From NCBI GenBank assembly GCA_022711355.1, contig JAKLFE010000015.1, forward strand, positions 1 to 64,000: DNA of 64,000 bases. Direction: 5' to 3'. Position 1 is the first letter of the stretch. Every line of letters begins with the position of its first letter. Positions 1 through 64,000 of this stretch are shown piece after piece. The notes below the pieces were generated by a model. It made no database searches, was not told the DNA's origin, and saw nothing but the letters and a program-made list of their open reading frames with translations. A program made the position numbers and the translations under genes. This DNA comes from Spirochaetota bacterium. GTDB taxonomy: Bacteria > Spirochaetota > Spirochaetia > Treponematales > Rectinemataceae.

Positions 1-320
1 CGTCCTACGGCCGCGTGGCCGAGGCGGCGGGGACCATAGCCCGGGCCGTGGGCAGGCTCATGGCCACCAATCCCCTCTACCCCCTCGTGCCCTGCCACCG
101 GGTGGTCGGCGCGGACTACTCCCTCGTGGGCTACCGGGGCGCCTCCTCGGGCCCCGACCTCGACGACAAGCTCGCCCGGCTCCGCTCGGAAGCCCGGGGC
201 TTCCGCGAGGAGCTCAGGCTCGAGTCGGCCGGGGAGCTCCTGGTCTTCCCCGTCGAGCGGGTGATCGAGAAGGCCGAGCGGGACCGGGGCTCGGGAGCCC
301 TCCAGCTGCCCCTGTGGTGA
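1..320 (+). CDS. Methylated-DNA--protein-cysteine S-methyltransferase, 5' end missing
   Basis: C-terminal part of an O6-alkylguanine-DNA alkyltransferase, which transfers the alkyl group from O6-alkylguanine to its own cysteine in the cytoplasm. The reading frame is open to the window edge, so the start lies upstream. The active-site motif PCHRVV is intact, with the acceptor cysteine. This separates it from alkyltransferase-like proteins, in which that cysteine is tryptophan. It is followed by the family-typical G-x-x-x-x-GYRG segment and a C-terminal helix with K-x-x-L-x-x-E. The last 40 residues (VFPVERVIEK to LPLW) form an extra tail that I do not recognise. The gene is convergent with the next gene and there is no clear terminator. 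Confidence 0.88.
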   Translation, partial: SYGRVAEAAGTIARAVGRLMATNPLYPLVPCHRVVGADYSLVGYRGASSGPDLDDKLARLRSEARGFREELRLESAGELLVFPVERVIEKAERDRGSGALQLPLW

Positions 321-342
321 GGGGCGGGCAGACGCTTTCCTA

Positions 343-777
343 TCAGGTCGGGCTTATGTAGTTCCACGCCTCCGCAGGAATATTCGCAGTCATGTCGGAG
401 CTGATCGAGATAGCCTGGCCCTCGGTAGCCCAATCGCCAACATCGGGCTCCGAGGTGCCGTCGCCGGCGGCGTTTCCGTTGTCATCGATGAAGGCATAGC
501 CCACGTAGGCCCCTTCCTCGATGCCGCCGAGGGAGTACGTGGCGCTCCCTCCCGAAAAGGCCGTGGACTTGGTCCAGTACAAGGCGGGAGAGGAGGAATC
601 CCCGTCCGATGCTACCAGCTTGAGGTAGGCGAAGCGCCCGTCGATGGCATCGGGCTGGGTCAAGGTGCCCGAGAGGGTGTAAGCGTCCGAAGAGCTCGAG
701 CTCGGGCAGCCCACGATCGTCAGCGACGCGAGTACGACGAGGGCTACGAGCGGAAAATGCCTGCGCTTTTTCGCCAT
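343..777 (-). CDS. Small secreted lipoprotein of unknown function
   Basis: Predicted 144-residue lipoprotein. The N-terminus is MAKKRRHFPL followed by a hydrophobic stretch and a lipobox ending IVGC, then a serine run (SSSSS) as a flexible tether. The mature part (YTLSGTLTQP...) is a short beta-rich domain with DDNGNAAGDG and EPDVGDW, which looks like the small intracell/outer-membrane lipoproteins that carry an Ig- or carboxypeptidase-regulatory-like fold. I cannot name the family. This start is chosen over one 19 codons upstream because AAGGAGAGG lies 7 nt before it. A TTGCTT-N17-TATTGT promoter lies about 75 nt upstream. It is not in an operon. Role unknown. Confidence 0.7.
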   Translation of the reverse strand: MAKKRRHFPLVALVVLASLTIVGCPSSSSSDAYTLSGTLTQPDAIDGRFAYLKLVASDGDSSSPALYWTKSTAFSGGSATYSLGGIEEGAYVGYAFIDDNGNAAGDGTSEPDVGDWATEGQAISISSDMTANIPAEAWNYISPT

Positions 778-851
778 GAGGAACCTCTCCTTACGTACCC
801 CCCCAGAGGACAGCGGCGGTCCGACGGGAGGCAAGTATTGGAATTTTAACT

Positions 852-880
852 ACAATAGTCCAGGCGAGTCGGGAAAGCAA
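852..880 (-). promoter_or_regulatory. Sigma70-like promoter of the small lipoprotein gene
   Basis: On the minus strand TTGCTT (875-880), a 17-nt spacer and TATTGT (852-857). It sits in an AT-rich island upstream of the lipoprotein start and leaves a leader of about 70 nt that contains the Shine-Dalgarno sequence. Confidence 0.5.
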
Positions 881-921
881 GCGGCTCGATTCTGGAGAGG
901 AAGGGGCTAAGACGGACGGCC

Positions 922-1725
922 TCAGCCCGGAAGGGCGACCGTCGCCCCGCCCGGAACCTCCACGACCTGGCCGCCCACGGAGAGCCAGACGGGCAGGGCC
1001 GAGGGATTCTGGGCCAGGGAGCAGCCGCTCGAGAAGCGCGTCGCCTTCCATCGCTTCCAGTAATCGACGATCTCGATGTTGGTCGCGTACCAGATATCAT
1101 CTCGGCCGCCCAACGCGCGGGCGAAGTCCTCGATGATCTCCCAGTTGCCGTTGTTGTCGAACTCGTAGCTGTGGCCCCAGACGTACATGAGGTAGAGGTA
1201 CTGGCTCTTGGCCAGCTCGAGGAACTCCCGGCCCCGGGCCGCGAGGTCCTGGCGGTGGTGGCAGGTGCCCTGCCAGCGGAGGAAGTCCTCGGGCAGGCCG
1301 AAGCCCCCGGTGGTCTGGACGCAGCGCGCGTACTCGACGCCGACGAGGGGGAGGAGCTCGGCGATCTCGGCGCTCAGGGAGCCGTTGGGGTAGGAGAAGC
1401 CCCGCACGGGGTAGCCCACGATGTCCTCGAGGGCCGCGCGGTCGTCGAGGATCTGGCGGGCGACCTGCTCGCGGGGGCAGCGGGCGAGGGTCGGGTGAGT
1501 GAGGCTGTGGGCGGCGACCTCGTGGCCCTCGTAGAGGGAGCGGATCTCCGAGGCGGGCAGGCGCTCGCCCTGGCCCAGGAGGCCGGCGTTCAGGTGGAAG
1601 CTGCCCTTGAGCCCCGCTCCGTTGAGGATGGACACCAGGCGCCGGTCGGAGGCCCGGCCGTCGTCGTAGCTCAGGGTGAGTGCCTTGAAGCGGCCGCCGG
1701 GGAAGGCGACGTGGATGTTCTGCAT
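922..1725 (-). CDS. Polysaccharide deacetylase family protein (CE4-like)
   Basis: 267 residues of the NodB-homology fold. These metal-dependent enzymes remove N- or O-acetyl groups from chitin, peptidoglycan or poly-GlcNAc. Motif 1 is LSYDDG (about residues 18-23; the second Asp would be a metal ligand and the first the catalytic base), motif 2 is HSLTHP (two His metal ligands) and motif 3 is RGFSYPNG. The C-terminal 40 residues form a short beta-domain. No signal peptide is visible, so the enzyme may act in the cytoplasm or leave by another route. The ATG follows AGGGAGG and lies 13 nt after the stop of the GH18-like gene, so the two form an operon. Together they suggest turnover of an amino-sugar polymer. 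Confidence 0.82.
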   Translation of the reverse strand: MQNIHVAFPGGRFKALTLSYDDGRASDRRLVSILNGAGLKGSFHLNAGLLGQGERLPASEIRSLYEGHEVAAHSLTHPTLARCPREQVARQILDDRAALEDIVGYPVRGFSYPNGSLSAEIAELLPLVGVEYARCVQTTGGFGLPEDFLRWQGTCHHRQDLAARGREFLELAKSQYLYLMYVWGHSYEFDNNGNWEIIEDFARALGGRDDIWYATNIEIVDYWKRWKATRFSSGCSLAQNPSALPVWLSVGGQVVEVPGGATVALPG

Positions 1726-1738
1726 GGGCGCGGCCTCC

Positions 1739-2812
1739 CTAGTCCGCGTTTCCCGCGCCGGCGGCGGGCTCGGTCTCGGCCGCGGGGGCCTCCGCGGGAT
1801 CGGCCGCGGCCTCGCCGGCGGGCGCGCCCGCGAGGGCGGCCCAGATGGCCGGGTCCTCCTGGCCGAGGCGCCAGAAGGCCACGTTCCGCACCGAGGCGGC
1901 GCGGTAGAGCGAGAGCCGGCTCAGGGTCGAGGCGGCGTCGTCGAAGTAGAGCCGGACGGTGACGGTCTCGTCGTACTCGAAGAAGGGTATCTCGCCCGAG
2001 CGCCGGAGCGCCGGAAGCCCCTTCTCCTCGATGATGGCGCTGAGGGCCGAGTGCTTGTAGGCGCGGGAGAGGCTCTTGTCGGCCCAGGCCCTGCCGTAGA
2101 AGGGCGAGCCCATGACGAGCTTCTCCGGCGGCAGCTTCGTGGCGGCGTACTCCGCGACCTTCCGGGCCCAGTCGAGGGAGGAGACCGGCCCCGGCTCTCC
2201 CCCGCTCCAGTGCTCGTCGTAGGCCATGACGATGACGCGGTCGACGATCCGGCCGATCCGCTCGTAGCCGAAGAGGTCCTGCTCCTCCTTGTAGCGGGCG
2301 GGCAGGGCGACGCTGAGGACCTTGTCGCCGAGGACGGCCTTGAGGAGCCTGAGGAACTCGACGAAGTGCTCGCGATCGGCCTTGCCGACCGCCTCGAAGT
2401 CGATCTGGACCCCGTCGAAGGGCCGCGCGGCCATGGCGATGTCGACCAGGAGCTGGTCCCGCAGGGGGTAGGCCGGGTCCAGGCAGAAATGGCTCAGGGC
2501 GTAGTTGCCGACCTCGGCCACGACGAGGTGGATCCTCCCGGGGAAGGCCGGAAGCCGGTCCAGGTCGGGGACCCCCGCGAGGGAGCCGGTCGAGCCGATG
2601 CTCGCCGCGAAGTAGGCGAGGTCGCTGATCGGCCAGGAGGGATCGAAGAAGCGCTCCTCCCCGCTCATGAGGTAGGCCCAGAGCTCGGAGAAGGCGGGCC
2701 CGGAAGGCGGCTCCGCGGCCTCGGCGAGGGCCGCCCGGGGGGCGAGGAGGGCGGCGAGGAGGGCGATGACCGGGAGGGGCGGCCGCCTGAGGCGTCTGTT
2801 GTGGTACGGCAT
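1739..2812 (-). CDS. Secreted GH18-like glycosidase
   Basis: 357 residues with a signal peptide (LPVIALLAALLAPRAALA). The catalytic motif of glycoside hydrolase family 18 is present as DGVQIDFE: the terminal Glu would be the acid and the second Asp its partner, while the first of the middle aspartates is Gln, as in many spore-cortex or SpoVS/YaaH-type relatives. Other family hallmarks are VIVMAYDEHW and GSPFYGRAW. The likely substrate is a beta-1,4-GlcNAc polymer (peptidoglycan or chitin fragments). I prefer this ATG over one 12 codons upstream because a promoter with TTGACT-N17-GATAAA ends 7 nt before it and there is no Shine-Dalgarno, pointing to a leaderless mRNA. Operon with the deacetylase. 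Confidence 0.8.
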   Translation of the reverse strand: MPYHNRRLRRPPLPVIALLAALLAPRAALAEAAEPPSGPAFSELWAYLMSGEERFFDPSWPISDLAYFAASIGSTGSLAGVPDLDRLPAFPGRIHLVVAEVGNYALSHFCLDPAYPLRDQLLVDIAMAARPFDGVQIDFEAVGKADREHFVEFLRLLKAVLGDKVLSVALPARYKEEQDLFGYERIGRIVDRVIVMAYDEHWSGGEPGPVSSLDWARKVAEYAATKLPPEKLVMGSPFYGRAWADKSLSRAYKHSALSAIIEEKGLPALRRSGEIPFFEYDETVTVRLYFDDAASTLSRLSLYRAASVRNVAFWRLGQEDPAIWAALAGAPAGEAAADPAEAPAAETEPAAGAGNAD

Positions 2813-2819
2813 CGTACTC

Positions 2820-2848
2820 TTTATCGGAAGACCGCGGGGCTTAGTCAA
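2820..2848 (-). promoter_or_regulatory. Promoter of the GH18-like gene, predicted leaderless
   Basis: Minus strand TTGACT (2843-2848), 17-nt spacer, GATAAA (2820-2825), then 7 nt and the ATG of the GH18-like gene. The expected transcription start coincides with the start codon, and no ribosome binding site is seen. One of a set of promoters with this geometry in the window. Confidence 0.6.
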
Positions 2849-2875
2849 GGCGGGGGAGGCGCGGAAGCCCGGCCC

Positions 2876-3793
2876 ATGCTACAACAGGGGGAGATGTTCG
2901 ATAAGATCTACCTCGAGATCACCAACGTCTGCAACCTCGCGTGCCCCTTCTGCCCGCCGCGCCGCAGGCCAGCGGGCTTCCTGTCCGCGGAGGACTTCGG
3001 GCTCTACCTCCGCGCCCTGGAAGGCTTCGGGAGGCAGCTGTACTTCCACGTGAAGGGCGAGCCCCTCCTCCACCCCGAGCTCGGCGGCTTCGTGGCCGCG
3101 GCCGGGGCCCGGGGCTTCGCCGTGAACCTGACGAGCAACGGGACCCTCCTGGCCGAGCGGGCGGGGATCCTCCTCGGGGCCAAGAACCTCCGCAAGCTGA
3201 GCGTCTCCCTCCACAGCGCCCCGGGCTCGCCCGGGCTCGAGGCCTACTGGCGGGGCCTCTCCTCCTTCCTCGACCAGCACCGCGAGCGCCCAGCCTTCCC
3301 CCTGAGCCTCCGGCTCTGGAGCCGCAGCTCGGGGCTCCTCCCGCCGGAGACGGAGGGGCTCTGGGAGCTCCTGCGCGGACGCTATCCCTCCTTGGGCGCC
3401 TGGGACTCCGCCGCCGAGCTGCCGGCCTCGATCGAGCTCGACCGCCGGGTCTTCCTCAACTCCGCCGAGCGCTTCGTCTGGCCCGACCCCGCCCTGCCCC
3501 AGGAAGGGGCCGAGGGCTTCTGCCGGGGCCTGGGCAACCAGATCGCCGTCCTCGTCGACGGCACCGTCCTGCCCTGCTGCCTCGACGGGGAGGGCCTCCT
3601 CGCCCTGGGGAACCTGCGCGAGCGGCCCTTGGCGGAGATACTCGCCTCGCCCCGGGCCCGGGCCATCCGCGAGGGCTTCGCGCGGCGGCTCCTCGTCGAG
3701 CCCCTCTGCCGGACCTGCGGCTACCGCAGGAGCGTCTCCTCCTGGGCGGGCCCCGGCTCGGGCCCCTCGGCGGGGAGGGGCTCGAGGAGGTAG
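2876..3793 (+). CDS. Radical SAM/SPASM-domain protein
   Basis: 305 residues. The N-terminal motif [13 protein letters not shown] carries CxxxCxxC, which binds the [4Fe-4S] cluster that cleaves S-adenosylmethionine. Later GEPLLHPE and LTSNGTLL match the core barrel. The C-terminal third has further cysteines ([25 protein letters not shown]) typical of a SPASM/Twitch auxiliary-cluster domain. These proteins usually modify peptides or enzymes, and the substrate here is unknown because no precursor peptide gene is seen nearby. Two in-frame ATGs are possible; the upstream one has GGAAG at 9 nt, while the downstream one has a GA-rich run directly abutting it. The last 24 codons overlap the convergent chemoreceptor gene. 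Confidence 0.82.
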
Positions 3794-5586
3794 CGCGCGA
3801 GGAGGGCCTCCACCGCCGCGATGGCCGCCTCGTTGCGGCGCGCGAGCTCGGTCACCGCCGCGGAGGCCGCCCCGATCTCGCCCATGCCGGACCCGATGGA
3901 GCCGGCCGCCTCCTTGAGGAGGGCGGTCGCCTCCTCGAGCTCGCCCATCTCCGCGCCGATGGCCTGGGAGCCCTCGCGCAGCTTCGCCGAGCCGGAGCGG
4001 ACCTGGGCCGTGACCTCGTTGATCGAGGCGAGGGACTCGAGGATGAGGCGCGAGCCTTCCCGCTGCTCCTCGAGCGCCCCGTTGATGCCGCGCTCGAGCT
4101 CGCTCACCCCCCGGATCCGCTCGCGCACCGCCCCGAAGGAGTCGCGGGCCACGGCGGCGCTCCCGACGGCCTCGTCGATCGAGCGGCGGATGCCCCCGAT
4201 GTCGCGCGTGATCTCCTTGGACTGGGCCGCCGCGCTCTCCGCCAGGCCGCGGATCTCGTCGGCCACGACGGAGAAGCCGCGGCCCGATTCTCCCGCGTGG
4301 GCGGCCTCGATCGCGGCGTTCATGGCCAGGAGGTTCGTCTTGGCCGCTATGTTCGAGACGACGGCGTTGGCCTCGCGGAGCCGGTCGGACTTGGAGGCGA
4401 CCTCGCCGATCAGGCCGGTCACCGTCTCGAGCTTGGAGCCGCCGTCCTCCGCGGAGGCGAGGAGGGCGGCGAAGCTCTCGCCGAGCCGCTCGACGCTCGC
4501 GGTCACCGACCTGATGCTGCCGATCATCTCCTCGATCGAGGAGGAGGAGGCCGAGACGCCCCGCGACTGGACCTCGATCTCGGCGTCCAGCGACTCGATG
4601 GTCAGGGCCATCTGCCGCACCGTCGCCGCGGTCTCCTCGACCCCCGCGCTCTGCTCGAAGGCCTGCCGGTTGACCGACTCGACGCCCTCCGTGATCCGGG
4701 CGAGGGCCCGGTCCGCGCTCTCCATGCTCTCCGCGAGGCGCTTGCCCACGGCCTCGAGCTCGGCGACCGAGGCCCCGATGGCCCGCAGGCTCCCGTCGAG
4801 GTCCGAGGCCATGGACGAGAGGGCGCGGAGGAAGTCGCCCAGCTCGTCGCCGCGCGCGGCCGAGCGGCCGTCGAGCCTGACGCCGAGGCGGCCCGAGGCG
4901 ATGGCGCGGGCCGCCTCGGCGGCCATGGCCAGGGGGGCGGCGAAGGACCGGGCCAGGGCCAGGCCGAGGGCGACCGAGACGGCGGCGCCCGCGAGGATGA
5001 AGCTCGCGATGACGAGGGAGGAGCGGGCGGCGGACGCGCGGCTCGCCTCGACGATCTGGGCGGCCCCCCCGGCGAGGAGGGCGGTGAGCTCGGCCGTCGT
5101 GTTCTCGAGGGCGGCGCCCGAGCTCCCCATGAGGATGGCCATGTTGCCCGCCGCCTCCCGGCCCCGCCCCGCCCTCGCCTCCTCGACCAGGCTGCCCAGG
5201 CTCGTCTCGAAATCCTTCCAGATGAAGCGGAGGGACTCCACGCTGCCCTTGGCCTCCTCGTCCTCGACCAGCTCGAGGAGGGCGGGGATCGCCTCGACGA
5301 TGCGGCGGCCCAGGCCCTCGAGCTTCGCCACGACCGCCTCGACCGCCTCGGGCCCCGAGGCCAGGACGAGGTCGCGCGCGAGTATCTGGACCTCGCGCAC
5401 GTCGCCGTAGAGGCCGAGGTAGGCCTCGAGGGGGGCGATGCTCCGCTCGGCCATGCGGGCGGACTGGCTCGAGAGCCTCGCGACGTAGACGATGCCCAGG
5501 AGGCCCATGGCCGCCCCGAGGGCGGCCACGGCGAGGAAGGCCGTGACGAGCTTCGCGCGTATCCTGAGGCCGCGGTTCCCCTTCAT
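3721..5586 (-). CDS. Methyl-accepting chemotaxis protein
   Basis: 621 residues, class with two membrane segments. TM1 is at about 11-35, a periplasmic helical sensor at 36-185, TM2 at 188-212, HAMP to about 262, then a long coiled-coil signalling domain. The hairpin tip ([17 protein letters not shown], about 430-447) that contacts CheA/CheW is fully conserved. The sensor region is helical, four-helix-bundle-like rather than Cache-like. The C-terminus lacks a CheR-binding pentapeptide. The start has GAGGAGG 6 nt upstream and is preceded by a strong TTGACC-N17-TATCAT promoter. The 3' end overlaps the convergent radical SAM gene by 73 bp. No other chemotaxis gene is in the window. Confidence 0.95.
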
Positions 5587-5633
5587 CCGAACCTCCTCGG
5601 CGCCGAGCGCCCGGCCGGGATGGGCCCGAGGCC

Positions 5634-5662
5634 ATGATAGGGCCGGCGCCGCGAGCGGTCAA
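5634..5662 (-). promoter_or_regulatory. Sigma70-like promoter of the chemoreceptor gene
   Basis: Minus strand TTGACC (5657-5662), exactly 17 nt, TATCAT (5634-5639), about 40 nt before a strong Shine-Dalgarno. It is a good reference for this organism's housekeeping promoter, and argues against a sigma28 chemotaxis promoter here. Confidence 0.65.
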
Positions 5663-5708
5663 GTTTGCTTAACCGGCGGGGCGGCGCGGGGCGGCGCCGG
5701 GCGGGGCG

Positions 5709-5749
5709 AAAAAAAGCCGCCCGCCCCGGAGGTTTAGGGGGCGGGCGGC
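5709..5749 (-). terminator. Rho-independent terminator of the sugar ABC transporter operon
   Basis: A perfect 12-bp GC stem (5716-5727 with 5738-5749) and a 10-nt loop, followed on the minus strand by seven U (5709-5715). It lies about 70 nt beyond the stop of the last permease gene. Confidence 0.85.
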
Positions 5750-5821
5750 GGGATGGATCCCGGGTGCGAACGCCCGTATCGCCCCGCGGGAACCGCTTCT
5801 ACCAAGGACTCGGCGGCCGCC

Positions 5822-6898
5822 TTAGCCGGCCCGGCCGCCTTTCCCGCCCGGCGCCAGCCATGCCGGAAGGGCGAGCTTGAAGCCCCCCGCTCCGCGCAGC
5901 CACATGACGAGGCTCTGCAGCACGATGAAGACGCAGAGCAAAAGGCCGCTCACGATCGCCTGGAAGTTCGAGTTGACGCCGGCCGCCCGTATCAGCTCGT
6001 TGATCGTGAGGAGGGTCAAGGCGCCGACCGGCGAGCCGATCAGGTTCCCCACGCCGCCGGAGAGCATCGTGCCGCCGATGATGGATCCGGCGATCGCCTT
6101 CATCTCGAAGCCCGACGCGTTCCCGACGTTGCCGGCCCCGGTCGTCATGATGAACACGAAGCCCGCGACGCCGGAAAGCAGCCCGCACAGCGCGTATGAC
6201 GAGAACTTGGTCCTCCGCACGTTGATGCCGAGCATCAGCGAGCTCTGGCTGTTGCCGCCGACGGCGTAGAGATTGCGCCCGAAACGGGACCAATGCATGA
6301 GGACGGCGAGCGCGGCTATGAGCAGCGCCGCGACGAAGGTCCCGGGCTTCACCTCGAGGGGGATGAAATTCCCGAGCCGGTTCGTGGTGCCGAGCCAGGG
6401 AACCACCATGCTGTAATCCCGCAGGCGGACGAACTCCGCCATGGTCACGTTGAGCGGGTCCTTGTGGATGGTCGTCAAGAGGCCATTGGCCAGGAACATC
6501 CCCGCGAGCGTTATTATGAAGGGCTGGATTTCCAGGTAGGCGATGAGGAAGCCCTGCAGGAGGCCGAAGGCCAAGCCGATGCCCAGCGCCAGGAGCATCG
6601 AGCCCCCGACGCTCCCCCTCCCCGACTCCAGGAATACCGCGCAGCACATGGTCACGAGGCCGGTCACCGCGCCGACGGAGATATCGATGCCGCCCCCGAT
6701 CATGACGATGGAGAGGCCGAGGGTCAGGATGATGAGGGGGGCGTTCAGGTTGAACAGGTCGAAGAAGGTCTGGTACTGCAGGAAGCTGCGCGGGTACCGG
6801 AGGACGGCGAAGCCGTACATCAGCGCGAAGATGACCGCGGCGATGGCGAACAGGAGGTTCGAGTTGGATATCGTCTCTTTCCGCTTGATCGTGTTCAT
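5822..6898 (-). CDS. CUT2-family sugar ABC transporter permease (YjfF-like)
   Basis: 358 residues with about ten hydrophobic segments, of the ribose/galactofuranose permease family (BPD_transp_2). The family signature SIVMIGGGIDISVGAVTGL is present. It forms the membrane pore with the other permease and is energised by the fused ATPase. Its ATG overlaps the stop of the upstream permease as ATGA, implying translational coupling. It is the last gene of the operon, with a terminator after it. Length is close to E. coli YjfF plus about 25 residues of N-terminal cytoplasmic extension (MNTIKRKETISNSN). The sugar is not set by this gene. Confidence 0.93.
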   Translation of the reverse strand: MNTIKRKETISNSNLLFAIAAVIFALMYGFAVLRYPRSFLQYQTFFDLFNLNAPLIILTLGLSIVMIGGGIDISVGAVTGLVTMCCAVFLESGRGSVGGSMLLALGIGLAFGLLQGFLIAYLEIQPFIITLAGMFLANGLLTTIHKDPLNVTMAEFVRLRDYSMVVPWLGTTNRLGNFIPLEVKPGTFVAALLIAALAVLMHWSRFGRNLYAVGGNSQSSLMLGINVRRTKFSSYALCGLLSGVAGFVFIMTTGAGNVGNASGFEMKAIAGSIIGGTMLSGGVGNLIGSPVGALTLLTINELIRAAGVNSNFQAIVSGLLLCVFIVLQSLVMWLRGAGGFKLALPAWLAPGGKGGRAG

Positions 6899-7944
6899 CG
6901 CTGCCCCGCCTGGGCCGAGCCGCCGAGCCTGTCCCGCATCCATCTCGAGCCTCTCGCGGCGAATTGCCTGACCACCGGCGACGCGATCACCATGAGGATT
7001 ATTATGAACGCCGCCTTGAAGGCCTTGATCGTCTCGGTGTCCACCTCGAGCCGGAGCAGGGTCCGGTTCAGCACTTCTATGGTATACGCGCCGATGATGG
7101 AGCCGGCGATGCTGAACGTGCCCCCGCCGAGCGGGTTCCCGCCGATCGCCACCGCGAGGATCGCGTCCATCTCGACGTACTTGAGCAGGTTGACCGAGTC
7201 GTGCCGGCCGGCCTTGGTGACGGCGATGAAGCCCGCGACGGCGGAGCAGACGCCGAGGATCATGTAGGTCAGGAACTTGATCCGCACCGGATTGATGCCG
7301 TTGAGGCGCGCGGCCTTCTGGTTGATCCCCACGCACTGGGAGTAGAGCTTGAGGTTCGTGGTCCGGAGGAGGACCGCGAAGAGCGCGATGAAGACGGCGG
7401 TCAGGATAATAGGTGTTTGTATGGGCACCCCCGGTATCACGCTGCCGACCTGGCTCGTGAGGTCGTTCGCGAGGATGGGAGACAGCCTCCCGTCGATCAG
7501 GAACGCCACCGATCTCCCCGCGGTGAAAAGTATGAGGGTCGCGACCATGGGCTGGACCTTGAATACAGCGACCAGGGCGCCGTTGAAGGCTCCGATGGCG
7601 ATACCGACCGCGCAGCTCGCCAGGAAGGCCGCCAGTATGGCCGCCCAGGTGATCCCGCCGGAGCTCAAGAGCAGCCGGACGAAGACGCTGGAAGTGATGG
7701 CGCCAGCCACGCCGACCGATATGTCCTGGCCGCCCGACGACGAGGTGACCAGGGTCATGCCGATCGAAAGGATCACCAATTCCGAGGCGCCGAAGAGGAT
7801 GTTCGGTATGTTCCCGTACAGCGCCCCGTTGATGATCGAGATGCTGAAGTAATCGGCGCCCTTGATCAGGTTGATGAGGATCAGGATCGCCAGGACCGAC
7901 AAGGGGAGGAAGACCTGGAACCCGCGGCTCCGCATTCGGGCCAT
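6895..7944 (-). CDS. CUT2-family sugar ABC transporter permease (YtfT-like)
   Basis: 349 residues, polytopic, same family as the next gene, as expected for the two-permease heterodimer of YtfT/YjfF-type systems. The conserved loop reads GMTLVTSSSGGQDISVGVAGA, with the G-G-x-DIS-VG core. It starts 2 nt after the ATPase stop and ends in an ATGA overlap with the second permease. The C-terminal tail is basic (RGSRWMRDR). Having two distinct permeases rather than one homodimeric RbsC-like permease points to the galactofuranose-type subgroup. Confidence 0.93.
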   Translation of the reverse strand: MARMRSRGFQVFLPLSVLAILILINLIKGADYFSISIINGALYGNIPNILFGASELVILSIGMTLVTSSSGGQDISVGVAGAITSSVFVRLLLSSGGITWAAILAAFLASCAVGIAIGAFNGALVAVFKVQPMVATLILFTAGRSVAFLIDGRLSPILANDLTSQVGSVIPGVPIQTPIILTAVFIALFAVLLRTTNLKLYSQCVGINQKAARLNGINPVRIKFLTYMILGVCSAVAGFIAVTKAGRHDSVNLLKYVEMDAILAVAIGGNPLGGGTFSIAGSIIGAYTIEVLNRTLLRLEVDTETIKAFKAAFIIILMVIASPVVRQFAARGSRWMRDRLGGSAQAGQR

Positions 7945-7946
7945 GG

Positions 7947-9449
7947 CTACTCCCCCCCGCCGGCGATCACGTGCAGGACATCCCGTTCCGTCAAGCTCTC
8001 CCCGGAGAGCTCTCCCACGATCGCCCGGTCCTTCATGACGATCAGGCGGGAGCAGGTGCGGAGCATCTCCTCGATTTCGGAGGAGATGAAGGTCACGCTG
8101 ACCCCCTCCTCGGCGAGCTTGAGCACGAGCTTCTGGATCTCCACCTTGGTCCCGACGTCGATCCCCCGCGTGGGCTCGTCGAGGATCAGGTACTCGGGGT
8201 GGGTGAGCAGCCAGCGGGCGAGGATGACCTTCTGCTGGTTGCCGCCGGAGAGCGACTTGATGGGGGTGCTGGTGGACGCGGTCTTGATGTTCAGGCGCTC
8301 TATGTACTCGTCGGCGAAGGACTCCGCCTCTTTCCGGGAAAAGGGCTTGAAGAAGCCCTTCATGACCTGCAGGGCCAGGATGATGTTATCCCGGACGGAG
8401 AGCTCGGCGATGATGCCGTCGCCCTTGCGGTCCTCGGGAAGGTAGCCGATGCCCAGCTTCATCGCCTGTATCGGCTCGCCGATCCTGGCTTTCCTCCCAT
8501 GCACCTTGATCTCGCCGCCGGTCACCTTGTCCGCGGCGTAGATCGCCCGGACGCTCTCGCTGCGCCCCGAGCCGAGCAGGCCGGTGAAGCCGTTCACCTC
8601 GCCTTTCCGGATCGCGAAGTCGAAGGGCCGGACCCCCGCGGCGCTCGAGAGCCCCTGCGCCTCGAATACGGGCGCGCCGCCCTCGAGAGCGGGGACCTCG
8701 CGCTTCTTGATCTGCGAGACATCGTCCAGCGCCTTGCCCATCATCTTCGAGACGAGCTCGAGCTGGGGCAGCGAGGAGGCGTCGTAGTCGCCGATGAACT
8801 CCCCGTTGCGGAGCACTGTGATCCGGTCCGAGATCTCGTAGACCTGGTCGAGGAAGTGGGTCACGAAGACGATGCCCACGCCACGCGATTTCAGCTCGCG
8901 CATGAGGGAGAAGAGCTTCCGCACCTCGTCCTCGTCCAGGCTGGAGGTGGGCTCGTCGAGGATGAGGATCCTGCAGTCCATATCGATCGCGCGGGCGATC
9001 GCGATCATCTGCTGGACGGCGAGCGAGCAGCTGGAGAGCTGCTGGGTCGGCCGCGCCGGGATGCCGAGCGAGTCCAGGAGCCGCGCCGTCTTCTCCCTCA
9101 TCCCCTTCCAATCGACGAAGGCGTAGCGGCCTCGGCCGATGAACATGTTCTCCGCGACCGTCAGGTTGTGGCAGAGGCTTATCTCCTGATAGACGGTGCC
9201 GACCCCGAAAGCCTGGGCGTCCTGGGGAGACCGGAAATGCATGGCCTTCCCCTCCACCGTTATCTGGCCCGAGTCTTTTTCGTAGACCCCGGTCATGACC
9301 TTTATGAGCGTGGACTTCCCCGCCCCGTTCTCGCCCATGAGGGCGTGGACCTCGCCTGAGCGGAGCGTGAAGCTCACGTCATGGAGGGCCCTGACCCCGG
9401 GGAACGACTTGCAGATGCCCCGCATTTCCAGCACATTCGGCGTTTGCAA
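7947..9449 (-). CDS. CUT2-family sugar ABC transporter ATP-binding protein (YtfR-like)
   Basis: Two fused ABC domains. The first has Walker A GENGAGKST and Walker B ILILDEPTSSLD. The second has the usual degenerate P-loop GLLGSGRSE, signature LSGGNQQKV and Walker B YLILDEPTRGID, as in RbsA/YtfR. I choose a TTG start: GGGAGAGAAG lies just upstream and gives 500 residues, the same length as E. coli YtfR. A GTG 16 codons further upstream would sit inside an intergenic hairpin. It powers import with the two downstream permeases. It is separated from the binding-protein gene by a stem-loop. Confidence 0.93.
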   Translation of the reverse strand: MQTPNVLEMRGICKSFPGVRALHDVSFTLRSGEVHALMGENGAGKSTLIKVMTGVYEKDSGQITVEGKAMHFRSPQDAQAFGVGTVYQEISLCHNLTVAENMFIGRGRYAFVDWKGMREKTARLLDSLGIPARPTQQLSSCSLAVQQMIAIARAIDMDCRILILDEPTSSLDEDEVRKLFSLMRELKSRGVGIVFVTHFLDQVYEISDRITVLRNGEFIGDYDASSLPQLELVSKMMGKALDDVSQIKKREVPALEGGAPVFEAQGLSSAAGVRPFDFAIRKGEVNGFTGLLGSGRSESVRAIYAADKVTGGEIKVHGRKARIGEPIQAMKLGIGYLPEDRKGDGIIAELSVRDNIILALQVMKGFFKPFSRKEAESFADEYIERLNIKTASTSTPIKSLSGGNQQKVILARWLLTHPEYLILDEPTRGIDVGTKVEIQKLVLKLAEEGVSVTFISSEIEEMLRTCSRLIVMKDRAIVGELSGESLTERDVLHVIAGGGE

Positions 9450-9483
9450 TTGCTTCTCTCCCGACGCAGTATACACAATAATC

Positions 9484-9522
9484 GCGGTGCGGCGCACCGG
9501 ATTCCTCCGAACGCCGCACCGC
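9484..9522 (-). promoter_or_regulatory. Stem-loop between binding-protein and ATPase genes
   Basis: Perfect 11-bp inverted repeat (9484-9494 with 9512-9522) and a 17-nt loop, with no following U-run. In CUT transporters such hairpins protect the binding-protein message and reduce read-through, giving more binding protein than membrane parts. That role is inferred. Confidence 0.6.
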
Positions 9523-9557
9523 TGGTGTGACTTACGAGATCCCGGGACGGGGGAACG

Positions 9558-10538
9558 TCACTTCGTGATCACGCCCTTGCCGGGGTCGGCGTTGATGCCC
9601 TTCTCGGCGATGAGCTTGTCGGTGATCGTGGCGGTATCGGCGATGATCTCCTTCTGGAAGACCTTCCCCGTGGGAGCCTTCTTGCCGGCCTTGATCCAGG
9701 TCGCGATCTCGGCGGCCTGGCGGGGGCTGCACTGGACGTCGCAATCCCAGTAGCCGGCCTGCACGTTGCGCAGCGCGAAGCGGTTGAAGTCGAAGCCGAT
9801 TATCTTGACCTTGCCGCCCTTGCCGTGGCTGATGCCGGCCGCGTCGAGGGCCTGGACGGCGCCCTGGGCCATGCCGTCGTTCTCCGCGTAGATGACGTTG
9901 AAATCCTTGCCGGCGGTGATCGCGGCCTCGACCACCTTGCGGGCCTCCTCGAGGCTCCAGCTGTCGCCGCCGGTCCCGTCGGCCACGATCTTGAGCTTGC
10001 CGGCGTCGCGGGCCTTGAGCAGGGCGCCCGAGCGGCCGAGCTCGGCCGCGGAGCCCAGCTGGCCGCGGATGAGGATCACGTTGTAGCTGGCGAGCTTCTG
10101 CTTCAGCAGCCAATTCACGGCGTTCTCGCCCTCGGCGGCCATGTCCGAGACGAGAGCCGCCCGGTAGTTCGCGGCGTCGGTGTCGATGAGGCGGTCGAAG
10201 AGGAAGACCGTCACGCCGGCCTTCTTCGCGGACTGCAGCACGTTGTCCCAGCCGGAGGCGTTCGCGGCCGAGATCAGGAGGTAGTCCACGCCGTCGCGGA
10301 TGTAGCCCTGGGCCGCGGCGATCTGCTCGCTGTTGTCGCCGGTGTTGGTCTGCTTCGCGTCGTAGCCGTTCGCCTTCGAGAAGACATTGTTCATGTCCTC
10401 GACGTTGGCCTGCCGGTAGCCGGACTCCTCGGGGGGCAGGTTGACGATGCCCACCTTGATCGCGGGAGCGGCGAACGCCGCGCCGACCGCCGCCAGCAGC
10501 ACGAGAACCGTCAATACCGTCTTCGCTCGAAATGCCAT
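9558..10538 (-). CDS. Periplasmic sugar-binding protein of the CUT2 transporter
   Basis: 326 residues with a classic signal peptide (TVLTVLVLLAAVGAAFA / APAIKVG). Periplasmic-binding-protein type 1 fold: VGIVNLPPEESGYRQ, LLISAANASGWDNVLQ, FLFDRLID, IYAENDGMAQGA and IIGFDFNRFALR are the sugar-binding segments of the ribose/galactofuranose group. It delivers substrate to the permease pair encoded downstream. The ATG has GGAGGT 7 nt upstream. It is the first gene of the transporter operon, with a long AT-containing leader carrying palindromes. The ligand cannot be read from sequence; YtfQ-like features favour a furanose or galactose-type sugar. Confidence 0.92.
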   Translation of the reverse strand: MAFRAKTVLTVLVLLAAVGAAFAAPAIKVGIVNLPPEESGYRQANVEDMNNVFSKANGYDAKQTNTGDNSEQIAAAQGYIRDGVDYLLISAANASGWDNVLQSAKKAGVTVFLFDRLIDTDAANYRAALVSDMAAEGENAVNWLLKQKLASYNVILIRGQLGSAAELGRSGALLKARDAGKLKIVADGTGGDSWSLEEARKVVEAAITAGKDFNVIYAENDGMAQGAVQALDAAGISHGKGGKVKIIGFDFNRFALRNVQAGYWDCDVQCSPRQAAEIATWIKAGKKAPTGKVFQKEIIADTATITDKLIAEKGINADPGKGVITK

Positions 10539-10573
10539 TCCGTACCTCCATCGATTCGAAACGACTGCACTTT

Positions 10574-10585
10574 TTGCCGCGGCAA
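10574..10585. promoter_or_regulatory. Palindrome TTGCCGCGGCAA, operator candidate
   Basis: Perfect 12-bp palindrome with a central CCGCGG, 36 nt before the start of the sugar-binding protein gene. The size and central CG resemble LacI-family operators, but the adjacent regulator is AraC-type, so the binding protein is unknown. Confidence 0.35.
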
Positions 10586-10769
10586 CGCCGCGCATCGGCC
10601 GATCCGCCGTCCGGGCCCGGGCCGGGCCTCGCCCGGCTCTCCGCCTTAGCCCTCGCTCCTGTCTATTTCAAACCCGTTTCGCCAAACGCGCTTTAGACAA
10701 ATCGGTTTTTTAGGGCACTATTCGAGGATGGCCGAGGGGACGAATGAAGGAAACGAAGACGCAAGGAAT

Positions 10770-10872
10770 AAACCACAGAGGCACAGAGGCACAGAGTTAA
10801 GAGAAGAGAGGAGAGTGAATTCCAACCCTTTCCCTATTTCTCTGTGCCTCTGTGCCTCTGTGCCTCTGTGGA
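10770..10872. repeat. Palindromic CACAGAGG-repeat element, copy A
   Basis: Left arm (10771-10796) is made of CCACAGAGG and GCACAGAGG units, the right arm (10839-10871) of TCTGTGCC octads. They are separated by about 40 nt of purine-rich then pyrimidine-rich DNA. The arms can pair into a long hairpin. Related elements lie at about 47.97, 50.45 and 62.51 kb. It sits between the ends of two transcription units and has lower GC than its flanks. Confidence 0.85.
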
Positions 10873-10902
10873 CTATTCGCCGTAGCGGGCCGTGTCTCGG
10901 CC

Positions 10903-12786
10903 TTAGTACTCCCTGCCGATCATGTCCCTGCGGGCGGTCGCGGCCGTGAAGACGCCCTCGGAGGTGATCATCCGGATGGGCAGGTCCTTGCCCGCCATGT
11001 AGTCCTGCACGGCCTTCATCAGCTGGGGACCGAGGATGGGGTTGCATTCCACGGAGCAGTTCATCTCGCCGGCCGCCATGGCCTTGAAGGCGTCCTTGAT
11101 CCCGTCGACCCCGACGATGACGATATCCCTGCCGGGCTTGAGGCCCCGCTCCTTTATCGCCTGGATCGCGCCGATCGCCATATCGTCGTTGTGCGAGAAG
11201 ACGGCGTCGATCCTCCGGCCCTCGGCGGCGAGGATGCCCTTCATCACCGAGTATCCCTGGGCGCGGAAGAAGTCGCCCGACTCAGAGGCGATGATGCGGT
11301 AGCTCGGGCGGTCCCTGATCACTTCCTCGAAGCCCAGCTTCCGGTCGATCGTGGGGGCCGAGCCGGGATTCCCCTGGAGCTCCACGATGTTCACCTCGTC
11401 CCGGTCCTTCAGGGTCTCGACGAGCCAGCGGGCGGCGCGGCGCCCCTCCTCGACGAAGTCCGAGCCCATGAAGGAGAGCCAGAGGGAGTCGTCCTTGAGG
11501 CCGATCCTCCGGTCCGTGAGGATGACCGGGATGCCCGCCTCCTTGGCCTCGCGCAGCACCTCGTCCCAGCCGGAATCCACCACGGGGGAGAAGGCGATGA
11601 CGTCGACCTTGCGCGCGATGAAGGAGCGGATCGCCGCGATCTGGTTACCCTGGAGCTGCTTGCCGTCCTCGAACAGGAGCTCGATGCCTGCCTTGGCCGC
11701 GGCGCTCTTGATCGACTTGGTGTTGGCGACGCGCCACTCGCTCTCGGCGCCCACCTGGGCGAAGCCGAGGACGATGGGCCCGCGCCGGGGCGAAGCGCCG
11801 GGGCCGGCCCGGGCCTCGCTCGAGGCTCCCCCGGCCAGGGACTCGCCGGTGACCAGGCGGGGCCTGAGGTAGATCTTCTTGGGGATGCCCTCCTTCTTCA
11901 GGAGGAGGTCCATGGCGTAGCCCACGGCTTCCTTGCCCCCCGTGGGGCAGGTGAAGGTGGCGGAGAGGATGCCCTTGCGGACGAGCTCGATGCCGCCCAT
12001 CGGGCCGGGCAGGCCGTCGATGCCGATGAAGGCGGTCCCCGCCCGGCCCGCGGCGCGGAAGGCGCGCCAGGCCCCGTAGGCCATCGCGTCGTTCTGGGCG
12101 AAGACCGCGTCGACCGGCGGCAGGGAGGGGCCCCGGGCCGCGAGCTCGTCCTCGGCCCGGTCGCGGAGCCAGTCCGCGACGATGGGCTCGAAGAGCCGCA
12201 CGTCGGCCCGCTTGCCGATCTCCTCGCGGAAGCCCGAGCTCCGCTCGAGGGAGGGCGGAGAGCCGGAGCGCCCCTCGATCTCGAGGACGTTCCCGCCCCG
12301 CCGGCCGAGGAGCCCGGAGGCGACGCGCCCCGCCTCGCGGCCGAGGCGCTCGTTGTCCGGCCCGATGAAGAGCGTGTAGTCGTAGCCCTCGACGGCCCGG
12401 TCGAGGACGATGACCGGTATCCTCGCGTAGGCCTCCCGCACGATCGGGGTCAGGGCCCCGGCCTCGGTGGGGGACACGATGAGGAGGTCGATGCCGAAGC
12501 CCATGAGCCGCCTGACGTCCTCGATCTGCCGGGCGCTCGAGTCGGCGGCGTCGGCGTAGATCATCCGCAGCCGCCGCTGCCGGCCGGCCTCCTCGCGGAT
12601 CTCCTCGGTCATGGCGACGCGCCAGGGCTCGGTGAGGTTGGCCTGGGAGACGCCGACGAGGAAGCGCCCGTCCGCGTCCGAGCGCGCGGCGCGGCCGCAG
12701 GAGGGGAGGAGCGCCGCGAGGGCGGCCAGGGCAAGGGCGCCTAACGCGCTCCTGAGCGCCGCGGCGGGCGGGGAGGCGCGGCTCAC
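10903..12786 (-). CDS. Lipoprotein with two tandem periplasmic sugar-binding domains
   Basis: 627 residues. The N-terminus (LGALALAALAALLPSC) is a lipoprotein signal ending in a lipobox cysteine. Domain 1 (about 40-312) is a type-1 periplasmic binding fold (FLVGVSQANLTEPWR, LLIVSPTEAGALTP, VIVLDRAVEG, VFAQNDAMAYGA, FIGIDGLPGP). A roughly 20-residue Ala/Gly/Pro/Arg linker follows. Domain 2 (about 333-627) closely resembles the galactofuranose-binding protein YtfQ (VLGFAQVGAESEWRVANT, FSPVVDSGWDEVL, VELQGNPGSA, HNDDMAIGAIQAIK). The GTG start overlaps the response-regulator stop as GTGA. I infer a sensor that presents sugar occupancy to the kinase, as XylFII does for LytS/YesN, but doubled. It could instead be a high-capacity transporter binding protein. 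Confidence 0.88.
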   Translation of the reverse strand: MSRASPPAAALRSALGALALAALAALLPSCGRAARSDADGRFLVGVSQANLTEPWRVAMTEEIREEAGRQRRLRMIYADAADSSARQIEDVRRLMGFGIDLLIVSPTEAGALTPIVREAYARIPVIVLDRAVEGYDYTLFIGPDNERLGREAGRVASGLLGRRGGNVLEIEGRSGSPPSLERSSGFREEIGKRADVRLFEPIVADWLRDRAEDELAARGPSLPPVDAVFAQNDAMAYGAWRAFRAAGRAGTAFIGIDGLPGPMGGIELVRKGILSATFTCPTGGKEAVGYAMDLLLKKEGIPKKIYLRPRLVTGESLAGGASSEARAGPGASPRRGPIVLGFAQVGAESEWRVANTKSIKSAAAKAGIELLFEDGKQLQGNQIAAIRSFIARKVDVIAFSPVVDSGWDEVLREAKEAGIPVILTDRRIGLKDDSLWLSFMGSDFVEEGRRAARWLVETLKDRDEVNIVELQGNPGSAPTIDRKLGFEEVIRDRPSYRIIASESGDFFRAQGYSVMKGILAAEGRRIDAVFSHNDDMAIGAIQAIKERGLKPGRDIVIVGVDGIKDAFKAMAAGEMNCSVECNPILGPQLMKAVQDYMAGKDLPIRMITSEGVFTAATARRDMIGREY

Positions 12787-13982
12787 GAGGCGGGCCCCTT
12801 GCGATGGTCGGTCGGGGTGGTGCCCGTCACCTTCTTGAAGGCGCGGCTGAAGTAGTGCTGGCTCCGGTAGCCGACCCGCTCCGCCACCTCGAAGGCCTTG
12901 GCCGCGGGGTCGCTCATGAGGACGGCGGCCTTCCGCACCCGGATCCGGTTCAGGTACTCGACGAAGGAGAAGCCCGTCTCGCGCTTCATGAGCCGCGAGA
13001 GGTAGCCGGGGCTGATCTGGAGCTCGGCGGCGGCGTCCTCGAGGCAGAGCTCGGGGTTCCAGTAGTGCTTGTCGACGTAGTTGCGCGCGAGGACCACGAA
13101 GGCCTCGCAGTTGTCGCCGTCGGCGAGCTCGGCGCGGAGCTCGTCGTAGGCGTCGCAGATCCCCGCGGCCGGGTCGGGGACCGCCCGCGTCGCCACCGAG
13201 GGCGACTGGAAGACCTGCTCCCCCGCGCGCCGCTCGACCTCGCCCGCCGCGTCGGCGAGCCGGGCCTCGGGGAGGGCCGGGGCCAGGGCGAGGAGGGTCT
13301 CGGTCTCGTCCTCGAAGACGTAGGTCCCCGCCGGCAGGGCCTCCTCGAGGAGGGTGCGCAGGGCCACGAGGGCGAGGCGGCGGCTCCGCTCCCCGCCGGC
13401 CGAGCCTGAGGGCGAGCGCTCGGGGAAGCGGGCCGCGACGAGGGTCGAGGGCGAGGAGAGCTCGATCCGGAGGAAGGACAGGCCCTCGAGGACCTCGGTC
13501 CGCGAGAGCGAGCCGGAGACCCAGTCCTTGAGGAAGCGCTCGCGGAGCACGGGCAGGTTGCGCTCCAGCTGCTCCCTGGCCCAGGCCGCGTACTTGCCGT
13601 CCTCCTTCCGCGACTCGAGCTCGGCCGCGGCCCGCTCGATCACCGCGACGAAGCTCTCGGCGTCGACGGGCTTGAGCACGTAGTCGAAGACCCGGAGCTT
13701 GACCGCGGCCTGGGCGTACTCGAACTCGTCGTGGCCGGAGACGATGATGAAGATCCGCCCGGGCAGGGCCGCGTTGATCTCCTCGATGAGCTCGAGGCCG
13801 TTCTTGAAGGGCATCCGCACGTCGACGAGGAGGATGTCGGGCTCGTGCTCGAGGGCCAGCTCGTAGGCCAGCTCCCCGTCCTCGGCCTCGGCGACCACCT
13901 CGAGGTCCCGGCACCTCCCGACGAGGGAGCGCAGGCCCCGCCTGATCTTGGGCTCGTCGTCGGCTATCAGCACCTTCCACAT
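12783..13982 (-). CDS. Response regulator with AraC-type DNA-binding domain (YesN-like)
   Basis: 399 residues. The receiver domain (1-120) has the acidic pocket ADDEP, phospho-acceptor Asp in LLVDVRMP (about 54), Thr/Ser switch in IIVSGHDE and Lys in VLKPVD. A variable middle region (about 130-290) joins it to a C-terminal AraC/XylS double helix-turn-helix (LCLEDAAAELQISPGYLSRLMKRE and EVAERVGYRSQHYFSRAFKK). It should be phosphorylated by the kinase encoded 3 nt upstream and activate sugar-uptake genes, probably the CUT2 operon next door. It ends in a GTGA overlap with the tandem binding protein, so the three are co-expressed. Confidence 0.93.
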   Translation of the reverse strand: MWKVLIADDEPKIRRGLRSLVGRCRDLEVVAEAEDGELAYELALEHEPDILLVDVRMPFKNGLELIEEINAALPGRIFIIVSGHDEFEYAQAAVKLRVFDYVLKPVDAESFVAVIERAAAELESRKEDGKYAAWAREQLERNLPVLRERFLKDWVSGSLSRTEVLEGLSFLRIELSSPSTLVAARFPERSPSGSAGGERSRRLALVALRTLLEEALPAGTYVFEDETETLLALAPALPEARLADAAGEVERRAGEQVFQSPSVATRAVPDPAAGICDAYDELRAELADGDNCEAFVVLARNYVDKHYWNPELCLEDAAAELQISPGYLSRLMKRETGFSFVEYLNRIRVRKAAVLMSDPAAKAFEVAERVGYRSQHYFSRAFKKVTGTTPTDHRKGPAS

Positions 13983-13985
13983 GTC

Positions 13986-15800
13986 CTAGTCCTCCGAACC
14001 GATGACCGGATGGCGGATCGTGACCTCGGTGCCCTCGCCCAGGCCGCTCCGGAAGGAGAGGCCGTAGGGCTTGCCGAAGGTCAGCCTGATCCGCTCGTGC
14101 ACGTTGCGGATCCCGTAGCCCCCGAGGTAGCCCTCGCCCCCCCCTTCCAGGGAGGCGTTGAGCCGGGCGACGAGGGCCGCGTCCATGCCGACCCCGTCGT
14201 CGCGCACGGCAAGGAGGAGCTCGGGGCCGGACTCCCCCCGCTCGAGCCTCCCGGTCACCGAGAGGCTGCCCGAGCCCCGCCGCTCCTTGATCCCGTGGTA
14301 GATGGCGTTCTCGACGAGGGGCTGGAGGACGAGGCGCAGGACGCGCAGGCCCCGCAGCCCCTCCTCGACGGAGACCGAGTAGTCGAACTTGTCCTCGTAG
14401 CGCATCTTCTGGATGCAGAGGTAGCTCCGCACGTGCTCGAGCTCGTCGGTGAGGGAGATGATCTCGCGGCCCTTGGACAGGCCGATGCGGAACAGGCTCG
14501 TCAGGGCGCCGACCATGGTGACCACGTCCTCGACGCGGTGCTCCTGGGCCATCCACTGGATCGTGTCGAGGGTGTTGTAGAGGAAGTGGGGCTTGATCTG
14601 CTCCTGCAGGATTCGGAGCTCGGCCTCGCGCTTGGACTGCTGCTCGGAGTAGACCTGGTCGATGAGGCTCTGGATCCGCTCGATCATCTCGTTGAAGCCC
14701 AGGCCCAGCTCGGCGATCTCGTCCCCGCCCTTCCCTGCGAAGCGGACGGCGAGGTCGCCCTGCTCGACGCGCTTCATGAGGCTGCGCAGGCGGAGAACGG
14801 GCTTGGCGACCGAGGAGGTGAAGAAGATGGCGGCCACGATCGCGAGGGCCATGGTCAGGCCGCCAATGAGGAAGGTCCAGTACTTGACGAGGCTCACCTC
14901 CTTGAGCGTCTCGTCGAGCGAGAAGACCCCGACCGTCCTCCAGCCGGTATAGGCCGACTCCTGGGCGAGGACCTGGTAGTCCGCGCCGGCGACCCGGACC
15001 GCGGCCGCGCCGTCCTCGAGGGCCTCGAGGGGGACGCGATAGACGACCTCGTTCACGGGGGCGTAGACCATCTCCCCCGAGCCGTCGGCTATGAACAGGA
15101 AGCCGGCCTTGCCGAGGGCCGCGTCCTTGAACAGCTCCTCGATGGAGGAGAGCTTCATGTCGACGAGGACGGCGCCGCGCACGGCCCCGTCCCGGGCCCC
15201 GGTGACCGCCTTCACGACGGAGACGACCTCGTCGGCCCCGTAGCGCCGCGTGCTCCGGATGTTCCGGCCGATGGGCCTGGCCATGAGGCGGACCTGGCCC
15301 GGGGCCCCGCGGGCCTCGGCGTACCAGCGCTCGTCGGCGAGGCTGTCGCGGGTGGTGCGCGAGAAGCCCTCGCTCTCCCAGGCCCCGCGCTCGGTGACGA
15401 CCAGGAGGCCGGCGATCTCCGGGTGGGTGGCGACGACGGCGGAGACCGCCTCCCGGATGGCCGCCCGCCCGGCCTCGGAGGCCTCCCCGCCCTCGAGGAA
15501 GGCGGCCACCGCGCCGGTCCTCGCGACCAGGTCGATGAGCTTCTCCATCTCCTGGACGCGGAGCTCGATGTTCATCGTGACCTGGCTGATCATGCGGCCG
15601 GTGTGGGCCATGGTCTCGCGCTCGATGGAGGTCGCGTAGAGGGAGGGGCCGATGACGCCGAGGGTGACGAGGGGGAGGGCGAGGATGAGGAGGAAGTAGA
15701 CCATCAGCTTGAGCCGGAGGCTGAGGGACCTGGCCCTCAGCGTCGAAGGCCCGGCCGGGGCGGGGAAGGGGCCGGGCCCCAGGGCTGCCTGAGCTTCCAT
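13986..15800 (-). CDS. Membrane sensor histidine kinase (YesM/LytS type)
   Basis: 604 residues. TM1 at about 30-52, a large extracytoplasmic dCache-like sensor (to about 300), TM2 at about 307-327, HAMP, then the His_kinase domain with EQIKPHFLYNTLD (phospho-His about 403) and an HATPase domain with NAIYHGI, DDGVGM and GYGIRNVHERI. The partner regulator starts 3 nt downstream. The extracytoplasmic domain is the natural docking site for the lipoprotein binding protein of the same operon. Weak Shine-Dalgarno. A TAGAAT -10 box and a perfect palindrome lie just upstream; a GTG inside the palindrome is a less likely alternative start. Confidence 0.93.
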   Translation of the reverse strand: MEAQAALGPGPFPAPAGPSTLRARSLSLRLKLMVYFLLILALPLVTLGVIGPSLYATSIERETMAHTGRMISQVTMNIELRVQEMEKLIDLVARTGAVAAFLEGGEASEAGRAAIREAVSAVVATHPEIAGLLVVTERGAWESEGFSRTTRDSLADERWYAEARGAPGQVRLMARPIGRNIRSTRRYGADEVVSVVKAVTGARDGAVRGAVLVDMKLSSIEELFKDAALGKAGFLFIADGSGEMVYAPVNEVVYRVPLEALEDGAAAVRVAGADYQVLAQESAYTGWRTVGVFSLDETLKEVSLVKYWTFLIGGLTMALAIVAAIFFTSSVAKPVLRLRSLMKRVEQGDLAVRFAGKGGDEIAELGLGFNEMIERIQSLIDQVYSEQQSKREAELRILQEQIKPHFLYNTLDTIQWMAQEHRVEDVVTMVGALTSLFRIGLSKGREIISLTDELEHVRSYLCIQKMRYEDKFDYSVSVEEGLRGLRVLRLVLQPLVENAIYHGIKERRGSGSLSVTGRLERGESGPELLLAVRDDGVGMDAALVARLNASLEGGGEGYLGGYGIRNVHERIRLTFGKPYGLSFRSGLGEGTEVTIRHPVIGSED

Positions 15801-15811
15801 CGTCGACGTCT

Positions 15812-15831
15812 CGTGTACGTACACGATTCTA
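15812..15831 (-). promoter_or_regulatory. Palindrome CGTGTACGTACACG at the sensor-operon promoter
   Basis: A perfect 14-bp palindrome (15812-15825) directly adjoins a TAGAAT -10 box (15826-15831, minus strand), so it covers the expected transcription start of the kinase operon. This position would let a bound protein block transcription. No clear -35 box. Confidence 0.45.
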
Positions 15832-15904
15832 CCCCAGGAATGGCGAGCCGTGGGGAAAAATCGCCGCCGCCGCGGACCAGGCCTCGCCCGCGGCGCAGGC
15901 AGCC

Positions 15905-17113
15905 CTAGGCCATGAGCCGCCGGATCAGGGCCGCGCAGTCGGCCTCGTCCATGATGCGGGGCACGGGGTAGAGGGGGTTGGCCTCGCGGAGGGCGCGCCG
16001 CGCGAGGAGGGGGATATCCTCCTCCTTGATCTGGGCGAACTTCGAGGGGATGGACATGCGCGCGTTCATGGCGCGGATCTCGGCTATGAAGGCCTCCGCC
16101 TTGGCCGCCTCGTCCAGGCCCGCGCAGGGCAGGCCGGCGAGCTCGGCCAGGGCGGCCAGCCGCGCCTGGGCCGCGCCCCCGAAGTAGTCGAGGACGTAGG
16201 GCAGGATGACGGCGTTCGCCAGGCCGTGGGGCAGGCCGTAGAGGCCCCCGAGGTTGTGGGCTATGGCGTGGACGTAGCCGACGTAGGCCCGGGTGAAGGC
16301 CACGCCGCCGCAATAGGAGGCCAGGAGCATGTTGGAGCGGGCCTCGAGGTTCGAGCCGTCGCGGTAGGCGGCCTCGAGGTTGGCGAAGACGAGCCTGACG
16401 GCCTTCTCGGCCATGGCGGCGGTGTTCCTCGTGTTGCTCCGGCCGACGTAGGCCTCCACCGCGTGGGTCAAGGCGTCCATGCCCGTGGCCGCGGTGATCG
16501 GGGCGGGGAGCTTGACCGTGAGCTCGGGGTCGAGGACGGCGTAGGGGGGGATGAGCTTGGGGTCGTTGATCGCGTACTTCTCGTGGGTCTCGGGATCGGT
16601 GACCACGGCGGCCAAGGTGGTCTCCGAGCCCGTGCCCGCGGTCGTCGGGACGGCGAAAAGGAGGGGCGGCCGCCGGGCCACCTTGAGCAGGCCCCGCATC
16701 TTCCGAACGCTCCTGCCCGGGTTCGCGACCCGGGCCCCGGCCGCCTTGGCGCAGTCCATGGACGAGCCGCCGCCGAAGGCCACGATGGCCTGGCAGCCCC
16801 GTTCCTCGTAGAGGGCCCGGGCCTCCTCGATGTTCGGGATGGTCGGGTTGGCCTGGACCCCGTCGTAGAGCTCGTAGGCGACGCCCGCCGCCTCGAGCTC
16901 CCCGAACAGGCCGTCCAGGAGGCGGAAGGCCATGAGGCCCTTGTCGGTCACGACGAGGACCTTGCGTATGCCCTTGGCGGCGATGAAGGCAGGGAGCCGA
17001 CGGACGCTGCCGGGCCCCTCGAGGAGCTCCGGCTGGGAGAAGTCGAGGAAGCAGCTGGCCGCCCGCATGACGGCCTGGTAGGTCCTGTACCACAGATGCC
17101 GGAGCTTCGCCAT
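15905..17113 (-). CDS. Iron-containing alcohol dehydrogenase
   Basis: 402 residues of the Fe-ADH family (NAD(P)-dependent oxidation of an alcohol or reduction of an aldehyde, cytoplasmic). The nucleotide-binding motif is FGGGSSMDCAKA. The family signatures PTTAGTGSE and GMDALTHAVEAYV are followed by HAIAHNLGGLYGLPHG, which supplies the three histidine metal ligands; Asp of the second motif is the fourth. The start is set by AAGGGAGGA 6 nt upstream, trimming eight codons. A TATGAT -10 box lies about 65 nt upstream without a clear -35. It is a single-gene unit. The substrate is unknown; butanol, lactaldehyde or 1,3-propanediol dehydrogenases all share these motifs. Confidence 0.92.
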   Translation of the reverse strand: MAKLRHLWYRTYQAVMRAASCFLDFSQPELLEGPGSVRRLPAFIAAKGIRKVLVVTDKGLMAFRLLDGLFGELEAAGVAYELYDGVQANPTIPNIEEARALYEERGCQAIVAFGGGSSMDCAKAAGARVANPGRSVRKMRGLLKVARRPPLLFAVPTTAGTGSETTLAAVVTDPETHEKYAINDPKLIPPYAVLDPELTVKLPAPITAATGMDALTHAVEAYVGRSNTRNTAAMAEKAVRLVFANLEAAYRDGSNLEARSNMLLASYCGGVAFTRAYVGYVHAIAHNLGGLYGLPHGLANAVILPYVLDYFGGAAQARLAALAELAGLPCAGLDEAAKAEAFIAEIRAMNARMSIPSKFAQIKEEDIPLLARRALREANPLYPVPRIMDEADCAALIRRLMA

Positions 17114-17226
17114 CGGCTTCCTCCCTTCGTCGCTCAACGCGCGCCGCTCGAGGCGCGGGGCGCGGATCGCTCGCCATCATAGCACGGCTCCGGCCGCCGC
17201 GGTTTTTTTTTCAAAGCGGCCTCGGC

Positions 17227-17255
17227 TTGACCTCGGAGCCCCGAGGCCCTACATT
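17227..17255 (+). promoter_or_regulatory. Promoter of the ThiS/MoaD-like gene, predicted leaderless
   Basis: TTGACC (17227-17232), 17-nt spacer, TACATT (17250-17255), then 6 nt and ATG. No Shine-Dalgarno sequence. Confidence 0.6.
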
Positions 17256-17261
17256 CATCCG

Positions 17262-17495
17262 ATGAAGGTACGAGTCTTCGCCCCGGCCTTCGGGGACGAC
17301 GCCTGCCTGGACCGGGAAGGCATGCTCGAGCTCCCCGAGGGCGCCCGCCTGGGCGAGGTCCTCGCGGCCCTCAAGGTACCCTTCCCCCTCTCGCGCCTGC
17401 CCCTGTGCATGGTCAACTACCGGCGGGCCAAGCCCTCGACCCCCCTGGCCGAGGGCGATATCGTGAGCTTTTTCTCGATCGTCTCGGGGGGATGA
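17262..17495 (+). CDS. ThiS/MoaD-family ubiquitin-like sulfur carrier
   Basis: 77 residues with a beta-grasp pattern (MKVRVFAPAFG... LELPEGARLGEVLAAL... VNYRRA... L-x-EGDIVSFFSIVSGG) ending in the obligatory Gly-Gly, which is adenylated and thiocarboxylated in this family. It is intact. No ThiF/MoeB activator, ThiG, MoaE or cysteine protease gene is in the window, so its pathway (thiazole, molybdopterin, tRNA thiolation or another sulfur transfer) cannot be assigned. It starts with a leaderless-type promoter and is followed 29 nt later by a histidine kinase gene with its own -10 box. Confidence 0.82.
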   Translation: MKVRVFAPAFGDDACLDREGMLELPEGARLGEVLAALKVPFPLSRLPLCMVNYRRAKPSTPLAEGDIVSFFSIVSGG

Positions 17496-17512
17496 AAAAG
17501 CCCCCGAACCGC

Positions 17513-17518
17513 TATACT
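17513..17518 (+). promoter_or_regulatory. -10 box of the hybrid kinase gene, predicted leaderless
   Basis: TATACT ends 6 nt before the ATG and there is no Shine-Dalgarno. No convincing -35. A small hairpin (17484-17490 with 17501-17507) overlaps the preceding stop codon. Confidence 0.45.
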
Positions 17519-17524
17519 TGAGCC

Positions 17525-20158
17525 ATGCGCCTCTTCTTCCCCCTCCATCCCTATGTCTGGGCCCTCGCGGCCTCGGCCCTCCTCTCCGTCTTCCTCGCCG
17601 CGCGGGCCTGGCTCGGGACCAGGAGGGAGATCGCGCGGAGGCTGGCCCTCTTCGAGCTCGGGGTCTTCGCCTGGTGCCTGTTCAAGATCGTGCTGTGGTA
17701 CGTGGACCTGCCCGAGGACCGCTCCCTGGCCTTCCGCCTCCAGTTCCTCGGCGTGGGCCTCGTGCCGGGGGCGGGCTACGCCTTCGCCCGGGCCCTCGAG
17801 CGCCGCCCCCTGCGGGGCCTCGCCGCCCTCGCCGCCTACCTCCCCGGGATAGCCGGCTTCCTCCTCATCTCGACCAACGAGCTCCATAGCCTCATGTGGG
17901 CGGAGCGGGGCCTGAGCTTCGAGCCCTACGGCCCTTCCCCCGCCGCGGCCTACTGGATCTACCTGGTCCTCATCTACGCGGAGTCGGCGGCGAGCATCGT
18001 CATCCTTCGCCGCTTGGCGGCCCGGAGCGCGGGCCTCTTCAAGCGCTGGATGCGGCTCGTAGCCGTCCTCTTCAGCCTCCCCTTCGGGACCAACCTCGCC
18101 TACCACCTCTTCATGCCGGCCTTCGGCCCCTTCGACCCGACCCCCCTCGCCTTCTCCCTCTCGGGCCTCGCCTTCTCCCTGGCCCTCTCCCAGTTCAACC
18201 TCCTCGACGAGATACCCTACGCCAAGGAGGCCGTCCTCGAGGCCCTCGACTCCCCCCTCGTCGTCACGGACGCCGAGGGCTTCGTCGTCGGGGGGAACGC
18301 CCAGGCGCAAGCCCTCGTGGCCGAGGTGGAGATCGAGCGGCCGCGCTTCGCGGAGCTTTTCCCCGGGCTCGCAGGGCTCGGGAAGGACGGGAGCCCCCTC
18401 CCCTGGTCGCGCGGGGAGGTCGACTACCTCGTCTCCTGCCACCCGGTCACTCGGGGCCAGCGGAGCTGGCGCGGCTTGATCTACCTCTTCCGCGACGTGA
18501 GCGCCATGGCCCGCGCAGGCCGCGAGCGCGAGGAGGCCCTGGCCCGGGCCGACGCGGCCAACGCGGCCAAGAGCTCCCTCCTCGCCCTCGTCAGCCACGA
18601 TATCCGCAACCCCCTGAACGGGATCATCGGCCTCGCCGACCTGAACCTCCGCTCCGAGCTGCCCCAGGGCCTGCGCGAGGACCTCGAGGTCATCCGCTCC
18701 TCGGGCAACCTCATCCTCGGCCTGGTCAACGACCTCCTCGACCTCTCGAAGATCGAGGCGGGCAAGATGGAGCTCGAGAGCGCGGACTTCGACCTCCACG
18801 AAGCGCTTTCCACCATCCTCCGGAGCTTCCGCGGCGCCGCGCGGGAGAAGGGCATCCTCCTCGACGCGGTCCTGGCCGAGGGCACGCCCCGCTTCGTCCG
18901 CGGCGACAGCCTCCGCTTCGGCCAGGTCCTCATGAACCTCGTGAGCAACGCCATAAAGTTCACCGACTCGGGGGCCGTCCTCGTCGAGCTCGCCCCCCTC
19001 GAGGAGCCGCCCCCGGAAGGCGAGGGGCGGAGCCTCGGCATCCGCTGCGCCGTCCGCGACACGGGCATCGGCATGGCCGCCGACAAGCTGCCCCGGCTCT
19101 TCCGGGACTTCTCCCAGGCCGACGCGAGCGTGAGCCGGCGCTACGGCGGCACGGGCCTCGGCCTCTCGATCTGCAAGAAGCTCGTCGCCCTCTTCGGAGG
19201 CTGGATCTCCGTCGATTCCCGCGAGGGAGAGGGCAGCGCCTTCGTTTTCACCGCCCGCTTCGAGCCGGGAACGGCGGGCGCCGCGGCCGCGGCCCCGGAG
19301 AGCCTCGCCGAGCCCCTGGGCGCCTACGCCTACCCCCTCGACGTCCTCGTCGTCGACGACGAGCCGGTCAACGCGGCCGTCGCCCGGCGCTACGCCGAGC
19401 GCTCCTGCCGCTCCGTTTCCTGCGCCTCCTCGGGCTCCGAGGCCATCGCCCTCGCCGCGGCCCGGGACTTCGACCTCGTCCTCCTCGACCTGGGGCTGCC
19501 CGATATGGACGGCCTCGAGGCGGCGAGGCGGCTCCGCTCCGACGGGAGGGGCGCGGCGCGCCTCGCGGCCATGACCGGCCGGGCCGATCCCGACCTCAGG
19601 GCGGCCTGCGCGGCCGTCGGCATGATCGATTGCCTCGCCAAGCCCGTCGATCCGGCCGCCCTCGAGCGCCTCTTCGAGCGGGTGGCGGCCGAGACCGCCG
19701 GGCTCGGCCCCCGCGCCGCCTCCTCGCTCTCGCGCGGGGCGGCCACGGGCGCCGAGGCCGCGGGGGCGCTCGCGCCGGCGGCCGGGAAGGCGCCGGAGGG
19801 GGAGCAGCTCGTCGACGAGGCGGCCCTCCTCGAGCGGCTCGAGGGAGACCGGCCCTTCATGCGCGAGCTGCTGGCCATCTTCGTCGACGAGAGCCCCGGC
19901 CGGCGCGGGGCCTTCGAGGCCGCCGCGGCCGCGGGAGACGCCGCCGCCCTCATGCGGGCGGCCCACGGCCTCAAGGGCTGCGCCCTCTCCCTCTGCGCCG
20001 CTCCCCTGGCCGGCCTCGCGGGCCGGGTCGAGGCGGCGAGCGCGGCCGCCCGGCGCGTAGCCTCCTTCCCCCCGGAGCTCGCCGAGTCGGCCTCCTCCCT
20101 CCTCGGACTCCTCGAGCGGAGCGCCGCCGCCGCCCAGGCCATCCTCGACCGCGATTGA
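17525..20158 (+). CDS. Hybrid sensor histidine kinase (7TM, PAS, HisKA, HATPase, receiver, HPt)
   Basis: 877 residues. An N-terminal seven-helix membrane module (about 1-225, histidine-kinase N-terminal 7TM type) is followed by a short PAS-like segment (DSPLVVTDAEGFVVGGN), HisKA with LVSHDIRNPLNG, an HATPase domain (NLVSNAIKFT, DTGIGM, GGTGLGLSI), a receiver (VVDDEP, LLDLGLPDMDG, AKPVD) and a C-terminal HPt domain with AAHGLKGCA. It thus contains a full internal phosphorelay. The final output protein is not fused and is probably one of the nearby regulators or a distant one. The His box has HDIRNP rather than HELRTP, as in many phosphorelay kinases. Confidence 0.92.
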   Translation: MRLFFPLHPYVWALAASALLSVFLAARAWLGTRREIARRLALFELGVFAWCLFKIVLWYVDLPEDRSLAFRLQFLGVGLVPGAGYAFARALERRPLRGLAALAAYLPGIAGFLLISTNELHSLMWAERGLSFEPYGPSPAAAYWIYLVLIYAESAASIVILRRLAARSAGLFKRWMRLVAVLFSLPFGTNLAYHLFMPAFGPFDPTPLAFSLSGLAFSLALSQFNLLDEIPYAKEAVLEALDSPLVVTDAEGFVVGGNAQAQALVAEVEIERPRFAELFPGLAGLGKDGSPLPWSRGEVDYLVSCHPVTRGQRSWRGLIYLFRDVSAMARAGREREEALARADAANAAKSSLLALVSHDIRNPLNGIIGLADLNLRSELPQGLREDLEVIRSSGNLILGLVNDLLDLSKIEAGKMELESADFDLHEALSTILRSFRGAAREKGILLDAVLAEGTPRFVRGDSLRFGQVLMNLVSNAIKFTDSGAVLVELAPLEEPPPEGEGRSLGIRCAVRDTGIGMAADKLPRLFRDFSQADASVSRRYGGTGLGLSICKKLVALFGGWISVDSREGEGSAFVFTARFEPGTAGAAAAAPESLAEPLGAYAYPLDVLVVDDEPVNAAVARRYAERSCRSVSCASSGSEAIALAAARDFDLVLLDLGLPDMDGLEAARRLRSDGRGAARLAAMTGRADPDLRAACAAVGMIDCLAKPVDPAALERLFERVAAETAGLGPRAASSLSRGAATGAEAAGALAPAAGKAPEGEQLVDEAALLERLEGDRPFMRELLAIFVDESPGRRGAFEAAAAAGDAAALMRAAHGLKGCALSLCAAPLAGLAGRVEAASAAARRVASFPPELAESASSLLGLLERSAAAAQAILDRD

Positions 20159-20175
20159 GCCCGGCGGCCCGGGCG

Positions 20176-20205
20176 TTGACCCGGGCGGGGGCGAGGCACT
20201 AGGCT
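20176..20205 (+). promoter_or_regulatory. Promoter of the HisKA_2-type kinase gene, predicted leaderless
   Basis: TTGACC (20176-20181), 18-nt spacer, TAGGCT (20200-20205), then 5 nt and ATG. No Shine-Dalgarno. Confidence 0.5.
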
Positions 20206-20210
20206 GGGCC

Positions 20211-21356
20211 ATGCAGCGATCGGCGGAGACCCGCTCGTCCATCCTCGACCAGATGCTCCGCATCCTCGCGGCCGCCGGGCTCGTGGCCTACCTGCCGAGC
20301 CTCTACGCCAGCGTCGCTGCCCGGCTCTGGGCCCTCGCCGCGGTCGACAGCCTCGCCCTCCTCGGCATGATCGCCGCCTCGCGCTCGCGCCGCCTGGGCT
20401 ACGCGGCCAAGCTCCGCATCCTCATCGGGATCAGCCTCGCGGTCGCGGCGGCCGTGCTCTACGCGACCGGGCCCTTCGGCGCCGGCTACGTCTGGCTCCT
20501 CTGCGCGGTCTTCTCCGCCTCCCTCCTCGGCTCGACGCGGCTCGCCGCGGCCACGGCCGCCCTCGCGGTCGGGATCCTCGCCGCCTACGGCCTCCTCATC
20601 CTCCTCGGCCGCGCCCCCCACGGGCAGGACATCCTCAGCCTCGTCGCGACCTCGGCCAACCTCCTCCTGGTCGGCCTCCTCGTCGCCTCGACCTCGCGCC
20701 GCCTCGTGGAGGGACTCGAGCGGGCCCTCGAGGCCGAGCTGCGCCTGTCGGGCAGGCTCGGCGAGGAGCTCAAGGCCGCGCGCGCGGCCGACGAGGCCCT
20801 GCGCGCCGAGATCGGGGCCAAGGAGGCCCTCCTCAAGGAGCTCAACCATCGGGTGAGGAACAACATCCAGGTCATGTCCGTGATCCTCCGCCTCGAGGAG
20901 GGCAGGGAAGCGGGGGCGGTCGAGCGCATGGGGCTCCGGGTCCGGGCCCTCTCCCTCGCGAACGAGGCCTTCCTCTCGGCCCCCGGGGCCGAGGAGGTCG
21001 AGCTCCGCGCCTTCGTGGCGGGGGCGATCGAGTCGCTCCGCCCCTCCCGCAGGAAGGGCGAGCAGATCGTCCTCGAGCCCTTCTCCTACCCCATCCCCTC
21101 GGAGGCGGCCATCGGCCTCTCCATCGCCGTGGCCGAGATCATCGCCGCCCTCTCCGCGGGCGGCGGCGGAGTCTCGGTCGGCCTCGAGAAGGACGGAGGG
21201 GAAGCCCTCCTCGCCTTCGAGTGGGAGGGGCCCGGGGAGCTCGGCGCGCGGATCGCCGCCGACAGCGTGGTCCTGGGCCTATCGCCCTGGGGCCTCGCCG
21301 CCTCGGCCGAGGGTCCCGGGGGCCGGCCCCGCCTCGTCCTCGGCTTGCCGAGCTGA
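20211..21356 (+). CDS. Membrane histidine-kinase-like protein (HisKA_2 type) with degenerate ATPase domain
   Basis: 381 residues. About six hydrophobic helices (residues 15-165) lead into a coiled coil and the HisKA_2/HWE-type phospho-acceptor motif LKELNHRVRNNIQVM (His about 213). The following HATPase region is unusual: the segment EAAIGLSIAVAEIIAAL lacks the N-box asparagine (normally NELVTNAxKH), and no DNGxG or GxGLG boxes are recognisable. It may therefore accept phosphate or act as a pseudokinase. It sits 52 nt after the hybrid kinase with its own leaderless-type promoter. Its 3' end overlaps the convergent EamA gene by 78 bp. Confidence 0.75.
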   Translation: MQRSAETRSSILDQMLRILAAAGLVAYLPSLYASVAARLWALAAVDSLALLGMIAASRSRRLGYAAKLRILIGISLAVAAAVLYATGPFGAGYVWLLCAVFSASLLGSTRLAAATAALAVGILAAYGLLILLGRAPHGQDILSLVATSANLLLVGLLVASTSRRLVEGLERALEAELRLSGRLGEELKAARAADEALRAEIGAKEALLKELNHRVRNNIQVMSVILRLEEGREAGAVERMGLRVRALSLANEAFLSAPGAEEVELRAFVAGAIESLRPSRRKGEQIVLEPFSYPIPSEAAIGLSIAVAEIIAALSAGGGGVSVGLEKDGGEALLAFEWEGPGELGARIAADSVVLGLSPWGLAASAEGPGGRPRLVLGLPS

Positions 21357-22223
21357 GGCCCGCCGCGCGGCCGCCGCGTCCCGCCGCGCCGTGATCACCG
21401 AGGAGGCCAGCACCGCCGCGATGATGACGCCGCCCCCCGCCAGGGTCCTGGCGCTCGGCCTCTCCCCCGTGGCGAGGAAGACCCACAGGGGATTGAGGAC
21501 CGGCTCGAGGCCCGCCACGAGGACGCTCTGCACGGCGGTGATGCGCTTGATGCCGTAGGAGAAGAGTACCGTCGCCAGGCTGATCTGCAGGATGCCCAGG
21601 CCGAGCATGGCCCCCAGGGCGCGGGCCGTGAGGCGGGGCGCCGGGAGGAAGAGGGCGACGCCGAGGGCTATGGCCGCGGTGGCCAGGTGGGCGAGGAGGG
21701 CCGACTCGAGGGGGGAGCCCTCCTTCTGGGCCCGCATGAGCACGATGTAGAGGGCGAAGCTGAGGCCCGAGGCGGCGGCGGCGAGGTTGCCCGCCAGCTG
21801 ACCCCCGCCGAGCTCGTCCATGAAGAAGAGGGCCATGCCGCCGAGGACGGCGGCGAGGGCGACCCACTGCTCGGCCCGGGGCCGCTCCTTGAGCAGGACC
21901 AGGCCGATGACCGTCGTGTAGACCGGCGAGCTGTACTGGAGGAGGATCGCGTTGGCCGAGCTCGTCGCCTTGTTCGCGTAGATGAACAGGAGCATGGTCG
22001 CGGCGCTCGCGAGGGCCGCCCCGACCTGGACGCGGGAGAAGGTGAGCTTGGGCTTCCCGATCCAGGCCGCGAGGAAGGCCGAGGCGATGAGGCTGCGGCC
22101 GCAGGCGATGGCGAAGGGATTCCAGTCGACGAGCTTGATGAAGATGCCGGCGAGGCTCCAGAGGACGGCGCAGCCGGCCATGGCCGCCAGGCCGGCGCCC
22201 TCCCCTCCTGTCTTGATGCGCAT
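21279..22223 (-). CDS. EamA-family (DMT superfamily) transporter
   Basis: 314 residues with ten predicted membrane helices in two EamA repeats (residues about 12-140 and 150-290), as in RhaT/YdcZ-type metabolite exporters. Segments VLWSLAGIFIKL, QYSSPVYTTVIGLVLLKERP and AGLEPVLNPLWVFLATGERP are family hallmarks. The substrate is unknown (amino acids, nucleosides or metabolites). The start lies 7 nt after a TAGCAT box, with no Shine-Dalgarno. The C-terminal 25 residues are Ala/Arg/Gly-rich and lie in the overlap with the convergent kinase gene. Confidence 0.87.
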   Translation of the reverse strand: MRIKTGGEGAGLAAMAGCAVLWSLAGIFIKLVDWNPFAIACGRSLIASAFLAAWIGKPKLTFSRVQVGAALASAATMLLFIYANKATSSANAILLQYSSPVYTTVIGLVLLKERPRAEQWVALAAVLGGMALFFMDELGGGQLAGNLAAAASGLSFALYIVLMRAQKEGSPLESALLAHLATAAIALGVALFLPAPRLTARALGAMLGLGILQISLATVLFSYGIKRITAVQSVLVAGLEPVLNPLWVFLATGERPSARTLAGGGVIIAAVLASSVITARRDAAAARRASARQAEDEAGPAPGTLGRGGEAPGR

Positions 22224-22276
22224 GGAGGCGATGCTAGCACGGGGGGGCGGGGAGCGTCTCGCGGCCGGGCCGGGGC

Positions 22277-22672
22277 CTAGGAGTCGACGCAGCTGTCCAC
22301 GGCCTGGAGGAGCTCGCGGCGGTCCCAGGGCTTGCGGATGAAGGCGTCGAGGGCGACGAGCTCCCGCGCCTTGGCTATGGCCTCGGGATCGGCCTGGCCG
22401 GACACGATGATGCAGCGGACCCCCGGGTGGCGGCGCTTGACCTCGGCGAGGAACTCGTCGCCCTTCATGCCCGGCATGAGCCAGTCCGAGATCACGAGGA
22501 TGACACTCACCCCCTCCCCCGCGAGCTCGTCGATGACGGCCTCGGCCTCGGCGGCGTCCAGGGCGGTCTCGAGGAGGAACTCGCGGCCGTAGCGCGAGAT
22601 GAGCTCCTGCTTGAGGGCCATGAGGATGATGAACTCGTCGTCGACTATGAGGATAGCCCGCCGCTCGGCCAT
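22277..22672 (-). CDS. Stand-alone response regulator receiver (CheY-like)
   Basis: 131 residues, one receiver domain without output: acidic pair VDDE, phospho-acceptor Asp in VISDWLMPG, Ser switch in IIVSGQAD, Lys in IRKPWD. It overlaps the 3' end of the PAS kinase gene by 28 bp, so it is surely its partner and translationally coupled. It probably acts by protein-protein contact or relays phosphate to another protein. Confidence 0.93.
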   Translation of the reverse strand: MAERRAILIVDDEFIILMALKQELISRYGREFLLETALDAAEAEAVIDELAGEGVSVILVISDWLMPGMKGDEFLAEVKRRHPGVRCIIVSGQADPEAIAKARELVALDAFIRKPWDRRELLQAVDSCVDS

Positions 22673-24627
22673 GCGACTCCCTTCGGCCCGGCCGGGAGGC
22701 TCACGGTGAAGCGAGTCCTGCCCGGCCTGCTCTCGAAGTCAATTGTAGCGCCGATCTCCTCCAGAATCCGGCGGCAGATGTCCAGGCCCAGGCCGCTGCC
22801 CTCGCCGGAGGCCTTGGTCGTGAAGAAGGGCTCGAAGATCCGCTCCCGGATGGACTCAGGCACGCCCGGCCCGTCGTCGATCACCGAGACCTCCACGGAG
22901 CCGAGCCCCGGGCCGCCCCCGGCGGGAGGGATCGCCCGGGCGACCAGCTCGAGGCGGCCGCGGTAGTCCATGGCCTGGATCGCGTTGTTGACGAGGTTCA
23001 TCCAGACCTGGCTCAAGCGGTCGGGATGGCAGGGGACGGGGGGCAGCTCGCCGTAGTCGCGCAGGACCTCGACGCCCCGCTTGAGCTTGCTCTCGAGGAT
23101 CACGAGGACGGTCTCGAGCTGCTCCCGGGGATCGGCGAGGGAGAGCCGCTCGTCCTCCTCCCTGCGGGCGTAGGTGCGGAGGGCCAGGATGACCCGGGCG
23201 GCCTTCTCGGCCGCCGTCCGGATGATGTAGTCGGCGCGGCAGATCGAGCCGATGTCGTGGGCCATCTCGACGATCTCGTCGAAGCGGGGCAGGCGGGCCA
23301 GCTCCGCGAGCTCCTCCCCCGAGCCCGCGTAGCCCGAGTCCACGAGCTGCTCGGCCAGGAGGGAGGCCTCGGCGAGGCCGGCCGCCTCGAGGCAGGCCCT
23401 GAGCCCGTTCCGCCGCCGGCGCTCCTCGGCCCGGTCGGCCCAGACGGGATCGCAGGCGAGGCCGGCCGAGATCCTGGCGAAGGCCGCGGCCTCGGGCTCG
23501 GAGAGGGCGCGGTGCCGGGCGAGGAGGCCGGGCAGGGAGGAGGCCGCCGACCTGCTCGTCGAGCAGGAGGAGAGGATGGCCCCGAGGGGGGTATTGAGCT
23601 CGTGGGCGAGGCCGGCGACGAGCTGGCCGAGGGCGGCCATCTTCTCGCTGAGGAGGATCTTGGCCTGGGAAGCCTTGAGCTCGCGGAGGGCCCCCTGGAG
23701 GTTGGCGTTCGCCTCGGAGAGGAGGCTCGTGCGCTCGACGACCCGCTCCTCGAGCTCCTGGTTGAGGAGGCGCAGCTCCTCCTCGGCCTCGACGCGCTCG
23801 GAGATGTCGATGCCGACTCCTATGAGGAAGTATTCGCCCCCCGACTCGAAGCGGGTCCCGGTGAGGAGGTAGGGAGTCCGCTTCCCGTCCTTGGCCACGA
23901 GGGGGGCCTCGACCTGGGCCGAGCCCTCCCGCATACAGGCCTCCACCGCCTCGAGGACCGCGGCCTTCGCCTCCTGGACGTGCCAGGAGCGGATGTCCAT
24001 GCCGGCGAGCTCCTCCGTGGCGTAGCCGAAAGCCGTCTCATGGTTGCGGTTCCACCAGCGGAGCTTGAGGCCGGGGTAGTCGTAGAGGTAAAAGATGCCC
24101 GGCAGGCTCTCGATCAGGGCCTTGGTGAAGGCCCGCTGCCGCTCGAGCTCCTCGGAGGCGCGCTTGGCCTCGGTGATGTCGGAGAAGACGGCGGCCATGG
24201 CCCGGCGCTTCGTCTGGAATGCGATGACCTCGTAGGCGCCCTTGATCCGCCCCTCCTCGTACTGGACCTGCTCGGTCTGCCAGGCCTTGCCTTCGAGGGC
24301 GGCCTCGAGGTAGCGGGCGGGTACCTCCGTCTCGACGAGGCCGGGGAAGGCCTCGCCGATGCTCTTCCCGATGAGGCTCGCGTGGTCGATGCCGAGGATG
24401 CGGTCGGCGGCCCGGTTGTAGCCCGAGAAGACGAGGCGATCGCCCTCGTCGAGCTCGTAGAAGTGGACGCCCCGCGGGGAGTTGAGGACGAGGGCCTCGG
24501 ACATGGCGGCGTATTCCCGCGCCTTCGCCTCGGCGTATCGGGCCTTGCGGCGCTGCTCCCGGAGGACCAGGACGAAGAGACCGAGGAGCAGGGCCGCGAG
24601 GATGAGGGAGCCGGTACTGAGCGCCAT
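22645..24627 (-). CDS. PAS-domain sensor histidine kinase
   Basis: 660 residues. One N-terminal membrane helix (LILAALLLGLFVLVL), two PAS domains (about 50-160 and 175-290, the second with the PAC-like SGGEYFLIGVGIDISER), a coiled coil, then HisKA with GLAHELNTPLG. Between the His box and the ATPase domain there is an insertion of about 110 residues (from SSCSTSRS to DIGSICRADYIIRTAAEKAARV). The ATPase domain has NLVNNAIQAM, DDGPGV and GSGLGLDI. The start at this ATG is supported by a TATACT box 7 nt upstream and no Shine-Dalgarno. Operon with the CheY-like gene. Confidence 0.9.
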   Translation of the reverse strand: MALSTGSLILAALLLGLFVLVLREQRRKARYAEAKAREYAAMSEALVLNSPRGVHFYELDEGDRLVFSGYNRAADRILGIDHASLIGKSIGEAFPGLVETEVPARYLEAALEGKAWQTEQVQYEEGRIKGAYEVIAFQTKRRAMAAVFSDITEAKRASEELERQRAFTKALIESLPGIFYLYDYPGLKLRWWNRNHETAFGYATEELAGMDIRSWHVQEAKAAVLEAVEACMREGSAQVEAPLVAKDGKRTPYLLTGTRFESGGEYFLIGVGIDISERVEAEEELRLLNQELEERVVERTSLLSEANANLQGALRELKASQAKILLSEKMAALGQLVAGLAHELNTPLGAILSSCSTSRSAASSLPGLLARHRALSEPEAAAFARISAGLACDPVWADRAEERRRRNGLRACLEAAGLAEASLLAEQLVDSGYAGSGEELAELARLPRFDEIVEMAHDIGSICRADYIIRTAAEKAARVILALRTYARREEDERLSLADPREQLETVLVILESKLKRGVEVLRDYGELPPVPCHPDRLSQVWMNLVNNAIQAMDYRGRLELVARAIPPAGGGPGLGSVEVSVIDDGPGVPESIRERIFEPFFTTKASGEGSGLGLDICRRILEEIGATIDFESRPGRTRFTVSLPAGPKGVAWPSGGLSS

Positions 24628-24634
24628 TGCTTCC

Positions 24635-24640
24635 AGTATA
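24635..24640 (-). promoter_or_regulatory. -10 box of the PAS kinase gene, predicted leaderless
   Basis: TATACT on the minus strand ends 7 nt before the chosen ATG. No good -35 and no Shine-Dalgarno. It is back to back with the PIN-gene promoter. Confidence 0.4.
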
Positions 24641-24662
24641 GGCATGCGCGGCCCCGGCGCCA

Positions 24663-24691
24663 TTGAAGCGCCAATGCTTGCACCGTATACT
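24663..24691 (+). promoter_or_regulatory. Promoter of the PIN-domain gene, predicted leaderless
   Basis: TTGAAG (24663-24668), exactly 17 nt, TATACT (24686-24691), then 6 nt and ATG. No Shine-Dalgarno. This drives the operon PIN, six-hairpin protein, permease, GH32. Confidence 0.65.
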
Positions 24692-24697
24692 CGTTCC

Positions 24698-25174
24698 ATG
24701 ATCGACCTCGGCGAGCTCGATCTCCCGGAAGGCTGCCTGGTCCTCGTCGACTCAGGCCCCCTCGTCTACTACCTCGAGGAGGGGCCCGGGAGCCCCCGAG
24801 GCTCGGTTTTCGCCTCCTTCGCCGCCGCCGCCCGGGCGGGCGGCCTCCGGCTCGCGGCCTCGGCCCTCGCCTGGACCGAGCTCCTCGCCGGGGCCTTGGC
24901 CAAGGGCGAGGCCGCCGGGGCGGGGGCCTGCCGCTCCCTCCTCGCCGACTCCTCCCTGATCCGCCTCGAGCCGATCGAGGTCTCCATCGCCGAGGGGGCC
25001 GCCCTCCTCCTCGCCTCGACGAGGCCCCGCCTCGGCCTCGCCGACGCCTTCCATATCGCCACCGCCGCCTCCATCGGGGCGGGGGCGGTCCTGACCAACG
25101 ACGAGGCCTGGCGCCGGGTCCCCGGCTGCCCCCGGGTCCTCCTCGTCGACGAGCTCGCCTTCGAGGCCCCGTGA
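24698..25174 (+). CDS. PIN-domain protein (VapC-like ribonuclease fold)
   Basis: 158 residues. The four acidic positions of the PIN nuclease centre are present: Asp in VDSGPLVYYL, Glu in AWTELLAG, Asp in GLADAFHIATA and Asp in LTNDEAW. Such proteins cut RNA in a Mg-dependent manner, usually as toxins with a small antitoxin gene just upstream. No antitoxin gene fits in the 70 nt before it. Instead the stop overlaps the start of a carbohydrate-related gene as GTGA, so it is the leader gene of a fructan-utilisation operon. It may be a regulator of that mRNA, a solitary toxin, or an enzyme of another kind. Confidence 0.85.
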   Translation: MIDLGELDLPEGCLVLVDSGPLVYYLEEGPGSPRGSVFASFAAAARAGGLRLAASALAWTELLAGALAKGEAAGAGACRSLLADSSLIRLEPIEVSIAEGAALLLASTRPRLGLADAFHIATAASIGAGAVLTNDEAWRRVPGCPRVLLVDELAFEAP

Positions 25175-27525
25175 GCGGGTCCGAACTGCGCTTCGCCGCC
25201 GGCGGCGGGGGCCTGCGCGAGGAGCACGCGGCCTCGGGCCGCCCCCTGGCCCGGGGTCGCCTCCTCGTCGAGCTTCGCGGCTCGGCCCCCCTCAGCCTGG
25301 GCTACGACGCGGCCGAGGCGCTCGCAGGCGGGGCCTTCGCGGCCCGGCTCGAGCGGCCGGCCTTCGGGATCGAAGCCGCCTTCTCTCCCGCGGCCGAGCT
25401 TCCCGGCTGGGATATACGGCTCCGCCTCCGCGCCCGCGAGGGCCTCGAGCTCGTCTCCATCAGCTGCGAGTACGAGTTCCTCCCCGAAGGCGAGCCCGAC
25501 TGCGCCTGGCTCCCCAACCTCGCGCCCGAGGCGGGCGACGTCGCCGGCCAGCACAGCTTCCGCTCCCCCTGCGCCATCCTGCGGCGAGGGAAGTTCCAGC
25601 TCTCCCTCGTCCCCGCCTTCGGCCCGGCCTGGACGGCCTCCCCCCTGCCCCGCTTCCTCGGGCTCGAGACCAGGCGAGGCCCCGGGGAGCCCGCCCGACT
25701 CGCCTTTGGCGCCGCCGGCCAGGAGCCCCGGGCCCACGTCTTCTACCGGCTGACGGGAAGGCCCGCCCGCCTCGAGCCCGGGAGCTGCATCGAGCTCGCC
25801 TACTCCCTCATCCTCGAGACCGAGGCCGATCCCCTCGCCCCCTCGGCCCTCCTCCGCTTCCTCTGGTCCCGGAGCGGCCTGGGCCGGGCGGCCTCGCCGC
25901 CGAGCCCGGGGCCGGAGCCGGGCTCGGGCGAGCCCCGCCTCGAGCTCCTGGTCCGAGAGGCCCTGGGCTGCCTCGTCGGCCGCTACGGCCTATGGCGGGA
26001 CTGCGAGCTCCCCGGCCCCGAGGGGCCGCGGCGGGCCGGCTTCCTCTGCGTCCGGATCGTCCGGCCCCGCCTCGAGGCGCTCGGCCTCCCCCTCCGGAAC
26101 GACCCGACGCCCCGGATAGCCCTCAACTACCTCCTCACGCCCACGCTCCGCCTCCGGGACAAGCTCGAGCTGGCCGGCTCGAGCGCGCGGGGCCTCCTCG
26201 AGCAGGCCTGGAACGGCCTGTTCTTCAACCAGGTCAGGACCGCCTTCGGCCTCGCGTACTACGGCGGGCTCTGGGCCGACGAGGGGCTCCTCGCCAAGGC
26301 CCGCGCGATGCGCGAGCTCGCCCTCGCCGCGCCCTCGGCCGGGGGCATCTTCCCCGCCGTCCTGGCCTCCGCGAGGGAGGGGGGACGCTGGGTGCCCGGC
26401 ACGAGGGTCTGGCGCTTCGGCTCCGCCTACGGCACGGCGGACGCGGCCTGGACGGGGCTGTGGATGCTCAGGACCTACCGCCACCTCGAGCGCGACGAGC
26501 GGCTCCTGGGGCGCTGCCTCGAGCTCGGCGCCTTCCTCCTCCGGGCCCAGCTCCCCTCCGGAGCGATACCCGCCTGGGTCGAGGTGGATAGCCGGGGCCG
26601 GCCCGAGGCGCGGCCCGAGCTCCGCGAGGGCGCCACGGCGGCCGCGGCCGGCATGTTCCTCGCGGCCCTGGCCGACTCGGGCGCCGGGGAGGAGTACCGC
26701 GCGGGGGCGGCCCGGGTCGCGGACTTCCTCGTCCGCGAGGTCTTCCCCCGCCAGGCCTGGTCCGATCCCGAGGTCCACTACTCCTGCTCGCCCAAGCGGC
26801 TCGGGTGGCGGGACCGCCGCTCGGGCATCCCGCCCCAGGGGAGCCTCTGCCTCCACTGGGCGGCCGAGCTCCTGGGCTCCCTCGCCGACGCCACCGGCGA
26901 GCCGCGGTATGCGCGCTATGGAAGGGCCGCCCTCGACCTCCTCCTCCTGCACCAGCAGCTCTGGTCCCCGCCCTTCATCGGATTCCGGGCGGCGGGCGGC
27001 TTCGGCGTCATGAACACGGACGCCGAGTGGAGCGACGCCCGCCAGGCCCAGTTCGCCAACCTCCTCATGGATTGGTACGCGCGGAGCGGGGAGGAGGAGC
27101 TCTTCCTCCGCGGCGCCGCCGCCCTCCGCGCCTCCTTCGCCCTCATGCGCCGGCTCGAGGGCGACGAGGACCGGGGCGCCCTGCCCGAGAACTACGGGCA
27201 TTCGGGGCTCGACGCCCCCATCCCCGGGTATATAATGCCCGACTGGGGCTCGGGCAGCGCCGCCAGCTCGGCGGCCCTCGCCCGGCTGGGCTTCGGCGAC
27301 CTCTTCGTCGACGCGCCCCGGGGCAGGGCCCTCGCGGTCGACGGCTGCCGCGTCCTCGCCTCCTCGGTCGGGCCGGGCCGGATCGAGCTCGAGCTCGAGC
27401 GCTCCCCGGGGCCCCTCCTCATGAAGGCCCCAGGGCTCGGCGACGCGTTAGTCGATCTTATAATCGGCGGCAGGGCCCTGGGACGCTTCGGCGGCCGGGA
27501 GCTCGAGGCCGGGATCCTCGTCTGA
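25171..27525 (+). CDS. Unrecognised protein, probable six-hairpin glycosidase-like
   Basis: 784 residues with no signal peptide. The first 230 residues look beta-rich (a jelly-roll or beta-sandwich). From about 260 on, amphipathic helices recur at intervals (ALNYLLTPTLRLRDKLELAG, QAWNGLFFNQVRTAFGLAYYGGLWADEGLL, TADAAWTGLWMLRTYRHL, GSLCLHWAAELLGSLADATG), as in alpha/alpha-toroid carbohydrate enzymes (GH88/105/127-like). Candidate acids are in YGTADAAW and MNTDAEWSDARQ. I cannot place it in a named family. The GTG start overlaps the PIN stop (GTGA). A sugar permease and a GH32 enzyme follow, so cytoplasmic processing of an imported oligosaccharide is plausible. Confidence 0.7.
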   Translation: MSGSELRFAAGGGGLREEHAASGRPLARGRLLVELRGSAPLSLGYDAAEALAGGAFAARLERPAFGIEAAFSPAAELPGWDIRLRLRAREGLELVSISCEYEFLPEGEPDCAWLPNLAPEAGDVAGQHSFRSPCAILRRGKFQLSLVPAFGPAWTASPLPRFLGLETRRGPGEPARLAFGAAGQEPRAHVFYRLTGRPARLEPGSCIELAYSLILETEADPLAPSALLRFLWSRSGLGRAASPPSPGPEPGSGEPRLELLVREALGCLVGRYGLWRDCELPGPEGPRRAGFLCVRIVRPRLEALGLPLRNDPTPRIALNYLLTPTLRLRDKLELAGSSARGLLEQAWNGLFFNQVRTAFGLAYYGGLWADEGLLAKARAMRELALAAPSAGGIFPAVLASAREGGRWVPGTRVWRFGSAYGTADAAWTGLWMLRTYRHLERDERLLGRCLELGAFLLRAQLPSGAIPAWVEVDSRGRPEARPELREGATAAAAGMFLAALADSGAGEEYRAGAARVADFLVREVFPRQAWSDPEVHYSCSPKRLGWRDRRSGIPPQGSLCLHWAAELLGSLADATGEPRYARYGRAALDLLLLHQQLWSPPFIGFRAAGGFGVMNTDAEWSDARQAQFANLLMDWYARSGEEELFLRGAAALRASFALMRRLEGDEDRGALPENYGHSGLDAPIPGYIMPDWGSGSAASSAALARLGFGDLFVDAPRGRALAVDGCRVLASSVGPGRIELELERSPGPLLMKAPGLGDALVDLIIGGRALGRFGGRELEAGILV

Positions 27526-27536
27526 AAGGAAGGAAC

Positions 27537-28829
27537 ATGGAACGACGGCGCAAGGCGGGCGGCCTCTCCCCGGCGACGAGGGCGGGGCTCTTCCTCTTCG
27601 GCTTCTCCGGCCAGCTCGCCTGGGCGGTGGAGAACCAGTTCTTCAACACCTTCCTCTACGACGAGATCATGCCCGATCCCCGGCCCATCTCCTGGATGGT
27701 GGCCATCACCGCCGTGGTCTCCTTCCTCACCACGGTCCTCATGGGCACCCTGAGCGACCGGAGCCGGAGCGCGCGCTGGGGCCGCCGCAAGCTCTTCCTC
27801 GTGGGAGGCTACCTGGCCTGGGGCGCCGTGACCGCCCTCTTCCCCCTCGCGGCCGTCTTCAAGCCGGCCTACCTCGGCGTGGCAATGGCCATCCTCTTCG
27901 ACTGCGTCATGACCTTCTTCGGCGCCACCTCGAACGACGCGGCCTTCAACGCCTACGTCACCGACATCACCACCGTCGAGAACCGCGGCTCCACCCTCGG
28001 GGCCCTCGAGGCCCTGCGCTGGATAGCCCTCCTGGTCACCTACGGGGGCGCGGGCTTCGTCGTCCAGGCCTGGGGCTACTCGGCCTTCTTCTGGCTCGTC
28101 GGCGGCCTGGTCGTCGCCATGGGCCTCGCCGGCGGGCGCTTCGTGCGCGAGCCCGAGCCCCCCGAGCCCCCCCGCGAGGGCTACTGGCGGCAGATCGCCG
28201 GCACCTTCCGCTGGGAGGTCCTGCGCGAGAACCGGAACCTCCTCCTCGTCCTCGTCGGCGTCGCGGTCTGGAACCTCTCCTTCAACGTCTTCTTCTCCTA
28301 CCTCCTGATCTACCTCCAGCGCTTCCTCGAGCTGGACCAGGCCGCCTCCTCGGCCCTCGTCGCCGTCGCCATCCTCGTAGGCGGCATCGCCATGGCCTAC
28401 CCCCTGGGCCGCGCCGCGGACAAGTGGGGCCGCAAGCCCCTGGCCCTCCTCGCCGTGGCCGGCGAGTTCGCCGGGCTTCTCCTCTTCTCCTTCTCGCGCT
28501 CCTTCCCCGCCCTCGTGGCCACGGGGGTGCTCTGGATCCTCCCCATCGCCGCCTTCAGCATCGCCACGGGGGCCTGGTGCCGCGACCTCTTCCCCGAGGA
28601 GTCGAGGGCCCAGTTCCAGGGCTACGAGCTCTTCTTCCGCGTGACGGCCACGATGATCCCCGGCCCCCTCATCGGGGGCTGGCTGGCCTCGAGCTACGGC
28701 CTGCCCACGGTGATCGACGGCAAGGCCGGCTTCATACCCACGCCCCTCCTCTTCCAGGTGGCGGCCGCGGGAACCCTCCTCGCGGCCCTCCCCCTCTTCG
28801 CGGCCGCGGAAAGCCGGAAGGAGGCCTGA
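27537..28829 (+). CDS. Sugar permease of the MFS (GPH-like)
   Basis: 430 residues, twelve predicted membrane helices. The N-terminal half carries AVENQFFNTFLYDEIMPDP and GTLSDRSRSARWGRRKLFLVGGY, which match the glycoside-pentoside-hexuronide or sucrose-type MFS carriers (D-R-T-x-x-R-GRR-x-P-like loop). The loop between helices 8 and 9 has the MFS motif GRAADKWGRKPL. The position between two carbohydrate genes suggests import of an oligosaccharide, most simply a fructan fragment or sucrose. Shine-Dalgarno AAGGAAGG 5 nt upstream. The stop overlaps the GH32 start (TGATG). Confidence 0.88.
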   Translation: MERRRKAGGLSPATRAGLFLFGFSGQLAWAVENQFFNTFLYDEIMPDPRPISWMVAITAVVSFLTTVLMGTLSDRSRSARWGRRKLFLVGGYLAWGAVTALFPLAAVFKPAYLGVAMAILFDCVMTFFGATSNDAAFNAYVTDITTVENRGSTLGALEALRWIALLVTYGGAGFVVQAWGYSAFFWLVGGLVVAMGLAGGRFVREPEPPEPPREGYWRQIAGTFRWEVLRENRNLLLVLVGVAVWNLSFNVFFSYLLIYLQRFLELDQAASSALVAVAILVGGIAMAYPLGRAADKWGRKPLALLAVAGEFAGLLLFSFSRSFPALVATGVLWILPIAAFSIATGAWCRDLFPEESRAQFQGYELFFRVTATMIPGPLIGGWLASSYGLPTVIDGKAGFIPTPLLFQVAAAGTLLAALPLFAAAESRKEA

Positions 28830-30193
28830 TGCGCGGCATCTACCGGAGGATCCCCCGGGGGCCCGGGGCCGAGCTCCTCCGCCCCGCCTACCACTTCAGC
28901 GCCCGCCGCGGCTGGCTCAACGATCCCAACGGCCTGTGCTTCTTCAAAGACGAATGGCATCTTTTCTTCCAGCACAATCCCAAGGGCGTCGAGTGGGGCA
29001 ACATGCACTGGGGCCACGCGGTCTCGCGCGACCTTCTGTCCTGGGAGGAGCTCCCCCTGGCCCTCTCGCCGGACCGCCTGGGCACGATGTTCTCCGGCAG
29101 CGCCGTCGTGCAGCGCGGCCCGGAGCTCCCCGGCGGGGAGCGCCTCGTCCTGGCCTACACCGCGGCCGGCTCGACCTCGCTGCGCTCCCTCGGCCGCCGC
29201 TCGACCCAGTGCCTCGCCTACTCAGCCGACGGCCGGAGCTTCGAGAAGGACAGGCGCAACCCCGTCCTCGCGCCGATCGGCTTCATGAGCCGGGACCCCA
29301 AGGTCTTCCGCCACGAGCCCAGCGGCCGCTGGATCATGGCCCTCTTCATCGAGGGCACGAGCTTCGCCCTCCTCGCCTCCGAGGACCTGCGCTCCTGGGA
29401 GAGGATCCAGGACCTCGAGCTGCCCGGCTCCGGCGAGTGCCCCGACCTCTTCCCCCTCGCGGCCCCCGGCGGGGGCGAGACCTGGGTCCTCATGGCGGCG
29501 GACGGAGGCTACTGCCTGGGGAGCTTCGACGGGACGCGTTACGCGATCGAATCGGGGCCCTTCGCCCCGGAGCTGGGCCCGAACTTCTACGCGCCCCAGA
29601 CCTTCTCGGAAGTCCCCGACGGGCGGCGGATCCAGGTCGCCTGGATGCGGGGCGGGAGCTACCCCGGCGAGGCCTTCAGCCAGCAGATGGGCATCCCGAC
29701 CGAGCTCTCCCTCGCCCCCACGCCCGAGGGGCCGAGGATCGCGAGGCGGCCGGTCCGGGAGCTCGACGGGGCCTCGGCCGCCGAGGGCGCGCCGGCCGAG
29801 CTCGAGCTCGGCGAGGCTCCCCGGCCGATAGCCTCGGGCGAGGCCCTCGACCTGCGCCTCGAGATCGAGGCCGCCCAGGACTCGCCGGTGGCCATCGACT
29901 TCCGGGGGCTCAAGCTCGTCTGGAGGCCCGGCTCCGGCGAGCTCTCCTGCGCGGGCCGGGTCGCGCGCTGCGCGGCGCCCGGCGCGGCCGCAGGCGGCCC
30001 GCGGCGGCTCGAGCTCCGGGCCCTCCTCGACCGATCCTCCTTGGAGCTGTTCGCCCAGGGGGGCCTCGTCGCTATGGGAGCCTGCTTCATCCCCCGGGCC
30101 GGGGCGCCCGGAATCCTCGCCTCGGCGCGCGGGAAGGCCCGCCTCCGAGCGGAGGCGCGCCGGGTCCCCGACCTGATGCGGCCTAGGCCTTGA
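28829..30193 (+). CDS. Glycoside hydrolase family 32 (fructanase/levanase-type)
   Basis: 454 residues, cytoplasmic (no signal peptide). The three catalytic signatures of GH32 are intact: WLNDPNG (nucleophile Asp, about residue 31), SRDPKVF (transition-state stabiliser) and GECPDLFPL (acid/base Glu). A C-terminal beta-sandwich follows, with DRSSLELFAQGG. It hydrolyses beta-fructosides such as levan, inulin oligomers or sucrose. Q-H-N-P-K and W-G-N-M-H-W are typical of the exo-fructanase/invertase clade. It is the last gene of the operon and overlaps the convergent KDPG aldolase gene by 11 bp. Confidence 0.93.
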   Translation: MRGIYRRIPRGPGAELLRPAYHFSARRGWLNDPNGLCFFKDEWHLFFQHNPKGVEWGNMHWGHAVSRDLLSWEELPLALSPDRLGTMFSGSAVVQRGPELPGGERLVLAYTAAGSTSLRSLGRRSTQCLAYSADGRSFEKDRRNPVLAPIGFMSRDPKVFRHEPSGRWIMALFIEGTSFALLASEDLRSWERIQDLELPGSGECPDLFPLAAPGGGETWVLMAADGGYCLGSFDGTRYAIESGPFAPELGPNFYAPQTFSEVPDGRRIQVAWMRGGSYPGEAFSQQMGIPTELSLAPTPEGPRIARRPVRELDGASAAEGAPAELELGEAPRPIASGEALDLRLEIEAAQDSPVAIDFRGLKLVWRPGSGELSCAGRVARCAAPGAAAGGPRRLELRALLDRSSLELFAQGGLVAMGACFIPRAGAPGILASARGKARLRAEARRVPDLMRPRP

Positions 30194-31142
30194 CGAGGTG
30201 GATCGCGAAGCCGCCGATCTCGAGCTCGAGGTAGATCGCCTTGAGCTTGCCCTTGTCCGACTTGGCGGTCTCGGGCCTGGCCTTCACGCCGAGGGCGGCG
30301 AAGCGGGCCGCCGCCCGCTCCACGTCGTTGCAGCGGATGCCGATGTGGCCGCGCTCCCCGGGGAAGGGCGACTTGGTCAGCTCGACGCTCTCGCCGGCGA
30401 AGATCGAGGAGGCCCCCTCCTTGGCCGGGATGCCGAAGAGCTCGGCGAAGAGCCGCGCGCGCTCCCGGGCCTCGGCCTCGCTCGCTCCGTTGACGCCCAT
30501 ATGGGCGAAGGAGAAGCCGTGGAGGGCCAGGACCGCCTCGCGGCAGAGCCGCTCGATCCCCGCCCAGTCCCCCGCCTCGATCAGATCGGCCTTGACCATC
30601 CAGGAGCCGCCCACCGCGAGGATATAGGCCTTGCGCGCGTAGGCGCCGACGTTGGCCGCGTCGATGCCGCCCGTGGGCACGAACTTGATCCCGCCGAAGG
30701 GGGCGGAGAGGGCGTCGAGCATGGGAAGGCCCCCCGAGGCCTCGGCCGGGAAGAACTTGAAGACCTCGAGGCCGCGCTCGACGCCGGCGGCGATGCCGTC
30801 GGGGCCGGTGACCCCGGGCAGGACGGGCAGGCCGGCGCCGAGGCAGTAGTCCACCACGGCGGGTATATAGGCGGGGCTCACGATGAAGCGGGCCCCGGCC
30901 TCCTTGGCCGCCGCCGCCTGGGCCACGCTGAGCACGGTGCCCGCGCCCACGACCAGGCCGGGGACCTCGGCGCTCATGGCCCTGATGGCCTCCCCGGCGG
31001 CCGCGGTCCGGAAGGTCACCTCGGCGACCGGGATCCCGCCCGCCACGAGGGCCCTGCCCAGGGCCGGGGCGGCCTGGGCCGACTCGATCTTGATCACGGG
31101 GACGATGCCGATCTCGCCGATCCGCGCAAGGAGCTCGTTCAT
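30183..31142 (-). CDS. eda: KDPG/KHG aldolase fused to a glyoxalase-like (VOC) domain
   Basis: 319 residues, about 100 longer than usual Eda. Residues 1-205 are a complete 2-keto-3-deoxy-6-phosphogluconate aldolase: VPVIKIE, GGIPVAEVTFRT (Glu and Arg), GAGTVL, FIVSPAY and the Schiff-base lysine in VFKFFPAEASGG. Residues about 215-319 (FSFAHMGVNGASE to GGFAIHLVKA) have a VOC/glyoxalase pattern with IGIRCNDVERAAARFAALGVKA. The aldolase yields pyruvate and glyceraldehyde-3-phosphate. The role of the VOC part is unknown. GGAGG 8 nt upstream sets the start. Divergent from kdgK, so both ends of KDG metabolism share a regulatory region. Confidence 0.9.
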   Translation of the reverse strand: MNELLARIGEIGIVPVIKIESAQAAPALGRALVAGGIPVAEVTFRTAAAGEAIRAMSAEVPGLVVGAGTVLSVAQAAAAKEAGARFIVSPAYIPAVVDYCLGAGLPVLPGVTGPDGIAAGVERGLEVFKFFPAEASGGLPMLDALSAPFGGIKFVPTGGIDAANVGAYARKAYILAVGGSWMVKADLIEAGDWAGIERLCREAVLALHGFSFAHMGVNGASEAEARERARLFAELFGIPAKEGASSIFAGESVELTKSPFPGERGHIGIRCNDVERAAARFAALGVKARPETAKSDKGKLKAIYLELEIGGFAIHLVKA

Positions 31143-31181
31143 CTCGCTATCCTCCAAAAATGGACCATCGTTCCAAATATA

Positions 31182-31209
31182 TTGACACTTATAGCATAAT
31201 CGCTAGAAT
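31182..31209 (+). promoter_or_regulatory. Strong promoter of the kdgK-uxaBAC operon
   Basis: TTGACA (31182-31187), 16-nt spacer, TAGAAT (31204-31209) in an AT-rich island between the divergent aldolase and kdgK. This leaves a leader of about 85 nt. No clear palindromic operator is seen. Confidence 0.65.
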
Positions 31210-31300
31210 ACGTCGAGGGCGGGCGGGCCCCTGCCGCGGCCCCGACCAACAAGCTTCGAGGCAGCGGCTCGCCGCCGCCCGAGGCCCGGGAGGATCAGCG

Positions 31301-32329
31301 ATGAAGAGGATAGTCAGCTTCGGGGAGCTCATGCTCAGGCTCAAGTCGCCCGGGCACGAGCGCCTGTTCCAGTCGCCCCTCCTCGAGGCCACCTTCGGGG
31401 GCGGCGAGGCCAACGTCGCCGTCTCCCTCGCCCTCCTCGGGATGGAGGCGAGCTACGTCACCGCCCTCTCGAGCGACGCGGTCGGCGACGCCGCCCTCCG
31501 GAGCCTCCGCGCCCAGGGCGTCGACGTCTCCCGGGTGCGCAGGACCAAGGAGCGCACGGGGATCTACTTCCTCGAGACGGGGGCCGACCAGCGCGCCTCG
31601 AACGTCGTCTACGACCGGGCGGGCAGCGCCGCGGCGGCCATGAAGCCGGGCGACTTCGACTGGGCCTCGATCCTGGCCGGGGCCGACTGGTTCCACGTCA
31701 CGGGCATCACCCCCGCCCTCTCGCGCTCGGCCGCCGAGGCGGCGATCGAGGCCGCGGCCGCGGCCAGGAAGGCCGGCGCCAAGGTCTCCGTCGACCTCAA
31801 CTACCGCAAGAAGCTCTGGAACTACGGCGTCGCCGCCCCCGAGATGATGGGCAGGCTCGCCGAGCTCGCCGACGTCCTCATCGCCAACGAGGAGGACATC
31901 CAGCTCGGCCTCGGGATCGAGGCGCCCGGGGCGAAGGCCGGCGGCGGCATCGACGCGGAGTCCTACAAGGCCCTGGCCGCGGAGACGAGGCGGCGCTACC
32001 CCAAGCTCTCGGTCGTCGCGATCACCTTGCGCGAGTCAAAGTCGGCCGACCGCAACGGCTGGTCTGCCGCCCTCGACGGGAAGGGCGGCTTCCGGGTCTC
32101 GCGCAAGTACGAGTTGTGCGACATAGTCGATCGCGTGGGCGGCGGCGACTCCTTCGCGGCGGGCCTGATCTTCGGCCTCCTCGAGTACGCCGACGAGGCC
32201 AAGGCCCTCGAGTTCGCGGTCGCGGCCTCGGCCCTCAAGCACACGATCCCCGGCGATTTCAACCTGGTCAGCCGCGCCGAGGTCGAGAGGCTCGCCTCGG
32301 GCGACGGCTCGGGCCGCGTCAGCCGCTAG
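31301..32329 (+). CDS. kdgK: 2-keto-3-deoxygluconate kinase (PfkB family)
   Basis: 342 residues. FGELMLRL and GGGEANVAVSLALLG at the N-terminus and the ATP/anion-hole motif VDRVGGGDSFAAGLIFG (catalytic Asp) at the C-terminus define a PfkB-family kinase. IVSFGELMLRLKSPGHERLFQS and FDWASILAGADWFHVTGITP are typical of KDG kinase. It phosphorylates KDG to KDPG, the substrate of the divergently encoded aldolase. GGGAGGATC lies 7 nt upstream of the ATG. It leads the operon kdgK, uxaB, uxaA, uxaC, which completes hexuronate catabolism. Confidence 0.93.
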   Translation: MKRIVSFGELMLRLKSPGHERLFQSPLLEATFGGGEANVAVSLALLGMEASYVTALSSDAVGDAALRSLRAQGVDVSRVRRTKERTGIYFLETGADQRASNVVYDRAGSAAAAMKPGDFDWASILAGADWFHVTGITPALSRSAAEAAIEAAAAARKAGAKVSVDLNYRKKLWNYGVAAPEMMGRLAELADVLIANEEDIQLGLGIEAPGAKAGGGIDAESYKALAAETRRRYPKLSVVAITLRESKSADRNGWSAALDGKGGFRVSRKYELCDIVDRVGGGDSFAAGLIFGLLEYADEAKALEFAVAASALKHTIPGDFNLVSRAEVERLASGDGSGRVSR

Positions 32330-32344
32330 CACGAGGAGTCCCAG

Positions 32345-33760
32345 ATGAGCAACGAAGAGCAGCGATACCCGGTCCGCGTCCTCCAGTTCGGCGAGGGGAA
32401 CTTCCTCCGCGCCTTCATGGACTGGATGTTCCAGAAGATGCGCGAGGCGGGAAGGTTCGACGGCTCGGTCGCGGTGGCCAAGACCATCCCCGGCCCCTTC
32501 GCGCCCGACTTCGAGGCGGGCCGCGGCTCCTACCGCGTCGTCGTCCGCGGCAAGGCGGGGGAGCGGGTCGCGAGCGACCGCGACAAGGTCGAGGTCATCT
32601 CGAAGCTGGTCAACGGCTACGAGGACTTCGAGGGCTACCTCGCGGCCTTCGCCGACCCCGACCTGCGGGTCGTCACCTCGAACACCACCGAGGCGGGCAT
32701 CGCGATGCGCGAAACCGACCGCGCCGGGGACCGGCCCGCCGCCTCCTACCCGGGCAAGCTGACCCAGGGCCTGCGGGCCCGCTACCTCGCGCTCGGCGGG
32801 ACCAGGGAGTCGGCCCTCCTGGTCATGCCCTGCGAGCTCATCGAGAAGAACGGCCAGACCCTGCGGAAGTACGTGCTCGAGCACGCGCGGCGCTGGTACG
32901 CCGACCCCGCCTTCGAGCGCTGGCTCTCCGAGGACTGCTCCTTCTACGACACCTTGGTCGACCGCATCGTCCCCGGCTACGACCAGGCCGCCCGCGAGGC
33001 GCTCAAGCGCGAGGAGGGCGTCGACGATCCCCTCATCGTCGTCACCGAGCCCTACTACATCTTCGTGATCCAGGGCAGGCCCCGCGAGGACATCCTGCCC
33101 TACCAGGCCTCGGGCCTCAACGTCGTCTGGACCGAGGACCTCACGCCCTACCGGACCCTCAAGGTGCGGATCCTCAACGGCGGCCACACCTTCCTCGCCA
33201 TGGCGGGCCTGGGACTCGGGGTCCAGAGCGTGCGCGGAGGCCTCGAGCACCCCGTCCTCGGACCTGCCCTGCGGCAGCTCATGGAGGGCGAGATCGTGCC
33301 CTCCCTCGACCGCCCCGAGGCCGAGGCCCGCGCCTACTGCGCGAAGATCCTCGACCGCTACGCCAACCCCTACATGGAGCACAAGCTCGAGAGCATCGCC
33401 TTGAACTCGGCCTCCAAGTGGCGCACGCGCCTCGAGCCGAGCCTCGCCGCCTACGCGGCCAAGCGCGGCCGGGTCCCCGAGCTCGTCGCCTACTCGATGG
33501 CCGCCCTGATCGCGCGCTACAGCTCCGGCGCGGCCGTCCAGGACGACGAGCGGGTCCTGGCGGGCTTCGCCCGGGCCGCGAAGGCCGGCGACGCCCGGGC
33601 CGTGGCCAAGGCCGCCCTCTCCGACGCCTCTATCTGGGACGGCGAGCTCCCCGCGGCCGCGGGCTTCCGCGAGGCCGTCGCCGAGTCCTTCGCCGCCATC
33701 CGCTCCGAGGGGCCCGAGGCTGCCCTGCGGGCCGCGACGGCCCGCTCGCTCGGGCGCTAG
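32345..33760 (+). CDS. uxaB: Tagaturonate reductase (altronate oxidoreductase)
   Basis: 471 residues of the mannitol dehydrogenase superfamily, UxaB branch. The dinucleotide-binding start is VRVLQFGEGNFLRAFMDWM. The catalytic lysine region is VRILNGGHTFLAMAGL, with the K-x-x-x-L-N-x-x-H pattern of this superfamily. It reduces tagaturonate to altronate with NADH. Length matches E. coli UxaB (483). GAGGAG 9 nt upstream; 15 nt after kdgK. The gene order here with kdgK and uxaAC makes fructuronate reductase (UxuB) less likely. Confidence 0.93.
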   Translation: MSNEEQRYPVRVLQFGEGNFLRAFMDWMFQKMREAGRFDGSVAVAKTIPGPFAPDFEAGRGSYRVVVRGKAGERVASDRDKVEVISKLVNGYEDFEGYLAAFADPDLRVVTSNTTEAGIAMRETDRAGDRPAASYPGKLTQGLRARYLALGGTRESALLVMPCELIEKNGQTLRKYVLEHARRWYADPAFERWLSEDCSFYDTLVDRIVPGYDQAAREALKREEGVDDPLIVVTEPYYIFVIQGRPREDILPYQASGLNVVWTEDLTPYRTLKVRILNGGHTFLAMAGLGLGVQSVRGGLEHPVLGPALRQLMEGEIVPSLDRPEAEARAYCAKILDRYANPYMEHKLESIALNSASKWRTRLEPSLAAYAAKRGRVPELVAYSMAALIARYSSGAAVQDDERVLAGFARAAKAGDARAVAKAALSDASIWDGELPAAAGFREAVAESFAAIRSEGPEAALRAATARSLGR

Positions 33761-33771
33761 GGAGGGCCGCG

Positions 33772-35295
33772 ATGGGCGAAGCCAAGCGCGCCATCCTCCT
33801 CGACGGCGCCGACTCCGTGGCCGTGGCCGTCGATCCCCTCGCCCCGGGCGACCGGCCCTCGGTCTCGGGGGCCGGCTCGCCCCCCTGCCCCGCGGCCCTC
33901 GAGGCCGTGCCCGCGGGACACAAGATCGCGCTTCGCGACGTCGAGGCCGGAGGCGCCGTGCTCAAGTACGGCCGCCCCATCGGCCGGGCCTCCGCCCGGA
34001 TACCGGCCGGCTCCTGGGTGCATTCGCACAACCTCTCCACCGCCCTCGCCGGCCGCCAGGACTACGAGGCCTCGCCGCCCTACGAATGGCCCGGCCGGGC
34101 CGGGGCCGAGGCCCTCCTCCGGAGCTCGGGCCTCGGGCCGAGCTTCCGAGGCTACCGCCGGCCCGACGGCCGGGCCGGGGTCCGCGACGAGCTCTGGGTG
34201 ATCCCCACGGTCGGCTGCATCAACGGGAGCGCCGAGCGCTTCGCCCGGATGGCCCGCGAGGAGTTCGGCATCCCCGCCCTCGCCCTGACCCATCCCTACG
34301 GCTGCTCCCAGCTCGGGGGCGACCTCGACGCGACCCGCCGCCTCCTGGCCCGCCTCGCTGCCCACCCCAACGCGGGCGCGACCCTCGTGCTCTCCCTGGG
34401 CTGCGAGAACAACACCCTGCCGGAGTTCAAGCGCGAGCTAGGCCCCTTCGATCCCGAGCGGGTCGGCTTCATCGAGCTCCAAAAGGTCGACGACGAGGAG
34501 GCCGCGGCCCGGGACTTCATCGCCCGCGCCGCGCCGGCCTTCGCCTCCCGGCGCCGCGAGGAGCTTCCCCTCGCCCTGCTGTCCATCGGCGTGAAGTGCG
34601 GCGGCTCGGACGGCTACTCGGGCATCACCGCGAACCCCGTCGTGGGCCGGGCGAGCGAGCTCCTTGCCGCGGCGGGGGGCTCGATCCTCCAGACCGAGGT
34701 GCCCGAGATGTTCGGGGCCGAGACCGTCCTCATGGCGAGGGCCGCCGACCGCGCCGCCTTCGAGGGCACGGTGAGGCTCGTCAACTCCTTCAAGGACTAC
34801 TTCGAGTCCCACGGCCAGCCCGTGTACGAGAACCCCTCGCCGGGCAACAAGGAGGGCGGCATCACCACCCTCGAGGAGAAGTCCCTGGGCTGCATCCGCA
34901 AGTCGGGGGCCCTGCCCGTGGCCGAGGTCCTCGGCTACGGCGAGGCGGCCCGGGCCAAGGGCCTCTCCCTCCTCTACGCCCCGGGCAACGACCTCGTGTC
35001 GAGCACGGCCCTGGTCGCCGCCGGCGCGCAGCTCGTCCTGTTCACGACGGGGAGGGGCACGCCCTACGGGACCGCGGCCCCGACCCTCAAGATAGCCACG
35101 AACGGCGAGCTGGCCCGGCGCAAGCCCGGCTGGATCGACTTCGACGCGGGCAGGCTCCTCGAGGGCGCGAGCCTCGACGAGCTGGCCGTCGAGCTCCTCG
35201 GCCTCGCGATCGCGACGGCGGAGGGCCGGCCCGCCAGGGCCGAGCAGAACGGCTACCGAGAGATAGCCATATTCAAGGACGGGGTGACCCTATGA
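33772..35295 (+). CDS. uxaA: Altronate dehydratase
   Basis: 507 residues. The N-terminal SAF-like domain (about 1-95, with VPAGHKIALRDV and KYGRPIG) and a large C-terminal catalytic domain (from about 120, GYRRPDGRAGVRDELWVIPTVGC, THPYGCSQLGGD, LGCENNT, KCGGSDGYSGITANPVVG) are the two parts of UxaA/GarD enzymes. The conserved cysteines and histidines bind the iron needed for dehydration of altronate to 2-keto-3-deoxygluconate. The full length matches E. coli UxaA (495). The ATGA overlap with uxaC shows coupling. Confidence 0.94.
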   Translation: MGEAKRAILLDGADSVAVAVDPLAPGDRPSVSGAGSPPCPAALEAVPAGHKIALRDVEAGGAVLKYGRPIGRASARIPAGSWVHSHNLSTALAGRQDYEASPPYEWPGRAGAEALLRSSGLGPSFRGYRRPDGRAGVRDELWVIPTVGCINGSAERFARMAREEFGIPALALTHPYGCSQLGGDLDATRRLLARLAAHPNAGATLVLSLGCENNTLPEFKRELGPFDPERVGFIELQKVDDEEAAARDFIARAAPAFASRRREELPLALLSIGVKCGGSDGYSGITANPVVGRASELLAAAGGSILQTEVPEMFGAETVLMARAADRAAFEGTVRLVNSFKDYFESHGQPVYENPSPGNKEGGITTLEEKSLGCIRKSGALPVAEVLGYGEAARAKGLSLLYAPGNDLVSSTALVAAGAQLVLFTTGRGTPYGTAAPTLKIATNGELARRKPGWIDFDAGRLLEGASLDELAVELLGLAIATAEGRPARAEQNGYREIAIFKDGVTL

Positions 35296-36713
35296 GCGCG
35301 TTCATGGACCGGGACTTCCTCCTCCGCGACGAGAGCTCGCGGCGGCTCTACCACGGCTACGCCGAGGCCATGCCGATCATCGACTACCACTGCCACCTCC
35401 CGCCCGCGGCCATAGCCTCCGACGCCCCCTTGGGGACGATCGCCGAGGCCTGGCTCGGCGGCGACCACTACAAGTGGCGGGCCATGCGGGCCAACGGCGT
35501 GGCCGAGGCCGACATCACCGGCCGCAAGCCCGACTACGCGACCTTCCTCGCCTGGGCACGCACCGTGCCGAAGCTCGTCGGCAATCCCCTGTACCACTGG
35601 GCCCACCTCGAGCTGCGCCGCTACTTCGGCGTCGACGAGCTCCTCTCCGAGCGGAGCGCCCCCGCGATCTGGGAGGCCTGCAACGCCCAGCTCGCCGGGC
35701 CCGGCTTCGGGGCCCGGTCCCTCCTCATGAAAATGAAGGTCCGGGCCATAGCCACGACCGACGACCCCGCGGACGATCTCGCCTGGCACCGCTCCTACGC
35801 GGCCGGACGCAAGCCCGGCGAGCCCGTCATGGTCCCTACCTTCAGGCCCGACAAGGCCCTCGCCTTCGAGGATTCGGCGAAGTGGAAGGCCTACCTCGAG
35901 CGCCTCGGCGCCGCGGCGGGATCCGCGATCTCGAGCTGCCGCGGCCTGGTCGAGGCCCTCGAGAAGCGCCACGAGGCCTTCCACGCCCTGGGCTGCCGCT
36001 CCTCGGACCACGCCGTCCTCGCCCCCCTGGCCCGGCCGGCCGGCGCCGCGGCCGCCGAGGCCTCCTTCGCCGCGGCCCTCGCCGGGAAGGCCCTCCCCCG
36101 CCCCGAGGCAGAGGCCCTCAAGGCGGCCCTCCTCGCCGAGGTCGGCCGCATGGACGCGCGGCGCGGCTGGGCCATGCAGCTCCATATGGGCTCCCTGCGC
36201 GACCTCAACTCGGCCCAGTTCGCCAGCCTCGGGCCGGATACGGGCTACGACGCCTCCGACGACCTCCCCCTGGCCCGGGGCCTCGCCTCCTTCCTCGACG
36301 CCCTCCAGGCCGAGGGAAGGCTGCCCAAGACCATCCTCTACTCCCTCAACCCCGGCGACTACGACTCCCTCCTGACGGTCATGGGGGCCTTCCAGGACGG
36401 CTCCGTCCCCGGCAAGATCCAGCTCGGCTCGGCCTGGTGGTTCTGCGACCACATCGAGGGCATGACGCGGCAGCTGACGAGCCTGGCCAACCTCGGCCTC
36501 CTCTCCCGCTTCGTCGGCATGCTCACCGACTCGCGCTCCTTCCTCTCCTTCCCCCGGCACGAGTACTTCCGCCGCATCCTCTGCGGCCTCGTCGGGGGCT
36601 GGGTCGAGGGTGGCGAGGCCCCCGCCGACTTCGAGCTCCTCGGGTCCATGGTCCAGGACATCTCCTACCGCAACGCCCGGGACTACTTCGCCCTGCCGGG
36701 CATAATGGATTAG
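35292..36713 (+). CDS. uxaC: Glucuronate/galacturonate isomerase
   Basis: 473 residues of the uronate isomerase (amidohydrolase-fold) family. The metal motif IIDYHCHLPP, TTDDPADDLAWH, LHMGSLRDLN and the C-terminal DSRSFLSFPRHEYFRRILC are all family signatures. It converts galacturonate to tagaturonate or glucuronate to fructuronate, the entry step of this pathway. It starts in an ATGA overlap with uxaA and is the last gene of the operon. The final codons (LPGIMD and stop) belong to the first unit of a 33-bp tandem repeat that continues beyond the stop. Confidence 0.95.
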   Translation: MSAFMDRDFLLRDESSRRLYHGYAEAMPIIDYHCHLPPAAIASDAPLGTIAEAWLGGDHYKWRAMRANGVAEADITGRKPDYATFLAWARTVPKLVGNPLYHWAHLELRRYFGVDELLSERSAPAIWEACNAQLAGPGFGARSLLMKMKVRAIATTDDPADDLAWHRSYAAGRKPGEPVMVPTFRPDKALAFEDSAKWKAYLERLGAAAGSAISSCRGLVEALEKRHEAFHALGCRSSDHAVLAPLARPAGAAAAEASFAAALAGKALPRPEAEALKAALLAEVGRMDARRGWAMQLHMGSLRDLNSAQFASLGPDTGYDASDDLPLARGLASFLDALQAEGRLPKTILYSLNPGDYDSLLTVMGAFQDGSVPGKIQLGSAWWFCDHIEGMTRQLTSLANLGLLSRFVGMLTDSRSFLSFPRHEYFRRILCGLVGGWVEGGEAPADFELLGSMVQDISYRNARDYFALPGIMD

Positions 36714-36795
36714 GGCCCGGCAGGACTGCCGGGCATAATGGATTAGGGCCCGGCAGGACTGCCGGGCATAATGGATTAAGGCCCGGCAGGGGCCC
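36693..36795. repeat. Three tandem 33-bp repeats that begin inside the uxaC stop region
   Basis: Units start at 36693, 36726 and 36759. The first supplies the last codons and stop of uxaC; the copies repeat the same end plus a GCCCGGCAG/CTGCCGGGC hairpin. The third unit differs by one base at the stop (TAG to TAA). Confidence 0.9.
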
Positions 36796-36811
36796 TCGGC
36801 TCCCCCCGAGA

Positions 36812-36833
36812 CCCCGGGCCGCTCGGCCCGGGG
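36812..36833. terminator. GC-rich hairpin downstream of uxaC
   Basis: Perfect 10-bp stem (36812-36821 with 36824-36833) with a 2-nt gap, in a run of further G/C palindromes, but no U-run. It is possibly a Rho-assisted terminator or RNA-stabilising structure. The next 150 nt to the GH105 gene include an AT-rich patch (36860-36920) without a clear promoter. Confidence 0.45.
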
Positions 36834-36984
36834 AGGGGCCCCGCCCGGGGCCCCGCGGCGGTATTGTCCAAAAGTAGTCCGGAAAATTACTCCCGATACC
36901 TCGCCATAATATGGGCCGAATAGCGTAGGCCCGCCGGGGCATCCAGGCTCAGGCGCGCCGCTTTATCCTCAGGGGTTTACGAAG

Positions 36985-38124
36985 ATGGCAGATACAGGCG
37001 AGACCGGGCCGGCGTCGGCCCTGCGTCCGGGCCGGGAGGCCGGCCTCGCGCTCGGGCGCTCGGTCCTGGGCGCCTACGCTCCGGGCAAGGCGAGCTGGCA
37101 CTACGAGCACGGCCTCCTGTTCATGGCCCTCCGGGCCGCGGGCGAGGAGTGGGGAGACGGGGCGATGGCCGCCGAGGCTTCCCGCCTCGCCGGCTCCCTG
37201 ATCCGCGCGGACGGCTCCATCGAGGGCTACCGCGAGGACGAGCACAACCTCGACCAGGTGAATCCCGGCAAGAACCTCTTCGACCTCCCCGATCCCGACG
37301 GCCGCTTCCGCGCGGCCCTCTCCCGCCTCGACGCCCAGCTCGCCTCCCAGCCGCGCACCGCCTCGGGCGGCTTCTGGCACAAGAGGATCTACCCCGACCA
37401 GATGTGGCTCGACGGCCTGTACATGGCCCAGCCCTTCCGCACGCGTTATGCGATCGAATACGGCCGGCCCGAGTACCTGGACGACGTCGCTGCGCAGTTC
37501 GCCCTCGTCGAATCGAAGGCCCGCGACCCGAGGACGGGCCTTTTGTACCACGCCTGGGACGAAAGCCGCCGCCAGCTCTGGGCCAATCCCGAGACCGGCT
37601 GCTCGCCCCACTTCTGGGGCCGGGCCATGGGCTGGTTCTCGATGGCCCTGGTCGACTGCCTCGAGCTCTTCCCCGCGGGCCATCCCGGCTCAGGCGTCCT
37701 GGGCGCCATCCTCCGCAGGCTCGCGGCCGCGATAGCCGCCGTCCGCGACCCGGGCAGCGGCCTGTGGTACCAGGTCCTCGACCAGGGCGGCCGCGAGGGC
37801 AACTACCTCGAGGCCTCGGCCTCCTCCATGTTCGCCTACTCCCTGGCCAAGGCCCTCCGCCTCGGCCTCCTCCCCCCGGCCGAGTACGGGAGCCTGGCCT
37901 CCCGGGCCCTCGAGGCGGCGACCGCGACCTTCCTCCTCCCCGCGGGCCCGGGCCGGGCCCGCCTTACGGGCACCTGCTCGGTCGCCGGGCTCGGGGGCGT
38001 GCCCTACCGCGACGGGAGCTACGAGTACTACGTGCGCGAGCCGCGCAAGGACGACGACTACAAGGGCGTCGGCCCCTTCGTCCTCGCCTCGATCGAGTAC
38101 GAGCGCGCGCGGGGCCGCGGATGA
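36985..38124 (+). CDS. Unsaturated rhamnogalacturonyl hydrolase (GH105/GH88 type)
   Basis: 379 residues, cytoplasmic, alpha/alpha-barrel. HYEHGLLFMAL, FWHKRIYPDQMWLDGLYMAQPF (catalytic Asp in WLDG), LLYHAWDESR and HFWGRAMGWFSMAL are the family motifs of YteR/YesR. These enzymes hydrate and cleave the 4,5-unsaturated galacturonate left by pectate or rhamnogalacturonan lyases. Length matches YteR (373). No strong Shine-Dalgarno (only GAAG near the ATG). It ends in an ATGA overlap with GH28. It may be transcribed from uxaC or from its own weak promoter. Confidence 0.93.
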   Translation: MADTGETGPASALRPGREAGLALGRSVLGAYAPGKASWHYEHGLLFMALRAAGEEWGDGAMAAEASRLAGSLIRADGSIEGYREDEHNLDQVNPGKNLFDLPDPDGRFRAALSRLDAQLASQPRTASGGFWHKRIYPDQMWLDGLYMAQPFRTRYAIEYGRPEYLDDVAAQFALVESKARDPRTGLLYHAWDESRRQLWANPETGCSPHFWGRAMGWFSMALVDCLELFPAGHPGSGVLGAILRRLAAAIAAVRDPGSGLWYQVLDQGGREGNYLEASASSMFAYSLAKALRLGLLPPAEYGSLASRALEAATATFLLPAGPGRARLTGTCSVAGLGGVPYRDGSYEYYVREPRKDDDYKGVGPFVLASIEYERARGRG

Positions 38125-39446
38125 GCGGCGAGCTCGGCTTCGAGCCCTCCGGCGCCCTCTCGGTCAAGGCCCGCGGCGCCCGGGGCGACGGCCGCTCGAA
38201 GGACGGGCCGGCCATACAGGCCGCGATCGACGCGGTCGCGGCCGCGGGCGGCGGGACCGTCCTCCTCCCCCCGGGGGGCTACGAGTCCGGCAGCCTCTTC
38301 CTCCGCGACCGGGTCGAGCTCCGCCTCGAGGGCGGGGCCCGCCTCCTGGGCAGCCGCGACCCGCGGGACTACCCCCTCGTCGAGTCGCGCTGGGAGGGCA
38401 GCACCCAGCTCGTCCACGCCTCGCTCATCCACGCCTCGGGCTCGCGCCGGATCGCCGTCACCGGCCGGGGCGAGATCGACGGGAGGGGCGAGGCTTGGTG
38501 GCAGGCCTTCCGCGAGAAGCGGCTCGAGCGCCCGCGGCCGCGGCTCATCGCCCTCGAGGACTGCGAGGGGATCCTCCTCCGGGACTTCTCCGCCCTCGAC
38601 TCGCCGAGCTGGACCGTCAATCCCCAGCGCTCGCGCGACGTCCTCATCGAGGGCCTCACGATCCGCAATCCCCCCGACTCCCCGAACACCGACGGCATCA
38701 ACCCCGACTCCTGCTCCCAGGTGCGCATCCTCGGCTGCTACGTAAGCGTCGGCGACGACTGCATCACCATCAAGGCCGGCACCGAGGACGAGCGCGGCCA
38801 CCTCGTGCGGCCCTGCGAGGACATCGTGATCGCGGACTGCGTGCTCGAGCGGGGCCACGGCGGCGTCGTCATCGGCAGCGAGATGTCCGGCGGGGTGCGC
38901 AACGTCGCGATCTCCAACTGCGTGCTCCGCGGCACCGACCGGGGCATCCGCGTCAAGACCAGGCGCGGCCGCGGCGGCTCGGTGGAGCGGGTCCGCGCAT
39001 CCAACCTCGTCATGACCGACGTGCTCTGCCCCCTGGCGATCAACATGCGCTACGGCTGCGGGGCCTGGGGAGACCCGGAGGTCTCCGACCTCGGGCGCCG
39101 CGAGCGGGGCCCGGGCACGCCGTCGATCCGCGGCCTGGCCCTCTCCTCGATCACGGCCTGGGGCGCGCGGGTCGCCGCGGCCTGGATCGACGGGCTCCCG
39201 GAGTCCCCCGTGGAGGGCCTATCGCTCTCCGACGTCTCGATCGAGATGGGCGGCGAGGACGAGCCCGCCCCCCCCGAGATGGCCGACTTCGTGGAGCCGC
39301 GCTCGCGCTCCGGCTTGGTGGCGCGCAACGTTTCGAACATGATGCTCCTCGGGGTCCGGATCTCCGGGCACCGGGGTCCCGCCTTCGAGATCTCGGGCTC
39401 GAGCGGCCTGTCCGCCGCCCACTGCTCCCCCGAGGATCCCGCCTAG
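38121..39446 (+). CDS. Polygalacturonase (GH28)
   Basis: 441 residues, right-handed beta-helix. The four active-site motifs of GH28 are present: NTDGIN, VGDDCITIK (two Asp), GHGGVVIGSEMSGG and GIRVKTRRG. There is no signal peptide, so it is likely a cytoplasmic exo-polygalacturonase or rhamnogalacturonan-type enzyme that works on imported oligomers with GH105. The start is in an ATGA overlap with GH105. Its stop codon lies in the first of two 17-bp palindromic repeats that also hold the stop of the convergent regulator gene. Confidence 0.93.
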   Translation: MSGELGFEPSGALSVKARGARGDGRSKDGPAIQAAIDAVAAAGGGTVLLPPGGYESGSLFLRDRVELRLEGGARLLGSRDPRDYPLVESRWEGSTQLVHASLIHASGSRRIAVTGRGEIDGRGEAWWQAFREKRLERPRPRLIALEDCEGILLRDFSALDSPSWTVNPQRSRDVLIEGLTIRNPPDSPNTDGINPDSCSQVRILGCYVSVGDDCITIKAGTEDERGHLVRPCEDIVIADCVLERGHGGVVIGSEMSGGVRNVAISNCVLRGTDRGIRVKTRRGRGGSVERVRASNLVMTDVLCPLAINMRYGCGAWGDPEVSDLGRRERGPGTPSIRGLALSSITAWGARVAAAWIDGLPESPVEGLSLSDVSIEMGGEDEPAPPEMADFVEPRSRSGLVARNVSNMMLLGVRISGHRGPAFEISGSSGLSAAHCSPEDPA

Positions 39447-39480
39447 GGACGCCCCGTCCCTAGGGACGCCCCGTCCCTAA
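39446..39480. terminator. Two tandem palindromes between convergent genes
   Basis: Units 39446-39460 and 39463-39477 each read GGGACGCCCCGTCCC (5-bp arms). They occupy the whole gap between the GH28 stop and the hybrid regulator stop; each copy carries a possible stop on both strands. Likely a bidirectional transcript end, although no U-run is present. Confidence 0.5.
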
Positions 39481-42400
39481 GGACGGGACGACTCGCGGTA
39501 GGCCTGGGGCGTCGTGCCCGCGGCCTTCTTGAAGACCCTGCTGAAGTAGGCCTGGTCCGAGAAGCCCACGGCCTCCGCCACGGAGGCCACGCTCCGCGAG
39601 CTGGCGCGCAGGAGCTCCTTCGCATGCTGGACGCGCAGCCTGGTCAGGTACTCCCAGGGCGTCAGGCCGAGCTCGCGGTGGAAGACCCGCGAGACGTAGT
39701 CCTCCGAGGCGTTGACCGCCTCGGCGAGCTTCCAGCGCGTGACGTTGGCCGCGTAGTTCGCGTTCAGGTAGGCGACCGTCCGCTTGGCTATGGCGCTCGT
39801 CGGCTCGGGCACGGGCTCCTCGCCGTGAAGCAGGCGCGAGATGCCCGCCCCGGCCTCGGAGGCGTCCCAGATGCCCTTGTTCTGCAGGACCACGCGCGAT
39901 CTTCCCTCGAGCCGCCTGACGTCCTCCATGGTCACGACCTTGTTCGTCAGGAGGAGCACCGGGGTGGAGAGGAAGCGCTCGTCCGCCCGCATGCGCTCCA
40001 CGAGGTCGATGCCCGTGAGCGAGGGCATGACGAGGTCGAGGACGGCGAGCCGCGGGCGGCGGGCGGCCAGGAGCTCCCAGGCCGCGGCCCCGTCCGGGGC
40101 CTCGACCACCTCGAGCCCGGGCAGGGCCGCGCCGATGGCTTTCCGCAGGGCGGCGCGGGCCTCGGGGTCGTCGTCGGCGACGAGGATCGGCGCGTCCCCT
40201 CCCTGCGGGCAGCTGAGCATGATAGCCTCGAGGAGGCTGGCCGCCCCCTTCGCGGCGAAGGCGGCCTGCCCCCCCTCGGCGCCGAGGACGATGAAGGGCA
40301 GGCCGTTGAGGGCCGGCTTCTGGCGGATCTTGCGGAACACGCTCCACTCGGCCCTGCCCGCGGCGGCGAGGTCCCAGGCGATGGCGCGGGGATGGGCCGC
40401 GTCGAGGCCGCCGGCCTCGACCTCCTCGAGCCCCACGCGCCGCGGCGCGAGGCCGCAGCGCGCGGCGAGGGCCTCGAGCTCGGGATCGAGCTCGGCGCGC
40501 GAGGAGACGACGAGGAGGCAGTCCCCTCCCGGCGCCGCCTCGCCGGCGAGCCGTCCCTCGGCGGGCAGGAGGCGGCCCTCGAGGCTCGGGAGGGGCAGCA
40601 TGACGCGGAAGGAGCTGCCCTTGCCCTCCTCGCTCCGCGCCTCGATGGAGCCGAAGTGGAGGGCGACGAGGTGCCGCGTGATGCTGAGCCCCAGGCCGGC
40701 GCCGGAGCGGCCCGAGCCGCCCTGGGCCGAGAGGAAGGGCTCGAAGATGTGGGGCAGGCGGTCGGCCGCTATGCCCCGCCCCGTGTCGGAGACCTCGATG
40801 ACCAGGTTAGGCGCCACCACCTCGGCGGAGAGGGTTATCGAGCCGCGCTCGGTGAACTTGCGCGCGTTCCCCAGGAGGTTGTAGACCACCTGCTTGATCC
40901 GCAGCTTGTCCGCCATGACCAGGGGCAGGCGCTCGGGGAGGCGGGAGCGCCACTCCACCTCGCCCCGGCCCGCGGCCCCCGCGGCGAAGTCGGAGAGCGC
41001 GCCCGAGAGGATGGGCCCGAGGTCGACGGGCTCGCGGCTCACGTCGAGCTCGTCCATCTCCGCGCGCGAGAGGTCGAGGAGGTCGTTGACCAGGGAGAGC
41101 TCGTGCTCGACGTTCGACCTCGCCCGCTCGAGGTCGGCCGCGGCCTCGGCGGGGAGGCCGGGGGAGGCCGAGCCGATCCGGTCGAGGCAGCCGAGGACGA
41201 TGTTCACCGGCGCGCGCAGCTCGTGCGAGACGTTCGACAGGAGGTGTGTCTTGATCTCGTCGGCGCGCTCCGCGCGGGCCCGCGCCTCCTCGACCTTGCC
41301 GAAGAGGATGACGCTCCGCAGGGCCCCGCTGATCGAGCCGCGCAGCTCCTCGTACAACGAGCCCTTGCGCGGGCCGAGCTCGAGGAGGGCGTGGCCGATG
41401 CGGCTGTCGTGGAAGAAGAGGGGCTCCACGACGAAGGAGAAGCGCCGCTCGGGGAGGGCCCCGGGCGGGGCGAGCTCCTCCGCGGGGAAGGTCCCGGGGA
41501 AGCCCTCGATCTCCTTGCCGTCCCGGAGGCAGAAGGCGAGGCGGGCCATGCCCTCCTCGCCCTCGTCGTAGAGGCAGAGGCAGGCGTTCATGATGCCCAG
41601 CCGGGGCAGGGCCTCGCTCAGGGTGCGGGACAGGCGGCCCATGTCCATGGCCATGAGCAGCTCGTGGTCGAGGGCGCGCAGCTCGTCGGCGCGGCGGTCC
41701 TCCTCCCAGGCCCGCATGGCCATGGCCCGCTCCGCGCCCTCGGCGACCAGGACGCGGGCGCGGCCGGCGAGGTCCTCGATCCGGGCCCGCCTCGCCGCGC
41801 CGGCGGAGGCGAGGCTCGAGCGCCTGAGGAGGGACACGGCCCCCTGCCAGGGCCCGACCTCGGCCCCGGCCCGGATGAGCCGGTCGACGAGGCGGCCGAG
41901 GAGGTCGAAGAAGCGCCCCTCGGCCTCCGCCGCGCCCGGGCCGAGGGCGGCCTCCCAGGCCTCGAGGAGGGGCCGGATCCACTCGTCCTCGACGCGGCTC
42001 GGCCCGCCCACGACCGAGCGGATGGCCGCGGCGAGGCCCTCCCCCGGGGGCGCGGCCTCGCCCGCCGGCTGCTCGCCGGCGAGGAGGAAGGAGGCCGAGG
42101 GGCAGCCGCAGGAGCGCCTGAGCACGAGGGCGGCGGGGAGGCGCCTGAGCGGCGGGAGCTCGGTTCCGCCTATCGCGGCGAGGAGGCTGCGCAGGCCCTC
42201 GGCGCCGAGGCGGTCGAAGGGCCCGTGGACCGTCGTGAGGGGCGGGGCGGCGAGGCGGCTCTCGACGGAGTCGTTCATGCCGAACACCGCCGCGTCCTCG
42301 GGCACGCGGTAGCCCCGGGCCTGGAGGGTCCGCTGCGCGCGGAGGGCCATGAGGTCGCTCGCGGCCACGACGGCGCGGAAGTCGCGCCCGGGGACCAGGC

Positions 42401-42989
42401 CCCGGCCGTCGAGGAGCTCGAGCATGGCGGCGTCCCCGGCGTCCCAGCCCGCCGGCGAGGCGACCAGGCGCTCGTCGAGGGCCATGCCCCTCGCGGCGAG
42501 GCCGTCGAGGTAGGCGCGGTAGCGCTCCTGGGCGCCGTGGTGGGCGGCCGGCCCGCGGAGGAAGGCGAGCTCGCGGTAGCCGTGGGCCTCGATCGCGTGG
42601 GCGAGGATCTGGGCCATGCCGTCGTAGTAGTCGATGGTGACCGCGGGCATGCCGCCCGCGCCCGCCGAGAGGGCGACGGCGGGCAGGTCGCGGAAGCCCC
42701 GCATGAAGCCTTCCAGGAGCTCGAGGCTCCCGCCGCCGCTGAGCGAGGAGGCCCAGAGCAGCAGGCCGTCGAGGGGGCCCGAGGCCGCGAGCTCGAAGAC
42801 GAAGTTCCGCGAGGCCTCGTGCCCCTCGCGCAGGCCGACCCGGCCGCCGGGAAAGCAGAAGAGGTTGACGTCGGCGCGCTCCGCCTCGTCGGCCACGCTC
42901 GGCCAGACGTCGGCGCTCGCCCCCGTGTGGAGGCTGGCGAGCACGAAGCCGATATGGGGCCGGCCGTTCATCCGCGTCTTCGTCCGCAT
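39477..42989 (-). CDS. One-protein sensor-regulator: LacI-type sugar-binding fold, GAF-like, histidine kinase, two receivers, AraC
   Basis: 1170 residues, no membrane segment and no N-terminal DNA-binding domain. Domains: LacI/PBP1-type fold (about 7-297; HIGFVLASLHTG, DGLLLWASSLSG, AVVAASDLMALRAQ, VFGMNDS), helical then GAF-like region (about 300-570), HisKA with SNVSHELRAPVN (His about 589), HATPase (NLLGNARKFTE, DTGRGI, GAGLGLSI), a degenerate receiver (about 815-925), an intact receiver (VADDDP, AVLDLVMPSL, about 934-1045) and a C-terminal AraC domain (about 1068-1168). It is a cytoplasmic relative of Bacteroides hybrid two-component regulators. It is convergent with GH28, so the pectin island is a plausible target. 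The start is uncertain among three ATGs; a TATCAT box lies 10 nt before the chosen one. Confidence 0.88.
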   Translation of the reverse strand: MRTKTRMNGRPHIGFVLASLHTGASADVWPSVADEAERADVNLFCFPGGRVGLREGHEASRNFVFELAASGPLDGLLLWASSLSGGGSLELLEGFMRGFRDLPAVALSAGAGGMPAVTIDYYDGMAQILAHAIEAHGYRELAFLRGPAAHHGAQERYRAYLDGLAARGMALDERLVASPAGWDAGDAAMLELLDGRGLVPGRDFRAVVAASDLMALRAQRTLQARGYRVPEDAAVFGMNDSVESRLAAPPLTTVHGPFDRLGAEGLRSLLAAIGGTELPPLRRLPAALVLRRSCGCPSASFLLAGEQPAGEAAPPGEGLAAAIRSVVGGPSRVEDEWIRPLLEAWEAALGPGAAEAEGRFFDLLGRLVDRLIRAGAEVGPWQGAVSLLRRSSLASAGAARRARIEDLAGRARVLVAEGAERAMAMRAWEEDRRADELRALDHELLMAMDMGRLSRTLSEALPRLGIMNACLCLYDEGEEGMARLAFCLRDGKEIEGFPGTFPAEELAPPGALPERRFSFVVEPLFFHDSRIGHALLELGPRKGSLYEELRGSISGALRSVILFGKVEEARARAERADEIKTHLLSNVSHELRAPVNIVLGCLDRIGSASPGLPAEAAADLERARSNVEHELSLVNDLLDLSRAEMDELDVSREPVDLGPILSGALSDFAAGAAGRGEVEWRSRLPERLPLVMADKLRIKQVVYNLLGNARKFTERGSITLSAEVVAPNLVIEVSDTGRGIAADRLPHIFEPFLSAQGGSGRSGAGLGLSITRHLVALHFGSIEARSEEGKGSSFRVMLPLPSLEGRLLPAEGRLAGEAAPGGDCLLVVSSRAELDPELEALAARCGLAPRRVGLEEVEAGGLDAAHPRAIAWDLAAAGRAEWSVFRKIRQKPALNGLPFIVLGAEGGQAAFAAKGAASLLEAIMLSCPQGGDAPILVADDDPEARAALRKAIGAALPGLEVVEAPDGAAAWELLAARRPRLAVLDLVMPSLTGIDLVERMRADERFLSTPVLLLTNKVVTMEDVRRLEGRSRVVLQNKGIWDASEAGAGISRLLHGEEPVPEPTSAIAKRTVAYLNANYAANVTRWKLAEAVNASEDYVSRVFHRELGLTPWEYLTRLRVQHAKELLRASSRSVASVAEAVGFSDQAYFSRVFKKAAGTTPQAYRESSRP

Positions 42990-43133
42990 ACGGCTTAGCA
43001 TGATACCGCCGCCGCGGCCGCGGCGCGAGGGGGCCGGAGCGGCCATGGGGGCATCGGCGTTCCGAAATCCGCGCCGCGGAAGGTTATTTTGGAATACCGG
43101 CGCGCCCGAGGGGGCGGACGCGGCATTTTAAAA

Positions 43134-43163
43134 TTGACAAAGCCTTTTTTCAGGCCCTACCAT
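43134..43163 (+). promoter_or_regulatory. Promoter of the Liv transporter operon
   Basis: TTGACA (43134-43139), 18-nt spacer, TACCAT (43158-43163), about 48 nt before a perfect AAGGAGGT. Flanking DNA 43085-43150 is AT-rich compared with the rest. Confidence 0.65.
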
Positions 43164-43217
43164 AGGGGGCGCTCCGGCCCCCGAGGGGGAGGGAGCGACT
43201 CACCAAGGAGGTATTCG

Positions 43218-44360
43218 ATGAGGAAATTCGCTGCGCTCCTCGCCCTGCTCCTGCTTCTCGCGGCCCTGCCCGGGGCCGCCTTCGCCCAGAAGACGGTGAA
43301 ATTCGGCGTATTCGAGCCCCTGACGGGCGCCAACGCCGCCGGCGGCGCCGAGGAGCTAGACGGCATCCGCCTCGCGCAGTCCCTCTATCCGACCGTGAAG
43401 GCCGGCGGGGTCGAGTACAAGATCGAGCTCGCCATCGCCGACAACAAGTCGGACAAGGTCGAGGCCGCCAACGCCGGCCAGAACCTCGTCGACCGCGAGA
43501 AGGTCCAGGTCGTCCTCGGCTCCTGGGGCTCCGGCCTCTCCATGGCCGCGGGCCCGATCTTCCGCGACGCCAAGGTCCCGGCCATCGGCCTGTCCTGCAC
43601 GAACCCCCTGGTCACCAAGGACAACGACTACTACTTCCGCGTCTGCTTCCTCGATCCCTTCCAGGGCACGGTCATGTCGACCTACGCCTTCAACAACCTC
43701 AAGGCCAAGAAGGCCGTCCTCATCCGCGAGGTCTCCAACGACTACTCCGTCGGCCTGGCCAAGTTCTTCGCCGACAACTTCGTCAAGCTCACCGGCGACA
43801 AGGGCGCCGTGCTCGCGACCCTCAACTACAACACCGGCGACCAGGACTTCTCCGCCCAGCTCACCCAGGTCAAGGGCCTGAAGCCGGACGTCATCTTCGC
43901 GCCGGGCAACTACACCGAGAGCGCCCTCATCGTCAAGCAGGCCCGCGAGCTCGGGATCAAGACGCCCTTCCTCGGCGGCGACACCTGGGAGATCGCGGAG
44001 TTCATCAACGTCGGCAAGGCGGCGGTCGAGGGCGCGGTCATGTCGACCTTCTTCGACAACGACGCCCCCCTCACCAAGCTCTCCAAGGTCTTCGTGACCG
44101 AGTACCAGAAGAAGTACGGCAAGCTCCCCTCGGGCACCGCGGTCCTCGGCTTCGACGGCTACCTCCTCGCCATCGACGCGATCAAGCGCGCGAACAGCGT
44201 GGACCCGGTCAAGATCCGCGACGCCCTGGCCAAGACCAAGGGCTTCGAGGGCGCCTCCGGCGTCGTCACCCTCGACGAGAACGGCGACCCGATCAAGAGC
44301 GCCGTCATCAAGGAAGTCAAGGGCGGCAAGTTCGTCTTCAAGACCACCGTCAATCCCTAG
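43218..44360 (+). CDS. Branched-chain amino-acid-type ABC transporter substrate-binding protein
   Basis: 380 residues with a signal peptide (FAALLALLLLLAALPGAAFA / QKTVKFG). It is a type-1 periplasmic binding protein of the Leu/Ile/Val family: FGVFEPLTGANAAGGAEELDGIRLA, VVLGSWGSGLSMAAGPIFRDAKVPAIG (binding loop), IFAPGNYTESALIVKQARELG. It has AAGGAGGT 5 nt before the ATG, the strongest ribosome binding site in the window. The ligand is probably an amino acid, but amides, urea or aromatic acids occur in this family. First gene of a complete five-gene Liv operon. Confidence 0.93.
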   Translation: MRKFAALLALLLLLAALPGAAFAQKTVKFGVFEPLTGANAAGGAEELDGIRLAQSLYPTVKAGGVEYKIELAIADNKSDKVEAANAGQNLVDREKVQVVLGSWGSGLSMAAGPIFRDAKVPAIGLSCTNPLVTKDNDYYFRVCFLDPFQGTVMSTYAFNNLKAKKAVLIREVSNDYSVGLAKFFADNFVKLTGDKGAVLATLNYNTGDQDFSAQLTQVKGLKPDVIFAPGNYTESALIVKQARELGIKTPFLGGDTWEIAEFINVGKAAVEGAVMSTFFDNDAPLTKLSKVFVTEYQKKYGKLPSGTAVLGFDGYLLAIDAIKRANSVDPVKIRDALAKTKGFEGASGVVTLDENGDPIKSAVIKEVKGGKFVFKTTVNP

Positions 44361-44379
44361 GTTCTCGCAACTTCCCAGC

Positions 44380-44411
44380 GGCCCCCTCCCCCATCCCGAG
44401 GGGAGGGGGCC
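44380..44411 (+). promoter_or_regulatory. Stem-loop after the Liv binding-protein gene
   Basis: Stem of 12 bp (44380-44391 with 44400-44411) and an 8-nt loop, no U-run. Between binding protein and permease genes, such a structure usually raises the relative amount of binding-protein mRNA. Confidence 0.6.
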
Positions 44412-44465
44412 GTATCCCCTTAAGCCCGCCGGGGCCCGCGCGCGCGGCGAGCCGAGGAACAGCCC

Positions 44466-45359
44466 ATGGACCGCTCCCTCCTCTTCCAGCAGCTAGCGAA
44501 CGCCCTGAGCCTCGGGAGCCTCTACGCCCTCATCGCCATCGGCTACACGATGGTCTACGGCATCCTGAGGCTCATCAACTTCGCCCACGGCGACGTCTTC
44601 ATGCTCGGGGCCTACATCGCGTTCTACGCCGTCTCGGCCGCGGCGATGCCCTGGTGGGCCGCCTTCGCCGTCGCCATCGGGCTCACCGGCCTCTTCGGGA
44701 TCGGGCTCGAGCGCGTGGCCTACCGCCCCCTGCGCGACTCGCCGAAGATCTCGATCATGATCAGCGCCATCGGCGCCTCCTTCCTCATCGAGAACCTCGG
44801 CGTCGTCGTCTTCGGCGGCCGGCCCAAGAGCTTCGCCAGCATCCCCCTGTTCGACACGGTCGTGCACTTCGGCTCGGTCTCCGTCCTCTCCGTGAGCCTG
44901 TTCATCCCGGTGTTCACGGGGCTCATACTCGCGGTCCTCCTGTGGATCGTCGGCCGGACGAAGACGGGCATGGCGATGCGCGCCGTGTCGACGGACGTCG
45001 ACGCGGCCCGCCTCATGGCGATCGACGTGAACCGCGTCATCTCCTTCACCTTCGGGGTCGGCTCCCTCCTCGCGGCCCTGGGCGGCATCATGTGGACCAT
45101 GAAGTACCCCCAGCTCAACCCCCTCATGGGCGTCATGCCGGGCCTCAAGTGCTTCATCGCCGCCGTCATCGGGGGCATCGGCAACATCGCGGGCGCCGTT
45201 CTCGGGGGGCTCCTCCTGGGCTTCATCGAGATCATGGTGGTGGCCTTCCTTCCCCAGCTCACGGGCTACCGCGACGCCCTCGCCTTCGTCCTCCTCATCG
45301 TCGTGCTCATGGCCAAGCCCTCGGGCCTCCTGGGCAAGCGCCAAGCGGTGAAGGTGTGA
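44466..45359 (+). CDS. livH: Branched-chain amino-acid-type ABC permease LivH
   Basis: 297 residues with about eight membrane segments. LANALSLGSLYALIAIGYTMVYGILRLINFAHGDVFMLGAY is the LivH signature region (N-FAHG-x-x-x-M), and GMAMRAVSTDVDAARLMAID is the cytoplasmic EAA-like loop. It forms the pore with LivM. GAGGAA lies 9 nt upstream of the ATG. The 4-nt gap to livM shows coupling. Confidence 0.95.
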   Translation: MDRSLLFQQLANALSLGSLYALIAIGYTMVYGILRLINFAHGDVFMLGAYIAFYAVSAAAMPWWAAFAVAIGLTGLFGIGLERVAYRPLRDSPKISIMISAIGASFLIENLGVVVFGGRPKSFASIPLFDTVVHFGSVSVLSVSLFIPVFTGLILAVLLWIVGRTKTGMAMRAVSTDVDAARLMAIDVNRVISFTFGVGSLLAALGGIMWTMKYPQLNPLMGVMPGLKCFIAAVIGGIGNIAGAVLGGLLLGFIEIMVVAFLPQLTGYRDALAFVLLIVVLMAKPSGLLGKRQAVKV

Positions 45360-45363
45360 AGCC

Positions 45364-46416
45364 ATGAAGAAGAGAAACGCCATCCTTACCCTCGCGGCCG
45401 CCGCGCTCCTCGCGGGCCTCCTCGCCCTCGGCAGCCGCTACCTGGGCGGCTACGCGATGCGGATCCTGAACCTCTCCGCGATCTACGTCGTCCTCGCCCT
45501 CTCGCTCAACCTCCTGAACGGCTTCACCGGGCTCTTCTCGCTCGGCTCCTCGGGCTTCATGGCCGTAGGCGCCTACGTGAGTGCCCTGCTCACCATGAGC
45601 CCCGAGGTCAAGGAGATGAACTTCTTCCTCGAGCCCCTCGCGCCGGCCCTGGCCGGCCTGCGGCTGCCCTTCATCCCCGCCCTGGCCGCGGCGGGACTCT
45701 GCGCGGCCCTCGCGGGCCTGGTCATCGCCCTGCCCGTCCTGCGCCTCCGCGACGACTACCTCGCGATCGCCACGCTCGGCTTCTCGGAGATCATCCGCGT
45801 CCTGATCACGAACGCGCAGAGCCTCACGAACGGGGCCCAGGGCCTCAAGAACATCCCCAAGAGCGCCACGACCTGGACGGTCTGGGGCACGGCCGCGCTG
45901 GCCGTCGCCTTCATGGCCCTCCTGACCCGATCGAGCTACGGCCGCATGCTCAAGGCGGTGCGCGACGACGAGGTGGCCGCCGAGGCGATGGGAGTCAACG
46001 TCTTCCGCGTGAAGGTGGCGAGCTTCACCATCTCGAGCTTCATGGCCGGCGTGGGCGGCGCCCTCCTCGGCCACATGATCACCACCATCGACCCGAAGAT
46101 GTTCACCTTCATGCTGACCTTCAACATCCTCCTCATCGTCGTGCTCGGCGGCAACGGCTCGATCACCGGATCGGTCATCGCGTCGATCGCGGTGACGGTG
46201 CTCATGGAGGCGATGCGCTTCCTCGACGGACCCTTGAACCTAGGCCTCGTCAAGACCGAGGGATTGCCCGGCCTCCGCATGGTCGTCTTCTCCGCCATGC
46301 TCATGGCCGTCGTCATCTTCCGCCAGCGGGGCCTCATGGGGGATCGGGAGCTTACCTGGGACGCGTTGGCCGATTCCGGGCTCCTGCCCCGCCGCCGGAA
46401 GGGAGGCGCGGCATGA
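45364..46416 (+). CDS. livM: Branched-chain amino-acid-type ABC permease LivM
   Basis: 350 residues, polytopic. ALSLNLLNGFTGLFSLGSSGFMAVGAYVSALL and LRDDYLAIATLGFSEIIRVLITNAQSLTNGAQGL are the LivM signatures; SSYGRMLKAVRDDEVAAEAMGVN is the ATPase-contact loop. It is the heterodimer partner of LivH. The stop overlaps the livG start (ATGA). Confidence 0.95.
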   Translation: MKKRNAILTLAAAALLAGLLALGSRYLGGYAMRILNLSAIYVVLALSLNLLNGFTGLFSLGSSGFMAVGAYVSALLTMSPEVKEMNFFLEPLAPALAGLRLPFIPALAAAGLCAALAGLVIALPVLRLRDDYLAIATLGFSEIIRVLITNAQSLTNGAQGLKNIPKSATTWTVWGTAALAVAFMALLTRSSYGRMLKAVRDDEVAAEAMGVNVFRVKVASFTISSFMAGVGGALLGHMITTIDPKMFTFMLTFNILLIVVLGGNGSITGSVIASIAVTVLMEAMRFLDGPLNLGLVKTEGLPGLRMVVFSAMLMAVVIFRQRGLMGDRELTWDALADSGLLPRRRKGGAA

Positions 46417-47171
46417 AGCTCGAGACCAAGTCGATCACCATGCGCTTCGGGGGCCTGACCGCCGTCTCCGGCCTCGACATGGCCATCGAGCCGGGCGAGA
46501 TCGTCGGGCTCATCGGCCCGAACGGGGCGGGCAAGACCACAGCCTTCAACATGATCACCGGCGTCTACGCGCCGACCGAGGGGCGGGTGCTCCTCGACGG
46601 CCGCGACATCACCGGCTGGAGCCCGCACCGCATCACCGAGGCGGGCATAGCCCGCACCTTCCAGAACATCCGCCTCTTCGGCACGATGAGCGCCCTCGAG
46701 AACGTCCTCGTCGGCTGCGCGCTGCGCGAGCGCCCGACCTTCGTCGGCTCGACCCTCAGGCTGCCCGGGTACCGGCGCCGCGAGCGCGAGTCGCGCGCTT
46801 TCGCGCTCGAGCTCCTCGGGCAGACCGGCCTCGCGGCCCTCGCCGACGAGGGCGCGACGGGGCTGCCCTACGGCGTCCAGCGCAGGCTCGAGATCGCGCG
46901 GGCCCTCGCCACGCGGCCCTCGATGCTCCTCCTGGACGAGCCCGCGGCGGGCATGAACCCGCAGGAGTCCCTGGAGCTCATGGACTTCATCCGCAAGGTG
47001 CGCGACGAGTTCTCCCTGACCATCCTCCTGATCGAGCACCACATGCAGGTGGTGATGGGGGTATGCGAGCGGATGTACGTCCTCGACTACGGCCTCACGA
47101 TCGCCCAGGGCGAGCCCGAGGCCATCAAGCGCGACCAGAAGGTCATCGAAGCCTACCTGGGGGTGGAGTGA
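46413..47171 (+). CDS. livG: Branched-chain amino-acid-type ABC ATPase LivG
   Basis: 252 residues. Walker A GPNGAGKTT, Q-loop, the LivG-type RTFQNIRLFGTMSALENV, signature region PYGVQRRLEIARAL (the usual LSGGQ is replaced by LPYGVQ, common in LivG) and Walker B MLLLDEPAAGMNP with H-loop LIEHHM. It hydrolyses ATP to drive import. The stop and livF start overlap (TGATG). Confidence 0.95.
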   Translation: MKLETKSITMRFGGLTAVSGLDMAIEPGEIVGLIGPNGAGKTTAFNMITGVYAPTEGRVLLDGRDITGWSPHRITEAGIARTFQNIRLFGTMSALENVLVGCALRERPTFVGSTLRLPGYRRRERESRAFALELLGQTGLAALADEGATGLPYGVQRRLEIARALATRPSMLLLDEPAAGMNPQESLELMDFIRKVRDEFSLTILLIEHHMQVVMGVCERMYVLDYGLTIAQGEPEAIKRDQKVIEAYLGVE

Positions 47172-47881
47172 TGCTCGCGATAGAGAAGCTCTCGGTGCAC
47201 TACGGCGGCATCCATGCCCTCCAGGGCATCGGCTTCGAGGTGCCCGACGGCAAGATCGTCTCGCTCATCGGCGCGAACGGCGCGGGCAAGAGCACGACCC
47301 TCAAGTCCATCGTCGGCCTGGTCAAGCCGAGCTCGGGAACGGCGAGCTGGAACGGCGAGGCCCTCACGGGCCTGCCGACCAAGGACATCGTCGAGCGCGG
47401 CGTGGTCCTCGTGCCCGAGGGCCGGCGCGTCTTCGCGAACCTGACGGTGGACGAGAACCTGACCCTCGGCGCCTACGCGCGCAAGGACAAGGATGGGATA
47501 GCCGCGGACAGGAAGCGGGTCTTCGAGCTCTTCCCCAGGCTCGACGAGCGCAAGAGGCAGAAAGCCGGCACCCTCTCCGGCGGGGAGCAGCAGATGCTCG
47601 CCGTGGGGCGGGCCCTCATGTCCCGCCCGAAGCTCCTCATGATGGACGAGCCCTCCCTCGGGCTCGCGCCCATCGTGGTCAAGATGATCTTCGGCATCGT
47701 GCGCGAGATCAACAGGACCGGGGTCACCGTCCTCCTCATCGAGCAGAACGCCAAGGCCGCCCTCGAGATCGCGGACCGGGGCTACGTCCTGGAGACCGGC
47801 CGAATCACCCTCCAGGGCAGCGGGGCCGAGCTCCTCGCCGACGACCGGGTGCGCAAGGCATACCTCGGAGAGGCGCAGTAG
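47171..47881 (+). CDS. livF: Branched-chain amino-acid-type ABC ATPase LivF
   Basis: 236 residues. Walker A GANGAGKST, VVLVPEGRRVFANLTVDENL (LivF hallmark), signature TLSGGEQQMLAVGRAL and Walker B LLMMDEPSLGLAP. It pairs with LivG. Last gene of the operon; no terminator hairpin follows at once, but a diverged palindromic repeat element begins about 90 nt downstream. Confidence 0.95.
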   Translation: MLAIEKLSVHYGGIHALQGIGFEVPDGKIVSLIGANGAGKSTTLKSIVGLVKPSSGTASWNGEALTGLPTKDIVERGVVLVPEGRRVFANLTVDENLTLGAYARKDKDGIAADRKRVFELFPRLDERKRQKAGTLSGGEQQMLAVGRALMSRPKLLMMDEPSLGLAPIVVKMIFGIVREINRTGVTVLLIEQNAKAALEIADRGYVLETGRITLQGSGAELLADDRVRKAYLGEAQ

Positions 47882-47969
47882 GACCGGGGGCCGGCTCGTC
47901 GGCGGCAGAGAGAAAACGAATAGATAGCTGAGAGGCTGAGAGGTGGATGGAAGAGGGTGTTAAAAAGAG

Positions 47970-48074
47970 CCTTCTCTCACCCTGCGCCTCTGCGTCTCTC
48001 TCTTATACAGCCGCAGAGACGCTGAGGCGAGAGAAGCAGCAAACGCCCTAGCCCCCTCTGCGCCGCTGCGGTTA
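47970..48074. repeat. Diverged palindromic element, copy B
   Basis: Related to the CACAGAGG element but with C/G in place of T/A: GCCTCTGCGTCTC (47986-47998) pairs with GAGACGCTGAGGC (48016-48028) with one mismatch. Outer arms CTTCTCTC (47971-47978) and GAGAGAAG (48029-48036) extend the hairpin. On the minus strand the right edge reads AACCGCAGCGGCGCAGAGG, the GC version of the left edge of the other copies. Confidence 0.65.
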
Positions 48075-48097
48075 TCTACGAGCGGTCGGGGCTACGA

Positions 48098-48916
48098 TCA
48101 GGCCGAGGAGGCGCGGTAGGCGGCGGGGCTCTCGCCCCTGAGCCGCGCGAAGGTCCGGCTGAAGTGCGGACGGTCGGAGAAGCCCAGCTCCTCGGCAATC
48201 TCCTCGATGGTCGAGTCCGTGTGCCGGAGCATGATGCAGGCCTCGTCGATCCTGATCCTGAGCGAGTAGGCATGGAGCGAGAGCCCGACCTGGGCGCGCA
48301 TGGCGCGCTCGAGGCTGGGCACGCTCATGCCCAGCTCGCGGGCGAGCTCAGCGTTCGAAGGCGGGCTCGCGAGCGAGGCCCGCACCGCGGCGGCCACCCG
48401 GGCCGCGAGCTCCCCGCCCTCCGCCGAGCCGGGCAGGCGCGAGGAAGGGAAGGCGGCGAGTCGGCCGTAGATCAGGCCTGCGGCCAGGAGGGAGGCCTTG
48501 GCCCTCGGCGCGCCGTCGCCCGCCGCGCCGAGCCGGGCCCGATCCGGGCCGCCCGCGAGGCCCTCCGCCGCGTCGGCCAGCGCGCGCAGGGCTGCCAGCT
48601 CGGCCCGCGAGGCGCTCGCGGCGAGCACGCAGGGCTCGGCCCGGTCGAAGGGGGGCCCCGCGAGGAAATGGACGTAGAGGTGGTCCATGGGCGATTCGGC
48701 GCGGGCCGAGAAATGGGTCTCGGGCGGGATGAGGAGGACCCTCGGCCCCTCGAGCGCGTAGCGCTTCCCGCCGAGGCCCAGCCTCCCCCGCCCCGCCGCG
48801 TTCCAGTACAGGCGCCAGAATGGGGCGGCGCAGTCGGGATAGTCCCAGATGGACAGGCCCGCGGCGAAATCGACGAGGACGATCTTGAGCGCGGGCAGGG
48901 GAAAGGCCTCTCTCAT
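48098..48916 (-). CDS. AraC-family transcriptional regulator
   Basis: 272 residues. The N-terminal half is a cupin-like sensor (GLSIWDYPDCAAPFWRLYW, GPRVLLIPPETHFSARAESPMDHLYVHF), typical of sugar-responsive AraC regulators. The C-terminal double helix-turn-helix has NAELARELGMSVPSLERAM and TIEEIAEELGFSDRPHFSRTFARLRGESPAAYR. It is divergent from the GH29 fucosidase gene, which it probably activates. The start codon is 6 nt after a perfect TATAAT and has no Shine-Dalgarno, so the mRNA is probably leaderless. Confidence 0.93.
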   Translation of the reverse strand: MREAFPLPALKIVLVDFAAGLSIWDYPDCAAPFWRLYWNAAGRGRLGLGGKRYALEGPRVLLIPPETHFSARAESPMDHLYVHFLAGPPFDRAEPCVLAASASRAELAALRALADAAEGLAGGPDRARLGAAGDGAPRAKASLLAAGLIYGRLAAFPSSRLPGSAEGGELAARVAAAVRASLASPPSNAELARELGMSVPSLERAMRAQVGLSLHAYSLRIRIDEACIMLRHTDSTIEEIAEELGFSDRPHFSRTFARLRGESPAAYRASSA

Positions 48917-48922
48917 GAGCCG

Positions 48923-48928
48923 ATTATA
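48923..48928 (-). promoter_or_regulatory. TATAAT box of the AraC regulator gene, predicted leaderless
   Basis: Perfect -10 consensus on the minus strand ending 6 nt before the ATG. The -35 region is an AT run (TATATATA) rather than TTGACA. Confidence 0.55.
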
Positions 48929-48954
48929 CCTAGGTTTTGATCAATATATATATA

Positions 48955-48995
48955 GCTATCGACCTGGCGCTGGTATTGAATATGCATACGATAGC
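48955..48995. promoter_or_regulatory. Inverted repeat in the araC/fucosidase divergent region
   Basis: GCTATCG (48955-48961) and CGATAGC (48989-48995), with the 8-bp palindrome TATGCATA (48981-48988) between them. It is a candidate site for the adjacent AraC regulator, just upstream of the fucosidase Shine-Dalgarno. Confidence 0.35.
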
Positions 48996-49013
48996 CGTAT
49001 CCAGGGAGGGCCT

Positions 49014-50327
49014 ATGACCGATCTCCTCGCCGAGAGGGAGCGCCGCGTGCAGTGGTTCCAGGAGGCCCGCTTCGGCATGTTCATCCACTGGGGCCTGTAC
49101 TCGATCCCCGCCAAGATGGAGTGGGTCCGCTCGGTCGAGCGCATGGGGCCGGAGGCCTACCGGGAGTACTTCGACAGCTTCGACCCGGCCGGTTTCGAGC
49201 CGCGGGAATGGGCCCGGCTGGCCAAGCGCGCGGGCATGAAGTACGCGGTCCTCACGGCCAAGCACCACGACGGCTTCTGCCTCTTCGATTCGAAGCTCAC
49301 CGACTTCAAGGCGACGAACACGAGGGCCGGGCGCGACCTCGTGGCCGAGTACCTCGAGGCCTTCCGCGCCGAGGGCATCGAGGCCGGGCTCTATTTCTCG
49401 CTCATCGACTGGGAGCACCCCGACTACCCCCACTACGGCGACCGCCACCACCCCCAGCGCGACGACGAGGCCTGGAAGGGCCGCGAGCATCGCTGGGAGC
49501 GCTACCTCGCGTACCTGCACGGCCAGGTCCGCGAGCTGTGCGCGAACTACGGCAAGCTCCCCATCCTCTGGTTCGACTTCTCCTACGGCGAGATGTCCGG
49601 CGAGAGATGGGGCGCCTCGGAGCTCATCCGCATGGTCCGCTCCCTCCAGCCCGACGCGGTCATCGACAACCGCCTCGAGGCCTCGGGCGAGAGCCTGGGG
49701 TCGATGTACTCGGGGCACCCGACCGAGTACGCCGGGGACTTCGCCTCGCCCGAGCAGATCGTGCCCCCCGAGGGCGTCACCGACGTCCACGGGAAGCCCC
49801 TGCCCTGGGAGGCCTGCGTGACCATGAACAACCACTGGGGCTACTCGGCGGCCGACCGGCAGTGGAAGAGCCCCCGGCAGCTCGTCCGCAAGCTCGTCGA
49901 GTGCGTCGCGAAGGGCGGGAACCTCATCCTCAACGTCGGCCCCGACGCCCGGGGGAGGATTCCCGAGGGCTCGGCGCGGGCGCTCGAAGCCATCGGCCGA
50001 TGGATGTCGCGCAACTCGCCGTCGATCTACGGCTGCGGCAACGCGCGCAGGCCCAAGCCCGAGTGGGGCTACTTCACCGCGAAGGGCGGCAAGCTCTACG
50101 CCCACGTCTTCGAGACGCCGATCGGCTCCCTCTGCCTCCCGGGCCTCGGGGGCGGCAAGATCGCGCGCATGCGCCTCCTGGCCGACGGCTCCGAGCTCAG
50201 GGAGAACGAGGCATGGAACACCAAGCTCTTCAAGGACTGCGCCTTCGTGAACTTCGGGGAGCCGGCCGAGCTGACCCATCCCCTGCCCGACGAGGACGAC
50301 ACGGTCATAGAGATCGAGCTGGCCTAG
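49014..50327 (+). CDS. Alpha-L-fucosidase (GH29)
   Basis: 437 residues, cytoplasmic (no signal peptide). RVQWFQEARFGMFIHWGLYSIPA, AKHHDGFCLFDSKLTDF, the nucleophile Asp in ILWFDFSYGE (about residue 187) and NGGNLILNVGPDARGRIP-like segment (KGGNLILNVGPDARG) define GH29. It releases L-fucose from fucosylated oligosaccharides such as xyloglucan, rhamnogalacturonan-II or host glycans. AGGGAGG lies 6 nt before the ATG. It is followed by a strong terminator, so it is monocistronic. The adjacent divergent AraC regulator and the oligosaccharide transporter next door suggest oligosaccharides enter intact. Confidence 0.94.
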   Translation: MTDLLAERERRVQWFQEARFGMFIHWGLYSIPAKMEWVRSVERMGPEAYREYFDSFDPAGFEPREWARLAKRAGMKYAVLTAKHHDGFCLFDSKLTDFKATNTRAGRDLVAEYLEAFRAEGIEAGLYFSLIDWEHPDYPHYGDRHHPQRDDEAWKGREHRWERYLAYLHGQVRELCANYGKLPILWFDFSYGEMSGERWGASELIRMVRSLQPDAVIDNRLEASGESLGSMYSGHPTEYAGDFASPEQIVPPEGVTDVHGKPLPWEACVTMNNHWGYSAADRQWKSPRQLVRKLVECVAKGGNLILNVGPDARGRIPEGSARALEAIGRWMSRNSPSIYGCGNARRPKPEWGYFTAKGGKLYAHVFETPIGSLCLPGLGGGKIARMRLLADGSELRENEAWNTKLFKDCAFVNFGEPAELTHPLPDEDDTVIEIELA

Positions 50328-50373
50328 GGACTCCCTCGGCCCGCGCGCGGAAGGGCGCTTGGAAGGGTGGGGC

Positions 50374-50424
50374 GCGGGGAGAGGGAACCTTCCGGAAGGT
50401 TCCCCTCCCCGCTTTGATTATTTC
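50374..50424 (+). terminator. Rho-independent terminator after the fucosidase gene
   Basis: A 22-bp perfect palindrome (50383-50404), extended by GCGGGGA/TCCCCGC (50374-50380 with 50406-50412), is followed by TTTGATTATTT. Confidence 0.75.
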
Positions 50425-50449
50425 GACTAACCCGCAAGAAGTAATAAAC

Positions 50450-50567
50450 ACAACAGAGGCACAGAGAAGAGGGAGAGGAAGAAAGGAAAAGAGCAGGCGC
50501 CCCATCCTCATCCCGTTTGTATTCTCTTCTTTCTTCCCTCTGTGTCTCTGTGCCTCTGTGGCTTATC
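50450..50567. repeat. Palindromic CACAGAGG-repeat element, copy C
   Basis: Left arm CAACAGAGGCACAGAGAAG (50450 onward) and right arm with CCTCTGTGTCTCTGTGCCTCTGTGG (50537 onward, given here in part), separated by about 70 nt of purine-rich then pyrimidine-rich sequence. Same family and intergenic setting as copies A and D. Confidence 0.8.
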
Positions 50568-50579
50568 TTCAATCTTCTC

Positions 50580-52253
50580 CTACTTCTTCCCGAACTGCCT
50601 ATCGTAGGCCTTCTGCTGGATGGCGAGGAATTTCTGCAGGCCGAGGTCGTTCAGCTTCTTGACGTAGGAGGCCCACTCCTTGTCGATGTCCGCGCCGCCC
50701 ATGACGTAGGCCATCTTGCGGTCGACGGCGTAGCGGTTGAGCTCCACGAGGAGGGTCTGGATCTCGTCGGCCTCCGCGGTGCTGAAGCGCAGGGCCTTGG
50801 GGACGATCAGCTGGGACTTGCCGGCGTAGGGCTCGTAGAGCTCCTTGGTCGCCTTCATGAGCATGGTCTCCAGGCCCTCGGCGGAGTAGAGGTCCACGCC
50901 CTGCTTGGTGGCCTGGCCGAAGCGGTTCTCGGCGGACTGGAACTCGATGCCGAGCTGCTGCCAGTTGAGGCTCTGGGGATCGGCCGAGTAGGGCACGAGG
51001 TTGGCCCAGATGGCGTCCTTGCCGTCCAGGCCCTTCTCGCCCGCGGCGGCCCAGCGCCAGCTCTTGCCGAGCTCGCCCCAGGCGCGGTACTGCTGGATCT
51101 CGTGGCTGTACATCGCGTCGGCCCACTTCACGAGGGCGACGGGGTCCTTGCAGGACTTCGAGATGACGAGGCGGTTGATGCCGGCCACGCCGTCGTAGTA
51201 GTAGGGGCTCTGCCGGAGGCCCGCGGGGCCCTTGAGGGGGGCGAGGGCCACGTACTGGCGGTAGAGGGCGGACTGGGCGACGGGGTCGAGGACGACGACG
51301 CTGGCCCCGTTGGGGAAGGCGCCGACCACGCCCGGCTCGGCGGCGATGATCTGCTTGAACTGGTCCTGCTTCTGGGTGAAGGAGCCCGAGTAGATCAGGC
51401 CCTCGGCGTAGAGGCGCCTCAGGTACTTCAGGCCCTCCTTGTACTCGGGCCGGTCGTAGATCGACATGACCTTGCCGGTCTTCGCGTCGTAGTACATCCG
51501 GACCTCGGTGTTGCCGAAGGAGTACTGCATGCCGGTGTCCAGGACGAAGGAGCACATGAGGAAGGAGTCGACGTAGCTCTGCCAGGAGTCGGTGCAGCCC
51601 ATGAGGGCGATCTCGTCCCGCTTGCCGTTGCCGTTCGGGTCCTTCTCCTTGAAGGCCTTGAGGACCTGGTAGAACTCCTCGGTGGTGGTCGGGGCCTTGA
51701 GGCCGAGCTTGTCGAGCCAGGCCTTGTTGATCCACATCTTCTGCGACAGGCCGCAGTGGTAGCACTCGTTGACGTTGGGCAGGCCGTAGATCTTGCCGTC
51801 GATGGCCGTCATCATGCCCCGCACGCCGGGGTTCTTGGCCAGGTAGGCCTTGAGGTTGGGCATGTGCTTGTCGATGAGCTCGTTCAGGGGGAGGAAGAGC
51901 CCCTCGTCGACGCCGTAGCGGGTCTCGAGGTTGGCGTCGATGTTGGCCATGAGGAAGGCGTCGGGCAGGTCGCCGGCGGCGATGACGAGGTTGAGCTTCT
52001 GGCGGAGGGCCGAGGTCTCGTTGGGCGCGAGCTGCCAGTCGACGTGCACGTTGGTCTTGGCCTCGTACCAGGACGTGAACCAGTTCCTGGTGATGTCCTC
52101 GATCTCGGGCCGCTGGGGCACGAAGATCTTGAAGGCGACCTTCTCCTTGCTGACCGGCATGGGCTGCTTGGAGAGCCATTCGGCCTTCTGGGCGAAGGCC
52201 CCCGAGGCCGCGGCGGCCAGGGCGAGGACGAGGGCGAGGATCCGTTTCGTCAT
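50580..52253 (-). CDS. Oligosaccharide ABC transporter substrate-binding protein (LplA/YtcQ type)
   Basis: 557 residues, CUT1-like large binding protein. Signal peptide TKRILALVLALAAAASGAFA / QKAEW. VDWQLAPNETSALRQKLNLVIAAGDLPDAFL, GVDEGLFLPLNELID and GKIYGLPNVNECYHCGLSQKMWINKAWLDKLGL are hallmarks of the LplA/YtcQ group, which often carries pectin or hemicellulose oligomers. The mature protein does not start with a lipobox cysteine, in contrast to Gram-positive members, as expected for a diderm. AAGGAGG lies 6 nt before the ATG. Fourth gene of the unit, behind the two permeases. Confidence 0.92.
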   Translation of the reverse strand: MTKRILALVLALAAAASGAFAQKAEWLSKQPMPVSKEKVAFKIFVPQRPEIEDITRNWFTSWYEAKTNVHVDWQLAPNETSALRQKLNLVIAAGDLPDAFLMANIDANLETRYGVDEGLFLPLNELIDKHMPNLKAYLAKNPGVRGMMTAIDGKIYGLPNVNECYHCGLSQKMWINKAWLDKLGLKAPTTTEEFYQVLKAFKEKDPNGNGKRDEIALMGCTDSWQSYVDSFLMCSFVLDTGMQYSFGNTEVRMYYDAKTGKVMSIYDRPEYKEGLKYLRRLYAEGLIYSGSFTQKQDQFKQIIAAEPGVVGAFPNGASVVVLDPVAQSALYRQYVALAPLKGPAGLRQSPYYYDGVAGINRLVISKSCKDPVALVKWADAMYSHEIQQYRAWGELGKSWRWAAAGEKGLDGKDAIWANLVPYSADPQSLNWQQLGIEFQSAENRFGQATKQGVDLYSAEGLETMLMKATKELYEPYAGKSQLIVPKALRFSTAEADEIQTLLVELNRYAVDRKMAYVMGGADIDKEWASYVKKLNDLGLQKFLAIQQKAYDRQFGKK

Positions 52254-52275
52254 TCGATGCCTCCTTATCCGATGC

Positions 52276-52294
52276 GCGCCCGCGTCGCGGGCGC
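52276..52294 (-). promoter_or_regulatory. Hairpin between permease and binding-protein genes
   Basis: GCGCCCGCG/CGCGGGCGC arms (52276-52284 and 52286-52294) just upstream of the binding-protein Shine-Dalgarno. Possibly a processing or stability element. Confidence 0.4.
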
Positions 52295-52352
52295 GATGAA
52301 TCACAGGTTGCGCGATATAAACGTCGGCCGCGATGATCCGGCCGGTTACGCG

Positions 52353-53261
52353 TTAGCCCTTCATGGCGCCGACCATGACGCCCTTGACGAAGAATCGCTG
52401 GACGAAGGGATAGGCGAGCATGACCGGCAGGCTCGCCACCACGATGACCGCGTACTTCAGGAGGCTCGCCAGGCCCTGCTTGCGGAGCATCTCGCTGAAG
52501 TCCTGCATCATCGACATGTCCATGTTGGACAGGACCAGGATGTCCCTGAGCACGAGCTGCAGGGGGTAGAGGCGCTGCGAGTCGATGTACAGGAGGGCGT
52601 TGAAGTAGCCGTTCCACAGGCCCACGGCGTAGTACAGGCCGATGACCGCGAGGATAGGGCCGGAGAGGGGGAGGACAACGCGCCGAAGGAAACGGAAGTC
52701 CGAGCAGCCGTCGAGCTGGGCCGCCTCGTAGAGCTCGTCGGGGATGTTGGTCTGGAAGTAGGTGCGGGTGATGATCATGTTCCAGACCGAGAAGGCCGAG
52801 GGCAGGACGACGGCCCAGACGGTATTGCGCAGGCCGAGGTCCTTGACCACGAGGTAGGTCGGGATCATGCCGCCGGAGAAGATCATGGTGAAGAGGAAAA
52901 GGGCGTTGAGGGCCTTGCGGCCGGCGAGCTCCCGGCGCGAGAGGGGGAAGGCCGCGAAGACGGTGAGCGCGAGGCTGATCGCGGTGCCGAGGACCATGTA
53001 CAGGGTCGAGTTGGCGAAGCCGGCGAGGATCATCTTGTTGCGGAAGACGGCCTGGTAGGCCCTGAGGGTCGGCTCCACGGGGAGGAGCCAGACCTTGCCG
53101 CCGATCACCGCCTGGGGCGAGGAGAGGGAGGCCGACAGGACGTAGACCAGGGGATAGGCGACGACGAGGGTCCAGAACCAGAGGAAGCCGTCGAGGAAGA
53201 GGGTGAGGGCCCGGTCGGAGCGGGTGACGTACAGGTTGCGCGATCGCATGCCGGGCCTCAC
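52353..53261 (-). CDS. Oligosaccharide ABC transporter permease (LplC/YtcP type)
   Basis: 302 residues, six membrane helices. The EAA loop reads NIPDELYEAAQLDGCSDFRFLRRVVLPLSGPI, with the full E-A-A---G---------P consensus. FLDGFLWFWTLVVAYPLVYVLSASLSSP at the N-terminus and the C-terminal FFVKGVMVGAMKG are typical for LplC. The GTG start overlaps the LplB-type stop as GTGA, with AGGGGGG upstream; an ATG four codons later is the alternative. It forms the channel with the LplB-type permease. Confidence 0.94.
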   Translation of the reverse strand: MRPGMRSRNLYVTRSDRALTLFLDGFLWFWTLVVAYPLVYVLSASLSSPQAVIGGKVWLLPVEPTLRAYQAVFRNKMILAGFANSTLYMVLGTAISLALTVFAAFPLSRRELAGRKALNALFLFTMIFSGGMIPTYLVVKDLGLRNTVWAVVLPSAFSVWNMIITRTYFQTNIPDELYEAAQLDGCSDFRFLRRVVLPLSGPILAVIGLYYAVGLWNGYFNALLYIDSQRLYPLQLVLRDILVLSNMDMSMMQDFSEMLRKQGLASLLKYAVIVVASLPVMLAYPFVQRFFVKGVMVGAMKG

Positions 53262-54202
53262 CAGAGCCCCCCCTGGCCGGCCCGCCTCGCGGCGGCGTTG
53301 GCGCAGACGAGGAGGGCCAGGTTCACGAGGGAGTTGAACAGGCCGATCGCCGTGGCGAAGCCGAAGTCGGCGTTCACCAGGCCCACCTTGTAGACGTAGG
53401 TGGAGATGATCTCCGAGCTCGAGAGATTCATGTCGTTCTGCATGAGGTAGACCTTCTCGAAGCCCACGCTCATCACGAAGCCGAAGGAGAGGATGAGCAT
53501 GATGACGATGGTGGGCATGATGGCGGGGATGTCGACGTGCCGGATGCGCTGGCCGCGGCTGCAGCCGTCGATGATGGCGGCCTCCTGGAGCTCGGGGCTC
53601 ACGCCGGCCAGGGCCGCGAGGTAGATGATGGCCGAGTAGCCGATGCCCTGCCAGAGGCCCGACCAGACGTAGATGGACTGGAAGGCCTTGGGGCTCCCCA
53701 TGAGGTTGGTCTCGCCTCCCCCGAGGGCTGCGACGAGGCGGGGCACGATGCCGAGCCGCGGGTCGAGGACCTGGAGGATGAGGCCCACCATGACGACGGT
53801 GGAGATGAAGTAAGGGGCGTAGGTGATCATCTGCGCGGCCTTGCGGAAGGCCCGGCGCCTGGACTCGTTGAGGGCGACGGCGAGGATTATGGGAAAGAGG
53901 AAGTTGACCGCGATCGAGTAGAGGCTGATGGACAGGGTGTTGAGGATGATCCTGAGGCTCGAGGGGGAGGCGAAGAAGAGCTTGAAGTAGCGCAGGCCCA
54001 CCCAGGGGCTGCCCGCGATGCCCTTGGAGGCGGAGAAGCGCTTGAAGGCGAGCTGGGCCCCGTACATCGGCAGGTAGTTGAAGAGGGCGACGTAGGCCAG
54101 GGGCAAAAGGAGGATGAGGTAGAGCTGCCAGTGGCGCCGCGCGAGTCTGGCCGCGGCGCCGAGGGCGGAGCGTCCCCGCGGGGGCGCCTCGATGGACGAC
54201 AT
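53258..54202 (-). CDS. Oligosaccharide ABC transporter permease (LplB/YtePQ type)
   Basis: 314 residues, six membrane helices. NYLPMYGAQLAFKRFSASKGIAGSPWVGLRYF is the LplB signature and SPELQEAAIIDGCSRGQRIRHVDIPAIMPTI is the EAA loop. No ATPase is encoded here, as is usual for Lpl systems that share a common MsmX-like ATPase encoded elsewhere. GGAGA lies 8 nt before the ATG. A TTGCGG-N18-TAGGAT promoter lies in the gap after the regulator gene. Confidence 0.94.
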   Translation of the reverse strand: MSSIEAPPRGRSALGAAARLARRHWQLYLILLLPLAYVALFNYLPMYGAQLAFKRFSASKGIAGSPWVGLRYFKLFFASPSSLRIILNTLSISLYSIAVNFLFPIILAVALNESRRRAFRKAAQMITYAPYFISTVVMVGLILQVLDPRLGIVPRLVAALGGGETNLMGSPKAFQSIYVWSGLWQGIGYSAIIYLAALAGVSPELQEAAIIDGCSRGQRIRHVDIPAIMPTIVIMLILSFGFVMSVGFEKVYLMQNDMNLSSSEIISTYVYKVGLVNADFGFATAIGLFNSLVNLALLVCANAAARRAGQGGLW

Positions 54203-54259
54203 TCCTGGGTCTCCCGGCGCCGGCCCCGGGCTCGGGGAGGAGGGGCCGCGCTCAGGCCT

Positions 54260-54289
54260 ATCCTAGGGGCCCTTCCCGGGAATCCGCAA
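54260..54289 (-). promoter_or_regulatory. Promoter of the oligosaccharide transporter operon
   Basis: Minus strand TTGCGG (54284-54289), 18-nt spacer, TAGGAT (54260-54265), about 50 nt before the first permease start and directly after the AraC regulator stop. Confidence 0.5.
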
Positions 54290-54301
54290 CGATCGCTTTT
54301 T

Positions 54302-56662
54302 TCAGGAGCGGTCGTTTCTCGCGGCGGCGGCGTACTCGCTCGGGCTCGCGCCGACGACGCGGTGGAAGGCGCGGCGGAAGGTGGTGTCCGAGGCGAAGCC
54401 GACGGCCGCGGCCACCTCCTTGATGGCCGCGCCCCCCGCGGACAGGCGCGAGCAGGCCTCCCTGATGCGCAGGCCCTCGAGGTAGTCGGCGAAGCTCCGC
54501 CCGAAGGCGTCGCGGAAGAAGTGGTAGAGGGAGGACTCGGAGAGCTCGAACTCGCGGGCGAGGGCGTAGAGGGTCAGGGAGGGATCGGGGTAGAGCTCGC
54601 CGATCCTCGCGGCCAAGGCCGCGGCGAGCTCGCGGCGCTCGCTCGTGCGCTCGCTCGCGAGGAGCTCGAGGAAGGCGCCGAGGACGGAGCCGGCCCGGGC
54701 GAACCAGGCCCGGCGGTCCGACTCGTCCAGGCCGGTCAGGGCCCGGGCGAGCTCGGCCGCCTCGGGCGATCCGCGGCCCCCCGGGCCCGGGCAGAAGCCG
54801 CGGAGGACGGCGACCCGGAAGGCGGCCGCGAAGTCCCGAAACATGGGATCGGCGAGGGCGCGGGCCTCGAGGTTCTCGGCCTCGGCCTCGCGGAGCAAGG
54901 CGCCCAGGCCCGCGGCGTCGGCGCCCCGGATCGCCGCGACGAGGCGGAGCTCCGCCTCGATGGGGAACCAGAAGGGATCCTCGCCGGCGGCCGCGGGGGC
55001 CGGGAGGCCGGGGGCCCGCCCCTCGGCCGCGGGACGGGGCGAGGCCAGGGCGCGGCGCGCGCGCAGGTAGGCGACCGGGAGCTCGGCGGCCGAGGCGGCC
55101 TCGCCGCCCGTGGCCCAGGCCAGACGGGCGCGGTAGCCCTGGGCGAGGGCCTCGCTCGCCTCGGCGAGGAGGGGCTCGGCGAGGAAGGCCGCAGGCTCGG
55201 CGGCGGGGAATGAGAAGAGGACGCCGACCAGGTCCTCCTCCTCCTCGTAGCTCAGGGCCTCGAAGCCGCGGGCCGCGCGGAGAGCCTCGGCGATGGCGGC
55301 GCGCAGGACCTTGAGCTCGTCGAGGGGCAGGGCCCCGCCGAGCTCGCGGTAGCCCTCGATGCGGATGGCCGCGGCGGAGAAGCGCCGGGCCTCGAGCTCG
55401 AGGCCGGCGGAGCGGGCGAGGGCGAAGGCCTCGCGCTCGTTGCCGTAGAGGCCCAGGAGGAGGCGCCGCGTGACGTCGGCGCGGACGACGGGCGACTGGC
55501 GCGCGAGCTCGGCGCGCAGGCCCTCGTCGTCGGCCATGAGGCCCTCGAAGGCCTGGCCGAGGTACTGGATCTCGTCGCGGCAGGGCTCGGGCAGGGCCGG
55601 CGAGGCCAGGCCCGTGAGCTTGCGGGCGATGGCTCGGATCGGCGCGGCCGAGCGCCGGGCCAGGAAGGCCGCCGAGCCGAGGCCGAGGCCGAGGCCCGCG
55701 GCCAGGAGGGCGAGGGAGGCGTCGCGCACGCGGCGGGCCTCGGCGAGGACGGTCCGCGTCGGGAGGATCGAGACGTAGCTCCAGCCCGAGAGCCCGGAGA
55801 CGGCGCGCGAGACGATGTAGCCCGCGCGCGCGAGGCGGGCGAGGCCGGCGGCGGCCTCGGCACCCGAGACGGCCCGGGCGGCCGCGGCCGCGTCGAGGCC
55901 GCATTCGGCTCCCGCGATGCTCGCGACGAGCTCGCCCTCCCCGTCGGCTATGAGGACCAGGCCCCGCTCGCCGGTATCCAGCCGCTTGAGCAGGCCCGCG
56001 ACCGAGGCCTCGTCGATGAAGACGACGAGGGCCCCCGCGGGGCTCCGGCCGCTCTCGATGGGCAGGGACTGGACGTAGTACAGGCCGCGGGAGGGCGTCG
56101 CGCCCAGGCGGGGGGAGGCGCCGAGGAGGAAGGCCCGGTTGCGCTGCCGGCCGAAGAGGTAGGAGCGCCAGGCCTCGTAGCTCCAGTCCCGGTACTTGAG
56201 CTCGCGCTCGTACTGGGCCTCGTCGTCGGCCCTGACCTGGCGGGCCGAGACCACGACCCCCGCGCGGCGGGGTATTATATAGAAGGCGGAAATGAATGAG
56301 TTGGCGAGGGAGTAGTCGGGCAGGCCCTGCCAGAAGCTCCAGAGGGCGTAGTAGGAGGGCGAGCCCTCCTCGAGTCGGCCCATGGCGAGGACCGAGAGGC
56401 ACTGCTGGCTCAGGGTGAGCTGCCGGGCCGTGGCGTCGAGCTCGGCGATCCGCGTGTCGACGATGTCGCGGGTCTGCTCGAGGATGGCCTGGGCCGACCT
56501 GGTCGCGCTCGATTCGATGACCCGGACGGAGGAGGAATAGAGGGCCGCGCCGATGCAGAAGGGGATGAGGAGGATGAGGGAGTAGGAGGAGAAGTAGCGG
56601 AGGAAGAGGCGCGAGGCGCGGGGGAGGCGTAGGAGGGAGGGCTTCGGCCGGGCCGCGGGCAT
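54302..56662 (-). CDS. Membrane-bound AraC-family regulator (YesS/YtdP-like)
   Basis: 786 residues. TM1 at about 20-45, a dCache-like extracytoplasmic sensor (46-315; LYYVQSLPIESGRSPAGALVVFIDE and GWSYVSILPTRTVL), TM2 at about 320-340, a long cytoplasmic linker and a C-terminal AraC double helix-turn-helix (690-786; LTLYALAREFELSESSLYHFFRDAFG, IKEVAAAVGFASDTTFRRAFHRVVGASPSEYAAAA). It has the architecture of Bacillus YesS/YtdP, one-component membrane regulators of pectin or rhamnogalacturonan uptake, and stands directly upstream of the LplBCA-type genes on the same strand. The ATG lies 9 nt after a TAGCAT box with TTGCGC 18 nt further up, so it is nearly leaderless. Confidence 0.92.
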   Translation of the reverse strand: MPAARPKPSLLRLPRASRLFLRYFSSYSLILLIPFCIGAALYSSSVRVIESSATRSAQAILEQTRDIVDTRIAELDATARQLTLSQQCLSVLAMGRLEEGSPSYYALWSFWQGLPDYSLANSFISAFYIIPRRAGVVVSARQVRADDEAQYERELKYRDWSYEAWRSYLFGRQRNRAFLLGASPRLGATPSRGLYYVQSLPIESGRSPAGALVVFIDEASVAGLLKRLDTGERGLVLIADGEGELVASIAGAECGLDAAAAARAVSGAEAAAGLARLARAGYIVSRAVSGLSGWSYVSILPTRTVLAEARRVRDASLALLAAGLGLGLGSAAFLARRSAAPIRAIARKLTGLASPALPEPCRDEIQYLGQAFEGLMADDEGLRAELARQSPVVRADVTRRLLLGLYGNEREAFALARSAGLELEARRFSAAAIRIEGYRELGGALPLDELKVLRAAIAEALRAARGFEALSYEEEEDLVGVLFSFPAAEPAAFLAEPLLAEASEALAQGYRARLAWATGGEAASAAELPVAYLRARRALASPRPAAEGRAPGLPAPAAAGEDPFWFPIEAELRLVAAIRGADAAGLGALLREAEAENLEARALADPMFRDFAAAFRVAVLRGFCPGPGGRGSPEAAELARALTGLDESDRRAWFARAGSVLGAFLELLASERTSERRELAAALAARIGELYPDPSLTLYALAREFELSESSLYHFFRDAFGRSFADYLEGLRIREACSRLSAGGAAIKEVAAAVGFASDTTFRRAFHRVVGASPSEYAAAARNDRS

Positions 56663-56671
56663 ATCCCGTCG

Positions 56672-56701
56672 ATGCTAGCATCGGCTCCCGGAAAGGCGCA
56701 A
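56672..56701 (-). promoter_or_regulatory. Promoter of the membrane AraC regulator gene, almost leaderless
   Basis: Minus strand TTGCGC (56696-56701), 18-nt spacer, TAGCAT (56672-56677), then 9 nt to the ATG. No Shine-Dalgarno. Confidence 0.5.
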
Positions 56702-56809
56702 CGGGCGTTTATCGACCGGGCGGTCGCTTTTTGCGAAGCGAAGGCCTCGGGGAGGCGCGGCCTTGCCGGGAGCCGGAAGGCCGCGTATAGCTAGAATAGG
56801 AGGCCTCGC

Positions 56810-57283
56810 ATGAAACCCAGCTTCACGGCCGCTCCCGCGTCCCGCCTCGCCCTCCTCCTCGGCCTGGCCCTGGTCCTCGGCCTCCGGCCCTGCCGGGCAG
56901 GGGCCGAATCGCCCTACGAGGGCTTCGAGGACTGCCCCTGCTCGTACCTGGGCGTGGGCCTTCCCTGGAAGGACTACGCGGAGCCGGCCAAGCTCGCCGC
57001 CCTCATCGACGGCAAGGCCGAGGCCTACCTCCTCATCGACGTCCGCAGGCCGGAGGAATACGAGTCGGGCCACATCCGGAGCGCTATCAACATCCCGGTG
57101 GAGGAGCTGGCCTCCCGCCCCCCGACGGAGCGCAAGGATGCCCTCATCATCCTGTACTGCCGATCGGGCGCGCGCTCGGCGAGGGCCGCCGCCGCCCTCG
57201 AGGAGCTCGGCTACCGGGGGATCGTCGACTTCGGCGGCATCTCCCGCTGGCCCGGCCCCCTGGTCGAGGGAGCCAAGCCCTAG
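56810..57283 (+). CDS. Exported rhodanese-domain protein
   Basis: 157 residues with a signal peptide (LALLLGLALVLGLRPCRAGA). The rhodanese domain (about 60-150) has LLIDVRRPEEYESGHIRSAINIPVEEL and the active-site loop CRSGARSARAA with the catalytic cysteine, so it is probably an active sulfurtransferase or thiol-handling protein of the periplasm. Between the signal and the domain is FEDCPCSYLGVGLPW with an unusual CPC pair, which could bind metal or form a disulfide. AGGAGG lies 6 nt upstream. It is convergent with the ROK kinase gene. Confidence 0.9.
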   Translation: MKPSFTAAPASRLALLLGLALVLGLRPCRAGAESPYEGFEDCPCSYLGVGLPWKDYAEPAKLAALIDGKAEAYLLIDVRRPEEYESGHIRSAINIPVEELASRPPTERKDALIILYCRSGARSARAAAALEELGYRGIVDFGGISRWPGPLVEGAKP

Positions 57284-57312
57284 CCTTCCAACAGGATTCG
57301 AGACAGCCGAGG

Positions 57313-58320
57313 CTACTGTCCGAGGGCGGCCCTCGAGAGCTCCAGGAAGCCGGGGCGCTCGAGGCGGAAGGAGGCCCCGTAGAGGGCCGCGCCGAGGAGG
57401 CCGGCCTCGGGGCCGAGGAGGGCCCGCTCGTAGCGGCAGCCCTCGCAGGCGGTCGCGTAGACGTAGCTCGGGACCAGGGCGGCTACCTCCTCGACCAGGG
57501 CCCCGGCCCCGGCCAGGACTCCCCCGCCGAGGACCACGGTGTCGGGGGCCAGGAGAGCCAGGGCCGAGGCAATGGCCCGGGCCAGGGCCTCGGCGGCGAT
57601 GCGGTGGACCGCTCGGGCGAGCTCGTCCCCCTTGGCGAAGGCCTTGTAGACGGCCCGCGCGTCGGCCCTGATGCCCGGGGACCTGAGGGCCTGGGCCAGA
57701 TCGCTCCCGCCCCATTCAGGCTTCAGGGCCAGCTCGGCGGCTATCTTCCCGATCGAGGGCCCCGAGGCGTAGGTCTCGACGCAGCCCGAGCGTCCGCAGG
57801 CGCAGGGTCTGCCCCCGTAGTGGACGATGAGATGGCCGATCTCGACGGCCCGGTCGTCGATCCCGGGGAGGATGCGCCCGTCCTCGACGAAGCCGCCCCC
57901 GATGCCCGTGCCCAGGCCCACGAAGAGGAGGGCCTTTGCCCGGCCGCCCCGAGCCGCCCATTCGGCGTAGGCCGCGAGGTTCCCGTCGTTGCGCACCCGG
58001 GCAGGGGCGCGGGCGAAGCCAGCGAGGGCCTCGCCGAGCTCGGTGCCCCTCCAGCCGGGTATGTTCACCGCTTCTCCGGCGATTCGGCCCGCCGCGTCCA
58101 CGGCCCCCGGGGTCCCGGCTCCGAGCGCTGCGGCGGGACCCGGCCCGAGGAGCTCCTCGACCACCTCCCGCGCCGCGTCCAGGACAGCCGCCGCGCTCTT
58201 CGAGGCGGGCGTGGGCCGGACCGTGCGGAGGGAGATCCGGCCGTCGGCTTCGAGCCTGAGGCCTTTGACGGTCTGTCCCCCGATATCCAGGCCGAGGTAG
58301 GCCGGGGCCTCAGGCTTCAT
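57313..58320 (-). CDS. ROK-family sugar kinase (glucokinase-like)
   Basis: 335 residues. The N-terminal ATP motif LGLDIGGQTVKG, the catalytic base Asp in VRNDGNLAAYAEW, GLGTGIGGGFV and the zinc-binding GHLIVHYGGRPCACGRSGCVE (H-x-C-x-C-G-x-x-G-C-x-E) are complete. It phosphorylates glucose or another hexose or N-acetylhexosamine in the cytoplasm. It starts inside the end of a 36-codon gene (11-nt overlap) and is divergent from a ROK repressor, a classic regulator/kinase pair. The start Shine-Dalgarno is poor, consistent with coupling to the small gene. Confidence 0.93.
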   Translation of the reverse strand: MKPEAPAYLGLDIGGQTVKGLRLEADGRISLRTVRPTPASKSAAAVLDAAREVVEELLGPGPAAALGAGTPGAVDAAGRIAGEAVNIPGWRGTELGEALAGFARAPARVRNDGNLAAYAEWAARGGRAKALLFVGLGTGIGGGFVEDGRILPGIDDRAVEIGHLIVHYGGRPCACGRSGCVETYASGPSIGKIAAELALKPEWGGSDLAQALRSPGIRADARAVYKAFAKGDELARAVHRIAAEALARAIASALALLAPDTVVLGGGVLAGAGALVEEVAALVPSYVYATACEGCRYERALLGPEAGLLGAALYGASFRLERPGFLELSRAALGQ

Positions 58321-58420
58321 AGCTGCTGTCCTCGTCCTGGAAGCGGTACTCGGCCCTGCCCCTTGCGAGGGGAATAGGCGTGCTCGTCTCGTAGAACATC
58401 CCGGCTGGGGCGATTCGCAT
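58310..58420 (-). CDS. 36-residue small protein overlapping the ROK kinase start
   Basis: Starts MRIAPAGMFYETSTPIPL and ends FQDEDSSYEA. GGGAG lies 8 nt before the ATG, and its stop lies 11 nt inside the ROK kinase gene, so translation would be coupled. Composition is not the usual Arg/Ala/Pro of shadow frames in this genome (contains F, Y, E, D, S). It could be a real small protein, a leader peptide or the remnant of a larger gene. Function unknown. Confidence 0.5.
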   Translation of the reverse strand: MRIAPAGMFYETSTPIPLARGRAEYRFQDEDSSYEA

Positions 58421-58443
58421 GGCAGCTCCCGAAGCTCATACTC

Positions 58444-58478
58444 AGTTTGTTGCGTGGCTAAACTATATATGCGATACT
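58444..58478 (+). promoter_or_regulatory. Promoter and operator of the ROK repressor gene
   Basis: TTGCGT (58450-58455), 17-nt spacer, GATACT (58473-58478), with AGTTT (58444-58448) and AAACT (58460-58464) as inverted arms across the -35 box. The arms resemble NagC/XylR-type ROK operators (TTT/AAA arms with an 11-nt gap). The site lies between the divergent kinase and repressor, suiting control of both. Confidence 0.5.
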
Positions 58479-58511
58479 AGCGCGGGCGCGAACGAGGCGC
58501 AAGGAGGGCCG

Positions 58512-59723
58512 ATGGCGGCTGTCACGAAGCTTGGGGGGGGAAGGATGATCCGCTCGGTCAACCGGGGCCTCATCCTCGCGGCCCTCGAGGCATCGAGCCA
58601 GTCGCGGGCCGACATCGCCAAGTCGACGGGACTGAACAAGGCGACGGTCTCGAGCCAGGTGGCCGAGCTCATCGAGGCGGGCCTGGTGGTGGAAACCGGG
58701 ATCGGCCCCGCGGAGCTGGGCCGCAAACCCCTCCTCCTCGAGCTGGACGGGGGCGCGGCCTACGCCGCCGGCGTCGCCCTGGCCCCCCGCTCCTTCCGCC
58801 TGACGATCCGGGACCTGGCCGGGAAGGAGCGCCTTGCGCGGGATTGCTCCCTCCCCGCCCCCCCCTCGGCCGAGACCGCGGTCGAGGCCATCGGGGCAGC
58901 CCTCGACCGGGCCCTCGCCGAGCTGCCGCGCCCGCGCTACGGCCTGGCGGGCCTGGGCCTCTCCGTGCCGGGCGTCGTCGAGGCCGAGGGCGGGATGGTG
59001 CTCCGCGCGACGAGCCTGGGCTGGGAGGGGGTATCCGTACGGGAGCCCCTCGCCCGGCGCTGCGGCTGCCCGGTCTGGGTAGGCAACGACGCCAAGCTCG
59101 CCGCGGCGGCCGAGCGGATCGCGGGGGGGCGCGGGAAATGCGAGGAGGAGCTCCTCTGCCTCATCGTCGGCGAGGGCATCGGCCTCGGGGCCTACTTGGG
59201 GGGGGAGCTCTACGCCGGCCCGCGGGGCTACTTCGGGGAGGCTGGCCACCTGCCCTTCGTCGCGGGAGGGCGGCCCTGCTCCTGCGGGAACCGGGGCTGC
59301 TGGGCCGCCTACGCCTCCGAGACGGCCCTGGCCGCGGACCTGGCCGCCGCGCTCGGCGAGAGCGCGCCCCTCCCCTTCGAGCGGATCGTCGAGCTCGGCT
59401 CGGGGCCCGATCCGCGGGTCGGCGCCTGCCTGTCCGACTACGCCGGCGCCCTGGCCGGCGGCATAGCCGGCCTGGTCAACCTCTTTTCGCCTAACGCGCT
59501 CGTCCTGGCCAGCGAGCTCCTCGAGGCCCTGCCCCGGCTCTTCGCGGAGCTCCGGGACCGGGTAGCCGCCCAGGCCATGGACTTCAACCGAGGCTGCGAG
59601 CTCAGGCTCTCGGCCCTCGGCCGGCGTGCCCCGGCGATCGGGGCCGCCCTGGCCGCGCGGGATCGCTTCATCGAGGCCGCGATCGAGGACCCGGGCCGGC
59701 TCGGCTCCCGCTCAGCGCCCTGA
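58512..59723 (+). CDS. ROK-family transcriptional repressor (NagC/XylR type)
   Basis: 403 residues. An N-terminal winged helix-turn-helix (about 15-70; VNRGLILAALEASSQSRADIAKSTGLNKATVSSQVAELIEAGLV) is followed by a ROK sugar-binding domain with GEGIGLGAYLGGELYAG and the zinc motif GHLPFVAGGRPCSCGNRGCW. The ATP-binding Gly motif at the start of the ROK domain (YAAGVALAPRSFR) is degraded, so it should bind sugar without phosphorylating it. AAGGAGGG 5 nt upstream sets the start. It overlaps the convergent cutC by 12 bp. Confidence 0.93.
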   Translation: MAAVTKLGGGRMIRSVNRGLILAALEASSQSRADIAKSTGLNKATVSSQVAELIEAGLVVETGIGPAELGRKPLLLELDGGAAYAAGVALAPRSFRLTIRDLAGKERLARDCSLPAPPSAETAVEAIGAALDRALAELPRPRYGLAGLGLSVPGVVEAEGGMVLRATSLGWEGVSVREPLARRCGCPVWVGNDAKLAAAAERIAGGRGKCEEELLCLIVGEGIGLGAYLGGELYAGPRGYFGEAGHLPFVAGGRPCSCGNRGCWAAYASETALAADLAAALGESAPLPFERIVELGSGPDPRVGACLSDYAGALAGGIAGLVNLFSPNALVLASELLEALPRLFAELRDRVAAQAMDFNRGCELRLSALGRRAPAIGAALAARDRFIEAAIEDPGRLGSRSAP

Positions 59724-60494
59724 ACGGTGGGCCGCGGGCTCCGCGGCGCGGATCTTGCCGATCATCTCCCGGGCGTAGTCCTCGTCGAGGACCTGGTAGG
59801 CCGCGCCCCCGCCCTCGGCCCCAGAGCCGAAGCGCAGGGCCGGATTCCCCGAGGCCGAGGGATCGAGCCGCTCGACGAAGCGGCCGAGGTGGAGCTGGCG
59901 GAAGCCGTCCGCGCCGACGACGCGCTCGATATTGTGGGGCCTGAGCCCGGGAACGAGGATCTCGAGGCGGCCGGCGGCGCGCTCGCGGAGCTCGAGGAGG
60001 AGGGGCTCGCCCTCCTCGAAGCTGTTGGCCCGGCCCTTGGTGAGGAGGCGCCTGACGCCGAGGCCGATCAGGGCCTCGAGGGCCTCGAAGGGCTCGGGCA
60101 CGAGGTCGAAGGCGCGGTGGAAGACCCACTCGAGGCCGGGGGCCTCGGCCATGAGGGCGGCGCAGCGCGCCTCGTCGATCCGGCCATCGGCCGAGAGGAA
60201 GCCGAAGGCGAAGCCTGCGGCCCCCTCCTGCGCGAGGAGGGCCGCGTCGCGGCGCATCGCGTCGAAGTCGGCATCGGAATAGAGAAACGCGCCCGGCCGG
60301 GGCCTGAGCATGGCGACGATCGGTATCGCCGCGCGAGCGCGGGCCGCGCGGAGGCTCCCCGCGCTCGGCGTCAGGCCCCCGGCGCCGATGCTCGCGTTGA
60401 GCTCGACGCGGTCGGCGCCGAGCCGGGCCGCGGCGACGCAGTCGTCGGCCGAGGCGGCGAGGAGTTCGATGGTCGTCCTAGGAATCACGCTCAT
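59712..60494 (-). CDS. cutC: CutC-family protein
   Basis: 260 residues, TIM-barrel CutC fold. RVELNASIGAGGLTPSAGSLRAA, IPIVAMLRPRPGAFLYSD, GAAGFAFGFLSADGRID, WVFHRAFDLVPEPFEALEALIGLGVRRLLTKG and VPGLRPHNIERV match E. coli CutC along its whole length. Named for copper homeostasis, but its biochemical role is unsettled. GGAG 10 nt before the ATG favours this start over one seven codons upstream, and a TTGACG-N18-GATCAT promoter ends 19 nt before it. Confidence 0.93.
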   Translation of the reverse strand: MSVIPRTTIELLAASADDCVAAARLGADRVELNASIGAGGLTPSAGSLRAARARAAIPIVAMLRPRPGAFLYSDADFDAMRRDAALLAQEGAAGFAFGFLSADGRIDEARCAALMAEAPGLEWVFHRAFDLVPEPFEALEALIGLGVRRLLTKGRANSFEEGEPLLLELRERAAGRLEILVPGLRPHNIERVVGADGFRQLHLGRFVERLDPSASGNPALRFGSGAEGGGAAYQVLDEDYAREMIGKIRAAEPAAHRSGR

Positions 60495-60513
60495 GCTCAC
60501 GCTCCGGAGCCGC

Positions 60514-60543
60514 ATGATCCGCGGGAAGGGCGGGGATCGTCAA
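60514..60543 (-). promoter_or_regulatory. Promoter of cutC
   Basis: Minus strand TTGACG (60538-60543), 18-nt spacer, GATCAT (60514-60519), just upstream of the cutC Shine-Dalgarno. Confidence 0.55.
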
Positions 60544-60582
60544 GGAGGCCGGGGCTCGCCTCCCGGTCGGAAACGCGGCCGC

Positions 60583-60852
60583 TCAGGCCAGGCGGTACGA
60601 GGCCGAGCCCAGGGGGCTCAACAGGACCCTGCCCCTGCCGGGGATCACCATGCTCTCGGAGGCGGAAAGGAGGTGATCCTCGCGATCCCCCTCGACGGTC
60701 ACCCAGAGGACGCCCGAGTTGCAGGTCACCCGCCTGCCCTTGGCCCCGCGGAGCGCGAAGGTCTGGCCGCCGACCAGGCTGCCCTTCTCGGAAACCGCCT
60801 CGGCGATCGTGACCTGCCCCGCGCCAGCGAGACCGAACAGGAACTTCTTCAT
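60583..60852 (-). CDS. DUF2917-family small protein
   Basis: 89 residues starting MKKFLFGLAGAG. The core RRVTCNSGVLWVTVEGDREDHLLSASESMVIPGRGRVLLSPLG matches DUF2917 (cupin-like, with the conserved x-x-GxLWVTxxGDxxDxxL pattern). Function unknown. GGGAGG 6 nt before this ATG sets the start, discarding a longer 5' reading frame that runs into AT-rich promoter DNA. It is divergent from a MocR-type regulator, an arrangement that suggests control by it. Confidence 0.85.
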   Translation of the reverse strand: MKKFLFGLAGAGQVTIAEAVSEKGSLVGGQTFALRGAKGRRVTCNSGVLWVTVEGDREDHLLSASESMVIPGRGRVLLSPLGSASYRLA

Positions 60853-60948
60853 AGGAACCTCCCGCGAGGCGCCTGAAACAAGCTGGCGCTTCACGCTTGT
60901 AAAATAGGGAGAATCGGTGAATAATAACAGCACCAGAAAAATGAAATT

Positions 60949-61018
60949 ATGTACATAACAATCTGATTAATGAGCGACTGTTATGGCATTCTGACAGCAA
61001 ACTGTATCGTTTTACATT
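60949..61018 (+). promoter_or_regulatory. Promoter region of the MocR gene with inverted repeats
   Basis: CTGACA (60991-60996), 16-nt spacer, TACATT (61013-61018). Upstream lie ATGTACAT (60949-60956) and the inverted pair CATAACA (60954-60960) / TGTTATG (60979-60985). The whole 60900-61040 stretch is AT-rich against a GC-rich background. Confidence 0.5.
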
Positions 61019-61041
61019 ATTTTCCTACGAAGGTGGGATTT

Positions 61042-62475
61042 GTGGACAAAAAGCTACCTTTATACGAGCGTTTCGCGCTCGAGCTCGAGGCCCAGATCAA
61101 GGCGGGAACCTTCCCGGAAGGCGGCCGCATCCCCGCCCTCCGCGAGTCGAGCATCCAGCATTCCTTGAGCCTCTCGACCGTCCTCCAGGCCTATCGTCTC
61201 CTCGAGACGAGGGGCATCATCGAGGCCAGGCCCCAGTCGGGCTACTACGTGAAATACCGCCCGAGCGGGCGGAGCCTCCAGGCCGACCCGGCCCCCGCGC
61301 GGGAGGACCCCACCCAGGTCAGCACCGACGAGCTCTCGATGCAGCTCTTCCGCGACACCCACGATCCGGACTTCGCCAAATTCGGGGCCGCCTCGCCCGA
61401 CCCCGAGCTCCTGCCCATGGCCAAGCTCGACCGGATCCTCATCCAGCTCGCCAAGCAGGGGCGCTTCGCCCTCGACTCCTCCTTCTACCCCGAGGGCTGC
61501 GAGGAGCTGCGGGTCCAGGTGGCGCAACGGGCCTTCGGCTACGGCTGCTCCATCCGCCCCGACGACCTCGTGATCACGGCCGGCTGCAGCGAGGCCATCG
61601 CCCTCTGCCTCCAGGCCGTCTGCCGGCCCGGCGACCTCGTCGCCATCGAGTCGCCGACCTACTTCGGCATCCTCCTCGAGATGGAGGCCCTCCACCTCAA
61701 GGCCCTCGAGATACCGACCAGCCCGGGCACGGGCATGAGCCTCGACGCCCTGGCCTTCGCCCTCGAGAACCATCCCGTGCGGGCCGTGGTCGCCATGACC
61801 AACTTCAACAATCCCCTGGGCTCCTGCATGCCCGACGAGGCCAAGCGCGAGCTCGTCGAGATGCTCGAGCGCAAGGGCGTTCCCCTGATCGAGAACGACA
61901 TCTACGGCGAGCTCTACTTCGGCGACCGGCGGCCGGGCGTCGCCAAGGCCCAGGACCGCTCCGGCTCCGTCCTCCTCTGCTCCTCCTTCTCGAAGGACAT
62001 CTCCCCCGGCTACCGCATCGGCTGGGTGGCGCCGGGAAGGTTCTTCCAGGACGTCAACAAGCTCAAGCTCGCCTTCGCCAACGGCACCTCGGTCCTCCCC
62101 CAGCTGACCATCGCGAGCTACCTCGAGTCGGGGGGCTACGACCTCCACCTGCGCAAGATCCGGCGCGCCTACGCGCAGAAGGTGGCGAGGATGTCCCGGG
62201 CGATCATGGAGAGCTTCCCCGAGGGCACCCGCATCGCCGAGCCGGGGGGAGGCTACGTCATCTGGGTACGCCTGCCGGCTGGCCTCGACTCACTCCTCCT
62301 CTACCGCGAGGCGGTGAAGTCCCTCATCACGATCGCGCCCGGCCACATCTTCTCGCCGACCCACAAGTACCGCGACTGCATCAGGCTCTCGGCGGCGGCC
62401 TGGTCGGAGAAGACCGAGAAGGACCTCGCGCGCCTCGGGCGCATCGCGAAGGGCCTCCTGGGCGCAGGGAGCTAG
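61042..62475 (+). CDS. MocR-type regulator (GntR winged helix plus aminotransferase-like domain)
   Basis: 477 residues from a GTG start with AAGGTGGGA 4 nt upstream. The GntR winged helix-turn-helix (about 1-75; LPLYERFALELEAQIKAGTFPEGGRIPALRESSIQ, STVLQAYRLLETRGII) is followed by a type-I PLP aminotransferase fold (about 110-475) with TAGCSEAI, FNNPLGSCMP, ENDIYGELYF, the PLP lysine in SSFSKDISPGYRIGWV and a C-terminal GGYVIWVRLP. MocR regulators usually sense PLP or an amino compound and control a divergent gene, here DUF2917. It is not followed by an operon partner. Confidence 0.93.
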   Translation: MDKKLPLYERFALELEAQIKAGTFPEGGRIPALRESSIQHSLSLSTVLQAYRLLETRGIIEARPQSGYYVKYRPSGRSLQADPAPAREDPTQVSTDELSMQLFRDTHDPDFAKFGAASPDPELLPMAKLDRILIQLAKQGRFALDSSFYPEGCEELRVQVAQRAFGYGCSIRPDDLVITAGCSEAIALCLQAVCRPGDLVAIESPTYFGILLEMEALHLKALEIPTSPGTGMSLDALAFALENHPVRAVVAMTNFNNPLGSCMPDEAKRELVEMLERKGVPLIENDIYGELYFGDRRPGVAKAQDRSGSVLLCSSFSKDISPGYRIGWVAPGRFFQDVNKLKLAFANGTSVLPQLTIASYLESGGYDLHLRKIRRAYAQKVARMSRAIMESFPEGTRIAEPGGGYVIWVRLPAGLDSLLLYREAVKSLITIAPGHIFSPTHKYRDCIRLSAAAWSEKTEKDLARLGRIAKGLLGAGS

Positions 62476-62510
62476 CGCACTGATACGCTAAACTTGTTCA
62501 TCTAGCTAAA

Positions 62511-62735
62511 TAAACCACAGAGGCACAGAGACACAGAGTTAAGAAAAGAGAGTATGGATTATCATCCTTTCCTCTCTCTTTCTTCTCTGTGCCTCTGTGC
62601 CTCTGTGCCTCTCTTCCATTCTCTTCTTCCTTCTCTTCCTCTCCCTCTCCCTCCGTGCCTCACTTCCATTTTTCCTTCTTTCTTCTTTCCTCTCCCTCTC
62701 CCCTCTGTGCCTCTGTGGTTTAAAAATCCCCGGTC
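62511..62735. repeat. Palindromic CACAGAGG-repeat element, copy D (expanded)
   Basis: Left arm from 62514 with CCACAGAGGCACAGAG units. The right side is expanded: a first TCTGTGCC octad array near 62587-62612, a pyrimidine-only stretch, a degenerate CTCCGTGCCTC near 62650, and a terminal CTCTGTGCCTCTGTGGTTT near 62703-62722. The outer ends (AAACCACAGAGGCACAGAG / CTCTGTGCCTCTGTGGTTT) are perfect inverted repeats. Confidence 0.88.
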
Positions 62736-62799
62736 GCGCTTCGCGTCTTCACAGGCACTGACAGCCCAACCTCCGGTCCGGACTCGGCCAAGCTTCCCT

Positions 62800-62829
62800 T
62801 TGACATCGGGCGGCCCGGCTTCGTATTAT
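62800..62829 (+). promoter_or_regulatory. Promoter of the thioredoxin gene, predicted leaderless
   Basis: TTGACA (62800-62805), 18-nt spacer, TATTAT (62824-62829), then 6 nt and ATG. No Shine-Dalgarno. The best-matching member of the leaderless set. Confidence 0.7.
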
Positions 62830-62835
62830 CTAGCC

Positions 62836-63159
62836 ATGAGCCACGAGATCACCGTCACCGCCGCCAACTTCCAGAAGGAAGTAGCCGAGTCCCCCCTCCC
62901 CGTACTCCTCGACTTCTGGGCCGAGTGGTGCATGCCCTGCAGGATGATCGCCCCCTCGGTGGAGCAGATCGCCGAGGCCTACGCCGGCAAGGTCGCCGTC
63001 GGCAAGGTCAACGTCGACGCCGAGCCCGACCTCGCCGCCCGCTTCAACATCGTCTCCATACCGACCCTCGCGGTCTTGAAGGGCGGGCAGGTGCAGGTCC
63101 AGCACTCGGGCGCCCTGCCCAAGGCCGAGATCGAGAAGCTCATCAAGAACGCCCTCTAG
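62836..63159 (+). CDS. Thioredoxin
   Basis: 107 residues, full-length thioredoxin fold. LLDFWAEWCMPCRMIAPSVEQIA holds the redox pair as WCMPC instead of the usual WCGPC. The cis-proline loop VSIPTLAVLKGGQ is normal. It reduces disulfides in the cytoplasm. The Gly-to-Met change between the cysteines would alter redox potential and partners. The ATG lies at the predicted transcription start. The stop (TAG) abuts the stop of the convergent gene with no base between. Confidence 0.94.
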   Translation: MSHEITVTAANFQKEVAESPLPVLLDFWAEWCMPCRMIAPSVEQIAEAYAGKVAVGKVNVDAEPDLAARFNIVSIPTLAVLKGGQVQVQHSGALPKAEIEKLIKNAL

Positions 63160-64000
63160 CTACTCCCCCGGCGGGTCGTTGGGGCCGCCGGGGCTCTGGG
63201 AGCTCGCTTCCCCGAGGTACCAGGCCTCGGCCCCCCGTTCCGAGCCTGGGCGCCTGCACAGGGAGCGGGCCGTCGAGGGCTTCCAGCGGAAGGCATCCTC
63301 CCAGGCAGCAGACGTCCCGCCCAGGGGCCAGGCCTCGCCGAGCTCGGCCACGAGGGCCGCGAGCTTGTCGTCGCCGAGCGCTCCCTCCTTGCCGGAATCG
63401 GCGTAGAACAGGGCATCGGCCACAGGCGCTCCGGGCCGGGGCCGCAGGGCCACCGCCCCGCTCGCGTCGGGCAGGCCTCCCGCCCCGCACCAGAAATCCC
63501 GAGCCCCCGGCGAGGCGTCCACCCCGCCCGAAGCCGCGAGATCGGCTCCGAGCTCGTCGATCTCCTCCGCCCTGCCCTCGGGGGCGAGGTGGAGGACGAG
63601 GTACTCCCCCGCGCCCACCTCGACCCCGCGGAAGCGGTAGGAGAAGCGCTTGGCGGCGTTGGCCCAGCAGAGCTCGACGCCGCCCAGGTTCCCGGCCTCC
63701 TCCACGACGAGCTCGAGGAAGTCGCGGTGGGGCCGCGAGGCCGAGGAGTTCTTGGCGGCCTGGGCCTCGGAGAGCCGCAGGGCCGCGGGGCGGCCGTTCC
63801 AGCCGGCGAAGGAAAAGCAGAAGCGCGTGGCGTTGCCCGCCCCGTCCTCGGCCTCCCCCGTCACCGCGTAGTCCGCCCCCGGCTCGAGCTCCGCGCCGAA
63901 CTCGAGGCGGAGGAAGTCCCCCTCCGCCCGGGCCGCGGGGCTCGCGGGCCCCGGCTCGAGGCCGAAGCTCCCCTCCACCGGCTCCACCGCCTCGTCGAAG
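63160..64000 (-). CDS. Lamin-tail-like domain protein, 5' end beyond the window
   Basis: The reading frame runs to the window edge, so this is the C-terminal 279 or so residues. About residues 90-270 (HRDFLELVVEEAGNLGGVELCWAN, FRGVEVGAGEYLVLHLAPEG, VALRPRPGAPVADALFYADSG, AFRWKPSTARSLCRRPGSE, EASSQSPGGPND) follow the pattern of bacterial lamin-tail (LTD) domains of surface or secreted proteins. That assignment is by pattern only. The segment before it looks like an Ig-like or CHU-type domain (ADYAVTGEAEDGAGNATRFCFSFAGWNGR). Many such proteins are surface-exposed in spirochaetes. Signal peptide not visible because the start is missing. Confidence 0.6.
   Translation of the reverse strand, partial: FDEAVEPVEGSFGLEPGPASPAARAEGDFLRLEFGAELEPGADYAVTGEAEDGAGNATRFCFSFAGWNGRPAALRLSEAQAAKNSSASRPHRDFLELVVEEAGNLGGVELCWANAAKRFSYRFRGVEVGAGEYLVLHLAPEGRAEEIDELGADLAASGGVDASPGARDFWCGAGGLPDASGAVALRPRPGAPVADALFYADSGKEGALGDDKLAALVAELGEAWPLGGTSAAWEDAFRWKPSTARSLCRRPGSERGAEAWYLGEASSQSPGGPNDPPGE

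What the first reader, a model, noticed from the sequence alone, without database searches (positions are those of the whole stretch)
10903..15800. Three-component sugar sensor with a tandem double binding-protein lipoprotein
The operon encodes a membrane histidine kinase with a large extracytoplasmic domain, an AraC-type response regulator and a lipoprotein in which two complete type-1 sugar-binding domains are fused (about 40-312 and 333-627). Domain 2 is clearly YtfQ-like and domain 1 is a distinct, more divergent binding fold. Single-domain versions are known as accessory sensors (XylFII with LytS/YesN). A covalent pair could read two sugars, or act as an AND/ratio gate, and hand this to one kinase. 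It sits directly beside a matching CUT2 transporter that has its own binding protein.
Basis: partly seen in the sequence, partly recalled or inferred. Interest (0 to 1): 0.78.

Follow-up and report, generated by a model that had tools for sequence, protein, structure and literature searches.

The report
Double sugar-binding lipoprotein sensor operon
A spirochaete operon encodes a three-part sugar sensor whose binding protein is two sugar-binding proteins fused in tandem; the same layout recurs in other spirochaetes and in two groups of Bacillota, where one half appears to belong to the kinase and the other to read the sugar that a neighbouring transporter imports.

Summary
On the minus strand, a dCache-HAMP histidine kinase, an AraC-type response regulator and a 627-residue lipoprotein with two complete type-1 sugar-binding domains form one tight operon beside a CUT2 transporter.

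Relatives show a conserved, apparently undescribed variant of the solute-binding-protein three-component sensor (XylFII-LytS-YesN, CuaDSR, GanPST). Fused homologues occur in Spirochaetota, Negativicutes and Paenibacillales. All with enough upstream sequence (40 of 40, plus the window and four more) follow kinase and regulator directly.

D1 is 40% identical to the BT1754 fructose-sensor domain and tracks the kinase: kinases with D1, fused or single, form one clade, and sensor-domain divergence follows D1, not D2. D2 is a sensory GafA/YtfQ paralogue with a conserved furanose pocket. The pockets decay independently: D1's is altered in Paenibacillus, D2's in one spirochaete copy. In the window both look intact.

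Best model: D1 is the membrane-proximal coupling domain; D2 reads a furanose sugar, probably L-arabinofuranose. Two-input logic is possible here but unproven and cannot be general. The window's transporter is not the one beside the other fused sensors; its close relatives lie next to arabinose genes.

The parts
13986..15800 (-). Sensor histidine kinase (P0002): TM, dCache sensor domain (about residues 60-295), TM, HAMP, YesM-type His_kinase/HATPase_c
   Evidence: Pfam; AF2 and Foldseek (dCache folds; kinase domain nearest GanS 6swj); alignment A2
12783..13982 (-). Response regulator with AraC-type HTH (P0003)
   Evidence: Pfam
10903..12786 (-). Double sugar-binding lipoprotein (P0001), lipobox LPSC, Cys30
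11851..12669 (-). Domain 1 (residues 40-312), BT1754-like; pocket E53 W55 R56 S105 D129 R130 R182 W206 N232 D257
11782..11850 (-). Interdomain linker (residues 313-335), low pLDDT at 321-330
   Evidence: linker 21-32 residues across homologues
10906..11781 (-). Domain 2 (residues 336-627), sensory GafA/YtfQ clade; pocket W351 R352 D425 R426 R482 F506 N533 D561
9558..10538 (-). Solute-binding protein of the adjacent transporter (P0004), distant YtfQ relative
7947..9497 (-). CUT2 ATPase, YtfR-like (641 bits; equivalog cut-off 850 not met)
6895..7944 (-). CUT2 permease 1, best NCBIfam match YtfT
5822..6874 (-). CUT2 permease 2, best NCBIfam match YjfF
10766..10878 (.). Inverted-repeat element (8-bp CACAGAGG units) between sensor operon and transporter; 87 matches of its core genome-wide; probably not part of the sensor
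15905..17137 (-). Iron-containing alcohol dehydrogenase upstream of the kinase; probably not part of the sensor

Best explanation
The operon is a three-component sugar sensor with a two-headed binding protein. The lipoprotein is anchored at its N-terminus outside the cytoplasmic membrane, with D1 next to the anchor and D2 distal. D1 (BT1754-like) docks on the kinase's dCache domain and is the domain through which the signal enters the kinase. D2 is a sensory relative of GafA-type binding proteins that binds a furanose sugar, most likely L-arabinofuranose (alternatively D-galactofuranose), and changes how D1 sits on the kinase; in spirochaetes D1 may also bind a sugar of its own. The kinase phosphorylates the AraC-type regulator, which most likely activates the adjacent CUT2 transporter genes. 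Shown by sequence: the genes, the two domains, the conserved operon, the pocket conservation and the clade structure. Inferred: contacts, ligands, direction of control and target promoter.
For: 1) Operon conservation: 40/40 fused homologues with enough flank, plus window and L230-L233, follow HK-RR directly. 2) Kinases with D1, fused or single (L203-L205), form one clade (SH-aLRT 96) that excludes kinases whose operons have D2-type binding proteins but no D1 (L207, L208, L254, L255, L258). 3) HK sensor-domain distances follow D1 after removing RR and kinase-domain distances (partial r 0.48, 0 of 2000 permutations as high) but not D2 (r -0.09). 4) D1's closest solved relative is the sensor domain of the kinase BT1754, which binds fructose (PMC3404733). 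5) Fused D2s form one clade (98-99) within GafA, separate from transporter GafAs, with the GafA pocket kept apart from conservative changes; solved GafAs bind L-Araf or D-Galf (PMC10191376). 6) Unfused counterparts: L206/L207 encode HK-RR-SBP-D2like as separate genes before GafABCD. 7) Arabinose links: relatives of the window transporter lie by araA or araB, spirochaete GafA by araB/araD, a Paenibacillus-order fused locus by a GH127 beta-L-arabinofuranosidase; araA is in this genome.
Against: No physical interaction or ligand was tested, and no complex prediction was possible. The distance correlation rests on 23 operons, and all operon proteins co-diverge, so rows are not independent. D1's sugar is unknown; 40% identity to BT1754 does not prove fructose. 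The kinase's own dCache domain could bind a ligand directly. The window transporter is non-orthologous to the one the family normally accompanies, so D2's sugar and the transported sugar could differ here. Pocket mapping rests on RbsB numbering recalled from memory and on alignment.
Confidence: 0.6

Rival explanations
1. Dual-input gate: D1 and D2 bind two different sugars (or two ring forms of one sugar) and the kinase fires on the combination.
For: Both pockets look intact in the window and most other spirochaetes. D1 is nearest a fructose sensor and D2 nearest furanose-binding GafA. Two separate binding-protein genes per kinase occur in L206/L207 and probably L208. Single-D1 operons go with a different CUT2 whose binding protein is D1-like (L204, L205).
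Against: D1's pocket is substituted in most Paenibacillus-order homologues and D2's in L202 while the fusion persists, so two ligands are not required by the architecture. No ligand data.
Confidence: 0.25
2. Range extension: both domains bind the same sugar at different affinities, widening the dynamic range of one sensor.
For: Both are type-1 monosaccharide folds with aromatic and D-R/R/N/D pocket residues in the window.
Against: The pockets differ (RbsB F164 position W in D1, F in D2; N13 position E in D1, S in D2), and the two domains belong to different clades.
Confidence: 0.1
3. The double protein delivers sugar to the transporter, like tandem substrate-binding domains of some transporters, and the kinase link is secondary.
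For: D2 is a GafA relative and a CUT2 transporter is adjacent.
Against: The transporter keeps its own binding protein in the window and in the other loci where that part of the operon is in view; fused D2 is a clade apart from transporter GafAs; the fused gene follows HK-RR wherever that could be checked.
Confidence: 0.05

Closest known systems
XylFII-LytS-YesN (Clostridium beijerinckii) and CuaDSR (Ruminiclostridium cellulolyticum)
   Same: Accessory binding protein + membrane kinase + AraC-type regulator beside the transporter they control; CuaD is a predicted lipoprotein that binds the kinase's extracellular domain (PMC10384115)
   Different: One binding domain; the window protein has two of different clades, with evidence that they have different jobs
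GanPST / AraPST (Geobacillus stearothermophilus)
   Same: Three-component sugar sensors; the window kinase domain is nearest solved GanS (6swj); an arabinose cluster with binding protein, kinase, AraC regulator and ABC genes is tabulated in PMC4428132. The role of AraPST is from memory
   Different: Single binding protein; sequence relation of AraP to D1 or D2 not tested
BT1754 hybrid two-component fructose sensor (Bacteroides thetaiotaomicron, PDB 2X7X)
   Same: Its periplasmic type-1 domain is the closest solved relative of D1 (40% identity)
   Different: There the domain is part of the kinase polypeptide; here it is on a separate lipoprotein and fused to a second binding domain
GafA/YtfQ of the GafABCD transporter
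   Same: D2 is 46-51% identical to solved GafAs with the same pocket
   Different: D2 is in a clade apart from transporter GafAs and scores below the NCBIfam YtfQ cut-off (409 vs 510)
LuxPQ (from memory)
   Same: A type-1 binding protein docks on a tandem-PAS/dCache-like kinase sensor domain
   Different: Single binding protein; not tested here

Membership tests
SBP-dependent three-component sensor (XylFII/CuaD type) | Kinase with extracytoplasmic sensor domain | tested here: met
   dCache-HAMP-His_kinase
SBP-dependent three-component sensor (XylFII/CuaD type) | AraC-type response regulator in same operon | tested here: met
SBP-dependent three-component sensor (XylFII/CuaD type) | Membrane-anchored binding protein encoded with the kinase | tested here: met
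   lipobox; conserved operon. Many homologues show no lipobox Cys but a hydrophobic N-terminus
SBP-dependent three-component sensor (XylFII/CuaD type) | Adjacent sugar ABC transporter with its own binding protein | tested here: met
   relatives
SBP-dependent three-component sensor (XylFII/CuaD type) | One binding domain per accessory protein, as in described members | tested here: not met
   two domains; hence filed as a variant
SBP-dependent three-component sensor (XylFII/CuaD type) | Binding protein contacts the kinase sensor domain and ligand changes kinase activity | not testable with these tools
   only indirect:
GafA/YtfQ binding protein (D2) | Falls within GafA family by tree and fold | tested here: met
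GafA/YtfQ binding protein (D2) | GafA pocket residues | tested here: met
GafA/YtfQ binding protein (D2) | NCBIfam YtfQ equivalog cut-off | tested here: not met
   409 vs 510 bits; so D2 is called GafA-like, not GafA
BT1754-type kinase sensor domain (D1) | Homologous fold and pocket | tested here: met
BT1754-type kinase sensor domain (D1) | Domain covalently part of a hybrid kinase | tested here: not met
   D1 is on a separate lipoprotein
GafABCD transporter (window CUT2) | Orthologous to the GafABCD beside other fused sensors | tested here: not met
   54/34/38% for ATPase and permeases against 69-82% among near relatives

The most novel reading that the evidence does not exclude
In spirochaetes, where both pockets look intact, the lipoprotein is a true two-ligand integrator: D1 and D2 bind different sugars, or the pyranose and furanose forms of one sugar, and one kinase computes on both; in Paenibacillus one input has been lost and the same scaffold has become a single-input sensor with a vestigial coupling domain.
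Probability: 0.25. Interest if true: 0.72.

Novelty: new variant of a known kind. Interest (0 to 1): 0.52.

Why it matters
As far as the searched papers show, three-component sugar sensors are described only with a single binding domain. This family seems to separate the two jobs of such a protein, contacting the kinase and reading the sugar, onto two fused domains, and evolution has disabled one pocket or the other in different lineages. That gives natural mutants for asking how an occupied binding protein switches a kinase, and a modular scaffold in which the reading domain might be exchanged. It also suggests a testable ligand for a set of unannotated kinases.

Tried and rejected
A first alignment failed on frames and was redone. 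The idea that D2 arose by recent duplication of the neighbouring binding protein in each lineage was rejected: fused D2s are one clade apart from transporter GafAs. Whether the unfused D2-like genes of L206-L208 belong with fused D2 is unsettled: inside that clade, outside. Literature searches for a fused double-SBP sensor found none in the open library. The repeat at 10766-10878 was considered as a regulator-binding site and rejected because it is a genome-wide repeat.
Full report
WHAT IS THERE. On the minus strand the window encodes, in order, a histidine kinase (15800..13986), an AraC-type response regulator (13982..12783) and a 627-residue lipoprotein (12786..10903). The kinase and regulator genes are separated by a few nucleotides, and the lipoprotein start overlaps the regulator stop by 4 nt. 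Pfam gives dCache_1-HAMP-His_kinase-HATPase_c, Response_reg-AraC and two Peripla_BP_4 stretches. About 360 nt further on begins a CUT2 transporter: binding protein P0004, ATPase and two permeases. AlphaFold2 models the lipoprotein at mean pLDDT 87.4 and pTM 0.84, with a disordered linker at residues 321-330; the high pTM hints at a fixed relative orientation of the domains, but I could not inspect coordinates. Foldseek's best hits are GafA/YtfQ structures, which by sequence match D2, and the BT1754 fructose-sensor domain 2X7X, which by sequence matches D1. The kinase model has a dCache sensor domain, and its kinase domain is nearest GanS of Geobacillus.

HOW CONSERVED IT IS. Fused D1-D2 homologues were found in Spirochaetota (5 of 393 genomes in a phylum sample, 11 of 344 in an order sample), in the class of Pelosinus (16 of 250 full-length, one more cut by a contig end) and in the order of Paenibacillus validus (17 of 298), and 16 in a scan of species genomes. 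Some genomes recur between these sets. In the alignment, 33 homologues are 47-71% identical to the window protein. Of 45 fused open frames examined (window included), 40 have both regulator and kinase directly upstream on the same strand; three show the regulator but lack the kinase because the contig ends, one is cut within D1 by a contig end, and the fifth flagged frame is the window itself, checked by hand. L230-L233 have the same order. A broader sample of the phylum of P. validus gave only that genome, so the family is patchy.

D1 BELONGS WITH THE KINASE. Single-domain D1 proteins occur in HK-RR-D1 operons in two Paenibacillus-order genomes and one spirochaete (L204, L205, L203). In a tree of kinases, all D1-associated kinases, fused or single, form one clade (SH-aLRT 96), while kinases accompanied by D2-type proteins without D1 lie outside. 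In 23 operons the divergence of the kinase sensor domain follows D1 after removing regulator and kinase-domain distances (partial r 0.48, 0 of 2000 permutations as high) and does not follow D2 (r -0.09). D1 is also the N-terminal, anchor-proximal domain in every fused homologue; some anchors are lipoboxes, others look like uncleaved hydrophobic N-termini. These are indirect lines and none shows contact.

D2 READS A GAF-TYPE SUGAR. Fused D2s form one clade (98-99) inside the GafA family but apart from transporter GafAs. Their pocket keeps W351, R352, D425, R426, R482, N533 and D561 in all 34 rows, with F506 a Tyr in two. Binding-site residues are identical across solved GafAs that bind L-arabinofuranose or D-galactofuranose (PMC10191376). 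Supporting context: spirochaete GafA genes beside ribulokinase and L-ribulose-5-phosphate epimerase (L212), a GH127 beta-L-arabinofuranosidase by a Paenibacillus-order fused operon (L185), and relatives of the window transporter beside L-arabinose isomerase or ribulokinase (L255, L256). This genome has an L-arabinose isomerase elsewhere; no ribulokinase reached its cut-off, but the genome is 79% complete.

THE TWO POCKETS DECAY INDEPENDENTLY. D1's pocket (E53 W55 R56 S105 D129 R130 R182 W206 N232 D257) is complete in the window and in the other spirochaete rows except the distant L201; N232 is Ser in many Negativicutes; in 8 of 11 Paenibacillus-order rows five positions are changed (W55R, R56Q, D129G, R182T, N232S) and in the other three D129 is Gly. 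Conversely L202, in a spirochaete that also holds a second fused gene (L046), keeps a recognisable D1 but a degenerate D2, and its neighbour is a different, ChvE-like binding protein by eye. So two ligands are not required for the architecture to persist. The simplest reading is a coupling domain plus a reading domain. A genuine two-input sensor remains possible where both pockets are intact, as in the window.

UNFUSED COUNTERPARTS. L206 and L207 carry HK-RR, then a divergent binding protein, then a separate D2-like binding protein, then GafABCD; L208 has a similar set split around the transporter. In spirochaetes the P0004-type transporter can be flanked by a single D2-like lipoprotein plus HK and RR (L254, L255, L258). 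Pairing of one kinase with two binding proteins is therefore not unique to the fusion. Whether the L206-L208 proteins are closest to fused D2 is unsettled (inside that clade, outside).

THE WINDOW'S TRANSPORTER IS DIFFERENT. Near relatives carry an orthologous GafABCD (69-83% to L037 for all subunits in L031, L032, L230), whereas the window's ATPase and permeases are only 54, 34 and 38% identical to it and its binding protein is not of that clade. The window transporter instead matches a set found in other spirochaetes at 72-90%. A genome-wide inverted repeat lies exactly between the sensor operon and the transporter, which is compatible with a swap there but does not show it.

COMPARISON WITH WHAT IS KNOWN. 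It works like XylFII-LytS-YesN and CuaDSR (PMC10384115) and fits their testable features except the single binding domain. No description of a fused double-SBP three-component sensor turned up in the open papers searched, with the caveat that subscription journals are mostly missing. I file it as a new variant of a known kind.

Noticed in passing
window 10766-10878, 50546-50560, 62516-62717: Inverted-repeat elements built of 8-bp CACAGAGG units, 87 matches to the 15-base core in this genome and none for the reversed control; about 11 units in tandem on contig C53. Looks like a REP/MITE-type family.
   Followed up: partly
L202:4585-6327: Natural variant with a degenerate second domain and a different neighbouring transporter, in a genome that also has a second fused gene (L046).
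   Followed up: partly
L254, L255, L258: P0004-type CUT2 operons divergent from a single D2-like lipoprotein-HK-RR set; araA nearby in L255.
   Followed up: yes
L200:8193-9024 (same locus as L037): D1 of this otherwise 76-85% identical homologue is split between two reading frames; sequencing error or pseudogene not decided.
   Followed up: no
window 54302-56662 (-): Membrane protein of 786 aa that seems to join an extracytoplasmic sensor to an AraC HTH, beside a CUT1-like transporter (50580-54202); by eye only.
   Followed up: no
window 48849-50327 (+): Protein resembling a GH29 alpha-L-fucosidase, by eye only.
   Followed up: no
window 3721-5586 (-): Methyl-accepting chemotaxis protein downstream of the transporter (Pfam); MCP genes also lie near several Negativicutes fused operons.
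   Followed up: no
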